From Larus michahellis (Eukaryota > Chordata > Aves > Charadriiformes > Laridae): DNA of 64,000 nt. The position numbers and the translations under genes are program-made. The notes beneath the pieces were generated by a model. It saw nothing but the letters and a program-made list of their open reading frames with translations, had not been told where the DNA came from and searched no databases. Positions 1 through 64,000 of this stretch are shown here, one piece after another. Position 1 is the first letter of the stretch. Every line of letters starts with the position of its first letter. The DNA is taken from positions 97,774,200 to 97,838,199 of the forward strand of contig NC_133896.1 of NCBI RefSeq assembly GCF_964199755.1, read 5' to 3'.

Positions 1-2
1 TC

Positions 3-128
3 CACGTGGCTTCCACTAAGGACACCTCATGGCAGCTATACATACCCACAAGGATCATGGGGTCCAATTTGCCGTCTGCTGCCATTTCAAAGCACTTCTT
101 ATATAAACGGATTTACCAGACATACTGA
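3..128 (+). CDS. NEPRO: Probable 3'-terminal coding exon of NEPRO (partial, 5' end outside window)
   Basis: The third plus-strand frame is open from the window edge to a TGA at 126-128. It reads as a basic, aromatic-rich C-terminus (residues such as DTSWQLYIP and FLYKRIYQTY). An AATAAA hexamer follows 17 bases later. In human, NEPRO (a nucleolar protein linked to neural progenitor maintenance) lies next to GTPBP8 and is transcribed convergently with it, which matches this position and strand. I assign the gene from synteny plus coding-like composition, not from a domain. Another frame is also open to base 138, so the call is moderate. Confidence 0.45.
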   Translation, partial: HVASTKDTSWQLYIPTRIMGSNLPSAAISKHFLYKRIYQTY

Positions 129-144
129 ATTTATTTAAGTGGTT

Positions 145-150
145 AATAAA
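145..150 (+). terminator. Candidate poly(A) signal AATAAA for the convergent plus-strand gene
   Basis: A canonical AATAAA lies 17 bases after the putative NEPRO stop. It would give a very short 3' UTR; longer isoforms could use later sites. Confidence 0.35.
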
Positions 151-1693
151 AGACTTCCTAGCACTGTAAGGCGTTTTGTTCTGAAGAGGGACTGAAAACA
201 GAACTGCACTTTCTTTTACACGTACAGACTTATTTTCAGAGGCTTTTCAGTCAAGGCTGAGGCCTTGAAAATGACACCCTTGGCAAGATGGGTGCTTTTG
301 GAAGATCCTGGTTTTAAGATACTAAGAAAAGATTATTCCTGAAGTGTTCACTTGCACCTGTTTGATCTGTCTAGATACTACCGCACTTTTCCCTAGGACT
401 AAGCATCCTATGGGCTGGTTTGCCCAGGAGCACCTTAGGATTAGAGGTAAAATACTAGAGAATTACAGGTTTGATCTCTGCTAAGATGTGGAAACATCTT
501 TCTATTGCATTCCCCACCCCACTTCCTACGTGTATGCTGAAAACAGACCTCACCTCATGTCTAATCTTAGAAGAAATTCCATAATGAAAAAACCCACTAG
601 CAATACCTCAGGGTGGTTCACAAAAGACCTGCCCTTTCTTGAGGTTTAAACACTTAGTGTAAGTAACTTTGACAACTGCATACACACATTTGGCAATGTT
701 AAAGACATGACATGACAAGACCTATGTTTGATGTAGGCACTTAATAGCTTTAGCGTAAATGCTTTTGTAACAACTACTGCTATTGATGGCAGTCCTTTTT
801 TTTCCAAATCTGTGCCTTGTAACAAGCCAACTTCAGGTGCTCTTATCTGCTGTGGGACATGGTTCTGCCAGCTGTTACAGTGCTCCTAAAGAGTATGGGA
901 CATCAGCATTGTGCTTCAGCTGCCAGGGTAAAACAGATGCAGATAATGGACAATGTGTCTCATTGCTGGCAATTCCTCTGAGCGCAGCTGCAGAACTTCA
1001 CGCTGGATTTAAAACAGAAGGTAGATGCAGCACTGATGGATGATAAAGTGCAGAAGGAGAGAGTTCCCCTAGGTGTCAGTCATTTATTCCTCTCTGTTTC
1101 AAGCCAACAGTGATCAAAAAGCAGATCCCATTAAAGATGTCTCCATTCCTTCGTCCACCTGGAACAGGGAGAACCCGAGGTATGCAATCGAGGTGTCCTG
1201 TCACGCTGCACCTATTGAATGCATGACAGAGTTAGAAAAGTAAAATATACGAGAAGTCCTAAATGCACCCTCACAGACAACATGTCTCTTTCCACTCTAG
1301 ATGGCCTTAGAGCAGGCAGGTTGCACAGGTGCTAGTTTTTGGCCCCTACCGTGTAAGCTGAGAGAAGTAAACCTCTGTATCATTTGATTCACCTTAGCAA
1401 GTACAGTTTGCTTAATGTTAGGGCTATAGTTTTTCTTTTCTAAACTAAATACCTTTTTTTAAATGATCCTACTAGTCTTATATCTCTAGTATCCTAAATA
1501 TAGCAGAGGTTAGGCACGCAGTGGTAGCTTTTTGAACATTTAGCTGGAGGGAATGAAAATGCTGTATTAAAACTTAGCTTCTCTTTGGAAGTTCTCTTTG
1601 CTTTTTTCTTCTGAGAACCATCATGTAGGTTTTATAAAACAGTTTTGTAATAACCTGAATTCATTCATAGTGCAAACCTCCTGAACTGATGAA
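151..1693. other. Convergent intergenic/3' UTR region
   Basis: AT-rich sequence between the putative NEPRO end and the GTPBP8 3' end. It probably holds 3' UTR of one or both genes. The 86-codon plus frame at 783-1043 has no recognisable domain and no exon-like boundaries, and I treat it as chance. Confidence 0.4.
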
Positions 1694-1699
1694 TTTATT
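1694..1699 (-). terminator. GTPBP8: Candidate GTPBP8 poly(A) signal
   Basis: TTTATT on the plus strand, i.e. AATAAA on the minus strand, about 165 bases downstream of the GTPBP8 stop codon. Other hexamers exist further downstream, so its use is a guess. Confidence 0.3.
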
Positions 1700-1862
1700 A
1701 AACAAAAAGCTTAGCCTTACAAATATTAATTTATCCAAAAATTCATACAAGTTTATCCAAAAATAAATTCTAGTACCTCGGGTTATTTACGACAAAAATC
1801 CACACCTCTAGTTTTGCTACCTTTTCTTCTGGATGAGCCGAGCAGACCAGGAGCAAGTCTTT

Positions 1863-4508
<2,646 letters not shown>

Positions 4509-4530
4509 CCTCACGGAAGGCGGCGGGCGC

Positions 4531-4604
4531 GGGGCGGGGGCCGGCGGAGAGGGGCGGGGCGGAGCGTACGCTCCGCCCCGCCCCTCTCCGCCGGCCCCCG
4601 CCCC
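4531..4604. repeat. Perfect 74-bp palindrome of GC boxes upstream of GTPBP8
   Basis: Arms 4531-4567 and 4568-4604 are exact reverse complements with no spacer, centred on GCGT|ACGC. The next outward pair (C4530/C4605) mismatches; a partial continuation reappears a few bases further out. The arms contain Sp1-like boxes in both orientations. The centre lies about 60 bases upstream of the GTPBP8 ATG. Confidence 0.9.
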
Positions 4605-4714
4605 CTGCCCCGCGCCCCCGGGGTTTGCGTGTTTGTCACGGAAAGTGCGATGTGCGTAGCTCGGGGGGGGACCGCGATGGCTGGCTGCCGCTTGCAGGCT
4701 CGGCGGAGCGCTCC

Positions 4715-6509
4715 CAAATCAAGCTACGAATGACCCGTGTTTGGTGCCAGATCGGTTCGAAACCTACCTCTTCCCTGACACCCCCCCCCCCCCAGTGGTG
4801 CACATAACCGTAGGTAAATGGCATTGAAAAAAACCCAGAGGTATACACCTTTGAAGAATTACTTCAGGAATACTGCTGTTATTATTATTCTTTATTTTTT
4901 TTTTTTTAGCGGTAATGCAGCAACCTGATTTAATTGAAATCTGTGGTGAATCTAGTAACAGAAAAACCACGCTGGCTGGAGATGATGCCCGTAACCACGC
5001 CGGTAGGCAGATTTCCATATTTCTACGCCAAACCGTGGCACGCGAAACAGAGCAAGGGCTCTTAGGTGTTTTTGCCTCGGCGTCCCACGCAGCTCACCGC
5101 TGCTGGCAGCAGACCTGTCTGCTTGAAATTACCCTCCAGTAGGGTTTTGCTTGAAATTTAGTCTGCTTGAAATTACCCACCCTGACCGGGCACGTGTCCT
5201 CTGGCACAGTACTCCCAGAACAGCCGGCCAGAGGCAGGAGAGAAGGCAGCGGAGAAACCCACCGGCTCGTTTAACAGGACATCTGCAGGCGTGATGATGT
5301 GAACAGAGGTGCTCAGTTCACAAGCTAGTGCCCTAGCCACTAATTAAGTCTCCCTTTTTAATGTGACAGTACCTATACAGGTGACAGGAACAAATTAAAA
5401 ATGACACAGGACCTTCTGAATACATCTTATTTTAGCAAAGGGCTGGATAAACAAGAGCATCCAGTAGACCCACACCTAAAACTTGAAGATCAGAAGTGTG
5501 CATTTCAGTGGAAGGTGGCGGTGGTTTTTCTCCCAGACCAAACTGCAGTCTAGGTTCTCTGTGGGTAGACGGTACGGAGACTGGAAATGGCAGGTTACTG
5601 TGGTCAGAGCTGGTAAAATATCAACATTGAAGCCTGCTTTGTATCTCACCTGAAAGACTCTACGTCCTATTCCATATATTACTGCCAAACATTAGGCGTT
5701 CAGACTAAAATTGCCTATGGCTCACGTCTGTGGCAGCATATGTCTCTTTTCAGTTGTGGGTTATATAGTTCAGATGTTACGGAATGACTACAAAAATAAT
5801 TTAGTCAAAATTACAAACTCTGACAATCATTCCTTTGGAGTGGGAAGGAGGGATCTATGACCATCAACACTGACCTAAGTCCCAAAGAATTGTCAAGAGC
5901 ACAGAGCTGGAAGGAATTACTGACACCAATTGTCTTGTCTAGTCTGATCTTGTCTATCCCAGCATCGTGTGACAGGTCAAACCATCATTCATTTCAGATA
6001 CCTCTTGGAGAAGGGTAGCTGTGAGACCAGCTGGAGATGGAGTTCTGGGAGAGGAGGGAGGGCTCCTTGTGCATTTGGGGCGGTCGGGTCAGGTCCAGTG
6101 TGCCAAAGCCAACTGGGCTTTGAGCTTCATTTCCAAGAAGAGGAACTGAGACCAAATGTTGTCACCATGAAACATGCCAGAAAGGACGGAGTGCATGCAC
6201 CAACCTTTCTGCTTTTTTGTAACATAAAGAGCACACTGACTGCGTCCGAATCTGTGCTTTCTGCTAAGATACAGCCTATGTTCTTTCCCCTTGGAAGGTA
6301 GTTTAGAAACTAGAGTTAGTAGGATAGCCAGTTTTAAAGGCTAAATTACTTGTATAAAATACTAAGAAGCTCTGCATTTTCCTCTATGCAAACTATTCTG
6401 TTTAGGGGGGGAAAAAAAGTGTCTCTTTCCTCAAGAAGGAATTCAAAGCCATAAACATCTAAAGGGCTGGGCATTCTAAGACACACAAACAAAAAAAAAT
6501 TAAAAAATG
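4715..6509. other. Intergenic, between the GTPBP8 promoter and the first CD200R-like leader block
   Basis: No exon or recognisable element seen. It holds a run of 13 C at 4781-4793 and a T-rich tract near 4890-4910. Open frames here are short and not protein-like. Confidence 0.5.
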
Positions 6510-7107
6510 ATTAAAATACTCAGTAGTGGGAAAGTTTTTTAAAATTTCTCGAGTAATGTAATGGAAGAGAGAGGTGTTATTGTTCATGTGGTAGCCAACA
6601 CTACTAGTCCTAGATGAAGAGTAATTTCCACCGGCTTCACAGAACTGAAATCCTCTTTTTGATATTAATTTCAAATTTAATAAATCTGTTCTATCTCTAC
6701 CTCATCTGACCTCTGCTGCAGTGTTTGGTTTTGCCCTTGAGGCTTTGAGGAGAGGCAAAGAGCGGAAATCAGAATTAATTACGCCATCCATTTTCTCAGA
6801 GTTGCCCTTGGTCATTAGCACAGGAAACAGAGCTGTGAATATGCAGAAGAGGATGAAATTCTGCGTCTTAAGGGTGTTAAATCAGTTAGAAACCCTTTGA
6901 ATCTGGGCTGAAAAAATAAAAATAGTGCCAATAACACCGGCTGGTGAGGACACTGACAAATGGAAAAGCTCCCCATGATTGGTGCAGGTGGGATGGAGAA
7001 CCACATAACCATTACATCAAGAACTGATTTGAGATAAACTTTTGTTTCCTTAACGCTGGTTGCTACTATGGCCATGACCAGGACCATGGTAGCAGCAGGT
7101 AAATCTT
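6510..7107 (+). pseudogene. CD200R leader/promoter block A (relic, no usable start)
   Basis: By-eye alignment follows the block at 47.4-48.04 kb over most of its length. Shared stretches include a gatattaa patch, the CTCTGCTGCAG patch near 6710, the GAGGCAAAGAGCGGAAATCAGA segment and GGCTGGTGAGGAC...CTCCCCATGA. The end aligns with the leader exon and keeps a donor-like GCAG|gtaaat at about 7100. In the leader frame a TAA lies just upstream and the only in-frame ATGs leave about ten residues, so no signal peptide can be encoded. I read it as an old duplicate of a CD200R first exon. It could still serve as a non-coding alternative first exon. Confidence 0.5.
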
Positions 7108-10100
7108 GAAATAAAGGAATTGTTAAGGAAGAAAGACAGTATCATGTGCTTCCTCCCCAGTCTTGCTGTGCCTCGTGTCATACAGTGATTTTATTGCAGA
7201 GACATTCAGAATATCAGACAAAGCTATGTGAGAACCCTTCTGTACTCCACATCCTTAACCAGGTTTGTCAGCAGGGCTCCTGCCTTCATACAATGCATAT
7301 CTGTGGTAAAACAGTGCAGTGGCATGAAAGAAAAAGGCTTAAATAATGTAATTCCTGCTACAAATTTCTAAGCAAAGTACCAGCTTATGCAAGAACCTAG
7401 TGTTGCATGGCTGAGATCCCACAACATACCTTTGTTGTGTTTGTAATAATAATCTGGAAATGTAATCTTATTATCTCAATGTTTTGAGATTGCCCTTTTT
7501 AGCATACTGAAGCTTTTTTGTGCGTGGCATCCGAAGGCTGTGGTGCGACACGATTCAGGGGTACTGGTGGCTCATGTGGGACACAGTTCTGAGTTTTAGG
7601 TTGTAAAAGCTGGTGGGGATGGTCTCGTTCTGTCCCTTGCAGATCTACAACACGTTTTCTCAGACTACAATATTCTTTAATGCTCTATCCTAAAAGCATT
7701 TCTGATGTAAGCAAAGTGTTTATTTGATAATTTATAAATCCAGTAATGATGCCTAAAGAACAAAGTTAAAAGCTTATCAAGAAGTTTTGGTTGGGACACG
7801 GTTGAGGCATCAAGGAATGTACCTAACCTTGAATAGGATGTGAAATGAAGAAATGTGTCTTATGTGTTCTTTTGCAGTTGCTGACTTAGACATAAGATTG
7901 CAAAAAATATAACCACTGGACCAAATTTGAGCCAAGAAGTGTATCCTAAACTAACCTTGGGTAATTATAATGCTAAAATACACACCCCTTTGTCAATAAT
8001 GAGCATGCTCATCAAGTAACCTCCCCAAATGTTTTAAACATGAGTTAGATGCATATGTATAGTTAGGAGTGGTGAATGAATCATTATTGAGCAATCAGCT
8101 GCATTTTATCATTCCAAATATTGTGCCGTTTGAAACGTGAGGTGTGCTGGCCGTTGTTAAATGCCTGGCACCCAATTCTGCAGAATTGAAATAAAAACTA
8201 GTATTTCGACTCAGTGTGTTGATTGGCTCTCGCACACCAGGTGAAGAACCCCCATTTAGGAACAATAGTAACAGCTTCAGCAAATGCCCTCCTCTTCACT
8301 CCCCAAAGGAAATGCCCTCATTCAGGAATTGCAAATGCTCCACCTAAAAGTGAACCCAAACTTATCACATCAGTACTAGAAAGCAATAATGAACATCCCT
8401 GGAAGTAAAATGTTTTGTTTTGAACGTGACACAGTCGATCATCCAAAAAACCAGCACTTACCTTTTCAAGGTAACCTTTTCAAGGTAAGTGCTGTTGCTT
8501 GCTTTGACCAGGAGATGGAGAGGAAAGCGCAGCTGGAGCCTGGGCCCCGACAAAAGCCCGCTCAGAGGGAGTGCGCAGCAGCAGCAGCATGAAGCCAGCG
8601 TTTGCAAAACGGTGTTCTCCCTGCGGGCTGAGCTACTAATAACCTTTGAGCAACTGTCAGCATGCTCTGCAACACCCAGGAAGGTGGCTAAAACCAGATT
8701 TGGTACATCAGTAACTGGGGGGAAGAGGGTGAGGGTGAGGTTAAGTCCATCTGCTATGGGTATCGTGTACATATAGAGCCCCTTACCAGGGCTCTTGCAG
8801 AATGGCTAAAAAAAGTAAGATAGCAAGAGAGAAACGACACAAAGGAAACAGGATATCGTGCAGTTGTTCGTGGTACTCTACAACTTCAAGTAAAACAGGG
8901 TCTCAAAAAACACAAGCTAAGGAGGAAACAATCTAATACTGAAGGACACTTAAAACCAGTTCCAGGCTGTGCCAGAGCTGGATGGAGAATAACCAGATCC
9001 AGCAGCTCGGTAGTTTGGATCACCTCTCTGGGGCACAATATTACCATGCTGTCTGTCTCCAGCTCTAGTGTCAGACTGAGAGTTTGGGCTTCCAAAAAAT
9101 AAAGAACCCCCCTCAACTCTCCCCCTGCCAAATCGCCCACATACAACCTTTCTACTCTTCACAGTCACGCAGTAAGTTGCTGTGCTGTGTCTAGACTGTA
9201 ATCCAAAGACTCAAAAACCAAAAGGCTAACTAAAGAAATATGAACATGGTGTTCATACATCATCTTCACTATCAGAGAGCAAGCAGAATCTTTAACAAAA
9301 AAAACCCTAAAAAACCCAAACACAAAAATATTAGGCCTTACCCCAAAGATAACTGGACTAAGTTGCATCACGTGCTGTAGGAAATTCTCCCTTTCCATTT
9401 ACCATGAGTTTTCCTGTCTTAGTTTCTAAAATGACCCTAGATCCTTTCAGGTGCCAGGGTGCATTGCTCCCAATTAAACCCCAAGTGATTAGGACCCTGA
9501 AAGCGTCTGATTTTCATGACTTGGACCATTTTTCTTGCTGCCTCTGCCATTTAGTGCTAAGCTACATCACTCACAGATTCTATGGCTGAAATTATGGTAT
9601 GTCTTGCACTGCAGGGATCTAAATGTGATCTTTGCATCTTGGACCTGCCTCTAAACATGAGAAATGGTTGTTGCACTTAACCGCCAAACCACAGCACTGA
9701 TGCAGAAGCTGCATTGGCCAAGGCGCAGGTAGCTGTCTGAAATTGTTTGACAAAGTGACTTTTGGAAAGCATAACTGCAGCAACAACAGCCAGCAGAGAC
9801 GAAGATTTCATTACATTGCTGCTGTTGACTTTTCTGAATACAAGGACTGTGAACAGAGGTTGCCTAACCTTCTTTTTGAACTTACACAGCTCTTCCTTTG
9901 AGTCACTAATGGGCGCTATGCCTCTTCTCAGTTAAATGGCACCCACTAGTTGCCTGCCTGCCAGTGATCCCCTCCATTCGTGGATGCCGTGCATCTATTT
10001 GACCACAGAACTGAAGACCTTCCAGGAACATTTCAGCACAGCCATGGAAATACATGAATCTGCTATGACAATAGTTGTGAGGGGAGAGTTCTTTTCTTAG

Positions 10101-10770
10101 AACCGGCAAATGGTCATCAACTCATTTCAGCTTGGTAGCTTCAAAGTTTGGGGAGGCTAACATTTTTCTGTTAAAATGAAATTCAGTGCATTCATTTCCA
10201 AGTAGGTTCATCTTATATTTAGTGAAGCTGTCTTTGCTGGTATTTAATCACATGGGAAGACGGAGAGTAGTAGCTTGGGAAAATGTTTTTAAGGACCTTG
10301 TAAAGATTAAGAGATCTTCTGGCTCTAAAGAGAATCTCGCAGCTCACCACTGGAACGTCCTTCAGTGTTCACTTGTGTTATGTATGGGGGGAATATAATA
10401 CCAGAATAGTTTGAAAAACAAACAAAACAGTGGTGCAAAAAAAAAAAAAAAGGCATCCTTGGCCGAACTGTCTATAGACATACTTTTATCAGCAAAACAG
10501 TTAAATGTAATATAAATGAGCAACGTACCTACCTACCTTCCCTCCCTGCAGGGAAGAAGTGATTCCCAGTGCCCTTTAGAGGAAAAGGTCTTAGGCTGTT
10601 AGGTATGTGGGGAAGAATAGGGTAGGGAGGAAAAGGAATTTGTTTTAAGAGAATTTTTGGAATATGTTGAGCATCTGTTAAGTGGTAAGTTGAGAATATC
10701 CTTCCCCCAGTTCCCAATGATAAAATTCTCACTGCGAGATCAGAACCAGACATGAAAAATCACACTGCTT
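7108..10770. other. Intergenic, nothing assigned
   Basis: No Ig, TM or retroelement domains seen. Small items are an imperfect palindrome at 8453-8493 and an A-run around 10437-10452. Frames of up to about 100 codons on both strands show no domain or splice structure. Confidence 0.45.
8453..8493. repeat. Imperfect 41-bp palindrome
   Basis: 12-base arms AGCACTTACCTT / AAGGTAAGTGCT flank 17 bases centred on GGTAACC; three further pairs per arm mismatch. It could fold as a hairpin. No function is implied. Confidence 0.6.
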
Positions 10771-11000
10771 AGACTTCATGCAAGTTCTGCTATAGAGTCT
10801 TTCTTCCCACAGTAACACTATACCGAAGGCCAATGGTCAGAAAGCAGATAACAATACCATTTCCTCTGTGCTCACCAATTCTCGGCACAGGAAGCTCTGT
10901 GCTAGGAAGAAGAAGAACCACCTCTTTGTAGCTGCACTGTGGGGTACCCAGGAGCACAGGAGGAGCGGTAACTCTGGCTGCTGGGGATCACTGGCAGGGG
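10771..11000 (+). promoter_or_regulatory. Leader/promoter block B of CD200R gene 1
   Basis: By eye this aligns with the promoter block at 47.6-47.97 kb. Shared patches are GGCCAATGGTCAGAAAGCAGA (gene 2: AGCCAATGAACGGAAGGCAGA) and CTCGGCACAGGAAGC. A CCAAT element and GGAA cores typical of ETS/PU.1 sites are visible in gene 2's version. Myeloid expression is known for CD200R, but regulation here is inference. Confidence 0.45.
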
Positions 11001-11139
11001 ATGATGGGGAGCTCACAGCACGGCGGATGGTGCAAGAAACACACATCGCCCACAAATGCAAGAGCTACTTTGAAAGGCGTCAGGAAGGCCACGTACACCA
11101 TTGTTCTGTTCACCATCACTGCGGTCACAGGAGCTACAG
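11001..11139 (+). CDS. CD200R1: CD200R gene 1 exon 1 (leader, displaced start)
   Basis: An in-frame ATG-ATG at 11001 opens 46 codons, ending in the hydrophobic stretch YTIVLFTITAVTGAT before ACAG|gtactt. Aligned without gaps to the leader at 47,968, the partner of that ATG is TTG at 11070-11072. The extended N-region before the hydrophobic core is therefore about 30 residues with several Lys/Arg, long for a signal peptide. Translation from 11001 or 11004 is the only in-frame ATG option. Confidence 0.6.
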
Positions 11140-14100
11140 GTACTTGTGATGGTACTTTGGTACCAACTCTGTTAAGGGCAGAGGAGGAAAAGGCAATCTA
11201 TCAGAGTGATGTTTACTCCGTTCTTCTCTGAGAACAAAAAAATCTAGAGGAAGGGATCTTTACAAATTGCTGAAGGAAATTTTTTATGCAAACCCGATAA
11301 CCTGCAGATCAAAACTTTTCTAGCTGCAACTAGATCTTTTCAGTTGTCAACCAAGAAGATGTTGAACTTAGGCTTTTCAATGATGTGATGAAAACTGGTA
11401 ATGATTTTCTTGGAGTATGATATTTTTCGTGATAATTAACAGGCTTATTAAAAAAACTGTTTGATGGGAGGTTTTCTGGTCAGTCTGAGTACCCTATCAG
11501 GCTTTACCCTTAGGTATCAATAACTTGTCCTGAAAAATGAAGGATACTGGGATTTTATGACACTACATTCAGATGAAAGTTGTAATAATACTTAATGGGA
11601 AGGTTGTTTCCCCTTTACAAGCTTACTTAAATACTTAGAAAAGCTAATTCCAAAAATGTGGAATCTGAAAATGCAGCTATAACCCTTCTCCTCCCTACAC
11701 TACATTGATTATGCAAAATGTTGTTTGTCTTTCTTGTTTGTTTTTGTTAGGACAGGTGAGGCAGGTCACAAGGCAGTGATCTTGAGTCTGTCAGGAATCT
11801 CTGCATCTAACAGCAAACAGGAATGTGTTTTCTTTCCAGTTAAATGTCGTAATTCTCTACTATATATTCTGTCATCACTATAATCAGGGAAACTGGTTCG
11901 TATAAGCTTTGGAGCAGCAGGGCAGAAATTGCCACCTGCGCTTGACCTGATTAGGAGGGCTGCTTCTATCAAGCACAAAAGTAGGGTGAATGTCTTCAAA
12001 CATTCATTTTTCTGATGTAGTGGGCTGTGATACTGAGGTAAAAGCAACCTGAGAGATCTTCCCAAATAGATGGGCTCTGCAGCTCATTCCAACTCTGCTC
12101 CCTAGTCATGTTCTTAATCCACTGTCCTAGGGAGAGGACCTTACAGAAGGAGGGAGTGAAAACAAGGACAAATGTATGAGAAGGCAACCATGAATTTGGT
12201 GATCTATTCCCACCTAAGAAGAGAGACGCAGCTCAGGCTGGTCCAGACAGGGCCTTACACTAGTGTGTAACAGTGCAGGTATTTCTCTGTGAAGCACAGA
12301 CCAGAACTCCAAGGCTGTGAGTGACTTCCCTGGGATCCTTCTCAAATATCCCTCTCCTTCTTTCTCTCCTTCAGGGCACAAGAGAGTGTCAGTGACAGTA
12401 GGTAACAGCTCTGTGCTCATCTGCTCTCCCAAACCAAATATGACTATGGCAACATGGAAAATAAACCCCAAGGCTGGAGGCCCCTGCAGCCTGGGATACA
12501 GGGCTGACCAGAACAAGACAGACAGAACAAACTGCAGTGAGAGCATCAACTGGAAATTCAGACCAGATCAGGATCCTACCCTTGAGATACAGCAAGTGGG
12601 AAGAGCCCATGAGGGAAGTTACACCTGCAAAGTAGTAGTAGCAGAAGGGAATTTCCACACGTCATACTACCTGACTGTGCTGGGTAAGGGACTCCTTCCT
12701 CATTTTACAGTTCTCCAAAGGACCGTGGCTGGGCCTGGACATACAAAGGGACATGCATGGGGATGCACCAGGGGAAGCGCGCAGTAAGAAGTGGAGGTTT
12801 CTTCCTGGGATAAACTTCATGCATTTCATTGATAGCAGCTCCATGTCTCCCTTCTCCTTATTTCCCAAAACTTCTCTTCCTTGTCCCGCCCCCTTCTCCA
12901 CTGCCTAGTTAGAAATGGCAGGTGTGAAGCAATATCCAATATACCAACAGAGAATTCTGCATATGCATACAGTCATCCTGTGGAATCAATTCTAAATACA
13001 CTAATTTAAGAGAACTAAAGCATGTGAGACTGACACTTCCAAGTGCTGAGATATTGTACCGAACAGGGGATGTTCTTTTCCAGACAGTAAGAATGGACCC
13101 ATTTCCTCTTATGCTGCCATTCAAATACATTTTAAAAAATGTGTACAATGGCTGCTTAGGTCAAAAGTCTAATTCAGTCCTGCATTTGGGATAATTGCCT
13201 ACCGCAATGTCCAGGGAAACCTCCTCCATGGCTGTGGTAAGCCACCTGAATGGGGGAGAGTTGTCCAAAAGGAAAAAAGAGGCACGATCTCTGTCTCTTG
13301 TGACTTGGGCCCATGTCACTGTAACGGGATTGCACCTCCTACCTTATTCTCCTCTTTTCACTCTGTTCATTTTGGGTAGAAAACAAGAACATCCTACCCC
13401 AGCTGCAGCAAACTCACTCCATGTATCTCCTCCTCCTGATGCTTTGCAGTCCCCCCGAGGCTGACCCTCTACTGTGATGATCAAGGGAACCCCGTGTGCA
13501 AGGCAGCGGCAGGGAAACCGGCTGCTCAGATCTCGTGGGTCCTAGAGAACAACTCCACCCCCAAGGAAGAAGGCCATGACGACGGGACAGTGACTGTTCT
13601 CAGCAAGTTCACAGCATACAGCACCAATGGGACAACCTGCATTGTGTCCCACCTGGCTGGGAACTGGAGCAAGTCCATAGCCTGTCATCCCACAAGTAAG
13701 CTTCCCCCTGTGCATTCAGCGTTCAAAACCCTATTTAGCCCTCTGCTCATGGACTAAGACAAACACCAGTGGCACTGGCAGGATTGCAGCAGGAACCATG
13801 CAGCTGAGCTAGTTTCCAGTGAGAAATTTGTCAGGAGGGGGAAAGATAAACAAAAGTGCTGTCAGTCCCCTGTAAAAGTCCTGTAGAGTGCTGTAACTTC
13901 CTCTGTGAAATTCTAGGAAAGGAGAAGTGGTCTTGCCTTCCACCCAATAGAGCTGGATGGAAAGGCAGGATTATTCAGAAGTTTGTGACACACAAAGATG
14001 TCTATGGTATCATCACCTAGATCTACGTATTGTGATCCAGTGGTACCAGTATGTCTTGCTAATTGTTCGGTTATACGTAGGTTGTGACAGGAAGACTGAA

Positions 14101-15531
14101 AGCTACCTAACAGCTCCAAAGCACGGCTGGTAGGTGAAGGCTTTAGGTGGTGAAGTTGAAGACCTTGCTGGGAAATTGTGTGCAACCATGTGTACTTCAC
14201 TGAAGTACTTGGTTGGAAGAGAATCAGAGGTGAAATTTGCTGGGATGCACGCGCAAGGATGCAGCTGGAGCATGGGAACGGGTAGGGAGGAGGATCTAAT
14301 TAGTGCCTGTAGAGCAAAAGACAAGGGTCCTCCATCAAGGGCATGGAGGGACATTGTGTATTGCCAGCTCTGTGCCTGGCGCTGTGCTCCAGCTACCTTA
14401 GGTCATCCTCTGAAGTAGAGCACAAAGAGAGCAGTATCTAGAAGATGCCATCCTGATGGAGGCACAGGGTAAAAAAAAAGTCTGTGAGATGTACCTAAAG
14501 CAGCAACTGTTTCTCTTTAGAGAGTAGTACACGGTTTCTTCACTGTGTCATCAGCCTTGCTAGTCTCCTGAGCCTCCTCTTTCTGCTTGCTGTTCTTCAT
14601 CTCTACACCTTCTGGGATAGCAGGTACGTATGGGACATGATGCACACAAACCCATTTGGCCAGTTCTGGGGAGGTTTAGAAGGGCTTCTGGTACTAACTC
14701 ATGTCATGTGCGGTCACCTCAGTCTGTCAGAAACATGCCAGTTCAGCCCATGTCAATAGAGGTTTGTCCAAGGTCTACATCACCACAGCTGGGGCAGAGG
14801 GGGAGGCAGTCCATACATGAGCACTAGGGACCTTCTCCCTGCTGCCATACCTGTTTCAGAAGCAAAAATACAAAGGGAATGGTCAGGTTTTCCCACCCAA
14901 CTGAGGGATCTGAACAAAGATTGCCAGGCTATGAAGACTAAAGAGGCGGCAAAGTATCGTTCAGAGCTTGGAGACAGAGTTTCAGTCCAGTCTGTCCTGC
15001 TGAAAGGAAGCCAGAGAAGGCAGGGCCAGTGTAGAAATGCAGGCAGTATCGCATGAGAGCAGAACAGGCCTGCTGCTGTAACTGCTCAGGAGTTCTGGCA
15101 GCAGTCTGGCAGCTTGGCCGCATACTCTATCTGAGCTAGTGGGTCTGTCACAAGGTGCAGTTGCTGCCCAGAAGCACAGTACAAACACGGCAGGGGCAGA
15201 ACTAGTTACTGTGCTCCAGTCACTTCAGCTCCACGCTTTGCCAGGGCTCTTGGCACCTCTCCATTTGGTGCTGGCTGGAGCATGGCCAGTCATGCTCATG
15301 TGACAGTACAGATGTAAAGCCTTATGTTCTTTTGTTCCTCTATCAAATGAAGGGAGGAGTCCTGTTCTTACATTCCTAGAGCCCAAAACCACATTCCCAA
15401 AACAGCCTCGTCCTCACACTTACAGTATTGGTGTCTTGTTTCCTAGGACAATGAGAAAACAGTACAAGCCAAGGCCTCTTCCATCTGCAGAGCTGTCTGG
15501 GCCTCGTTCAAACTCAGCACCTGAGCAGTGA
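11001..15531 (+). CDS. CD200R1: CD200 receptor gene 1 (CD200R1-like), five coding exons
   Basis: Exons: leader 11001-11139, IgV 12375-12683, IgC 13450-13695, TM 14521-14623 and tail 15447-15531. They total 882 bases, or 293 aa, with GT-AG sites and consistent phases. CD200R is a myeloid/lymphoid surface receptor that binds CD200 through its IgV domain and dampens activation. IgV (48-149) has the LIC...YTC cysteine pair, the family's extra cysteines (GGPCS, RTNCS) and several N-glycosylation sequons. IgC (151-231) has LYC, a second Cys, ISW and TTCIVS. The TM (about 237-260) lacks a central charged residue. The tail (RTMRKQYKPRP...) has one Tyr but no NPxY or ITIM in frame; see the finding on the alternative frame. 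The start is uncertain because the ancestral ATG position reads TTG. Human CD200R1 is the closest named family member; exact orthology to 1 versus 1L is not resolved. Confidence 0.8.
12375..12683 (+). CDS. CD200R1: CD200R gene 1 exon 2 (IgV domain)
   Basis: Acceptor ccttcag|GGC, donor CTGG|gtaagg. It encodes an IgV fold: GNSSVLIC, ATWKI, the extra Cys in GGPCSLGY and GSYTCKVVV. Sequons are NSS, NMT, NKT and NCS. It differs from its copy at 61,368 by a single base (Lys versus Glu after the YTC cysteine). Confidence 0.92.
13450..13695 (+). CDS. CD200R1: CD200R gene 1 exon 3 (IgC-like domain)
   Basis: Acceptor ttgcag|TCC, donor CACAA|gtaagc. It encodes PPRLTLYCDDQGNPVCKA, AQISWVLEN and NGTTCIVSHLAGNWS. 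Sequons are NST, NGT and NWS. It is base-identical to the second copy. Confidence 0.92.
14521..14623 (+). CDS. CD200R1: CD200R gene 1 exon 4 (transmembrane)
   Basis: Acceptor tctctttag|AGAG, donor AGCAG|gtacgt, with phases matching the flanking exons. It encodes a Leu/Val-rich span (RFLHCVISLASLLSLLFLL, then AVLHLY). There is no Lys or Glu in the span, so pairing with an acidic adaptor is not predicted. It aligns only loosely with the TM exon at 63,472. Confidence 0.85.
15447..15531 (+). CDS. CD200R1: CD200R gene 1 exon 5 (cytoplasmic tail, stop)
   Basis: Acceptor gtttcctag|GACA. The spliced frame gives a 27-residue basic/proline-rich tail beginning TMRKQYKPRPLP and ending at TGA 15529-15531. 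RKQYK resembles the RKYK of the mammalian CD200R1 tail, supporting this acceptor. A different frame (codons from 15524) continues to TGA 15593 and contains SQYASV. Confidence 0.7.
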
Positions 15532-18060
15532 TGAAAGAAACTCTCAGTACGCCTCAGTCAGCAATGCGACTTGTGGCAGGGACGTGCCAGTCTGACCTGG
15601 ACACCTCACCAAAGCGTTCCGGAGAAAGAAGCAAACATCTGCAACGCAGCTGCTGTAACTGTGCAGAACTAGGGCATGCAGGGCAGATCCTACCTGACCC
15701 TTGTCAGCTCTGTCTCCCATCATCTCTCTGGTGCAACTTTAGATGCTGTTGTCACTCATGCAAGTATCAATCTTTTTTTATGAAACCAAATCTAACATAT
15801 TTAGCAATAGGAAATTAAGTCATGTTGTATAAGATGAGGTCACACCATTTCAAATACATTGTGTTCTAGTATTTAAGTGTCATGTCTTACAGGATAAAAG
15901 AAATCCAAAGACATTTCCTTGCATACTGATAAGCAGCAGCCTTCCCAGTATGATCATGCAGGACTGAAGCTAACTTTGAGCAACTCTCATTTTCACCATA
16001 AGCATTTTAAAGTGTTTCACCAACAGCTACAAAAATGGGAGAGAGAGAATAACTGAGCTTAAGCAGTTATTGCTACTTGGAGCGCAGAAGTTACTGCACT
16101 CCTGAGATCTAAGCCTCACACCCATTTACCTCTGTGCACAATCCAGAGACCTGCAGCCCACACAACACAGCTCTCTCACATTAATTTCTTTAAACATATC
16201 TTACTGGTCCTATCACAAGGGAGCCCTTGAGTTTATTCTTTCACTTGACGACGCACTGCCACTACTAAGCCTCTAAACATAGCTGTGTCTCTTCAGCATT
16301 TCTTAACTTCTATTCTGAATAGATGTGAGCTGAATACCACTATGCACCCAAAATTTCAAAGGAAGCACGGGTATTTCAGACCCGTCTCACCCTCCATGCT
16401 CAGCAGAAATACACGTCTCATCGTTGTTCCTGTACAGAAAACTCTATTCCAAACTGTCATACATCTGGAGATCTTTTCCACTTGCTACAGTCATTCAGTT
16501 TGCTACATCTCCACAATGCCATGTCAATGATATTCCTGTGAGATGTCAGCTTACTTAAGGGCAGAAGTGGGAAGGCACTGCAGGAGCACCTTTGCCAGGC
16601 ATGCTGCCCTGTGATTCTGTGTTTCACATGCCCAGGTTGCAGAGCTGTTAGGCGTTTCTACCCTCTTCACAACCTTTCCAATCCCAGACTGAATCTTTTT
16701 TATTCTTCTTTTTCTTCCTCCCTCCCCCCCCCCCCTTAGCTATTCGTGCATTTATTTAATTTCTTTGAGTATCAGTGACACAGAATAGTTATCTAGCTTT
16801 ATACAGAAAAGGAAATGCTGTGTCACGCGCTCTCTCCCTTCTGCAGCTTTTCTACCACTACCTTGCTGCCCCTCACCCTTTCCTGGTGCAGCTAATAAAC
16901 CCTCTAAGTCACTGCCTGGGGCGGTTTGTGCAGAATGACACCTGCAGGATGCAGACATTTATTCTGCTGGCACAGAAACTGCTCCTTTCACGTTATGTCT
17001 GTCTGTTGTCACATAAGGCTGTTTGGTCACAACAGAGTCTGAACTCTGCAGAGCTGGCAGACAGTGCAGATGAACTCAGAGACAAGATCTAGAAGAATAA
17101 ACAATTTGGAGGCTAACAGAATTACTGCCAATTCGTTGTGGCAACCTAACTGCTTTATCAAACGGCCAGCAAGCAGAAAACCACACTGACTTTAGTTGAT
17201 ATTTGCAGCTATCCTGATAACTGAGTTTCCACAGTGCACATCAACTGACTGCACGCAAGCCGTACTTGCAGCAGCTAAGCAAGCGTTCAGCACCTACACA
17301 TACAAACGTATAGGCAAACGCACAGCTTCTCCACCAGTGGTCTCATTTTATGTTAAAACCATCTGCAAAGCGGCAACTCTGCTTGGCTCTACTAAGTATA
17401 TTACAGACAAAGGGAGTACACAGAGAAGACCCATCTTCCTTTCCTCTCTTCATGAACTGCAGGCCAAGTCAAATTTTCAGAGATACCAACAGACATGCCC
17501 CAGGTTAGCAACAGCCCACTGGCGTCAGCAGTACACGGGACATGTTCTTGTTGAGCTCTACTTACTACATTTCTTTTCCTTTTCTCCAGACCGGTCAGCT
17601 CTCCAGACAGAAAGAAAAACGTCTCACATCCTTTGTTGCAGTTTATATTCAAAAGGCTCAGAGTCTCTCTAACCTCCATCAGGGATAAAAGAGATCAAAC
17701 TTGCATAACGGAGTCAACAGGGTTGGGTAACCAGCCCTGCCCCTACTCCTTGGTCTATTTACTCTCAAAGCCATCAGAAATCCTTCTTGCAGGAGTGAGG
17801 GTAAAGCAACCTAAGCTTTCTATGGTCATATTTCAGCCCAGTCTCCTGGGCAACTACTGGAGCAACTTTTCTTCCTTTCTCTCACAGGGCACCCCTTCTT
17901 CTTACTGGTGTGTTCACCACAAGATAATGACAGATTTGATTGGAATGTGCTACATTGAATTTATAGCTGTTTAGGCATTAATTGGCAGGCTTCTGTGCTT
18001 GTCATGGAGCTTGCTTGCCTTACTGTATATTAGAGTCTAGTGCTCATTAGTGGTTCAGTT
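15532..18060. other. CD200R gene 1 3' UTR and intergenic sequence
   Basis: AATAAA hexamers at 16894-16899 and 17096-17101 are candidate poly(A) signals for gene 1. A pyrimidine tract ending in about 13 C lies at 16700-16737. Frames of 158 codons (17196-17672) and 105 codons (16775-17092) have no recognisable domain and no exon structure. Confidence 0.4.
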
Positions 18061-18719
18061 TTGCTTTTGCTGCTTGCTGTACTGCTTATCGTCTTAGACT
18101 ACTGTGCCTGTGAGCATGCTGGAGCACACACACTCCTGAAGGGACTGTGGCTGTGGGTAAGGGCACGCTGGAACAGGTACATCTCTGAAGGGATTGTGGT
18201 CCATGGATAAGGCCGTGCTTGAGCAGGTGCACCTTTAAGCAAATGTGGCTGTGGATAAGTCTGTGCTGCAGCAGTTATACCCCTGAAGAGACGGTGGCTC
18301 ATAGATAAGGCTCCACTTGAGGCAGGTGCACTCCTGAGGGACTGCGGTCCCAGGATATCCGGAGCAGGGTAAAGGGAAGGAGTTCATTACAGTGTTAACC
18401 TCTGTGGTCTGGTCCCAAGAGACCAGGGGTACGGATTGTAATAGATACACCTTTAAATTGTTCTAGCGCATGATTTGAGTTGCATGTTATAAGAAGTACT
18501 ATAGCAGGAGCCACCCGAACCAATGGAGGACAAGCCACACAAGAAGCAGAGCAAGTGCAGCAGTGACCCAACCTGAACTGGCTTTGGTGCCCAGTAACTC
18601 CATGCAACACATCACCTCTCCTGTCCTGAGCAACCACCATAACAGATGGAGGCCGAAGTCATAGACTGAATGAACTCATTGAACATTTTATGGACATTTA
18701 TGGGCATTTTACAGGGGGG
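18061..18719 (+). mobile_element. Internal 3' part of an endogenous retrovirus (non-coding remnant)
   Basis: Sequence directly upstream of an avian LTR. It includes the tandem array (18112-18360), a segment ending at the CAACCACCAT patch, and a CATTTTATGGACATTTATGG stretch followed by a purine tract ACAGGGGGG that looks like the polypurine tract before the 3' LTR. No gag, pol or env frame remains. The assignment comes from general resemblance to bird ERV 3' ends. Confidence 0.5.
18112..18360 (+). repeat. About 50-bp tandem repeat, five diverged units
   Basis: Units share a core of GTGCTGGAGCAGGTGCAC, then TCCTGAAGGGACTGTGGC and TGTGGATAAGG. The copies differ by roughly 20-30% by eye. It lies inside the ERV-derived segment. 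Confidence 0.8.
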
Positions 18720-19451
18720 TGGTCAAAAAACTAAGGGAATGATATCTGTGTGTATATATCAAAGGATGGGAAGAGGTGTGGTGATTAATGAGGATTTATT
18801 GGGCAGTGTGTGGCCTGAGCATGATGTAAATGGTAGGGAATAAGGGGTGAAGAATTATGCTGCTTTGGGCTGGGATAGAGTAAATTTTCTTCATAGGAGC
18901 TGGTATGGGGCTATGTTTTGGATCTGTGCTGAAAACAATGTTGATAACACAAGGATGTTTTAGTTACCGCTGAGCAGTGTTTACACAGAGTCAAGGCCTT
19001 TTCTGCTCCTCACACCACCCCAGCAGCGAGTAGGCTGGGGGTGCACAGGAGGTGAGAGGGGACACAGCCAGGACAGCTGGCCAAAACTGATGAGAGGGAT
19101 ATCCCATACCATATGATGTCATGCTCAGCAATAAAAGCTGGGGAAGAAGGAGGAAGGGGGGACGTTTGGAGTTATGGTGTTTGTATTCCTAAGTAATCAT
19201 TACACATGATGGAGCCCTGCTTTCCTGGAGATGGCTGAATACCTGCCTGGTGATGGGACGTAGTGAATTAATTCCTTATTTTGCTTTTATTACGCATGCA
19301 GCTTTTGCTTTACTTATTAAACTGCCATTGTCTCAGCCCATAAGTTTTCTTACTTTTGCCCTTCTGATTCTCTCCCCCATCCCACCACGGAGTGGGAAGC
19401 ACATGAGCAGCTGCAGGGGGGTTTAGTTGATGGATGCCTTAAACCAAGACA
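18720..19451 (+). mobile_element. Avian ERV LTR, plus orientation
   Basis: About 730 bases from TGGTCAAAAAACTAAG to ACCAAGACA (TG...CA). It carries the widespread bird LTR text GGGCTGGGATAGAG and TTTTCTTCATAGGAGCTGGT. An AATAAA lies in CAGCAATAAAAGCTGGGG near 19130, and the end has TATTAAACTGCC and the TCTCTCCCCCATCCCACCAC block. The exact left edge is inferred from the purine tract; no matching target duplication was found, as expected if the 5' LTR is lost. Confidence 0.8.
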
Positions 19452-22189
19452 GCAGGAAAACATTGCTTCGTTTCTTACCTTTTTATGATTTTTTTTTCTT
19501 TAGCCATACCAGTTTTAAACTATTATTCTCCTTCAGAAAAACAGAAGGGCAAAAGAGGAGGAAAAAGTGGTGCGGGGGGGGAACTTACCAAACTCAAGTT
19601 GGGTGGGAAAATTCTAACAAATTTAGAGGCTGCACTAACTTTTCTCCCCCCACCCCTAAATAAGAACTGACTTTTCTAAGTTTCAGTCCTCCACCAGCAG
19701 GCGCGCACAACTGAGAGACCACAGACTGACCACAGTGACTCATTTTTTTGTCACTCGGTGAGCTGTGTCTCTTTCACATTACCCCTATTTCAGCATTACA
19801 TGTCCCTAGTATAAATCTCCTCCTATACCTGCTACTGCTGTTTGAGAATGGTGAAGGGGAACACCTGGAGACTGAAAGATGCCCTCGCTTCACAGAGCAT
19901 TTCTGAAGCTTGGAACATGGATACAAACCCATGTCACCCCACTGACAGGCTATCACACCAAGCTGCTTTTCTTCTACATGCTGTGTTTCGTACAAGTGGA
20001 AACAGCAAGAGAAAATGAACAGGAAAATGTGTTTCTCACAATGCCTTCTCATTCTATGTGTATAATAAACACACGGGCATAGATGCAGAAAGTGGCACAT
20101 ATTTGTTTCCCTAAATCTACCTGCTCTAGGTAGAATAAGATTGGATTACTTGAGAAACCCTTTTTCCTTCTCTTTGTCCCCCAAAGCCCATGAAGAAGTA
20201 ACATGTGTGCTCGAGTGCCCAAATTGGCAGAGCACTGGCAAAAAGAGGCCTGTCCAGTCAGGTGGCTTCAGGGTGGCTGGAAAATATCCTTGCTTTAAGG
20301 CAAGGGGGTCGTTCAAAAGGAAAGAGGTACTACAGCAGCCAGAGCTAGAGATGAAAGCAAGAGAATTCCCAGCCTCCCCCTCGATCTGTGGTTTACCGTA
20401 TCAGCAGGAGTCATATGTAACAAAATGCTGTTGCTCCTTGGGCATTTTGTGCCATCAGAAACTGGCCTCAGAGTCCCCTCTACCCACCCCACTGCTGGCA
20501 GCTTACTCCCACCTCCACGATGTCCCTATCACTGACATTGGCACAAGTTCATGTGGCTGCTCACTGAATGGAGCTGGGGAACTCAGCAGGTAAGAACAAG
20601 TCAATTTTAAGGGTTCCACTTGTATCTAAAGATGAATAAACAACAGACATTTCTACTTAACTTTGCTATTTATAGTTTCTCCCATGCTGCACAGCAACTT
20701 TCTGCAAAAGCAAGTTCAGAGCCCTTGATGTTACTCTTCTGTCCTGGGACATGTTCAGGCATTTGCCTTTAAAGAAAAGATCTCAGGGTATTAGGTTTTG
20801 GGGGGAAAGCTGGGGTCATGCCTGGACAGTGCTAACACCGCCAGTACTGGAGGTACAACATGTTTCCTCTGTGTAAAATTTATCTTCAACAAGCTGTGTG
20901 AGAAGTGAAAAACAGAAGGCATGGTCACTTACATCTCTTTCCACATGCTTTCCCAGACTGACAGCACAGGAAACTTGGTGCTGTGGAGAGGGATCTCCAG
21001 CTCCAAAAAGGCAATCATTCAGGAGCAGGCAGGTCAGGGTGAAGTGGCACAGCAAATAGCAATGCTGACTGCTGAGAGCACAGCAACAAGGTCCTCCTAC
21101 TCAGCTGAGCAAGACAGCCACTTGAGCAGTAAAAACAAGCGGTGTTGGCAAGAGTTTTCTTGGGAGGATCGCATGGGTCTTCATTCTGCTTGCTACTGGA
21201 GCAACGGCCAAGGCAGACTACCCTTTAGGAGCAAGTAGCTGTCGAAGCTAGAGGTCAGGGCAACACGCACCAACTGTTTCTTACCCTTGCTGTACCTATG
21301 GCTAGGTAGCACACTCGCCTCAGGAAAAGGGTGCTCATCAGCAGCTGGACAGAAAAATGCAGGAAGAAAATTCACTGCAGGAGCAACAATATAATTGCAT
21401 CAGCCTGTGTTCCCCAAGAATTGGAAGCCTTCCAGAAAAACAGGACCAGGCAGGTGGTTGCTCCCCGGATTTCCTTATCATGAGGTCACACAGCAAACTC
21501 CCAGCAGAGAAAGCATCAGAATGACCTCTCTTGGTCCACTGCTGGATGGAAATAAAGGGGGGAAAAAAAAAGTGACTGATATGAGGGTTTGTTTTTTGGG
21601 AGTAAAGCATGTGGGCGGGAGGTGGTAGGAAGCAGCTTAGGAAATGTTTAGCTTTTGTTAGGAAAATGACAAACGCCAAACTAGAGGTTTCCAACTACAC
21701 ATCAACACGTGCCAATTGCTTCTGTGGGGCTCTTTGGTGTTTGATGTAAACTGATATTATCCCTGTGTTCAGGCACTTGGCAAAAGGTTTTCATCATAAA
21801 AAAACCTTAAAATATTTTAGGGAAAAATCTTTTTATGAAAAGCTTGCAACTGAACCTACTGAGAGGAGTGAGCATCAAACCATGCTTCTTACTGACATGT
21901 AAGGCTGAGGAGAGGAGGTTGTTTTGGAGCAGACTGTAGATCCAAGTGGTCGCTTGGGGTGTCTGCCCATTGAGACACAGGCCAAGGCACAGCCATCGAG
22001 GCATGTGCCTTCGACAAGGCATACCAGAGTTGGACATCATCCAGAAGAACAAAAGCATTTTCTAGGGAAGACAAGGAGCATAAGTGAGGACAATTGTGGA
22101 CCGGAGAAGTTTCACTGAGGTTATTTCCATCCGCTTTTTCTGATGTTTCATGCTGTCACTGCAGCACATCCACTGGCTTCAGCAAGTGA
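19452..22189. other. Intergenic, nothing assigned
   Basis: No recognisable exon or element. A 150-codon plus frame at 20141-20593 is the longest frame; it has scattered Cys but no domain I recognise and no splice context. Confidence 0.4.
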
Positions 22190-22475
22190 CCATGGAATCA
22201 AGGCAGTGACTGGACCTGGTCTGCACAGTGGATGTTGTGTACCTTGACTTCAAGACTTTTGGCATGGTCTCCTACAACACTCTTATAGAGAAGCTGAAAA
22301 AGTATAGGCTAGATATGTGCACGGTGACATTGATTTAAAACTGTCCCAGGGGAGAGTGATCTGTAGCACAAAGGCCGGTTAGAGGCAAGTCTCTAGCTGT
22401 GTGCCCCAGTGGTTGTTACCTCCTCATTAATGGCCTTGAAAAAAAGAATCCAGGCCCCACATATTTAGGAGCTCG
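22190..22475 (+). mobile_element. CR1 LINE fragment (reverse transcriptase), plus strand
   Basis: Translates, with disruptions, to CR1 RT text: VDVVYLDF, then FGMVSYNTLIEKLKKY, and further on a degraded version of the segment around the LINGLEKN patch. Truncated at both ends and broken by stops. Confidence 0.75.
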
Positions 22476-23905
22476 ATTGTTACTGTGTTTTGAGGAGACT
22501 GGCTAAAAAGCAGCTGTGTGCCCTCTGGTTTCCAAAGCGATGCTTGCACATCTATTGCAATGCTCCATCCTTGCACAAAAGCTCAGGACACCAGATAAAG
22601 CAGATATTCACCCACTTCAAAGCCATTCGGAGTTACAGCTGAAAAAGCAGCACAGAGGAGACCAGACAAGAATCCTGTACCAAAGGCAGAGCTGGGAATA
22701 GATTCATGATGGATGTTCAATTTCCAAATGCCTCAGTTTGCTTCAGTCAAAAAAGCCTTAGAAATAAACATTCAGATTCAACATTTAGAAACCTTTAAAT
22801 CTTCCCTGAAGTTCTAACAACAATAAAAAACGCACAGAAAATCCCCACAATGAATCAAGTGCTGTTTTGGCTCAGTTAAAACTCTCATTCCACCCTAAAA
22901 GGTAAGCACTATTACGTGCTTGACACATAAGATGAAGATTAAAGAGCAGATAGTATATTTCAGAACTGTCGCCTTGGTTCTACACACAACAAACACAGCA
23001 GAAAGAACATTAGCAACTCTATGTAGTCTCATGCCCTGACATATGAATAACCAGATAAAGCATATCTGGAGGCATATCAATAAATGTATTCCCGTGGCCA
23101 CGTATGAGAGCGCTTTTTCAGTCCACATTTGAATCAGAGCAAAGGCCGGAGGCGAAGAGAGGAGAGATTCTCCCCGACATTCACCTAGATGCTTAATTAT
23201 TCTGCACATCTTCTCATGATGTAGCAGCAAAGCACTGTAGTAATGTAGCATTTGGCATTATGCGGGTGAAGGCAGCCCTGGGCGAATTACTGCTCTACCT
23301 TTACAGTCATTCCCAATACTGCTCTAAAGAACAGTACAGCCTCTGAGACTCGAGGCAACTGAAATTGCCATGTAACCCTAGAATCTGGAAGTTCATTTTC
23401 ATCAGATCTTTGCTTTTGTTTCTTCTCCTTCAAACACAAATTCAGGTTTTGCCTCACCCTTATTTGCAGAAATAAAAGAAACGATGACTGATATCGTAGA
23501 AAGCAAGTAGATTTCCCCTAGTTCAATGCATTTTATCCACAATTCTATGTCTTTTAGAAACATTTCCTGAAAGATAAGTATGGATTTTGCTGTAGATTCT
23601 CCTGGAGTAGGGATAGTAGATATTTTCCTTCATGACAGAAGAGACCAAACCTCTCCTCTCCAGAGATTCTGTGGGAACAGTCCTCACCAGCAGGACTGTC
23701 GCAAACACTAATCCTACAACTAGCTTTAGCCTTACTGTAGCATTAAAGAGAAAAATAAATTTGTGCTTGCTCTCCTGTTTGAATTTGGTTGGTATGCCTT
23801 CCAGCCATTAATGGTCAGTATACCTTTCACACAGAAGACAGGATCCTTTAACATCTAGTGTTTCTTCTTGGGTGGCTTCAGTAGGTTATGTATTTGTCAA
23901 AGAAC
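22476..23905. other. Intergenic, nothing assigned
   Basis: Ordinary AT-rich sequence. The 118-codon minus frame at 22895-23251 shows no domain. Confidence 0.4.
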
Positions 23906-23984
23906 TAGTTTTCAAACAAGAGTTTTTCAAGATCTAAGGAAATAAACTAGTGACCCACCATAATGAAAGTTAGTAGGAGGAAAC
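23906..23984 (+). repeat. Direct repeat X, left copy (79 bp)
   Basis: TTCAAACAAGAGTTTTTCAA through GAAAGTTAG and GGAGGAAAC recurs at 24339-24420 with a few substitutions and small indels. The two copies bracket segment E. Confidence 0.9.
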
Positions 23985-24006
23985 ATTACAACTTAGAACA
24001 ATGCGT

Positions 24007-24338
24007 GTGGTTTTAACGTCCTATACATCGGACATGATGTAATCCAGCCTTAATTTCACTTCCTTGCCAAATTGTCAGACAAAACCATTGTATTTCATTG
24101 CTGGGGTGAGCATTTACTCAGTGAGTAAAACAGATCTGTCAGTACACAGAGAATCATGATGCTTTTCCAGAACCATTCCCAGCTTCAGAGATAATTGGAT
24201 TTCCTCATTTATGTGCAGCCTGTTGAGCCATGTGTACAGTCAGAAGATTTAGTATCCTCAGCTGTCATACAAAGAGAGAGCAGGGAGAATTCTCCCATGG
24301 AGAAAGTCATGGTAGCTCATGGTAGAAGTCAAGAGAAA
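24007..24338 (+). repeat. Segment E, copy 1 (about 330 bp)
   Basis: Matches 43646-43982 in the same orientation at roughly 96-97% by eye; the second copy has a 7-base duplication (ACATCGG). No terminal inverted repeats, CR1 tail or LTR signature is visible, so its class is unknown. Confidence 0.9.
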
Positions 24339-24420
24339 TAGTCTTCAAACAAGAGTTTTTCAACAGATCTAAGGAAATAAACTAGTGACCAGCCACGATG
24401 AAAGTTAGCAGGAGGCAAAC
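24339..24420 (+). repeat. Direct repeat X, right copy (82 bp)
   Basis: Second copy of the 23906-23984 sequence, immediately after segment E. Confidence 0.9.
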
Positions 24421-24423
24421 TTT

Positions 24424-24751
24424 TGCTCCCTTGAAGACTGGAGAAGACAGGCACCTTTTTGTTCATAGACGGACCTTCAGGATTTCTGGAGTAAAGATCT
24501 TCTAACAAATCACCCTTCCATTGGAGTAAATACATTCTCTCATTCACATCAGCAGAAAGTTTTTCTACAAGTGGCTCAGTTTCTGAGATGGGTTGAGCTG
24601 AAAGCAATCTTGAAGGGAACAAAAGTTCTATATCCCATAAATCTATTGGTCTCCACAAAAGCTTGCTCTACATTCCACGGGAAAATAGCTTGTTAAACTC
24701 ATACAACTTAAATCTCACTACAAGCATGGATTTCTGTGCAAGGACATTTGT
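24424..24751 (-). pseudogene. Unrecognised coding-like stretch with one in-frame stop
   Basis: The minus-strand frame is open for about 108 codons except one TAG at 24668-24670. Composition is protein-like: FKLYEFNKLFSRG before the stop, then LLWRPIDLWDIELLFPSRLL and VNERMYLLQWKGDLLEDLY. It runs into repeat X at its 3' end. I do not recognise the family and see no clear splice sites. It may be a retrocopy fragment or simply chance. Confidence 0.25.
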
Positions 24752-24799
24752 TCACAGTTAGTTGAGTCACCATGCATACGATATGCAAATAAATCATAA

Positions 24800-26346
24800 G
24801 CATGAGGAAGGACTTTATTTAAATAGCTCTTTTATGGTTGCTGTTATTGCTTCATGATAAGCAATCTATATTATTGAAAGCCACATGAAGTCTAGGCACA
24901 GCAAACCACGCTGACCCAGCTCACATTCATATCTCACTGGTGAGTGAGTTTCCACAGTAAAGCAAACCTATCACAGTGGAAGACACTTCACTGATTTGAA
25001 TCAGCCAAACTTTGCACGCACTTTTCAGGACACACCTCACCAACAAGCATACTTACATTTCCTTCAACTTTGCGTCCAAGCAACATGCTGCAGCCAGGTG
25101 CCACCAGTAGGCTGGGTCAAAATTTCACAAGTGCTACAGAAAAGTTGCACTGGTCATTTCCCACTAGTGCCTGTCAGGCTTACATTGAAACAGTAATCTT
25201 ATTATGCGGTTGTAGGTATTGAGCCAGAGCATAAGAGAAAAGAAAGAGCAAGCGTGTTTAACAGCTCCTTTCTGCATACCCAACCACAGGGTTCCCTTCT
25301 CTCAGGGACAACAAAGCTCAGCATCACACTCTGGACACCACAGGGTCACAGGCAAACTGGAGCTTCTCCACAATTTGCAGATAATCCATTCTTGAATTCC
25401 CTTGGTAGAAGACAGCAGAACCCAGACCAGCAGAAGACACTACTCTGAGTTCCAGCACAGCATCTGTGTCAAGCAAGTGAAAAACCACCCTATTAAGCTA
25501 TCACCGGTACTTCTAAAAAGCCTCTGCAGTTTCTTTTCTCCTACAGACCCAGCCTGCCTCAGATGCAGGCTGTTCCCTCAGATGCAGGCTGTTCCATCAA
25601 ATGCCCAGCCACAGGTGGGCAAAATAATGAAGCCCCTCATTAATTCTTTCTGGATAGTCTTTCCCTGTGGTCTGTGTACACTGTCACATTGTGACTAATT
25701 GCAGACTGTAAAATAATGCACATATGCTATGCAATATTTGAGCTTTTCTTTACTTCTTCTGATGGCTTCATTTTCAAGCCTTTAATAATGTGGATTTAAC
25801 ATAGAATTTTCTTTGCCTTTTTTTTCTATCTTCTTGATGTAATATGTTTACACTAATGGTACAAAGTGAGTAAGAAGTAGGTGAAGCTTCTTGTGAGAAA
25901 CCATTAGTTCTAACTTTCCATTGCCAAAACAAACTGAGATCAGTAAGTTTCAAGTCTTCCTTTGCCACACATGCTTACTTGCACGACAGCAAATCTGTGA
26001 CCACAGGTTCTTTATTTTTCACTCAGTGTTTCTGTCCATCAAAGAATTATGAAAAATCCACCCACATCTTCTCAGCATGTGAGCTCCCCAGTGAACTCTG
26101 TTCTACCTATCTCGAGCTAGCACTACCTTGCTAGGTAAGTACCTCTTAAATCTCCAGCATGTTTACTTGCATAATAGCACTTTTAATATGCATGTGATTA
26201 TCGTTAGAAAGCTACATGCAATTACCTGCTCAACAGCAAACAGGAAGTCTGAAATCTGGAACAAGGCTGATCTTAGGTTATGCTACAGACAGTGTGGCAC
26301 CTTAATCCATAGACCCTTTTCTTTCATGCAGCATGACTAATGGAAG
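24800..26346. other. Intergenic, nothing assigned
   Basis: No exon or recognisable element. A short local tandem (CAGATGCAGGCTGTTCC, twice) lies near 25558-25592. Confidence 0.4.
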
Positions 26347-26439
26347 TGTCATGGTTTGGGCCAGACTGGCCACTGAAATGAACGACAGATGCCTTCCCCC
26401 ACCTCTGCTTCCACAGGAGAGGTCCCTCAAACCAGGACA
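26347..26439 (-). mobile_element. 93-bp internally deleted ERV LTR with intact ends and target duplication
   Basis: Begins TGTCATGGTTTGGGCCAGAC and ends CCTCAAACCAGGACA, the two termini of the LTR at 29913-30658 in the same orientation, but lacks about 650 bases of its middle. It is flanked by a perfect 5-base duplication GGAAG (26342-26346 and 26440-26444). Confidence 0.85.
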
Positions 26440-26444
26440 GGAAG

Positions 26445-29400
26445 TCACAGGAGTGACTTCAGGACCTTCTGCTAAGTGGAATTTGTCACTTTGGAAAGGG
26501 ATTAGATAAAAAGGAAAGGCAAAAAAGCTTTAATCTAGAAAGGAGCCCCCTGAAACATGAGTAGGAGGAAAAGCCTTTTACTCTGACCAAACTACACTGT
26601 GTTTTTTCACAAGTAGGCTTTATGCAAGTACTGTGCAGAAGCACAGGTGGGTGCTTGTAGGTGGGACTGATACAGTTAGCTCTTAAGAATGTGTGACAGT
26701 TCCCATTTTAAGAGCCTGTTTTCTACAGTTTATAACATTCCTAAATGTTGTGAGTTTGGGCTGGAACTATCTGTGGTAAATGTCTGCCTCAGCCTGATAT
26801 TTGATTTTTTTTCCTTTACATTTTAGCTAAGATTGATAATTCAATAACATTTTACTCATACCAGAAAGTGTGGACATCTTTCATTTGAAAACCTGTAGCA
26901 GTGACATATCTTAGATCAGGCAGTTAATGTTTGTCAGTGTTTGCCTTTCTGTTAATGATATGCTGTACTAAATAAAAAGCTCAACCAAAATTAATCAAGG
27001 AACAAGACTTCATAAATGTACAATTCATATATGCACTGCACTGCTCACTGAAGCTTTCTTCCCAAAGGAACATGCGTGAGTTCCAGAGAATGAAAGAACA
27101 GATATAGTTCTGTTGCTGTAACAGTGTTGCTGTGTTGCTATAACACTTTGTATGCAAAAACGTGTGTGTAAGAGTCTTCGCAAGAGCAATTATATCATTC
27201 TGAAACAGAAGGATTTCTAAAGACAGGAAGGTATCTGTGTAAATTCAAGTTCAAACTAATTCTAAGCCTGTAAGTAGGAACAAAATAAAAACAAAAGGCT
27301 AGGCCTGCCATTTCAGAAAAAGGGCATGGAATGAGAGCGACATAGCTGTACAGAGAAGAACACTTGTTGCGTTTCCTAAATCAGAGGGATTTAGGATTGC
27401 TAGATTTGCCATGACAGAAAAACACAATGAGCCCCTAGGGTTCAGAGGAAAAGTCCAGCAGAAGAAACCTATAACCATGACCATCAATCCAATTCCCAAA
27501 TACTGCTGAAGAGCAGCAAGGAAACTGAGGAAGAGTGACAAACAAGTATTCCAGCATTCCCACTTTAGTCTCTATGCCCCATGCTATGTAGTAGAAAGAA
27601 CTTGCTTTAGAAACTTGCCTGAAGAGACTGTTTCTTTGTATGTCGCGTTACCCTGAAAGACAAGACTGTGTACCAGAGAGATCACAAGGGTGAAGCACTG
27701 GGAAAACAAAGCCTAACTTTTGGCTGCCCTGCGTGGATCAGTGGGGGGGTGTCTGTGGCACCCAGATCCTTGGGTTCCATTCACAGAAGGAATCCACGTG
27801 GAGACACTTTTCTCAGAAAGTGGGCCAAAACCAGCAGAGCCAATCACTGAAGCAGAAAGTCATGCACCAGCCTTTCCGCTTTTTGGTTCTAGCCACGTCA
27901 ACACCATTACCAGAGGCAACTACTTCTAGCTACCCTCATACTCCAGCCTGTCAGCACAGAGCTAGCCACTGATAGGGAAGAGCAATGCACAGGTTCAGTA
28001 CTGGAATTACCTGTGTCCAAAGTAGAAAAGGCTCCGTTTTATTAAGTATTTAGTATCTCCCTCGGTGTCTGGGAGGCTTCAAATCTGTCAGTGAGTGAGC
28101 CCCTCCAGAAGGGAGAAATTGTAAGGATGCTTTCTACAGAGAAATTCTACAGTTCCTTCTTCTGGGACATAAATAAATCAAACTATTTTTGGGAAACAAG
28201 CAGATGCTAGAGATAGGTTTCTTTCCATTTTTATTCTGTCCTGTATCACCAAAACACATGAAGCTGCAACCAGTGTTGGGAATTTCCCCAGAAACCATAA
28301 TATGGCTGTGTTGGATAAAAACCTCTTTGTTTTGGTTTTTGGTTTTTTTTTTGCCCAGCATGTTCACATGCCCTGACATAACAAGCTTTTCTCTTAAGAG
28401 CAGGAAAATGACCACGTAGATGACTAAATACAGCAAGAGGCAGAGGCTGAGACAAACCTGTTACAGTCTGATTTTGAAGGTCTTGATATTCCCTATCCCA
28501 TCAACATTTCTCATGCTTTTTCTCTCACAGCCACTCTCTTGTCAACAATATAGCTAGAGAACACAGGCACATGCCAGATTTCTACCTGAAACAGTCAGTA
28601 ATACTGACTGTTAGTTGAAAAAGGCTTCTGCACAGACACATTCATGTATTATGAACTATTTTGAAGCAAAGTTAAACCTACTAAGAGGTACCACCTAGGT
28701 ACGCAGGTTTATCTGCGTGTGCCTGTGTGGGCAGTACAATTTCTAAGCAGTCTAAATCCTACAAAGAGTGGTGTGTAAATCATCCACCAGAGCAAAGAGA
28801 ATGTTTTCCTTTTGTACTGAGAAGAAGCACAATAAGCGCTTCACAGGACTAAATCGGGGTTGCTATTAGTTCTTTGTGGTAATGTAACTGCATAACTGAA
28901 AGCCACAAAGAATTCTGTAGCAGAAAGCTACACTGGCTTGAATATACATATTTTAAATCAACATGAAGCTCAGGTTCACACAGTGAAAGTGATCCTGCTG
29001 CACCTGAAAGGTGCTTCATTATTATAAATACTTTTTTTTTTTTTTCCAGCAGAACAACCTGTGAGTTCACATGCAGTCACACAGAGGATGCTCACCTGGC
29101 ACTGCTCAGGCATGAGAGGAGCCATTCCCTGCTCACAAGAGAATTTTATACTTCCAGATCTGCTTAGGCCTCTCCGAGAAGTTCCTGGCTAAGAATACTC
29201 TGGGCAAAGAGCATACTGTAGATTTGGTGGATATCATTCCTCAGTGTCCTGACTCATGGGACTGTCGGCCTCATCATGATTTCTGATGCTATCAGAGAAA
29301 TACCTTATGTCAGCAACATCCTCTGAGTACCTGCTGTATTTGATTTCTGCCAGTAACCTTGTTTTATCTTTTATGTTTGTTCTGTTCACTATTTACAGTT

Positions 29401-29912
29401 TTCTCCAAATTGATTAGATGCTGTCTAGACAAACTGTAAGAGAAATAAAGAGCAGACTTTGCCTGAGAGGTCCAGAAATTGCCTTCACTTTTCTCCCACC
29501 AAAAATGTCCAGTCAACAAGCTTCAAGACTGAAGTTAACACAAACAGTTTTACCTAGGAAATAGCAAAGATCTAACTACAGCCTCCAATGCATCACTACT
29601 ACTCTTACTCATTATTACTTGCCAGCTTGTCCCAGAGGATGACACACAAGCCCACTCACATCATCTTAATGTGCAGGATGCCCTCAGAGATAAACTTTCT
29701 GCAGATCAAGGCTTTTATAAGTCAGAAGTTATCTTTAATCTTAGTATTTTAGAAGATAGGGAGCAAAGGACAAAAGTATAATATATCCTGTGAAGCCTGG
29801 GAATAACTCCTAAGTCACAGAAGGGCCAGTAGCAACTGAAAAAATACAGCGTTCTTCCCTGCACAACTTTTCACTTATGCAAGCATCCAGTGGACAAATA
29901 AGCCTGATACAT
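26445..29912. other. Intergenic, nothing assigned
   Basis: No recognisable exon or element. An 80-codon hydrophobic minus frame at 27299-27541 has no supporting splice or domain evidence. Confidence 0.4.
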
Positions 29913-30658
29913 TGTCGTGATTTGGGCCAGACTGGCCACTGAAACAAATGACAGATGCTCTCCCCTACCTCTTCTGTAAGGGGGAGGAGGAAGAGAAAGA
30001 CACTTATGAGTTTAGAAAACACTAAACTACTTTCATTAAATACTAATAATAAAATAAAAAGAAAATGACGAAATATATATAATATATACAAAACCGTATC
30101 AAGCTCCAGGATGACAATCACATTACTGACAGGCACTGTGAAAAGTCCCAGACTGGACTCAGTGATGGACAGGGACTGGATTCTGGATCTGGGTTCAGGA
30201 ATGCATGTATCAGGATCAAAGGCAGATGAACAGACAGCGTCTTCCTTGAATGCTGTCCACTGAGGGAAGAGAGCTGACCCTTTGATCCCTCCACTTTTAT
30301 ACTGAGCATGATGCAGATGGCACGGAATACCTCTGTTGGTCAGTTTTGGGTCACCTGTCCTGTCCGCTCCTCCCCACAGGTGCGACCCCTCTATGCTCTT
30401 CCACTTCTGACCCTCCGACAGGGCAAATTACAAAGTTAGCTGACTGTGGTTGTTATAGTAATAAGTATAAGCAAGAGCCTCTCTGCGTACCATTCCTTGG
30501 CATAAATTAGAAACAATCAGGTCTTTTCTCTCTGGGAGCGAACAGTATCGGAACAATATGTTGTTAATTTCAGAGAGTTCAGTTAGTTAGAAGAGACTTA
30601 GTTGGAAAGTAAAGTTACTGAACAGAAACTTGGTTCTGTTTTACCTCAAACCAGGACA
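29913..30658 (-). mobile_element. Solo ERV LTR, minus orientation
   Basis: Read on the minus strand it starts TGTCCTGGTTTGAGGTAAAA and ends near GGCCCAAATCACGACA, a common bird LTR. The flanks TACAT (29908-29912) and TACCT (30659-30663) match at 4 of 5 bases, as expected for an aged target duplication. No internal retroviral sequence adjoins it. Confidence 0.8.
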
Positions 30659-30939
30659 TACCTGCTCAAAGCTCCCCCAGGCTCATATGTGGTTTTGCCT
30701 CTGATTACGCTAAATTTTCCAGAGATAGATAGTATGAACTAAAACAGGCATATGGAACAGGGTTGGTACAGGTTCCCAAACCTGAGAAGAGTCTGCCAGG
30801 TGTCCATCATCTCTACATCACTCCTTATGTTCTCTCCAAGTACCTGGGAGGCTTCTTCGGACATGGGCTCAGAACTTCACTCCTGCTAATGCCCGAGTAC
30901 CCCTTCATCAACAAAAGCATCAACGGAAATGTAAAGAGA

Positions 30940-31300
30940 TGTACATTGTTATCACTTTGCAGAAGGGCTGGGGAGGGACTGTATAATTTTAGCATTTTCA
31001 GTACTAAAGGAAGAATACATTTCTTCCACTAGCTCAGAATAAGAAAACACTCTCTGATATGAAATACAGACAAGAGGAGGCTCCTACCTCGTCTGGGCTC
31101 TGCTGTGGGGGTTTTCAGCCACAGATCAGCCCCTTAAGGAGAGGCAAGGCAAAGAAGGTACAGGAAGCCCAGCTCTGCAAAAAGGCAGGGAGTGGAAGCT
31201 CTCCAGCTTCAAGGACCCAATCCACCAGAACAATGGTAAGTCATGGCACAGCAGCAGAGAGAGCAATTATTCTGGTTGAAGACTTACTGGCACAATAGGA
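30940..31300 (+). pseudogene. CD200R leader/promoter block C (relic)
   Basis: Aligns by eye with 47.53-47.88 kb. Shared patches are GAAGAATA..TTTCT, CTCTGATATGAAA, GGCTCTGCTGTGG, AGGAAGCCCAGCTCTG, GGAAGCTCTCCAGCTTC and TTCTGGTTGAAGACTTACTGGCA. Homology fades before the leader coding part, so no signal peptide is encoded. It is a truncated duplicate of a CD200R first-exon region. Confidence 0.45.
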
Positions 31301-34300
31301 ATCTGGCACAAGCCAGATTGTATGGAAGACCCATCTGAGACAGAAACAAGAGTGGGCTTGAATACTGAGTGCAAAAAGTGCACGTGCTTTGTGTGAGGAG
31401 ACCAGAAGTGCGATGGGTGGGTCAGACCGTTCTTTGGAACACAGCCCTGTTACACACCAGGCCCAGGGTTCTGTGCCAAGGCTTTCTTTCTAACTTTGTC
31501 ATGTTCTTAACCAGACACTGAGATCACATCAGAGACCAGGTCAGAATCCTAGGTGTTCAAGCGAGGTATGGGAAACAGAAGTTGTGGAGGCCAGTTGAGG
31601 AAGAATCACACTGCTTCCTCAAATGGTATGTAGGCCAAATGTCTATCCCAACTGACCAGGGAATAAGTGCTGCATTAACCCAATGTATCAGTAGCAGTCA
31701 CAAGGCAGAACTACGCTTCCAAAGATAAACATGCTTTAGGATAATTGGATGATATGGCAGAAAGAGCAGGCCAGAGACACGGGTCCTCTGGAATTCAACC
31801 ATCCTCATGCTGCCATTAGGACAACAGACTTTAAGGAGGAGAAGAAACTTACGAGAACTAAGTATCAAACTTACAAAGCTTACAGTCTCTTATGACATAA
31901 ACATTAAGCTTACGAAAACTAAATATTAAATAAATATCATTAAGGACCCAAAGTATACACACAGTTTTTCTGTAAGTGCTTAAAAAGTAGTTCTAGGGAC
32001 TGCACACCTTTATAATGTCCCTTCTGCTCAGTGCTGAAAATATTACAAGTTTTTCTGAACATGATATTTAAAGGCAAATAAATAGTGTCACCACTCATTG
32101 ATGATTTCTACTCACAGCACAATTGTATGGGAACTTTAACATCTCATTGAAACATTTAATTCTAAAACCAGATGGAAACTTTTCTCCTATTATTATCAGT
32201 GATTTTGCTACTTTTTTGCTGTAGAATTAAAAAGACACGCTAAAGAAATCATGAAATAAGAATGCAGTTGAGATCATTGTCTCTTATCCCATTATTAGTG
32301 AAGATTTTAGCACCATTAAAAAATATTTTTATAGCGCCCAGTTTAACAAGGCAGACATAAGGCTATGAGGTATCCATCATGGTTTCTCTCTTATCTCAGT
32401 AATGAGACTGAAAACCTAATAACACTACCGGAGTCAGAGTTTGTTTCTATTTACAAGAGAGTAAAAGGGCAGAATTTCCACTACAGAAATATTTGTAATA
32501 ACAAGGAGTTAATAACAAATTGAGTATTCTTGCCAGTATAATTCAGGATGACATTTACATGGCTAATAACAGTCTAATAAGTTAAAAAAAAAAATCATCT
32601 TCCCCCACCTATGCCAGTCTAAGACTTAAGCTGAACTAAAGCAAGGGCTCTGCTTTATTAATCTTCCATCTAGTACAAGGTAGAAACTCCACGCAGGCTG
32701 TGGATGGAATAGCAACAGTCTGGGGCTGAGGAATACCTATGTGTCGGGTGCAATGACTATCAGGGGTAAGACTAAAGTTACTCTATCACCACTCTTCCAT
32801 CAAGGAAAAGCAAGGTTAGAAGGCTTCCTCTTCCTGCAGGACAGTCCAGGGGACAGTAGCCCAGTCTAGACCATCAGACAAGTTCGCAGGGATAAGGCTG
32901 GTCTAAGGTCATGCTGGGAAGTCAATCCACAAGTCAAGGTCAGATGAAGGTCAGGGTCCAACACGAGGCAGTGATGATCAGGCATCTCTACAGCCACAAA
33001 ACATGCCTGGAGTCAAGCTGTGAAATCAGTCCAGAGCTAGGCACAGGCAACTCAGAGATCAGCACTCCTACAAGGCAGCTCAAGGAAGAAGCAAGGACCT
33101 ACACCTGGGCTTAAATGGGATTCCTGGGCCTATGGGCAGAAAGCTTAGGTGGAGGTCCAGGTGAGGCCAGTGAGGGACATTAAGGCTTATTAATGCACCC
33201 TGACAGTAGTACCCTAACCCCTATAAAGGGCAAACTAGCTGCACAGGGATGAGTTTTATAAGTCTACCCAGGAATGGGTTTTAGTTGCTGGTTACTAGAG
33301 CTGTTGCATCAAGTCTTACACAGAGTGCAGTCACTCCTGAAGACTGTAATGTAGATACAGAAACAGGGGAGGGACTAGCTACTGTGAGTCATGCATCAGT
33401 GTGGTAGCCACAAAATTGGTTGTTTCTTGTAGGATTGCAAAAGAGGCTGCATGTCACTTGTAGCTACCACTGAGCAGGAGAGCCTTGGTTCAGAGGGCTG
33501 TGCTTAAACTGAACATAATGCCAGGGCTTCATATAGGCTTTGTCAGCATCCAGGGTTTTCTTCACAACCGAAGTTGTTTCTTGCATTCGTTTGTTCATTT
33601 CTAGGATAATAATCAGCCTGGAGAGAGCCCTACTTGTCTCTGTGCAAAAGGAATTAAAAATCGAAGAGTTCTAGTCTGACCAACAGTGCAAAAGGATATC
33701 CTGGTTGGGACGATCTCAGTGATGGCGGACTGCCCAGTGCCCAGTCTTCAGGATACGATTGCAAATGTTCACAATGCAGCTAGTGTAACTATGCAAAAAT
33801 AAGTAGTGCCTGCCTAATCTTCACTTATTGCTATCTCTACTTCCATCAGTAAGCTGGTTGGCCCTTGTTTATTTTCACTGCTTGTGGTATTTCCGTTCAT
33901 GCATATGAACCTTTTCCCATTAAGTAATTTGCTTAACATCTATGCATCAGCACGTTATCTTTCATTGCATCAAATAGAGCGTATTCATTTCACGTATTGC
34001 CTGACAGTGTCTTCAAAATGCAGCACATTATGAGACAGGGCAAGCACAAGCAACTCTCTAAAATGGTGAGTGTCAGCTTTTGCAGGTGAGTGGCACATTC
34101 CATCAGGAAAAATATTTCGTTATGGAACTCCTTCCTATATAAACCATGTCACAGTAAAGCTGTGCCTGTTTTCTGTAGAGCAGGCCCATTCATATACACT
34201 GCATTGAGAGGCAAATACAAACTCAACCCTTTATTTGAAAACAATGAGTTAAATCACAGCTATCAAGTACATCTGAGGCAATGTTCCTCATAGCAAACTC

Positions 34301-36340
34301 AGTTCTGCTTATTTCAGGTTTTATGTCATGGGGTTCAAGCAGCAATTCTTACGATGCTTACATTCTTAAATCTTTAGATTTAATGAGAAAATACCATTAA
34401 GTTGTTTTTTCTCATTTTTTCTATTCTCAAATGTGCAAAAGAATGAACTTATCTTTCTTAGACAAAGAAGAGTCTTTACAGGAGTCTAAATGCAGGTGAA
34501 TATATGGATAAAAAAATTCTAATAAACCCTTTTGATTTAAATATTTTAAAATAAACCTACATATAATGATGACAAATTATTATGCCATACCTGTTCAAGC
34601 AATTACATTAGGTATAAATCATGCAGTAGTACGTGATTTCTCCTAAAGTTTCACAGAAATTAGACCTTCAAAAATACTTTAAAAAAACCCCACAAATCCC
34701 GCTCTGTTGAACAACTAAAATATTTTGCTTTGGGTTGAACATAGTATTTCATTCCATCCTAAAATGTATTTCTGAAAGAAGGAAGCATCGTCTGGTTTGA
34801 CCACAAGGTGGAGATGAAAGGGCAGCTAGAGTGGTGTTTTTTTAATCTTCTACGGAAGTCACCCACAAGTCAAATGCCCATTAATGCAACTGTCTAGTTT
34901 TATCCACTGGGCAATGAGAAAAATAATGACTATCAGACACCATGTTTTCAAACAGCTGTGAAAGAGACTAAAAACCGTTCTGGTTCACTGTGAATTCTAG
35001 CAAAACCTGTGGGACAGACTGGAGAAAAAGGGACAGTTTTCTCCTCTAGAAGCAATATAACACCCATCTCTTAGATCCTACTGCTAGAAGAGCTGAAAAA
35101 GGGGGGTGGTAAGTAGAGGCAATGGGAGAAACAAACATAGATGTTCCTTGTAAAGTCTTTTCTGGTCTTTCAATATTTCTGATGAAACATGACTTCATGA
35201 CATGTTTATCAGCAGAGAAACCCTACCAGGGAGAAAATGTGGCTGGTAACTTTGAGAAAGTATTGTTCTCGCAGATGGTACTGATGGACAACTCTATCAG
35301 GTACAAAGTCCATGCTGAATGTGGATAGCAATGCAAGAAATCTTAGTTACTTCAGCTGTCTGAAGGACAGTTATTTTTAAGGTGGTCACATGATTTGAGT
35401 TCTCAGATCATTAATTTTACTCATCAAGACAGTATCTGTGAAAAGATTTGGGGTATCTGTAAGGTGCAGAGCGTGGGCCGAACTCCACAGTGTAAAACGT
35501 TTGCCATTGCCTTTTCTCTTTGTTCTGGTCCTTCTGGACTTAGATTTAGATGTTTGATTCTCACTGAAATCAAACATTAATATGTGCCAAAAAGCCTCTG
35601 TAATTTCAAGGCAATAACTGTATATGCCATTTCATATTCAGTCGTGTTATCTTCTAGATGGTATTACTGAACCGAGTCTTGGCAGAGAGAAGTTGGGAAA
35701 CTTCAGCTGGTCTACATAATGACTTAAACAATACATGTATCCCAGCCTACCTTGAAAGCAAGCAGAATATTTAATCACAGAAGATTTAATCTGAAGTTGT
35801 ACTCAGTTTAGGCAGTTATTTGGATCACAACAATCTATTGACAAAGTGACTTTAGAAGAAGAAAAGCTGCCGTACTCCTGCTGCACATTCACTGACAACA
35901 GTGACAAACTCATTAGTAAGCTGCTGTTGGTATTTATAGCTTATCAGGGTAAACAGTTGCTCTTTACAGAGCTCAAATTGTAAGCTGCCATCATAATCAA
36001 AGGGCACAAGGTTCAGGAAGCCATCCCAAAGTGGGAAGCTTAGAATGCTCTGCTCAATACCACCCTTTTGTCTCATCAAAATTCAAGTTGCAGTATTTCC
36101 TGGATTTTAGTGCTGCTTTATTCTACTTTCAGCATTTTCATCCCAAAGAGCAGCTACAGCAGTTTCTAAAGAAAGAACAGAGCAGTATGAGGCAACATGT
36201 CATTGCTAGTCCCCAAATTACACTTTTTGAGCTTCTGATTTACTGCCTCTTTCTTATTCCTGTTGAGACAAGCTTGCCAAGCACTGGAGTGATGCAAATT
36301 TCAAATGTCATCACTTGTATTCACCAATATCTAGTTTAGA
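31301..36340. other. Intergenic, no gene recognised
   Basis: Mostly AT-rich. A GGTCAG/AAGTCA-rich stretch at about 32880-33110 looks like an old degenerate minisatellite or LTR piece. No exon-like structure seen. Confidence 0.4.
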
Positions 36341-37905
36341 AATCACACAGAATCACAGAATGGTAGGGGTTGGAAGGGACCTTCAGAGATCATCTAGTCC
36401 AACTCCCCTGCCAAAGCAGGTTCACCTAGAGCAGGTCGGACAGGAAGGCATCCGGCTGGGTTTTGAATACCTCCAGAGCAGGAGACTCCACAACCTCTCT
36501 GGGCAGCCTGTTGCAATGCTCTGTCACCCTCAAAGTAAAGAAGTTTTTCCTCATGTTCAGCCAGAATATCCTGTGTTCCAGTCTGTGCCCATTGCCCCTT
36601 GTCCTGTCAGTGGGCACCACTGAAAAAAGTCTGGCCCCATCCTCTTGGTACCGTCCCTTTAGATATTTATAAGCATTGATGAGATCCCCTCTCAGCCTTC
36701 TCTTCTCCAGACTAAAGAGACTCAGGTCTCAGTCTTTCCTCATGAGAGAGATGCTCCATTCCCTTGATCATCTTTATAGCCCTCTGCTGGACTCTCTCCA
36801 GTGGTTCCTTGTCTTTCTTGAACTGGGGAGCCCACAACTGGACACAGTACTCCAGATGTGGCCTCACCAGGACAGAGTAGAGGGGGAGGATGACCTCCCT
36901 CGACCTGCTGGCCACGCAATTTTTAATGCACCCCAGGAGACCATTGGCCTTCTTGACCTCGAGGGCTCATTGCTGGCTTTTGGTCATCCTGTTGTCCACC
37001 AGGACTCATAGATCCTTCTCTGCAGAGCTGCTTTCCAGCAGGTCAACCCCTAACCTGTACTGGTGCATGGGGTTATTCCTCCCTAGGTGCAGGACACTAC
37101 ACTTACCCTTGTTGAACTTCATTAGGTTCCTCTCTGCCCAACTCTCTAGCCTGTCGAGGTCTCACTGAATGGTAGCACAGCCTTCTAGTGTGTCAGCCAC
37201 TCCTCCCAGTTTTGTTTCATCAGCAAATTCAGACCCACACCCAGGTTATTGATGAATATGTTGAATAAGACTGGACCCAGTACTGACCCCTGGGGAACAC
37301 TGCTAGTTACAGGCCTCCAAGTAGACTCTGTGTTGCTGATCACAACCCTCTGGAGTTTTAAATCCACCTCAACCCATGCTTCCTAAGCTTACCTATGAGC
37401 ATGTTATGGGAGACAGTGTCAAAAGCCTTGCTGAAGTCGAGGTAGACAACGTCCACTGCTCTCCCTCATCTACCCAGCCAGTCATGCCACCATCGAAGGC
37501 TATCAGATTGGTCAAGCATGATTTCCCCTTGGTGAATCCATGTTGACCACTCACAATAATCTTCTTGTCCTCTACATGCTTAGAGATGACATCCATAATG
37601 AGCCGTTCCACCACCTTTCCAGGGATGGAGGTGAGGCTGACTGGCCTGTTGTTTCCCGGGTCCTCCTTCTTGCCCTTTTTGAAGACTGGAATGACATCGG
37701 CTTTCCTCCAGTCCTCAGACACCTCTCCTCTTTCCCATGACCCTTCAAAGATGATGGAGAGTGGCTTCACAATAACATCTGCCACCTCTCTCAGCACTTC
37801 TGGATGCATCCCATCAGGGCCCATGGATTCGTGGGTGTCAAGTTTGCCTAAATGATCTTTAACCCAATCATCCTCGACCAAGGAAAAGTCTTCCTTTCTG
37901 ACCTG
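36341..37905 (-). mobile_element. CR1 LINE, 5'-truncated, minus strand, reverse transcriptase remnants
   Basis: The 3' end is marked by the typical CR1 tail (plus strand: AATCACAGAATGGTAGGGGT). Minus-strand frames cover RT text in order: MGPDGMHPEVLREVADVIVK, VIPVFKKGKKEDPGNNRPVS and VSGQHGFTKGKSCLTNLIAF at 37.4-37.9 kb, then SVPQGSVLGPVLFNIFIN, with [15 protein letters not shown] near the 3' end. Frameshifts and stops break it. The catalytic FADD position reads FADE in a shifted frame, so the element is dead. Confidence 0.95.
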
Positions 37906-38919
37906 ATTAAAACAGAAAAAGCCAAATTGATTATAACTACCAGAATTTTACCATCACGTTCTTTTCTTCGCCTGAAGTGTTCTTAGTATTGCAAAATTCC
38001 CAAACTAAGTGATATTTAGAGTTCTTCTGACCCAGCTGGAGTCATATAGTTCTGAGACCTCATATTTTAGCCATTGGTGTTACAGAACAAAACCACCCAA
38101 GCAAATGCGTTTCTTTTGCAGTCATATGATTTGTGTCCAGCAAGCTGAGAAATTATTTTCAATCTTCAGGGCTGGCAAGGCCCTGTTTTCCACATCATAT
38201 AGATGACGTACCCACCCTGTGCTGCTTTTAGTCATACATCACTAACAACCGTAGGCTGGTATTTCCTTGTGCAAGACAGGCCTTGTTTGTTCTGGTGTAG
38301 CAAGCAGGGCTGATTCCTAGTCATATATTAGTATCAGAAACAATGAACTGTTTAGGTCATCAAGTCTGCTTAGATGGGAGAAGCCCATTTGTTCTCAGTT
38401 TCCAATACATGCATCCCAATCATTACATAAGCATTGTATGCGTATCATATATGTAGCTGTGGGAGTTGAGCTTCTATGTGGCAGAAGCAGTTTTTACAAA
38501 TCACTTATAAAAAGTGAAAGTGACAGAATGAGCCAGTAGCAAAACTGGAAGAGAGATTTTTATCTTTGGCCTGTCCTGAACCCCCCGGATCAAGTCTCCT
38601 GCCTTCCTCAGAAAGTGGCAGAAATGAGATAAGCCAGAGCATGGTACAAGATCCAGAGATTCAGACTTTTTGTGGCCTTCAGAAAATTTTGAGTTCCATA
38701 TTATTTTTCAATTTAGTCTTCTTTCACCTTTCAGTATAGCTATCTTTCTTTCACTGGAAAAATCAACGGTAGTGCAGGCTAAAAGCCTAAAGCTGTCAAC
38801 GCATAACTTCCCTTCATCACCTACAGTTCATCACTGCTATGCAATTCACAAAGGTGTTTAAGATTAATTCTGGGAGACGTGAATAGGTATGAACAAAGGG
38901 TGTTTCAAATTTTGTGTGT
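37906..38919. other. Intergenic, nothing assigned
   Basis: No recognisable exon or element. Confidence 0.4.
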
Positions 38920-39300
38920 GTCCTGTTCTTCATCTCAGTAGAGGTACTCCTAGTACTCATTCTCTGTGGTACGATAACCCAGGCTCCAGTAGAGCACTTT
39001 TTCTAAGAAGGCAGCCAGTCTTTACTTGAAGGAAATGAGGCATGGGAATCATCACTTCCTACAGTAGTTTGTTGCAACACTGAGTCATGCTCACTGTTAA
39101 AAATACATGTCTGATTTATAGTTTGAATTTGACTGGCTGTAGTTTGGTGGGTGTTGCACCTTTTTCACTGAGTGAAAAAGTCCTTTACCACCTGCGCTTT
39201 TCCCCTGTGCACATATTTGCATGTGGTGATCAGATCACATTTTTAATCTCCCGTGTTTCCATTTACCTGTTTGTTTATATGCTATTATAGCTATCTAACC
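38920..39300 (-). mobile_element. Ancient CR1/L3-like LINE relic
   Basis: Plus-strand text such as GTTGCAACACTGAGTCATGC, CACTGTTAAAAATACATGTC and CATGTGGTGATCAGATCAC resembles the antisense 3' region of old amniote CR1-type LINEs. Heavily diverged; no frame survives. Confidence 0.45.
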
Positions 39301-42300
39301 AAAGGATTGGTTCTTCCCAAAAGGGTTTTCTTCATATAGTGGAGGAAATTAATATGTGCAGACCAAGATAACCTGTCAGTTTCTTTCACGGAAGGTGCTT
39401 CAAACCTTGAGGCAAAATATCATTGAAACAAATTAATTTGTCCCCATTTAGCTTGAAATATTAGGCCTTTTCAGGACAAGATATATCACTGAATGCTCTT
39501 GGTCAATTTGATGGTGGTGAACCCAAAAAGAAAAGCTTTCTTTCCTATCTCTAGTCCCACCGTTCAACCAGATTAGACAAAGCTGCACTCAATACTGTTG
39601 GAAAACAGGCGCACAGTACAGCCATGTCCCAGTTGCAGCTACTAGCTGCTAACATTAATGTAATATTACACAGTACATACAATACTATCTCAGTGCCCGG
39701 CTCTGCACACAGTGACGCACTGTGTGCTCCCCTCAGCCTCTCTTTTCTGTCCTTTCATCTCAACATCCCATCTTGTGAAATGGGGTGCCATATCTCTCTC
39801 ATGTCTTCCCTGCTCCATCAGTGCAAAGGAAGGTGAAGACTCTTCTATCCCAGATGGTGGCACTTTCCAAGCGATGTAGGAGAATGAGTCAGTGGGTCAC
39901 AGGGGTAGAGGGTAGCAGGAATGGGGTTTTGCCAAGGAGAGGGAATCAGAGACAAGGAGGGAGTCACAGCAATTTCTACACTATTTGCTTTGTCTGTGGA
40001 GATAAGTGCCCTAGGAAAAAGTCCTACAACCCCCATACCCGACTTGTGAGATCAGATCACTTGGACAATAGGGAAGGGTTAGTGAGGCTGGAGAAAAGAT
40101 GTCTGCCTCCACCTCCTGTCCCCCAGAGTTCTACTTACCTCTGTCCTAAAAGTTTTAACACAATGCTGATTTAGCATGGTTTCCTGATGGCTTTTTGTTT
40201 TTATGAAAAAAAAAGACTAATTTCAACTCTCTGTGACTGCTGGGTTCCTGATGGATGAATGTCATGGTGGATCTCAGTGTAATTTATACACTGTAAGAAT
40301 GATTTTAAGCTGTGAGGTTTTTTGTGGATGTCTCTGTGGTAAACTGAACTTTACAGAGAAGACAGGCTATGCTAGTAAACCAGAGGAAGTGAGAGACGTT
40401 TCCTCTCTACTGACGAAAAGCAAGATGCTGAAAATAATAATTTTAAATGGCCAATTTGATGTTTTACTAATTCTCTGTGGAAGTATAGCTGTATTTGGGG
40501 AGTCCTTTTGATGCAGGTGCAGAAAACAACAATGAACCTAGCGTATATTTTAATCAATATTGTGGCCTTCCTGCACATAAACAGTCCATGATTGACTGAA
40601 ATTATAGACAGTAACAAGAGCAATACACACACCCTCACATACAAGGCTCATTATTGCACGTCTTGACTGCACTTTGGAAAGGCTGTAGCTTTTTAAAGTG
40701 ACAGGAGATATTCAGACCTGGCAACACTTTTAGTTTCATATCTTTCTCCAACTGTACTGGGGAATATGTTTTGCACAGAAATCCCTCCTAAACTACAGTC
40801 TATCATTTCAGAGTAGTCTTAAAAACCTGGTCATATATTAGCAAATCATCTATTCCAGACTTGAATCATATGCTTCTCTTTACTTCCTTCTGTTTTTTCT
40901 TCAGATTATGTTAAATGAAGTCTGAACAGAAAGGGAGAGAAACCAAAGGTTTTAGAAGAAAGGCATAAAGATTAGGATTCAAGCTTGGATAGCTAATTAT
41001 TAATTATTATTATTATAATAGCTAATTATAGTATTATTATTATGATGACAAGAAAATAGTTTCTGTTTTCCCTGATCCCCACAATGCAAAAAACAGCAGG
41101 ATGCCTCACCTCACCTCATACCAACTTCAAGGCAAGAAAAGGAAGTAACTTTTCATTCAATGCATAAATGGCCTGCGTATGTCTTTATCACCAGATATTA
41201 CTGAAATAAGAAAACAAGCATGACTCCATAAAATGTTAGATAATCATGAATTGTGGAAACATTAGAAATAAGAACAATGCTGGTCCAGTACTGAAACAGA
41301 TATTAAGCTTTAGGTACTGTCATTTAAATCAATACCTGTCTCCTGAAGATTAGAAAGCGTCTTACTCCTTTCTGTGATCTGATGATGGACTTTAATTTCT
41401 TCACTAGAAATGTCCATTCTATTAGAACCATCTTCTCTCAGCCTTATTGCCATTTACTAAGCAAAATAAGGCAGAAATAACTTTCCAAACCCCAAATCAG
41501 ACAGAATCTCCTGCTTCTGCTTACCTGTGTAGCATCTGTTGCAGAAAATGAAATAAATGCCTCCACACACTGAAAATTTCTCCATACATCAGCTTCTTTC
41601 CACTAACCTCCATTTATTTATGTCAGGGAACAATTTCCCACAGATTTCTCATGTTTTCTTACTCCAGCTACTTGAAATAATAGAGGACATATAACATACA
41701 GCCTTAGTATTCTGTGCAGCCACACTGGGGATGATAGACTCAGCACAACATGCAGGGTAGTGCAGAGGTTAGTCCCAACCTAGCTGAGCTAGTGGATTTC
41801 CAGGCCACAAATGGTGTACAAATGCAGAACTTCCTCCTTCATATCCTTAGCGTGCCCACCCTCCACTGGGAGTTTACTAGGACACATCTCCATTGGGAAA
41901 AAAATCAGCCTCAGGCTTTGCCGTCAAGTGAAGACATCCTGTTCATTCCTCAGGCCAAGGATTTCAGCATTTTAAGGAATCACAGAAGTGAAACGTCTTC
42001 CTATTGTTCAAGTAGACCCTTAACAATTGCTTATTTCTGTGCAATCTCCTGACCAAAGAAAAGAGAGGCTAAGTCCAATGCTTTGGGCCTCCAGCACAGA
42101 GGGGAGCTAGGATTCATTGGGAGGTTCCTGCTCCTTTCCTCTCACCAAACATCCGCCTCAGTTCATCCGGTCCTATGAGTCACTTCCTCCCCACTTTTAA
42201 GTCATGCGCTCTCAGTGCACTTGTCCAAGTAAGCCCAGTCTTCTTTACCCAATATCTGGAGCAGAGTTCAAGGGAAGCCTTGCTAGGAGGTAGGCTAGAA

Positions 42301-43645
42301 CATAACCACAACATAATCACAAGGTGAAGCTCCTAGGCGTTGTGGCCTGTGCAGGAGGTCAGGGCAGATGAATGTCATGCATGTTAGTGATCTTAATGCT
42401 GATTTCAAAAGAGCCACAACATTTCATACCAGCAGAAACTGTGTGCCTTCTGCATATGTTAGTGACCCCAGAACTAGCTCCAAGTAAGCTGATACGTCAT
42501 AGCATTGCACTGGGTGGAATCATTCATCCCTAATGGATAGCAGTTAGTTGCATGAACAAGTTGCTGTGCCCTGGCTCAATGCAGTGCTGTGCTGACTTCA
42601 CCATTTCTATTTCTGAAGCTAGCTCAAAGCCAGATGAGGGAGTCCTGCACTGTCAGCAACTGTACAGCATGGACATGGGCAACAGAAGTTATTGAGACAG
42701 GAATGCAAGGAGTGATGGGAAGCAGAATTTCAGACTAGGCTGCAGGGAGGTGTTTAGTATGTGTAGCCCCTACATCCAGCACCCCCAGAAATACTTTGAA
42801 ACATTAGTAGTGTTTTATTTACCTACAAATGTGTATAAAGGGTGCACAACAGCTCTGAATTCAAAGTCACATCCTCCAATTTCAGTCTTGCTATTAAATG
42901 CAAGCTTCTCTGAAGGGAGAGGGACTCTGGGAATGTGGGCATCACCTCAGCCTTACCTACCCTCCAGTATGAGTTGTGTAAAAGAAACCATATTCTCCTT
43001 AGGACTTTCAGGTGTGTGGGTGTTTCCAGCAATAAACAACACCCAACCACAGAACAACCAGGAAGCGGCTTTATAAGCATACCATGTCACTTTACTGCCA
43101 CAAAATTTATAAATTTTATCTCCATAGCCAGCCTACCATATTATGCCATTCTACTCAGGGACTTGCCATGCGGAGGGACTAATGGGCTAGGAAATGACCA
43201 CTGCACATTGCCCTTCATAGCATGCTGAAAGCACAAGGTGAAATTAAAGAATCTGCAATTGGAACATTCACACAATCAAATTTTGGGCAGATCATGGGTA
43301 TGTCAATCATATTCCAGGTAGACTGGATGAACTCCGTTAAGAGTTAACAACTGGAATAATCAGAGGACCAGCCAGTAAAGTAAAGTGCATCAGCAAGGCA
43401 GATACAGGAGAAGTTTTGTATTTGCCCACACAAGAAGTGATGCTACCCAATAATTTTGCTTTCTCTTTCACATACCCCTATATGCAAAATTAACGTATTT
43501 TGTTACAAAGTATGCAAATAAAACTTATGACATTATTTTTCCTTCATTATAAATGTAGCAAGTTCTAAGCACTATGACAGGCCATCAAAAGGCAGGAAAT
43601 TCACTGACAAGTGTGATACACACTGCTGTCTCTGAAAGAATTAAA
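39301..43645. other. Intergenic, nothing assigned
   Basis: Contains an (ATT)n-type simple repeat at about 40993-41042. No exon or Ig fragment seen, despite scanning for CD200R motifs. Confidence 0.4.
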
Positions 43646-43982
43646 GTGGTCTTAATGTCCTATACATCGGACATCGGACGTGATGTAATCCAGCCTTAAT
43701 TTCACTTCCTTGCCAAATTGTCAGACAAAACCATTGTATTTCATTGCTGGGGTGAGCATTTACTCAGTGAGTAAAACAGATCTGTCAGTACACAGAGAAT
43801 CATGATGCTTTTCCAGAACCATTCCCAGCTTCAGAGACAATTGGATTTCCTCATTTATGTGCAGCCTGTTGAGCTATCTGTACAGTCAGAAGATTTAGGA
43901 TCCTCCGCTGTCATACAAAGAGAGAGCAGGGAGAATTCTCCCATGGAAAAAGTCATGGTAGGTCCATAAGAAGTCAAGAGAA
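43646..43982 (+). repeat. Segment E, copy 2
   Basis: Same-orientation copy of 24007-24338, 19.6 kb away. It lacks the flanking X repeats and has a 7-base ACATCGG duplication near its left end. Confidence 0.9.
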
Positions 43983-44989
43983 CCAAGCCAGCTTAAAAGT
44001 TTATATGGGCTGAGGTTCCAGAACTCTGATATTCATGTTATCATTGGAAATGAAGTTCCTGGAAAGAATTTAATTTCTGCCTGCACCTTGATAATTAAAA
44101 TCCAGCTTTACACCTCCAGCACTTCCTGTTGCATGATCTATTAGCATGGAATCTGCTGTCAGCAAGGACTTTTAAGGCTGAGGAAAACCACTTCAAACAG
44201 AGTAGATCACAGACTGTGCCTTTGTCAAATAATATCTGATGACATTATGATAATTAACATCAAATGGGTCTGCAATAACCCACACTGAAAACCACAGGCA
44301 GAGCCCAGATCTGTTCTCTGAGAACACAGAAGACAGGGAAAGTTCAGTCTCCATGAAGGCTGTGATGGCTCTGCATAAACAACAATGTTTGAGTTTTCTC
44401 TGCTGCTATATGGAAAAGTGCGCTTGCTGAAAGTGGGTCTTTAGTTGCACCTTGTTGGCAATGTCTTCACCCTCAGCTACGTCTCGGGCTTTGGCTTCAG
44501 CTATCACAATCACTTTATCCCTCTCCTTCTCCTCCTTTCCATCAAATGCACACTACATTTCTGACTGATGCAGCCAGCAAACCCTGACAACTTTCCTCCT
44601 TCTGCATGCAATATTTCTCCATCCAGGTCATCCTCTGTCCCACTCTGGCCATTCTCAGAGTCAGTTCCTCTGTCATTGGATCCTGTCTCTCAACGTGTAA
44701 CTGAGAGGACAGGCTCCAGTGAATAAGAAATAAAGTACTTCTCACTTCTTGTGGTAAATTTATGTTTTCAGTCGTGTCCTGACACAGACTTCACATATCT
44801 CACTTCCCAAGTTCTGTTGCCTGTAGCAGAATTTTCACAAGATAGAAGAAGGAACTTGCACTACTTCCCAGACTCAGTCCTCCTCAGATTTCTAGATGTT
44901 GCCATGTCCCTATAGATGTGATCAAAGATAGCAACTATGTCTGCACCAGCTAACAGTTACAGTCAGCTGGTGAGCCCTCTCTATTGACT

Positions 44990-46068
44990 AACCCGAAAGA
45001 AGAACTGTTTTGAGTGGGGTCTTGAGCAACAGCAAGCCTTTGAGCAGATCAAAGGGAGAGAGCTCGTGTGGTAGCTCTTGGGCCTGTCTGTATAGCACCA
45101 GCTGTGCAAAATGTACTCTACACTGCAGCCAGCAAGCATGGTATCACCTGGAGCCTCTGTCAGAAAACATCAGGATAAACCCAAGGTTGACCACTAGTGT
45201 TTTGGAGCCAGGGGTATCGAGAATCGGAAGCCCACAGCACCTCAACTGAAAAAGAGATACCAGCAGCGTATGAGGGGGTTCAAGCTGCTTCAGAAATTGT
45301 TGGTAGAGAAGCAAATCTCCTCTTAGCACTGCGATTGTCCATGTTACACTGGATGTTCAAAGGAAACATCTCCTCTACACACCACACAAACAGCGCTACA
45401 TGGCGTAAGTGGGTAGTGTTGATCGTGTAACAGGCTCGATGGGGGAAACCCAGACATTCAGAAACCCCTGAAGAGATCATGGTCTGGCCAGAAGGCATAG
45501 ATTTTGGAGCATTGCAGGAGGAGGTGGCTGGTGCCGCAGAAGCACAACCATCTAATGAGTTGTCAGAAGATGAAGGGCGTTATGCTCTGTTTACTGATGG
45601 ATCCTATCATGTGGTAGGAAACCATTGGAAGTGGAAAGCTGTGGAGTCACACATGGCAAGTCATTGAAGCCACTGAAGGAGAAGGTGAGTCAAGTCAGTT
45701 TGCAGAAGTGAAAGTCATCCAGCTATCCCTAGACATTGCTCCCTGGAATAAAGAGCGGTGGCTGGGTTTTCAATATGGCGAGGCCTGGCAAGTGGACTGT
45801 ATTGGACTACTGCCACGGACATGCCAAGGAAAGCTCACTGTGGTGGAAGCAACTACCAGTTGGATGGAAACATACCCTATAAACCATGCCACTGCCCTAA
45901 AGACTGTCTTGTTTTGCCCGTGACGGTAATTGATGAGTGATCTCCCTGTCCTTATCTTGACCCATAAGCCTTTTGTCGTATTTTTCTCCCCTTGTCCAGC
46001 TGAGGAGGGGGAGTGATAGAGCGGCTTGGTGAGCACCTGGCAACCAGCCAAAATCAACCCACCACACC
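44990..46068 (+). mobile_element. Degenerate ERVL-type pol remnant with 3' end
   Basis: In shifting frames there is an RT-connection-like EWGLEQQQAFEQIKG near 45015, an RNase H-like YALFTDGSY near 45580 and an integrase-like WQVDCIGLLPRTCQG with WMETYPINHATA at 45.79-45.9 kb. A purine tract GAGGAGGGGGAG at about 46002 is followed by a short terminal piece (AGCACCTGGCAACCAGCC, then CAACCCACCACA). Large internal deletions and stops make it non-functional. Confidence 0.75.
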
Positions 46069-47394
46069 TCCTCATATGAGCCCCTCACTTGTACCTATAA
46101 ACTTAGGCTTTAACAACAAAGTTGCTCCCAAAGTGTCTTAATGACAGCTTAAATAATATTTGCCTACCAAAAGCTGTCTAACTTCTGGTTCCAAATGAAT
46201 TCCTGTAGGAACGGCAGAGACCTTTCATTGTGGCAACTCAAAGTAGGACTCTTCTTACTTAGATGACAGTTTGCTGTCTTCCAAAATCTCCTCTATCCCA
46301 TTGTATCTTTTCAATTTTTCACATTCATGCAGCAATCATCTATGCAATATGCCACATGTCTGCACATTTACACTGTCTTAGTTTCCTCTTGCCTTTGCCT
46401 TTGAGCACCATTTCTTTTGCCTTTGAGGCCTCATACTGCTTGCATGTTGCCGGCTTCTCTCTCCAGCCTTGCATCTGAATCTCTACTTACATAAAAACCT
46501 CTTCTTCCTCTCCATGCCCTTGTCTAAAACATAGCTATGATATCTGTTCACAAGCATTACTAACAGCAAATACTCCAAAAATAAGCCAGAGTGTTACTGT
46601 GAATAGCATATCGAAAACCTTAGAACACTGTGGAGGAGTGTCAAAATGTTAAATTGAATTTAAAACATATAGTGGGGAAAAATATACAGAACGCCCTCCC
46701 ACACAAAACTGTAGTCAATAAGATGATTGTGGGACCAAGATCTGATTTTCTTTACATGAACATTATCAGTCTTTTTTTACTTATTTACATAGGACCTTAA
46801 TTCACACTTTTCTGTTCCAGTGAACATCAATGCAGACCATTTTTGAACACCAGTCTGATCAAACAAAATTACCAGAACATCAGACTACAGTCATCAGTAC
46901 AGCTTACTGATGTTCAAACACGGTGTGCAGTCCTAGCTCCTGAGCCGTTCAATTTCCTGCCGACTTTGATATGTTTTCTGTCTTTACCTCTTATGTCGCT
47001 GTCCTCAGTGGTAATTATTCTGACTTGTAGCTTTCAACAGCCCTTTCTCTACTGCTAGCCCACAGAACTGTGCTGGGAAAGTGCTGTGGCTAAAAAAAGG
47101 AAAAGAAACTCTGAATCTAAAATTAGTAGATCAGTGAGGCAGTGGGGAAACAAGTACAATATTATTTAAAAAAAAAAACCACACAAGAGCATTCTGAAAA
47201 ATCCAAACAGTTTTTCAGGGAAAGATGTGGGCCAGCTTCAATTCTGTATTATTTCTGCTGAAAAGTATATAAAATAGGCTTTTCTTTCCCTTCAAAACTC
47301 AATTATTCCCCCCATGGTCTAGAAAGCCATGGTGTTCAAGATGAGAACTATACTGCCAGTAGCTAAGTAGCTACTGAAGGGAGAAATCATTTAA
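46069..47394. other. Intergenic, nothing assigned
   Basis: AT-rich sequence with poly-A-like patches; no exon recognised. Confidence 0.4.
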
Positions 47395-47967
47395 AATGTC
47401 ACTTATAGGGAAGAGACTGCTAATTTTTTTGAGGGAGACATAAGGAGGAATGTTCTTGGAGGCAGTGTCAAAGAAGTGACAGAGAAGTAGCAGTAGTAGC
47501 AGCAGCAGTAGTAGTAGTGACAAATATGAAGAATAAGTTTCTCTGTAGCTTCCCAAGACTGTTTTCCGTTTTGATATTAAACTCAGCCTTGAATAATCTC
47601 CTCTGCTTTTACCCCCTCTGAGGTCTGCTGCAGGGTTTATCTCCACGCATCAGCCTCTTGAGGAGAGCCAATGAACGGAAGGCAGAGTTGTTCAGTCTGT
47701 TTCCTCAGCATTTGCCTAGGCTCGGCACAGGAAGCCTAGTGCTCTGAAAAGTCAGAAGGAGGAACCTCTCCAGCTTTGAGGAGCCACTCGATCGGGAGCA
47801 CGCACAGTTAGAGGAGAGCAGTGGGAAAGGGGGAGAGAAAACACTGGTTGATATTGGCTGTTGAGGACGCACTGGCGAGCAAGAAATACTCCCCATGACC
47901 ACAGCTAGGTTGGCGGCGGGATGGATGGAGTGACGGAGCTGCCTGAGCTGTGAAAGCAGGAGCCGAC
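47395..47967 (+). promoter_or_regulatory. Promoter/5' UTR block D of CD200R gene 2
   Basis: The most complete of four related blocks. It contains a CAG/TAG-type short repeat (47487-47520), the shared GAGGTCTGCTGCAGGG patch, CCAAT in GAGAGCCAATGAACGGAAGG with GGAA (ETS-like) cores, and CTCGGCACAGGAAGCC, ending at the leader ATG. Shared sequence among duplicates marks it as the regulatory/5' UTR module; factor binding is inferred. Confidence 0.45.
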
Positions 47968-48037
47968 ATGAAGACTGCTGGAAAGACTGTGTGTGTTTTT
48001 GTGCTGCTCACCATCACCAAGGTCACGAGAACAGTAG
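47968..48037 (+). CDS. CD200R gene 2 exon 1 (signal peptide)
   Basis: ATG with G at -3 opens 23 codons (basic start, then the hydrophobic core VCVFVLLTI), ending GTAG|gtgagt, a strong donor. It is phase 1, matching the IgV acceptor phase. Confidence 0.75.
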
Positions 48038-51000
48038 GTGAGTCCAACGGAAACCAATCAGCCATCGGGATGGAAGAAAGGGAAATGTGCACAGGTATTT
48101 TCTTTCCATAAAAGCTATTCATCAGGCTGTGACTTTCTGTAATTGCTAAAAGTTATCGAGCACAACTAAAACGTGCTTCCCCAATATCCGCTCCTGCTCC
48201 TTTTTTCCTCAGTGGTCACAAGGCTGCCAGGCATTATCCCTGTGACTTCCATGTAAGCAATTATTCTGTGACCCTTAGCTGGGAACGTACTGTTTGTCAC
48301 AGATAGCCTTTTTACTCAGACCTCTGAATCCACACCATCTGAAAACTGACCCATGTGACATGTTAAAATAGGGCCATGAAAGTGTTTGTGAACTTGAAGC
48401 TTTTGCCCATGTTGTTTCTGCTGAAGAGAGGCTACAGATACTCTGAAATAGGGCAGGGATCTCTTGCATCTTTCTGAGGAGTGGTGGAAGATCACTGATG
48501 CGCTGACAGAAGGGAGCAGTTTCTGGAATTTTGTTCTGAGGCTAATGGCCACGTATCAAGTATCGAAAGCGGGAAAGGCTCTTGTGCCAAAGACAGAGGC
48601 ACTCCTAAGCCTTTCTAACCCCCTCTTTTAGTGTAGTTGACTTGGTTTTAATATAGTCTAGCTACGGCAGTTAATGTCTCTCACATACTGTTCATTTGCA
48701 TTTCTAGAGCCTGTGCTCTTCCAGGGACCACATAGCAGTCTGTGGACTTGGTAATGGAACTAGGGATTTAAGCAGCGGTTCCAGAAACCTAAACTGTCTA
48801 TGTATAGAGGGAGAAGGCAGATAGGTCTGTGAGATCCAAATTAAACTAGGGACATCTCCGAATAATATGTAACGTGCCTGCGTCCATTCCTATTATGGAG
48901 AGGTTGAACTAAACTGCATGGACAGGTGTTACTCTGTTCTACTTGGCCAGAAAATAAAAACAGCCTCTGGTGATATTTTAAAGCAAAATGGATGCAGTCA
49001 TTGCCGGCAGCGAGGAAACACCCGTCTATAATGTGTTTTGGCTGCTTAAATGAGGGATCTAAAATGGTTACCTCAGTGCTACCCATTGGAAAAAACTGAA
49101 ATACTTCACAAGCCTTATTAAACTTTGCATCGGTAACCTCACAACAGGCACGCTGGAGGTAAAAAACCTGTCCTTATTCTCTAGTAAAGAACTATCTCCG
49201 AAGAATATTGATGAACCTGCTCAGGGTCATACAGACAGATTCTGGTGGCATCAGAGACAGTCTACACTTTGAATACAGCTGCTCAAAAAGTAAAGAAGCA
49301 TGGACATGTCAGAAAACATTGAAGAAAAGAGGGGAGACAAAGTGGAATCCTACTGGCAAAAATTCTTTTTAAAAAAGGACTTTTCTGGAAATATTAAAAA
49401 AAATCCAATGCCAAAAAGCTATTTTTTTCACCCAAAAGGTAATTGGATTTTAACTTCTTGGTGTCTTGGTGAATCAATGATATTCCCCTTCAAAGAACAC
49501 AGAAAAAGCTGATTAGTTAAAATGTAATTTCATGCTTGAACCTTCCCCTCCCTCCCCCAAATAAAAAGCAGGTCACATTTGATGGGACATTTTTAGCTAA
49601 CACTGCTCTTAAACTTGTTTCCTTCAATATTAGGGTGGCTGTTCTGAGCAAGATGTAATGACAAGGTTTTTTTCTTCAGAGTTCACATGCTGAATATGTC
49701 AAGGTGACCCAATGTGTCTATTACATCCAGAGAATTTTAGTGTCATATGAAGCTCAGAAGGAACTATGTCCCTGCTGCTGAAGACTACAGCAAGCTACCC
49801 TGAATGAAATAAGGTCATGCAAAACCTGTTGTGTGTAACCAGGCTTTATCTGCATTAGCATTTTCCTTAACATTTCCTTAGCGTGTTGTTGTGTGTGGTT
49901 TGGTTAGTTTTTATAACAGCAGAAGGGCCAGTTCAGAAGCAAGGCTGACATCACGTCATGATTGTCAAAACTAGATCTGCCCACAAGCAGAATTGGATAA
50001 CATGCTATGGAAGCTGCTGGTGTGAGATCTGTATTAGCAATCCTTCTGCGACAATCCCCATAGAAGCAGCAGTGGAAAAGATGCAAAATTAAAATCTTTT
50101 CTAGTAACACTTTGAAGACTTCTTTATTTTAACTAAGCAGACAGGACACCTCAAGTGGTTGTGTACTTACTCCAAAGGAGAGGGGACAAGGGAAGGCAAG
50201 ATCTGCCATGAGAGGTTCATGCAACAAATCCTTTTTATTGGATTAACATTTGCAATGTTGGACTGTGTAAATCCTGCATCTGCAGTTGTATCCTGTGACA
50301 AGAGATAGGACCGAGTGCTTCAGAGGAAGCTGCAAGAAATCCATTGTCAGTGATGAGATGTGATTCTCCATGGTTGGTTCAGTTCTGTCAATGGTGAAAA
50401 ACTGAAAGCAGGGGCATTGCATTAAAGATGTGGAATTAGAGTGTATGAGGTGAATAAAATGGAGTAGATTTACAGAGCAACCTGGCTAGAGTTCAAGTTT
50501 ACCGGCATACATAACTTTCTTAAATGCTGCTGCTTTCATTGAGTTTCTTTCCTTAATATAACTTGTAAATTCTCTTTCACTAGCGTACTAGTGAAAAGTT
50601 ATTGCCTTCTTACTTTCTCTGTCCTAGTGTGTTTCAGTGATCCGGTCTCCCTCCTATTCTAGATTACCGTGGAATCTTGCTCCAGATACAAAGAATCACA
50701 GCCTAAAAAAATATTCTAGTAAACTTACATTTGTCTCCATTTCACTATTTCTTTGCTGTTCCTTTGGGTCTATGTGCTGGAATCATTCTGACTTCTTTTA
50801 CCTCAAAAAAGCCTAATCCAAACAGCCTGTTTTTCTTACCTACATGCTTAAAACAGAATTCTGTACTATTAAATTAAGCAAAAATTTTCTCAGAAGGCAC
50901 CCAAATTGCCCTAGAACAATTTTCAAAGCATGTCCTTGTGACATTAATGCTTTACTTTGCTGTGGTCCAAATGCAGTGTCTGAACATGTCTAGTGTCAAA

Positions 51001-54000
51001 ACCATGGAAACAACGGAGTTGTCTTCCATGCTGACCATATACTCCATGACTACAAAGCTGATTTCCCTTAACTGGGAATGCACTTGCAGAAGTACCTGCT
51101 ACTTAAAACTCATAGTTGATATATTTTGTATTTAGAGGTACAATCATTCATTAAAAAAAAAGTGCAGGGAATCTTCTTATGCTGCCTTATCGTTGCATTG
51201 AGCACGAAAATGCTAGGAAGTACTATGCTAAAGCTAAGCACTAAACAGGGTATGACTGAGATTTTGATGACATAGAAGTGAGGGCATAAGCACGTTTTCA
51301 CAACGACCCCTTATGTGGTCTCTGCAAAGTATAAAAAGAGGGCATACAACCTACTGTTTGGAGTCACTGATCAGTTTTTGTTCAGAATAGCAAGAAAATG
51401 CCACTTAAGCATAAATAAACAGTACAAGTTATTTTATTCTTCTTATCATGGGGAAGAGAGTAAAGTCCAAGTTCAGTGTGCAGAACAGAGTATAAAACAT
51501 TCTGTATCTCTTTTTCTATACTGAGAAGTGGGGAGCCTTTGCACTTTTTAACACATGGTGTCACAGTGCTACTCTGAAAGAAACACTACCTAAGGCACTT
51601 TGGCATCCCGTGCAAATCCCTTTTCTCCTCATCCATTCCAGCTCGCATTCTGCAAGGATCAAGATCTGCTTACTTTGCACACAGAAGTTGCTATACCAAG
51701 TTTAAAGTTTACAGCCAGACTGATGTAATATGTGACAGCTTGTGAAGTTCAGTGATGATTTATTATCAGTTGAGGATTTGGCCAACAGTGTTTGTTCGAC
51801 AAGCTCGATGGCTCTAAACATACAATTTAAACACCAATTCCTTCATTAAAGAATTGTACCCATCCTTTTTTCTACAAAGTCATGTTTATATTGAGACATA
51901 GCCCATTTATGTGAGGGTAGAAACACAGCTTCAGAAAGACCCCTGCATCACTGCATCAAATTGCCTTTTTTTGCAGTCATTGTATCATGAAACATTTTTC
52001 ATAAACAATCTGAGCGCCAAAAGAAGCACCCACCTTCTTGAAAGGCTGATTTTAATCCTGATTGAGGCAAGATTCTCTATTCTAATTTCCAGCTTAAATT
52101 TGTTGTTCTGCCTGTTTTTACTGTTATTACATTTTAGGATGCTGAATTTCAGCACACATCTACCATTCAATTCATCAAGGTCACCTGATTCTTTTTGTGT
52201 GACATTGCCATACTTTATATTAAAAATACTTTATTCTTCCTGCTTTCAACAAATTTCCTCACACACTCCTGATACAAATGCCAATGCCATTAGTAAAACT
52301 GTTAAACAAAATTACCATAAAATCATCTGCTGAGAAACACTATTAGCAAGCTACCTTCAACCTGACAACTCCTTTTAACGCTGACTTTTGCTTTCCTTCT
52401 TTAATCCAGTTTTTTGTCCATCATGTTTCCCTCCACTTTTCCCTCTATTCTTCAGCTTAATTTATGATTTTCAAGAGGACGCTGTATCAAACTGCATCTC
52501 TAACTAGGTGAGCTTTAACATCTCTCCTTTGCCTTCAAAATCAGCTGTCTTGAATGACTGCTTGAAAGGATCCTGGAGAAAGCTAAAGAGAGTGAAAAGG
52601 TCATATAAAAATTAAAAAATAGGAACTGGCAACTGCAAAGATATATTCCACCTTGAATGGGAAGACTGAAACCTTAAGTTCATTATTAAGTTTTGTCAGT
52701 GTGCTCACCTCTCTGCAACATATAAAGTCACTTCCTAATATTAAAGTTTGCCATCTGAAAAAAATCCAGCCATGCTGCAGACACTTTATACTGGAAAAAC
52801 GGAGTTTACATTGACAAAGTGTATTTTTCTGGCTGTGTTTTAAGGTTGCTATTTCAGCTTGTATGAGACAGCATCAGGAAAGAGATGCATACTGCAAGTG
52901 ACAGTAATGGTGGCAGAAGAGAAATGTGTTAAAAGGAGAACAAAAGAAGAATTTAAGTATGAGGAAGAATGGAATTTTTGAGAATAGAAAAAAAAGCCTA
53001 AATAGAATGAAATGGGAATGGGAGATATTTTTAAGGAATAATGATGATTATGGATAAAAGAGTGTGAATGGGAAACTAACAATAAAGGTATAAGTCTCTC
53101 ATTATGTCCTTTCAAAGATATGTCCACGCTGAAAAAGCTGTGATTGCAGCTTCTAAAAGCAGAGCCATGTGAGCTCAGGCCAGCTAGTTCATGTATTTCC
53201 ATCACGAAAATTAGAGTAACTACTTACTACTCACCCTACACACGGGGCTGGTTTTCAGCCTACACCCCATCCTGTGCTGTTGTGGCTACAGCTTCGGAGT
53301 CACAAAGCTGCCATATATAAAACTCTGTCAGTACTTCAGCAATCCCTACCCTAGTACAAAGCACTTCTATTTGTTTGTCTTTCACTTCATTCCAGACAAG
53401 CCTTGCCAAGTGTCACAGGCACTCTGTGGCAGTAGAAGAGGAAAACAGACGCAGAGCTCAGCCTGGTGTATCCGGCCTCTTCCAAGCGTCCTGTATTGCC
53501 TTTTTGATTATGACTTGCTATGACTCATATAATATATTCATTCCAAGATACAGTTAGTCATTTGCTTGTGGCATGATCAGTGTTTCAGTTCATTATACCT
53601 CTCAGTTTAATATGTCACTATCTGCAGTGGAAGTGTGGAGGGTGGGGGAGACGCCCCAAAACGCTGTGGTAGATTGTTACTGTAAGAAATAGAGACACAA
53701 TAAGTAAAGTGCGAAAAGCTCTTTAACAACTAAATTTCTGAAGGTGTCATGGAACTTGAGTCATTTTGGGGGCAAGAAAAAATACTACTGTGGGTTAAAA
53801 CCTGCTATAAAGAGTAACAGGCTGGAAATCTTTCCTATTTGAAAGCAATCAAAAGCACTTTCAAGCTGCTTAGCTGTTTCTTATTTTGCAGTGATTCCCC
53901 TAAAAATTTCAGTGGCTTCACAATCAAGTTATCCTGTTTTTCAAATCTTTCTTTCTCCTTTTACTGTGAGACAGATTCTGAGAAACAGGAGAAATGACTA

Positions 54001-57000
54001 AATAAGTGACACTGCAAAGGAACAGGTGCAACTAGTTATCCACAAGAAATGTCAAAGACACTACATAAACCATGTTGAAAAAAACAGAGCAAAATCTTTC
54101 CCCCAATCTTTTTCAATTAAAGTAATGACAAAAGTATCCTGCACATTTATGAAACACAAATGCGAACTCCTCAACTGAGTTTGTTTTTTCCTGAGAAAGG
54201 ATATGTCCATTTCCAAACATAAAAGTGGAATCTGTCAGTGCATTGGAATGTGCACTCAATGTGCTGGAATAGAGTTTGAGAACCTCCTCAGACATGGCTT
54301 GAAATCTTCTTCAACAGTCAAGGAGAGACAATGAGGACAAGGAGAGGGCATAATATTATTGGTGTCATAATTAGATGAACTTCAGAGGCTGGAGTCAAAT
54401 TGGAGGACCTCAGTCTAAAAGCCTGCTACCCACCCCAGCTGTCAGATGAGTCTCTGAGGTGAAACCTGCTCATGATGGATTTGCATCCACAACCAAAAAA
54501 GGCTGGTTCAGCCTGGAGCTGTACAGGACTCCCGGAACCTGACTTGCCTATTTTCTACATCAGTGTGACAGACAGCACGTATGCCTGGGCTCCTGAACTC
54601 TGCTCCTTCTGGCTAACAGAAAAAATGATTGCCATTTTCCAGAGTCCACTCATTTGTGAAGAATAAGACTGAAAATGAGAAGTTCTTTACAATAAATGTG
54701 TAGGTATACTATCCTTCATTTCATCTCTCGAGTGCAATGAAATAGTTAACAGGACTGACATTTAATTATCGTCCTTTGGTTATCACTGCACTGAGATGAG
54801 CTTGATAGCTCACACCACATTTCTTGTTCTCTGCAAACTTGTGGCGAGGCCTTTGCTGCACTGATTATCCCCTCTTCAGGTGCAGCAAGCAGTCAGTTCA
54901 TCTCAGCTATAACATGGGATTTCACCTTGAGAGAAGTAGCAGTGCAACACACTAGCTTGTTTCCGAGCCTTCATTTGAATAGATAAATGCTGACGTGTAT
55001 GACATATATGCCCCAAGGCACTGGTCATAAACCAACCAGCTATCGCAGAGGAAACTTTACCAACTGACTTTTAGCCATTTTACAGTATGAAAGCACAATT
55101 CCAGAAAACTGTGGTGCAATGACAGGTCTGAATTAAAACACTTGCAGCACTGAAACTTTCCTCCTTAACAGACTGGAATACTTTTGTTTGTTTAGTTCTC
55201 CTGCAGAGCAGACACATGCCCTTTAGGTTTAGAGAAATTCCCAGAGAGAAGGGGAGGTTGTGTCCTCCCTCAGAGCTGCTGAGTACATACCCAAGAGTGC
55301 AGGCTGGGGCGGGCAGCATAAGGAGGGCAGAGAAAGCAGATGGGGAGACCCTGGCAAAGGGTTTGATTGGAGCAGATCCACAAGTAGCAACAAAAAAAGG
55401 AGCTCAGAAGAGATCATGCGGAATCTGTGCAGACTGACAAGTCAACAGAAGCTAGTGGAGCAGAAGAGACGACTGGGGGAAAGACCCCGTTGTGTAGCGG
55501 CAGAGAGCAGGGGAGATTTATTTTCAGGCAGGTTTTTTTTACATTAGTATAGCTAGCAATTATGTGTTCCCTAAAGAGCTATCACTATCTAGCATATCGG
55601 TTTCTGTTCTAATAAAACATATTTTTAGAGACTAGATGGCTTTTGGTATGCTCACTCGAAAAAGAAAGCAGGGCATGTCCAACTTTAGCCCAAGATGAGG
55701 TCCTATCAACATCTCCAAATTAAAGGAAATGCTATGGCTGACCAGGAGGCACAGGACAGGGATGTGCATAATTTCTATTTAAAGAACTGCCTTTGTGCTG
55801 GTGGGTTGCATAGTTCTTTACAGATCAAACCCTGAGAATATACATTTTGGACTGTTTTTAAATAAAGCTAACTCTGTGCTACAAACCAGCAAGTCTTGAC
55901 ATCTCATTAGGCTATATTTTAGCTTGAAATAGACAGAAGGGCGAATCCTTTTTTCATTAGAAACAGTTATCAAAATGGCTGACACTATTCTTTATGGTTT
56001 GGAAGCTTCTTATCGAGTATTACCCAGGCCCAGACCTATTTTTCTTGTGAGTGACAAGATTTTAGCTCACACAGTTCAAAACCTCACATTATCTGAACTT
56101 GGTACTATGCTCTGTGGTAAAACGAAGCAGAGCTCTCTCTTTGCGTATACTTTCTTGGGAGAATAGAAAGCACGCTGGAAGATTTCTGCACCATGTGATA
56201 ATGTGAATGACCATCTATAGAAAAGGAAGCACTATAATCATGCATATGGCTGACAAGCAGGGCTAATGAGCAAATGCCCAGCAGAACTATCAGCCTGGCT
56301 ACGCTGGTTTTGGGACTCAGTCGAGCCGGTATCCAGAGCACTCTGCTATCACAACATGCTTCCACGCCACATTGAACTGGAAGAGGATCAAAATAGGCAC
56401 AGGCTCTGCAGTTATGCCTTGCTCCCTTACCATTTTGTTACTTTCTCTGTCTTCCACACAAAGATAGACAATCAGAGTTTTAGACAGTCTTGGGAGAATA
56501 ACAGGCTAACAGGGTCATAACACAGGATAAAATCTCTTCCTAATAATATATATCTGTTCTACAGAGCTAAAAACATATTCCCTTTTCCACCTTAAGAGGA
56601 GGCATTCAAAGTAATTTCCCAAATACAAATTAACCAAACCTTTCAGGATTTTTGGCACACACATTCTTCTGTAAAAGAAGTTTAAAGATCACGTTTCCAG
56701 CAGCATGCCTGAGAACAGAAGCAAAGCAAGGAAGAAGTACGGAATTCATATTTTCACTGATGCCACTTACCTGTGCTCTAGAGACAATAAAGAGGACAAT
56801 AAAGTGAAAGCAGTTTAACTTTATTATGTTTATAAGGCCTCTTCACAACAGTAGGAAACTGTATGTAAGAGTAGGATAAACGAGAAGATTTTTTACCAAT
56901 TAATCTACTGTTTGGGGAAAAGCTCTTGCCTTGCTAAAAGCCTTCTAAACTCATAACAAGATACTGGGGAATTCATAAATTCACAGAATCACAGAATAGT

Positions 57001-60000
57001 TTGTGTTGGAAGATCATCTAGTTCCAACCCCCGTGCCCCAGGCAGGGACACTTTCCACTAGACCAGGTTGCTCAAAGCCCCATCCAGCCTCGCCTTGAAC
57101 ACTTCCAGGGATGGGGCCTCAGCAACTTCTCTGGGCAACCTGTTCCAGTGTCTCACCACCCTCAGAGTAAAGAATCCCTCTACAAATGTTTTGTAAACCT
57201 AACATTGTACTTAAACATGATTCAGCAGATTTTAATCTGACTGATGTGGCTTATCATTTAAAGTGAATGGTACCCGATTCATTCAGGGGAGAATATGACA
57301 GAAAGGCACAGCAGAAAGCACCACTTTCACTCCCTCTTTGTTCATTATCTTGAAGCACACAAGCTGTTAGGTTGTGGAATGTGTACATTGCAACAGGCTG
57401 CTTAGGAGATGCAGAGTTGAAAGACAAGTAAAATGATACTGCTTTAATATGTAAATTAAAGTGCATGCACTTAAATATGCACAACATTGTCATTCCTGCA
57501 CAATCTTTGCAAGCGTTATCCACAGAAACCCCAGCCCCAACACACAGGCTCTTTGAATGCTTAGGGTTGCTTAGTCATTTTCAGATGAGGTCAGCCATAC
57601 TGATGACATGACTCGGAGCTCTGAGGCTCTTGGCAGTATTAACCTGGGAGAGGAAACACTTTGTTCTCCAATTTTCAGAGATATTCATAGAACTCACATC
57701 CAGAAACGTCATGAGACAAAAGGCTTCTTTCAGTTCCTCTCCTGGTAAAATCATCTGAGCTCAAAACACACACGTCACATTAGCTGGAAATGCCATTAAG
57801 CAGAAAAAACTTGTCATTTAAAAACACTTCCAGTGTAATAATGTATCCCAGAAGACTGTTGACAATTGAAGTAAGGAAACAAGCATTTGAAGAGTTCGTG
57901 GGTAATTTGTGTCTCAGAAAATGCTGTGAATAGATAGCACTTTTCTTCTTCAGCCATGCTTGGAAACATTAATCAATGAATCCTTGCAATACTGAGCAGC
58001 AGGAAGCTAACCATTATTTCCCTTATTTAATAAAAATGGGAAGAGGATGGCTTCAGTGAAATACTATCCTTACCTAATTTTCCTCTTCTACCAGAAAAAA
58101 ACCCCAGACTTCTCAAAATTAGACTCTGACTTCCATGTTAATACAGCTGGAGTAACTAACACATTACAGCACTGTACAGTGTAGACAGTGTGAGGCAATA
58201 TTGCAGCTCCACCTTCTATCAATCTGCAGGAGCTAGGTCTAGGTTTGGAAATGTCTTCACCCAAAGGATAATTAATCCTCAAAACAAAAAGACAAAAACC
58301 TCTAAAGGAATCTTTAAGTGGTGAAAATGCAGGCAACAGTATTCATTTTGTAAGTCAGAAATCATTTCCCAAGAAAACAGTTAAACAGAAGGAAAAGCAG
58401 TTGAGCTGGAATGGTTCATTCACCTAGATTCCAGAAGATAATGAGATTTCAGACAATATTATTAAGGTAAAACTAACTGTAGTTTTCTCAAAGAGAATAA
58501 TAGTAATGATTTGACTAATAATTTGAAGTTGATGCTCATTAAGACCATTTCTCATAGTGTTGTGAATGTTCAGGAACTGGGCTTCATATGGTGCCAGCCA
58601 GCAGAGACAATAGAATTCCAGCTCTGCATAGAGGATAGAGAAAGACAACAAAGTCAGGTCTGGTACCTCAGAGGGAGACTTTGACAGAGGTTTGATTAAT
58701 CACACAAAACTTAGGTCTTTTAATTCTTTGCATATTCCAGCTGAACTTCCAATTGCCTCTTTAGTATATCTGCTTGAAAGGTTTGGGGAGGGGTTTAACA
58801 TTTTTGGAATGATTTGTGAAACATTCATTTGTCAGTACAAATCAGGTTGGTTAACTTTTGTTGTCCTTCCAGATTAATGCATGGTGTGAAAGTAGTGCTC
58901 TGATTTTCTCCTCACACACAGCTCTCAGAGTATGGCTAAAACCATTACTCAGCCCAAGGAAAGAGCAACTTGGGGTTCTACCAGAGACACAGAGCACTCA
59001 AACATCAGTGGTTTACAGTCCCTGGTTTCATAGAATCATAGAAAGGTTAGAGTTGGAAGAGACCTTAAAGATCATCTAGTTCCAGCCCCCCTGCCCCAGG
59101 CAGGGTCACTTTCCACTACACCAGGTTTCCTAAAGCCCCATCCAACCTGGCTTTGAACACCTCCAGGGAAGGGGCAGTTCAATAGTTTACAGTTTAATGG
59201 TCATCTATTAAAAGAGAAAATGACTGAGGTGGTAAATGGAGGCTGGTTTGGACTGCAGCTATGGGTATTATTCCTATTAACTCACTAATTGTTGCACCTA
59301 GGAGATTTGGAAAAAGAAAGGTTATTTATCTGTAACAGGTGGTCATTTATACACATACATGCATTGTGGATTTTTGGGGTTGTTTGCTTTTAATTTCAGC
59401 AGGTCCCAAAGGACACAAAAGTCCCATTCCCTCACCTATACTTCCCACTGGTTTACAACCTGTGCCTCAGACTCTTGTTTTCTCTCAGCCTCAAAAGTGT
59501 CTCACAAAGGAGGGTGGGTTGTGTATGTAAGTGTAAGCAACACTAATGCACATAATAAGCAACTCATCTTGAAGAACAGTAACAGGTAACCTTTGTTGCA
59601 TCTCTGACTGCTTGCCCACATGTGCCTTCACTGCGAACAAAGCCCACCAGAGAATACTTCATTAATGAAAAGGTCCCAATATGACTAGTTGAAACGAAGC
59701 AAAAGAACCAACTGTCCCAAAGGTGGCACCATGTTGAGAGGCTTCAATGGTCAAGGAAATAGTGAAACGAATCTTGGGGTTAGAAACTTCACCCCTTGGA
59801 TGTGTCAGATGAAGAAATGGGCAGATGAGGGGCCCAAATCTGGTCAATACAAAGAGAGGAAGAGTGACTCATGTTCAATACATGCAAAAAAGAATCAGTC
59901 CTGAAAGCTTGTGGAAGAAGAAAGCCTGGGCAAATTAGTTTCTTGGCTAAGGAGAAATTCAGGGGCCCATAAGGAAAAAAAAAATTAAAAAAAATATATT

Positions 60001-63000
60001 AGAGGCAATCCTCAGAGTGTGCCTTGTCTTCACAGAATCACAGAATGGTTTGGGTTGGAAGGGATCTTAAAGATCACCTAGTTCCAAGCCCTCTGCCATG
60101 GGCAGCGACACCTCCCACTAGACCAGGCTGCTTAAAGCCTCATCCAGCCTGGCCTTGAACACCTCCAGGGATGGGGCATTGACAGCTTCCCTTGGCAACC
60201 TGTTCCAGTGCCTCACTACCCTTATAGTGAAGAATGTTTTCCTGATATCGAATCTAAATCTGCCCTCCTTCAGTTTGAGGCCATTACCCCGTGTCCTATC
60301 ACAACACTCCCTAATAAAGAGCCCCTCCCCATCCTTCCTGTAGGCCTCCTTTAGGTACTGGAAGGCCGCTGTAAGGTCTCCTCGGAGCCTTCTCTTCTCC
60401 AGGCTGAACAACCCCAATTCTCTCAGCCTGTCCTCATAGCATAGGTGCTCCAGCCCTCTCATCATCTTCATGGCCCTCCACTGGACCCATTCCAACAGCT
60501 CCGTGTCCTTCTTGTGCTGAGGACTCCAGAGCTAGACACAGTACACCAGGTGGGGTCTCACCAGAGCAGAGTAGAGGGGCAAACCCAGAACACAGAGAAG
60601 CCATAATAGTGGTCTGGCTCTCCACCCTTCACTGGCCAATGTGATAACTTCCGAAAAGGACAAGAGGACTAGGTCCAAGCTTTTCCATACAGACATCTAG
60701 CTTCAAGTACATAGTTCAAGGATCACGAAAAGATAGAAAGGACATATCGTGCCTAACTCCAAGCAAGAGTCATCTCTTAAAACCCAAAAGAAGAGTCAGT
60801 GTCATAGAAAGAAACAGAACATGTTTCCAAGCAAATGCAAAACAGAATCAAGAACAAGACATACTCACTATTAGGGAGTCAACACAGTTGATTCATCAAC
60901 TGAAAAAGGTGTTTCTGCAACCTTAGCCTCACCAGCAAGAGACACAGGGATATGGGCATATTTTACACTTTCATAACTGCATGCCTGGCGCAAAGATAGG
61001 CAGGACCTACATTCATGTACTATTGGTACCTCTTCAGTAAAAAAAGTACAGTCACAGTGTGAATGCATATGTACGCATTGTGTACATTCATAGTGTGAAT
61101 GAATATGTTCACAAATATTCAGGAAATGAAATGACACCCCTGAGGCAAAATCTTTTCCCCCTACACGAAGCTCTGCCGTTGTTACTTATGTTGTGTTTAT
61201 GCCTGAGAGGTATGGACAAGGCCTTTGTCCACAGCGGACCCTAACCCTTACCCTGGCATGCAACAGTGCAGGTATTTCTCTGTGAAGCACAGACCAGAAC
61301 TCCAAGGCTGTGAGTGACTTCCCTGGGATCCTTCTCAAATATCCCTCTCCTTCTTTCTCTCCTTCAGGGCACAAGAGAGTGTCAGTGACAGTAGGTAACA
61401 GCTCTGTGCTCATCTGCTCTCCCAAACCAAATATGACTATGGCAACATGGAAAATAAACCCCAAGGCTGGAGGCCCCTGCAGCCTGGGATACAGGGCTGA
61501 CCAGAACAAGACAGACAGAACAAACTGCAGTGAGAGCATCAACTGGAAATTCAGACCAGATCAGGATCCTACCCTTGAGATACAGCAAGTGGGAAGAGCC
61601 CATGAGGGAAGTTACACCTGCGAAGTAGTAGTAGCAGAAGGGAATTTCCACACGTCATACTACCTGACTGTGCTGGGTAAGGGACTCCTTCCTTATTTTA
61701 CAGTTCTCCAAAGGACCGTGGCTGGGCCTGGACATACAAAGGGACATGCATGGGGATGCACCAGGGGAAGCGCGCAGTAAGAAGTGGAGGTTTCTTCCTG
61801 GGATAAACTTCATGCATTTCATTGATAGCAGCTCCATGTCTCCCTTCTCCTTATTTCCCAAAACTTCTCTTCCTTGTCCCGCCCCCTTCTCCACTGCCTA
61901 GTTAGAAATGGCAGGTGTGAAGCAATATCCAATATACCAACAGAGAATTCTGCATATGCATACAGTCATCCTGTGGAATCAATTCTAAATACACTAATTT
62001 AAGAGAACTAAAGCATGCGAGACTGACATTTCCAAGTGCTGAGATATTGTACTGAACAGGGGATGTTCTTTTCCAGACAGTAAGAATGGACCCATTTCCT
62101 CTTATGCTGCCATTCAAATACATTTTAAAAAATGTGTACAATGGCTGCTTAGGTCAAAAGTCTAATTCAGTCCTGCATTTGGGATAATTGCCTACCGCAA
62201 TGTCCAGGGAAACCTCCTCCATGGCTGTGGTAAGCCACCTGAATGGGGGAGAGTTGTCCAAAAGGAAAAAAGAGGCACGATCTCTGTCTCTTGTGACTTG
62301 GGCCCATGTCACTGTAACGGGATTGCACCTCCTACCTTATTCTCCTCTTTTCACTCTGTTCATTTTGGGTAGAAAACAAGAACATCCTACCCCAGCTGCA
62401 GCAAACTCATTCCATGTATCTCCTCCTCCTGATGCTTTGCAGTCCCCCCGAGGCTGACCCTCTACTGTGATGATCAAGGGAACCCCGTGTGCAAGGCAGC
62501 GGCAGGGAAACCGGCTGCTCAGATCTCGTGGGTCCTAGAGAACAACTCCACCCCCAAGGAAGAAGGCCATGACGACGGGACAGTGACTGTTCTCAGCAAG
62601 TTCACAGCATACAGCACCAATGGGACAACCTGCATTGTGTCCCACCTGGCTGGGAACTGGAGCAAGTCCATAGCCTGTCATCCCACAAGTAAGCTTCCCC
62701 CTGTGCATTCGGCATTCAAAATCCTGTGCACATTCTTGTTCCTTCTAGGAAGGAAAATCTGTAAAAGCTACAGAAATCTTCAGTGAAGTCCCATATAGAC
62801 AGAGTACAATCCCCAACTGCCTTTGCCCATAAACATGACCAGCTTGTTTGTGTTCTAGACACTATTTCCTAATGCTTTCTTTCTTAGGACAGATATACAT
62901 AAGTGCGGTAGTATTGTTTTGGTAATGGAGATGTTGGAACCAGAAACAAAGCACTCATGATCTTAGTGTTAAAATAATCACTTGGAAGCAGAATATCAGC

Positions 63001-64000
63001 AAAATTTTTTTGGATGCAAATGTAAAGTCTCTTGCTCAGATCACAGTAAGAGAGACAAAGAGAACCAACTCTTGCATGGCCAGCAAAAACAAATAAATGA
63101 CTTAATTCTGAGTTGTGAATGTCTGACTGTATGACATTTGGTTTCTCATTTTTGCTTTTTTTCTTGCTTTTGAGAACTACACATAAGTTGCAGTACTGAG
63201 ATATGCTGAGTTCTTGAGAGGATCTCAGGTATGACTTAGTGAAAAAATACCATGAGTGTCCACTGTGGGATTTGTGGGATCTGCTTTTGTCTCTGACGCA
63301 GATTCCATTTGTGTTTCTCAGACAAGTTTCATTACTGACTTTCCCTTCTGCTGAAGTGGATTTTATTTATTTTACAAGCATGAATTAAAATGTGTGTACG
63401 TACTAAAGCAGCTTTAATCTTATACTGAAATAACAAAGAAGACATAACTAAGACTAACTCTTTGTGTTTAGAGTCCACCATCTTTACCCGATACGTCTAC
63501 ATCATTCTTTGCTTCCTGAGCATTATCACCTTCATGGCTGTCTTTTACTACTTTAAGCTCCACCGTGACAGGTACGTATGATAGAGTGTTAAGAAAAGAT
63601 TGTCTGCTACTGGAAGAAATCTTTAAGTAGCATTTGTGTCTTGAAACCATATGAGTTTGACAGTCTGTGCTGCTATGAATAACTGAATTAACTACATCAA
63701 ATAATTCTATACTGCAGACACTGTGCGTTGCTCACATCTTCACTGAATAATGCACCTGAGTAAAATATAAATGGGCAGAAGCTGGCAGAGGTTCCTCATT
63801 GCATTGCCTGCTATGCTAAAGGGGAGCTCTTCTTTTTAATAGGAAACTGGGAGAGTAAAGCTGTTCTTCAGATCGGGTGACAGTTTGTCAATGTCTCTCT
63901 TGTTTAGATCGGGGGGTTGGTTCTGCTGCCTAGTAAGTTCCATCAAGTGCCAGAGGACTGACCAGTGCTATCCTGCCATATCAACAGAGGGAACAGCAGA
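47968..64000 (+). CDS. CD200 receptor gene 2 (CD200R1-like), 3' end beyond window
   Basis: Inferred exons: leader 47968-48037, IgV 61368-61676, IgC 62443-62688, TM 63472-63571 and tail exon from 63908 to the window end. Phases agree throughout. The leader MKTAGKTVCVFVLLTITKV joins in frame to HKRVSVTV of the IgV domain, across a 13.3-kb intron. The ectodomain is nearly identical to gene 1, with Glu instead of Lys after the YTC cysteine. The TM (YVYIILCFLSIITFMAVFYYF, then KLHRDR) is unlike gene 1's and has no mid-membrane charge. The tail begins RSGGWFCCL and, if read through, includes YPAI, an endocytic-type YxxI rather than a classic ITIM. Linking this leader to these Ig exons is inference; the leader might belong to another transcript. 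Confidence 0.7.
48038..51990 (+). other. First part of the large intron 1 of CD200R gene 2
   Basis: No exon recognised. Frames are short and lack domains. Confidence 0.4.
51991..52520 (-). mobile_element. Possible ancient CR1/L3 LINE relic
   Basis: Plus-strand text around 52320-52430 (CATCTGCTGAGAAACACTAT, ending with an AATCCAGTTTTTTGTCCATC patch) resembles the antisense of the CR1 RT region just upstream of the FADD motif. Strongly diverged. Confidence 0.35.
52521..56979 (+). other. Middle of intron 1 of CD200R gene 2
   Basis: Nothing recognised apart from low-complexity A/T tracts. Confidence 0.4.
56980..57181 (-). mobile_element. CR1 3' end fragment, minus strand
   Basis: Starts with the antisense CR1 tail (TTCACAGAATCACAGAATAG) and continues with CATCCAGCCTCGCCTTGAAC and related text. 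Truncated after about 200 bases. Confidence 0.9.
59028..59178 (-). mobile_element. CR1 3' end fragment, minus strand
   Basis: Antisense CR1 tail (CATAGAATCATAGAAAGGTT) followed by the CCCCTGCCCCAGGCAGGGTC and CATCCAACCTGGCTTTGAAC text. About 150 bases. Confidence 0.9.
60031..60582 (-). mobile_element. CR1 3' fragment with RT C-terminus, minus strand
   Basis: Antisense CR1 tail (TCACAGAATCACAGAATGGT) and a minus-strand frame at 60118-60495 encoding CR1 ORF2 C-terminal text ([30 protein letters not shown]). It is the best preserved CR1 frame here. Confidence 0.93.
61239..61253 (+). repeat. Short telomere-like run beside the converted tract
   Basis: CCCTAACCCTTACCC lies 9 bases left of the point where the IgV-IgC cassette becomes near-identical to gene 1. 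Only two to three units, so it may be chance. Confidence 0.5.
61368..61676 (+). CDS. CD200R gene 2 exon 2 (IgV domain)
   Basis: Same splice sites and phase as gene 1's IgV exon. The sole coding difference is GAA (Glu) for AAA (Lys) in YTC(E/K)VVV, on the strand after the conserved cysteine. Confidence 0.92.
62443..62688 (+). CDS. CD200R gene 2 exon 3 (IgC-like domain)
   Basis: Identical in sequence to 13450-13695, with the same acceptor and donor. It carries three N-glycosylation sequons and the IgC cysteines. Confidence 0.92.
63472..63571 (+). CDS. CD200R gene 2 exon 4 (transmembrane)
   Basis: Acceptor gtgtttag|AGTC, donor GACAG|gtacgt. It encodes STIFTR, then a 21-residue hydrophobic aromatic-rich span and the stop-transfer KLHRDR. 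It shares exon length class, phase and the GTACGTATG donor context with gene 1, but little residue identity. Confidence 0.85.
63908..64000 (+). CDS. CD200R gene 2 exon 5 (cytoplasmic tail, cut by window end)
   Basis: Acceptor cttgtttag|ATCG. The frame gives RSGGWFCCL and is open to the window edge. A strong donor (CTA|gtaagt at 63933) could end the exon after 25 bases; otherwise it reads on through CQRTDQCYPAIST. The CC pair just inside the membrane is a possible palmitoylation site. Confidence 0.6.

Follow-up and report, generated by a model that had tools for sequence, protein, structure and literature searches.

The locus examined here raises the question of how two receptor genes with clearly different leaders, membrane segments and tails come to carry almost the same ligand-binding head. 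The stretch of DNA that was analysed, referred to as the window, comprises 64,000 nucleotides of Larus michahellis (contig NC_133896.1, positions 97,774,200 to 97,838,199); it contains no N and lies within a 224-Mb contig. An earlier note, made from the letters of this stretch, had pointed to two CD200 receptor (CD200R) genes sharing a nearly identical ectodomain cassette. Same-head, different-tail receptor pairs are thought to be pathogen-driven.

Two CD200R Genes with Different Membrane and Tail Parts

Both genes belong to the CD200 receptor family, as each has a head of one IgV and one IgC2 domain, and both exons find their best PDB matches in CD200R1 and CD200R4. Their features are collected in Table 1. 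The gene at about 12 kb (gene 1) is of the avian CD200R1-B-like type, with an uncharged transmembrane (TM) segment and a short tail; in its model the splice sites are GT/AG and the frame is open over 293 aa, and inspection of the translated exons found neither an ITIM nor an ITAM in the tail and no charged residue in the TM core. Among the best 120 of 324 protein matches, the nearest to gene 1 is a CD200R1-B-like protein of Chroicocephalus ridibundus (99% identity at 84% query coverage). The neighbour of gene 1 on the minus strand is presumably GTPBP8, which we take to be the usual neighbour of CD200R1.

Table 1. Features of the two CD200R genes, their shared cassette and the neighbouring gene (window positions unless stated otherwise).
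Feature	Position	Strand	Evidence or remark
GTPBP8-like neighbour, two exons	3302..4165	-	Pfam MMR_HSR1 above cut-off; NCBIfam YihA/YsxC below its cut-off
Gene 1, possible alternative first exon	4915..5004	+	97% identity, 30 aa, to start of Chroicocephalus ridibundus model P0001; followed by GT donor
Gene 1, leader exon	11001..11139	+	Splice sites, frame; 85% identity to Gavia stellata B leader, 46 aa
5' shoulder of tract	12253..12268	+	Older, partly matching sequence; pairs with 61246-61261; 5 mismatches in 16 bp
Homogenised cassette, gene 1 copy (core tract)	12269..13717	+	6 of 1,449 bp differ from 61262-62710, no indel
Gene 1, IgV exon	12375..12683	+	Pfam V-set; CD200R gives best PDB matches
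Only coding difference between the heads	12629..12629	+	AAA (K) in gene 1, GAA (E) at 61622 in gene 2; mouse CD200R E106 position
Gene 1, IgC exon	13450..13695	+	Pfam C2-set_2; CD200R gives best PDB matches
3' shoulder of tract	13718..13732	+	Pairs with 62711-62725; 3 mismatches in 15 bp
Gene 1, TM exon, hydrophobic core uncharged	14521..14623	+	86% identity to Gavia B, 28 aa
Gene 1, short cytoplasmic tail exon and stop codon	15447..15531	+	89% identity to Gavia B, 27 aa
Gene 2, leader exon, coding from second family Met	47968..48037	+	Family leader 47950-48037
Homogenised cassette, gene 2 copy (core tract)	61262..62710	+	One of 2 own-genome DNA matches
Gene 2, IgV exon	61368..61676	+	Exon model; one coding difference to gene 1 IgV
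Gene 2, IgC exon	62443..62688	+	Exon model
Gene 2, TM exon	63472..63571	+	82% identity to Alca torda A, 33 aa
Gene 2, tail exons	L003 1196-1249 and 3074-3193, outside window		Tail exon 97.5% identical to Alca torda A, 40 aa

The gene at about 61 kb (gene 2) is CD200R1-A-like, and its NxxY/ITIM-like tail lies beyond the window, in locus L003, where the two tail exons encode LCHKTKPPETAPTHSPQ and DDTMEVEPYTTYVQKENVIYNSVSDLTVGQNLLQGLSPAT. The stretch ENVIYNSV in this tail contains NxxY and fits an ITIM; by its predicted tail, gene 2 (A) is an inhibitory-type receptor. It has been reported that the chicken ITIM reads NVIYNSV (PMC4333742), and it has been speculated, as set out in PMC8007030, that the overlapping bird ITIM is non-functional and that the NxxY context is inhibitory. 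The leader of gene 2 sits 13.3 kb upstream of its IgV exon and agrees with the Alca torda CD200R1-A leader in 27 of 28 residues; at the usual first-Met position (47950) the codon is GTG, and the second Met is the probable start codon, in line with the hoatzin model P0054. Two other candidate exons of gene 2 were ruled out: an open reading frame just upstream of the cassette (61131-61209) as leader, since the conserved A leader was found farther upstream, and 63908-64000, since the family tail is encoded by the L003 exons.

In both genes the reading frame stays open past the IgC donor (13696-13751 in gene 1 and 62689-62785 in gene 2), and the read-through peptides resemble the C-termini of several bird models, among them P0026, P0023 and P0016 (B) and P0074 (A), hinting at a soluble, intron-retained CD200R form. 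Within an intron of gene 1, positions 13910-14020 resemble an extra peptide of the Colius and Aegotheles models (WKGR..K.M.HKD) and could be a cassette exon.

A Nearly Identical Tract with Sharp Ends

When the window was compared with itself by blastn, 12253-13732 and 61246-62725 aligned gap-free over 1,480 bp at 99.05% identity, in the same orientation and about 49 kb apart. The core of this alignment runs from the end of intron 1 through the IgV exon, a 766-bp intron and the IgC exon into the start of the next intron; its six differences (gene 1 positions 12629, 12701, 13025, 13036, 13060 and 13417) are all transitions, five of them in the 766-bp intron and one in the 555 coding bases. The earlier note had counted six substitutions and no indel over about 1.44 kb, which is right for the core, while the exact 1,452 bp it had delimited hold seven, the seventh (13718) belonging to the 3' shoulder. 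Its description of leaders, TM exons, tails and flanks as diverged, with weak homology in the immediate flanks, agrees with our alignments: outside the core only the two partly matching shoulders align, ungapped identity beyond them is at chance level, and similarity is lost within about 16 bp on each side. A plus-strand blastn search of 8000-19000 against 55000-64000 (word size 7) gave no further homology better than E = 1.0. Both a homogenised intron inside the tract and sharp tract ends are present, as tested in the window.

In the bird's own genome (1.4 Gb, 616 contigs), the cassette DNA has exactly two matches and is therefore not a repeat, and about 230 kb of downstream sequence holds no additional cassette. 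A protein search of the genome with the IgV and IgC exons adds one diverged CD200R-like locus (C1:107605523-107607486; L009, L033) and, on C18, a weak match to IgV (E = 0.04); the former comprises both an IgV and an IgC exon, each with 45% identity, and lies 9.8 Mb from the window on its chromosome. Between the two genes lies a pair of direct copies, 24025-24337 and 43671-43982 (314 bp, 96% identical), which has no relation to the cassettes, and two open stretches, 37393-37947 (minus strand) and 45618-45923 (plus strand), which we take to resemble fragments of reverse transcriptase and retroviral integrase.

Heads Cluster by Species and Flanking Exons by Paralogue

The earlier note had proposed that, in related birds, Ig exons should cluster by species and TM exons by orthologue. 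The best 120 of 324 and the best 120 of 335 protein matches, together 156 different bird proteins, were used for this comparison, so that the evidence from other birds consists of gene models at the protein level. At least two records are available for 24 species, of which 17 could be sorted into A and B by leader and/or tail, giving 18 pairs with the window; in this sorting Bubo A was assigned from an A-type read-through peptide and the B records of Excalfactoria and Meleagris by leader alone, the Excalfactoria B model carries an A-like TM, the Anas A model combines a B leader with an A tail, and the B records of the pheasant family are weak. The other seven species (Anser, Ardeotis, Coturnix, Lagopus, Pelecanus, Phaethon and Tympanuchus) did not resolve into a single A and a single B; here too each record is closest to its own species, but these cases were left uncounted, because several may represent the same gene twice.

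Within species, the A and B ectodomains are 85.5-100% identical across the 18 pairs, and in all 18 no other species of the set comes as close in identity, to be read with the 90% clustering of the protein database, which keeps close relatives out of view and tilts nearest neighbours towards the own species. In a maximum-likelihood tree of the 36 ectodomains, 17 of the 18 A/B pairs form exclusive sister groups (16 starred, 1 identical); the sole exception is Acridotheres, whose copies are still mutually closest by identity. In Aptenodytes the A and B ectodomains do not differ at all, so a single cassette could underlie both models. Grouping all A ectodomains into one clade is rejected (p-AU 1.9e-106), a set of identical rows being left free. 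The gene order is B then A, so a B TM in a model implies the B cassette and an A leader implies the A cassette; under this strictest sorting nine pairs are kept (the window, Acridotheres, Colius, Ficedula, Gavia, Opisthocomus, Phalacrocorax, Pithys and Strix), and eight of them are exclusive sisters. When all 158 ectodomains were compared with the first columns trimmed, records of the 18 pairs were still nearest to their own species, with Aptenodytes tied with a congener. Bird CD200R ectodomain trees thus do not reveal orthology. B branches are longer than A branches in 12 of the 17 non-identical pairs of the tree, which is not a significant excess.

The flanking exons follow the paralogue instead. 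Among the matches listed, TM exons are nearest to the same paralogue in 70/70 cases (49 A, 21 B; P0021, P0095, P0155 and P0091 left out) and leaders in 85/85 (49 A, 36 B), counts that are partly circular, as TM and leader types were chosen by motif. The identity between A and B TM segments within a species averages 15% (11 species). A search with the B TM and tail alone returned seven proteins. B-type TMs are present in the B models of duck and goose, which suggests that both genes predate the separation of ducks from the other birds of that kind in the sample. Both Aegotheles models continue into one and the same downstream peptide, so the homogenised stretch may extend further there. If every exclusive pair stands for one or more copying events in its own lineage, the number of such events would be up to 17, or eight under the strictest sorting.

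Probable Recurrent Gene Conversion and Its Alternatives

Non-allelic gene conversion copies introns together with exons and ends where homology ends. The tract spans an intron and its exons and ends with the homology, which fits such conversion, and we infer that this was the DNA event behind it. We are highly confident that the explanation is concerted evolution of avian CD200R by recurrent gene conversion limited to the ligand-binding cassette. Two old paralogous CD200R genes would retain their own leaders, TM segments and tails, and the IgV-intron-IgC cassette would be overwritten repeatedly, one copy from the other, with gene 1 (B) as the short-tailed partner with an uncharged TM and gene 2 (A) as the inhibitory-type receptor. 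Between the two genes, TM and leader exons show weak DNA similarity, with alignment scores about 3 and 5 SD above shuffles, which marks them as old homologues that are now too diverged for conversion; their copying would presumably also wipe out the signalling difference. At a substitution rate of 2e-9 per site per year, 6 differences in 1449 sites would place the last conversion in this bird about 1 million years ago. The sharp-ended tract, with heads by species and TM and leader exons by paralogue, thus upholds the earlier note's preference for conversion limited to the ligand-binding part. Its paired-receptor pattern stands as regards near-identical heads with different membrane and tail parts. 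The common CD200 recognition that it supposed is less secure, the only coding difference falling on a known CD200 contact, and the partner is not a classical activating receptor, given the short tail and uncharged TM core of gene 1 and its lack of an ITAM.

Among the alternatives, the one that survives best, though improbable, is an ancestral gene whose single cassette was combined with alternative leaders and TM exons and was duplicated independently in many lineages. A B leader is joined to an A tail in models P0150 (Anas), P0095 (Lagopus) and P0021 (Tympanuchus), as this history would allow, and these models may reflect splicing from the upstream to the downstream gene or may be chimeric; however, the same fragment would have had to insert many times at one site, whereas overwriting of an existing copy is simpler and accounts for the partly matching shoulders. 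An assembly or polishing artefact, by which a single real cassette was written into both sites, is very unlikely: this bird is represented by one assembly, but the copies differ at six core sites, both lie on one contig in a window free of N, and the pattern recurs in 16 other species whose copies are non-identical across the whole ectodomain. Still less credible is a recent whole-gene duplication with leader, TM and tail swapped or diverged later, which the earlier note had also disfavoured; near-identical Ig exons would be expected from it, yet the flanks do not align at all, and the leaders and TM exons are orthologous to the A and B types of other birds, so both genes are old. That purifying selection alone holds both heads alike, as might be thought of a ligand-binding part, is hardly conceivable, since the 766-bp intron is almost as similar as the exons and since the best other species of the paired set reach only 82-83% ectodomain identity to the window, so that the head varies between species yet matches between paralogues.

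The Lone Coding Difference and CD200 Binding

The only amino-acid difference between the two heads of the window lies directly after the F-strand cysteine and, by alignment to mouse CD200R, corresponds to E106 in the numbering of PMC3664923, where E106 and E115 of the mouse receptor are described as forming salt bridges with K100 of CD200. At this site 147 of the 156 listed bird proteins have E, seven have D, one each has N and T, and none has K; the Chroicocephalus B copy also has E, so the K of gene 1 is probably the derived state. With K in one head and E in the other at a salt-bridge position, common CD200 binding by both is not assured; the K may weaken the binding of gene 1 to CD200, a suggestion as thin as one site in one assembly. 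Over all pairs, A-B differences are commoner in IgV (109 in 102 columns) than in IgC (27 in 82). Their enrichment at mapped contacts is not significant (14/162 against 95/1,674 IgV cells, p = 0.09; p = 0.06 when the window and the first 7 columns are left out).

Under recurrent conversion, it is possible, and we offer this tentatively, that selection holds the B head matched to A and hence to the same ligand or the same pathogen mimic, with B signalling little and serving as a decoy or tuner; in this bird, CD200 binding by B may already be weakened by the first residue to change after the last copying. A rather unlikely variant is that the B head is periodically overwritten from A, tracks the exploiters of A, and later evades host CD200 through contact changes, which would make B a decoy that tracks pathogens and lacks an activating tail. 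The B copy of the window would then be seen shortly after such an overwriting, the one change between the heads being a charge reversal at a CD200 salt-bridge residue.

Comparison with Known Receptor Pairs

The process as such is known from Siglec-11/Siglec-16 and CEACAM1/3; what differs is the CD200R family, the spread over birds and a partner of non-activating type. By title and abstract opening, no description of conversion of avian CD200R heads was found in the literature searched, the 2008 chicken CD200R paper being outside its scope, and part of the finding may already be in print. The chicken CD200R family, as cited from Viertlboeck et al. (2008) in later papers, includes a CD200R-S1 form; it is likewise a bird family, with the same NVIYNSV tail motif as gene 2.

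In the account given in PMC5701461, gene conversion has made the ligand-binding regions of Siglec-11 and Siglec-16 alike again and again, and this holds for all primates examined. As in the birds, an inhibitory receptor and its partner are concerned; the difference is that Siglecs are another family, in primates, with an activating partner, whereas the avian CD200R partner is short-tailed with an uncharged TM. For CEACAM1 and the ITAM-bearing CEACAMs of mammals, PMC2832619 describes conversion or recombination around the ligand-binding exons, often hardly reaching into the flanking introns. This resembles avian CD200R in its limitation to ligand-binding exons, but it concerns mainly the N-domain exon, whereas the avian tract consists of two Ig exons and the intervening intron.

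A well-studied pair for comparison is mouse CD200R and CD200RLa, again an inhibitory receptor and a close relative in the same receptor family. It has been reported that the CD200RLa ectodomain is 86% identical to that of CD200R and hardly binds CD200 (PMC3664923), most of the binding having been lost. In the mouse the ectodomains differ, whereas the bird heads stay nearly identical; birds thus appear to be the opposite of the mouse, with heads repeatedly kept alike by copying. Two heads that are one residue apart at a mapped contact offer a natural experiment on whether a partner must share the ligand.
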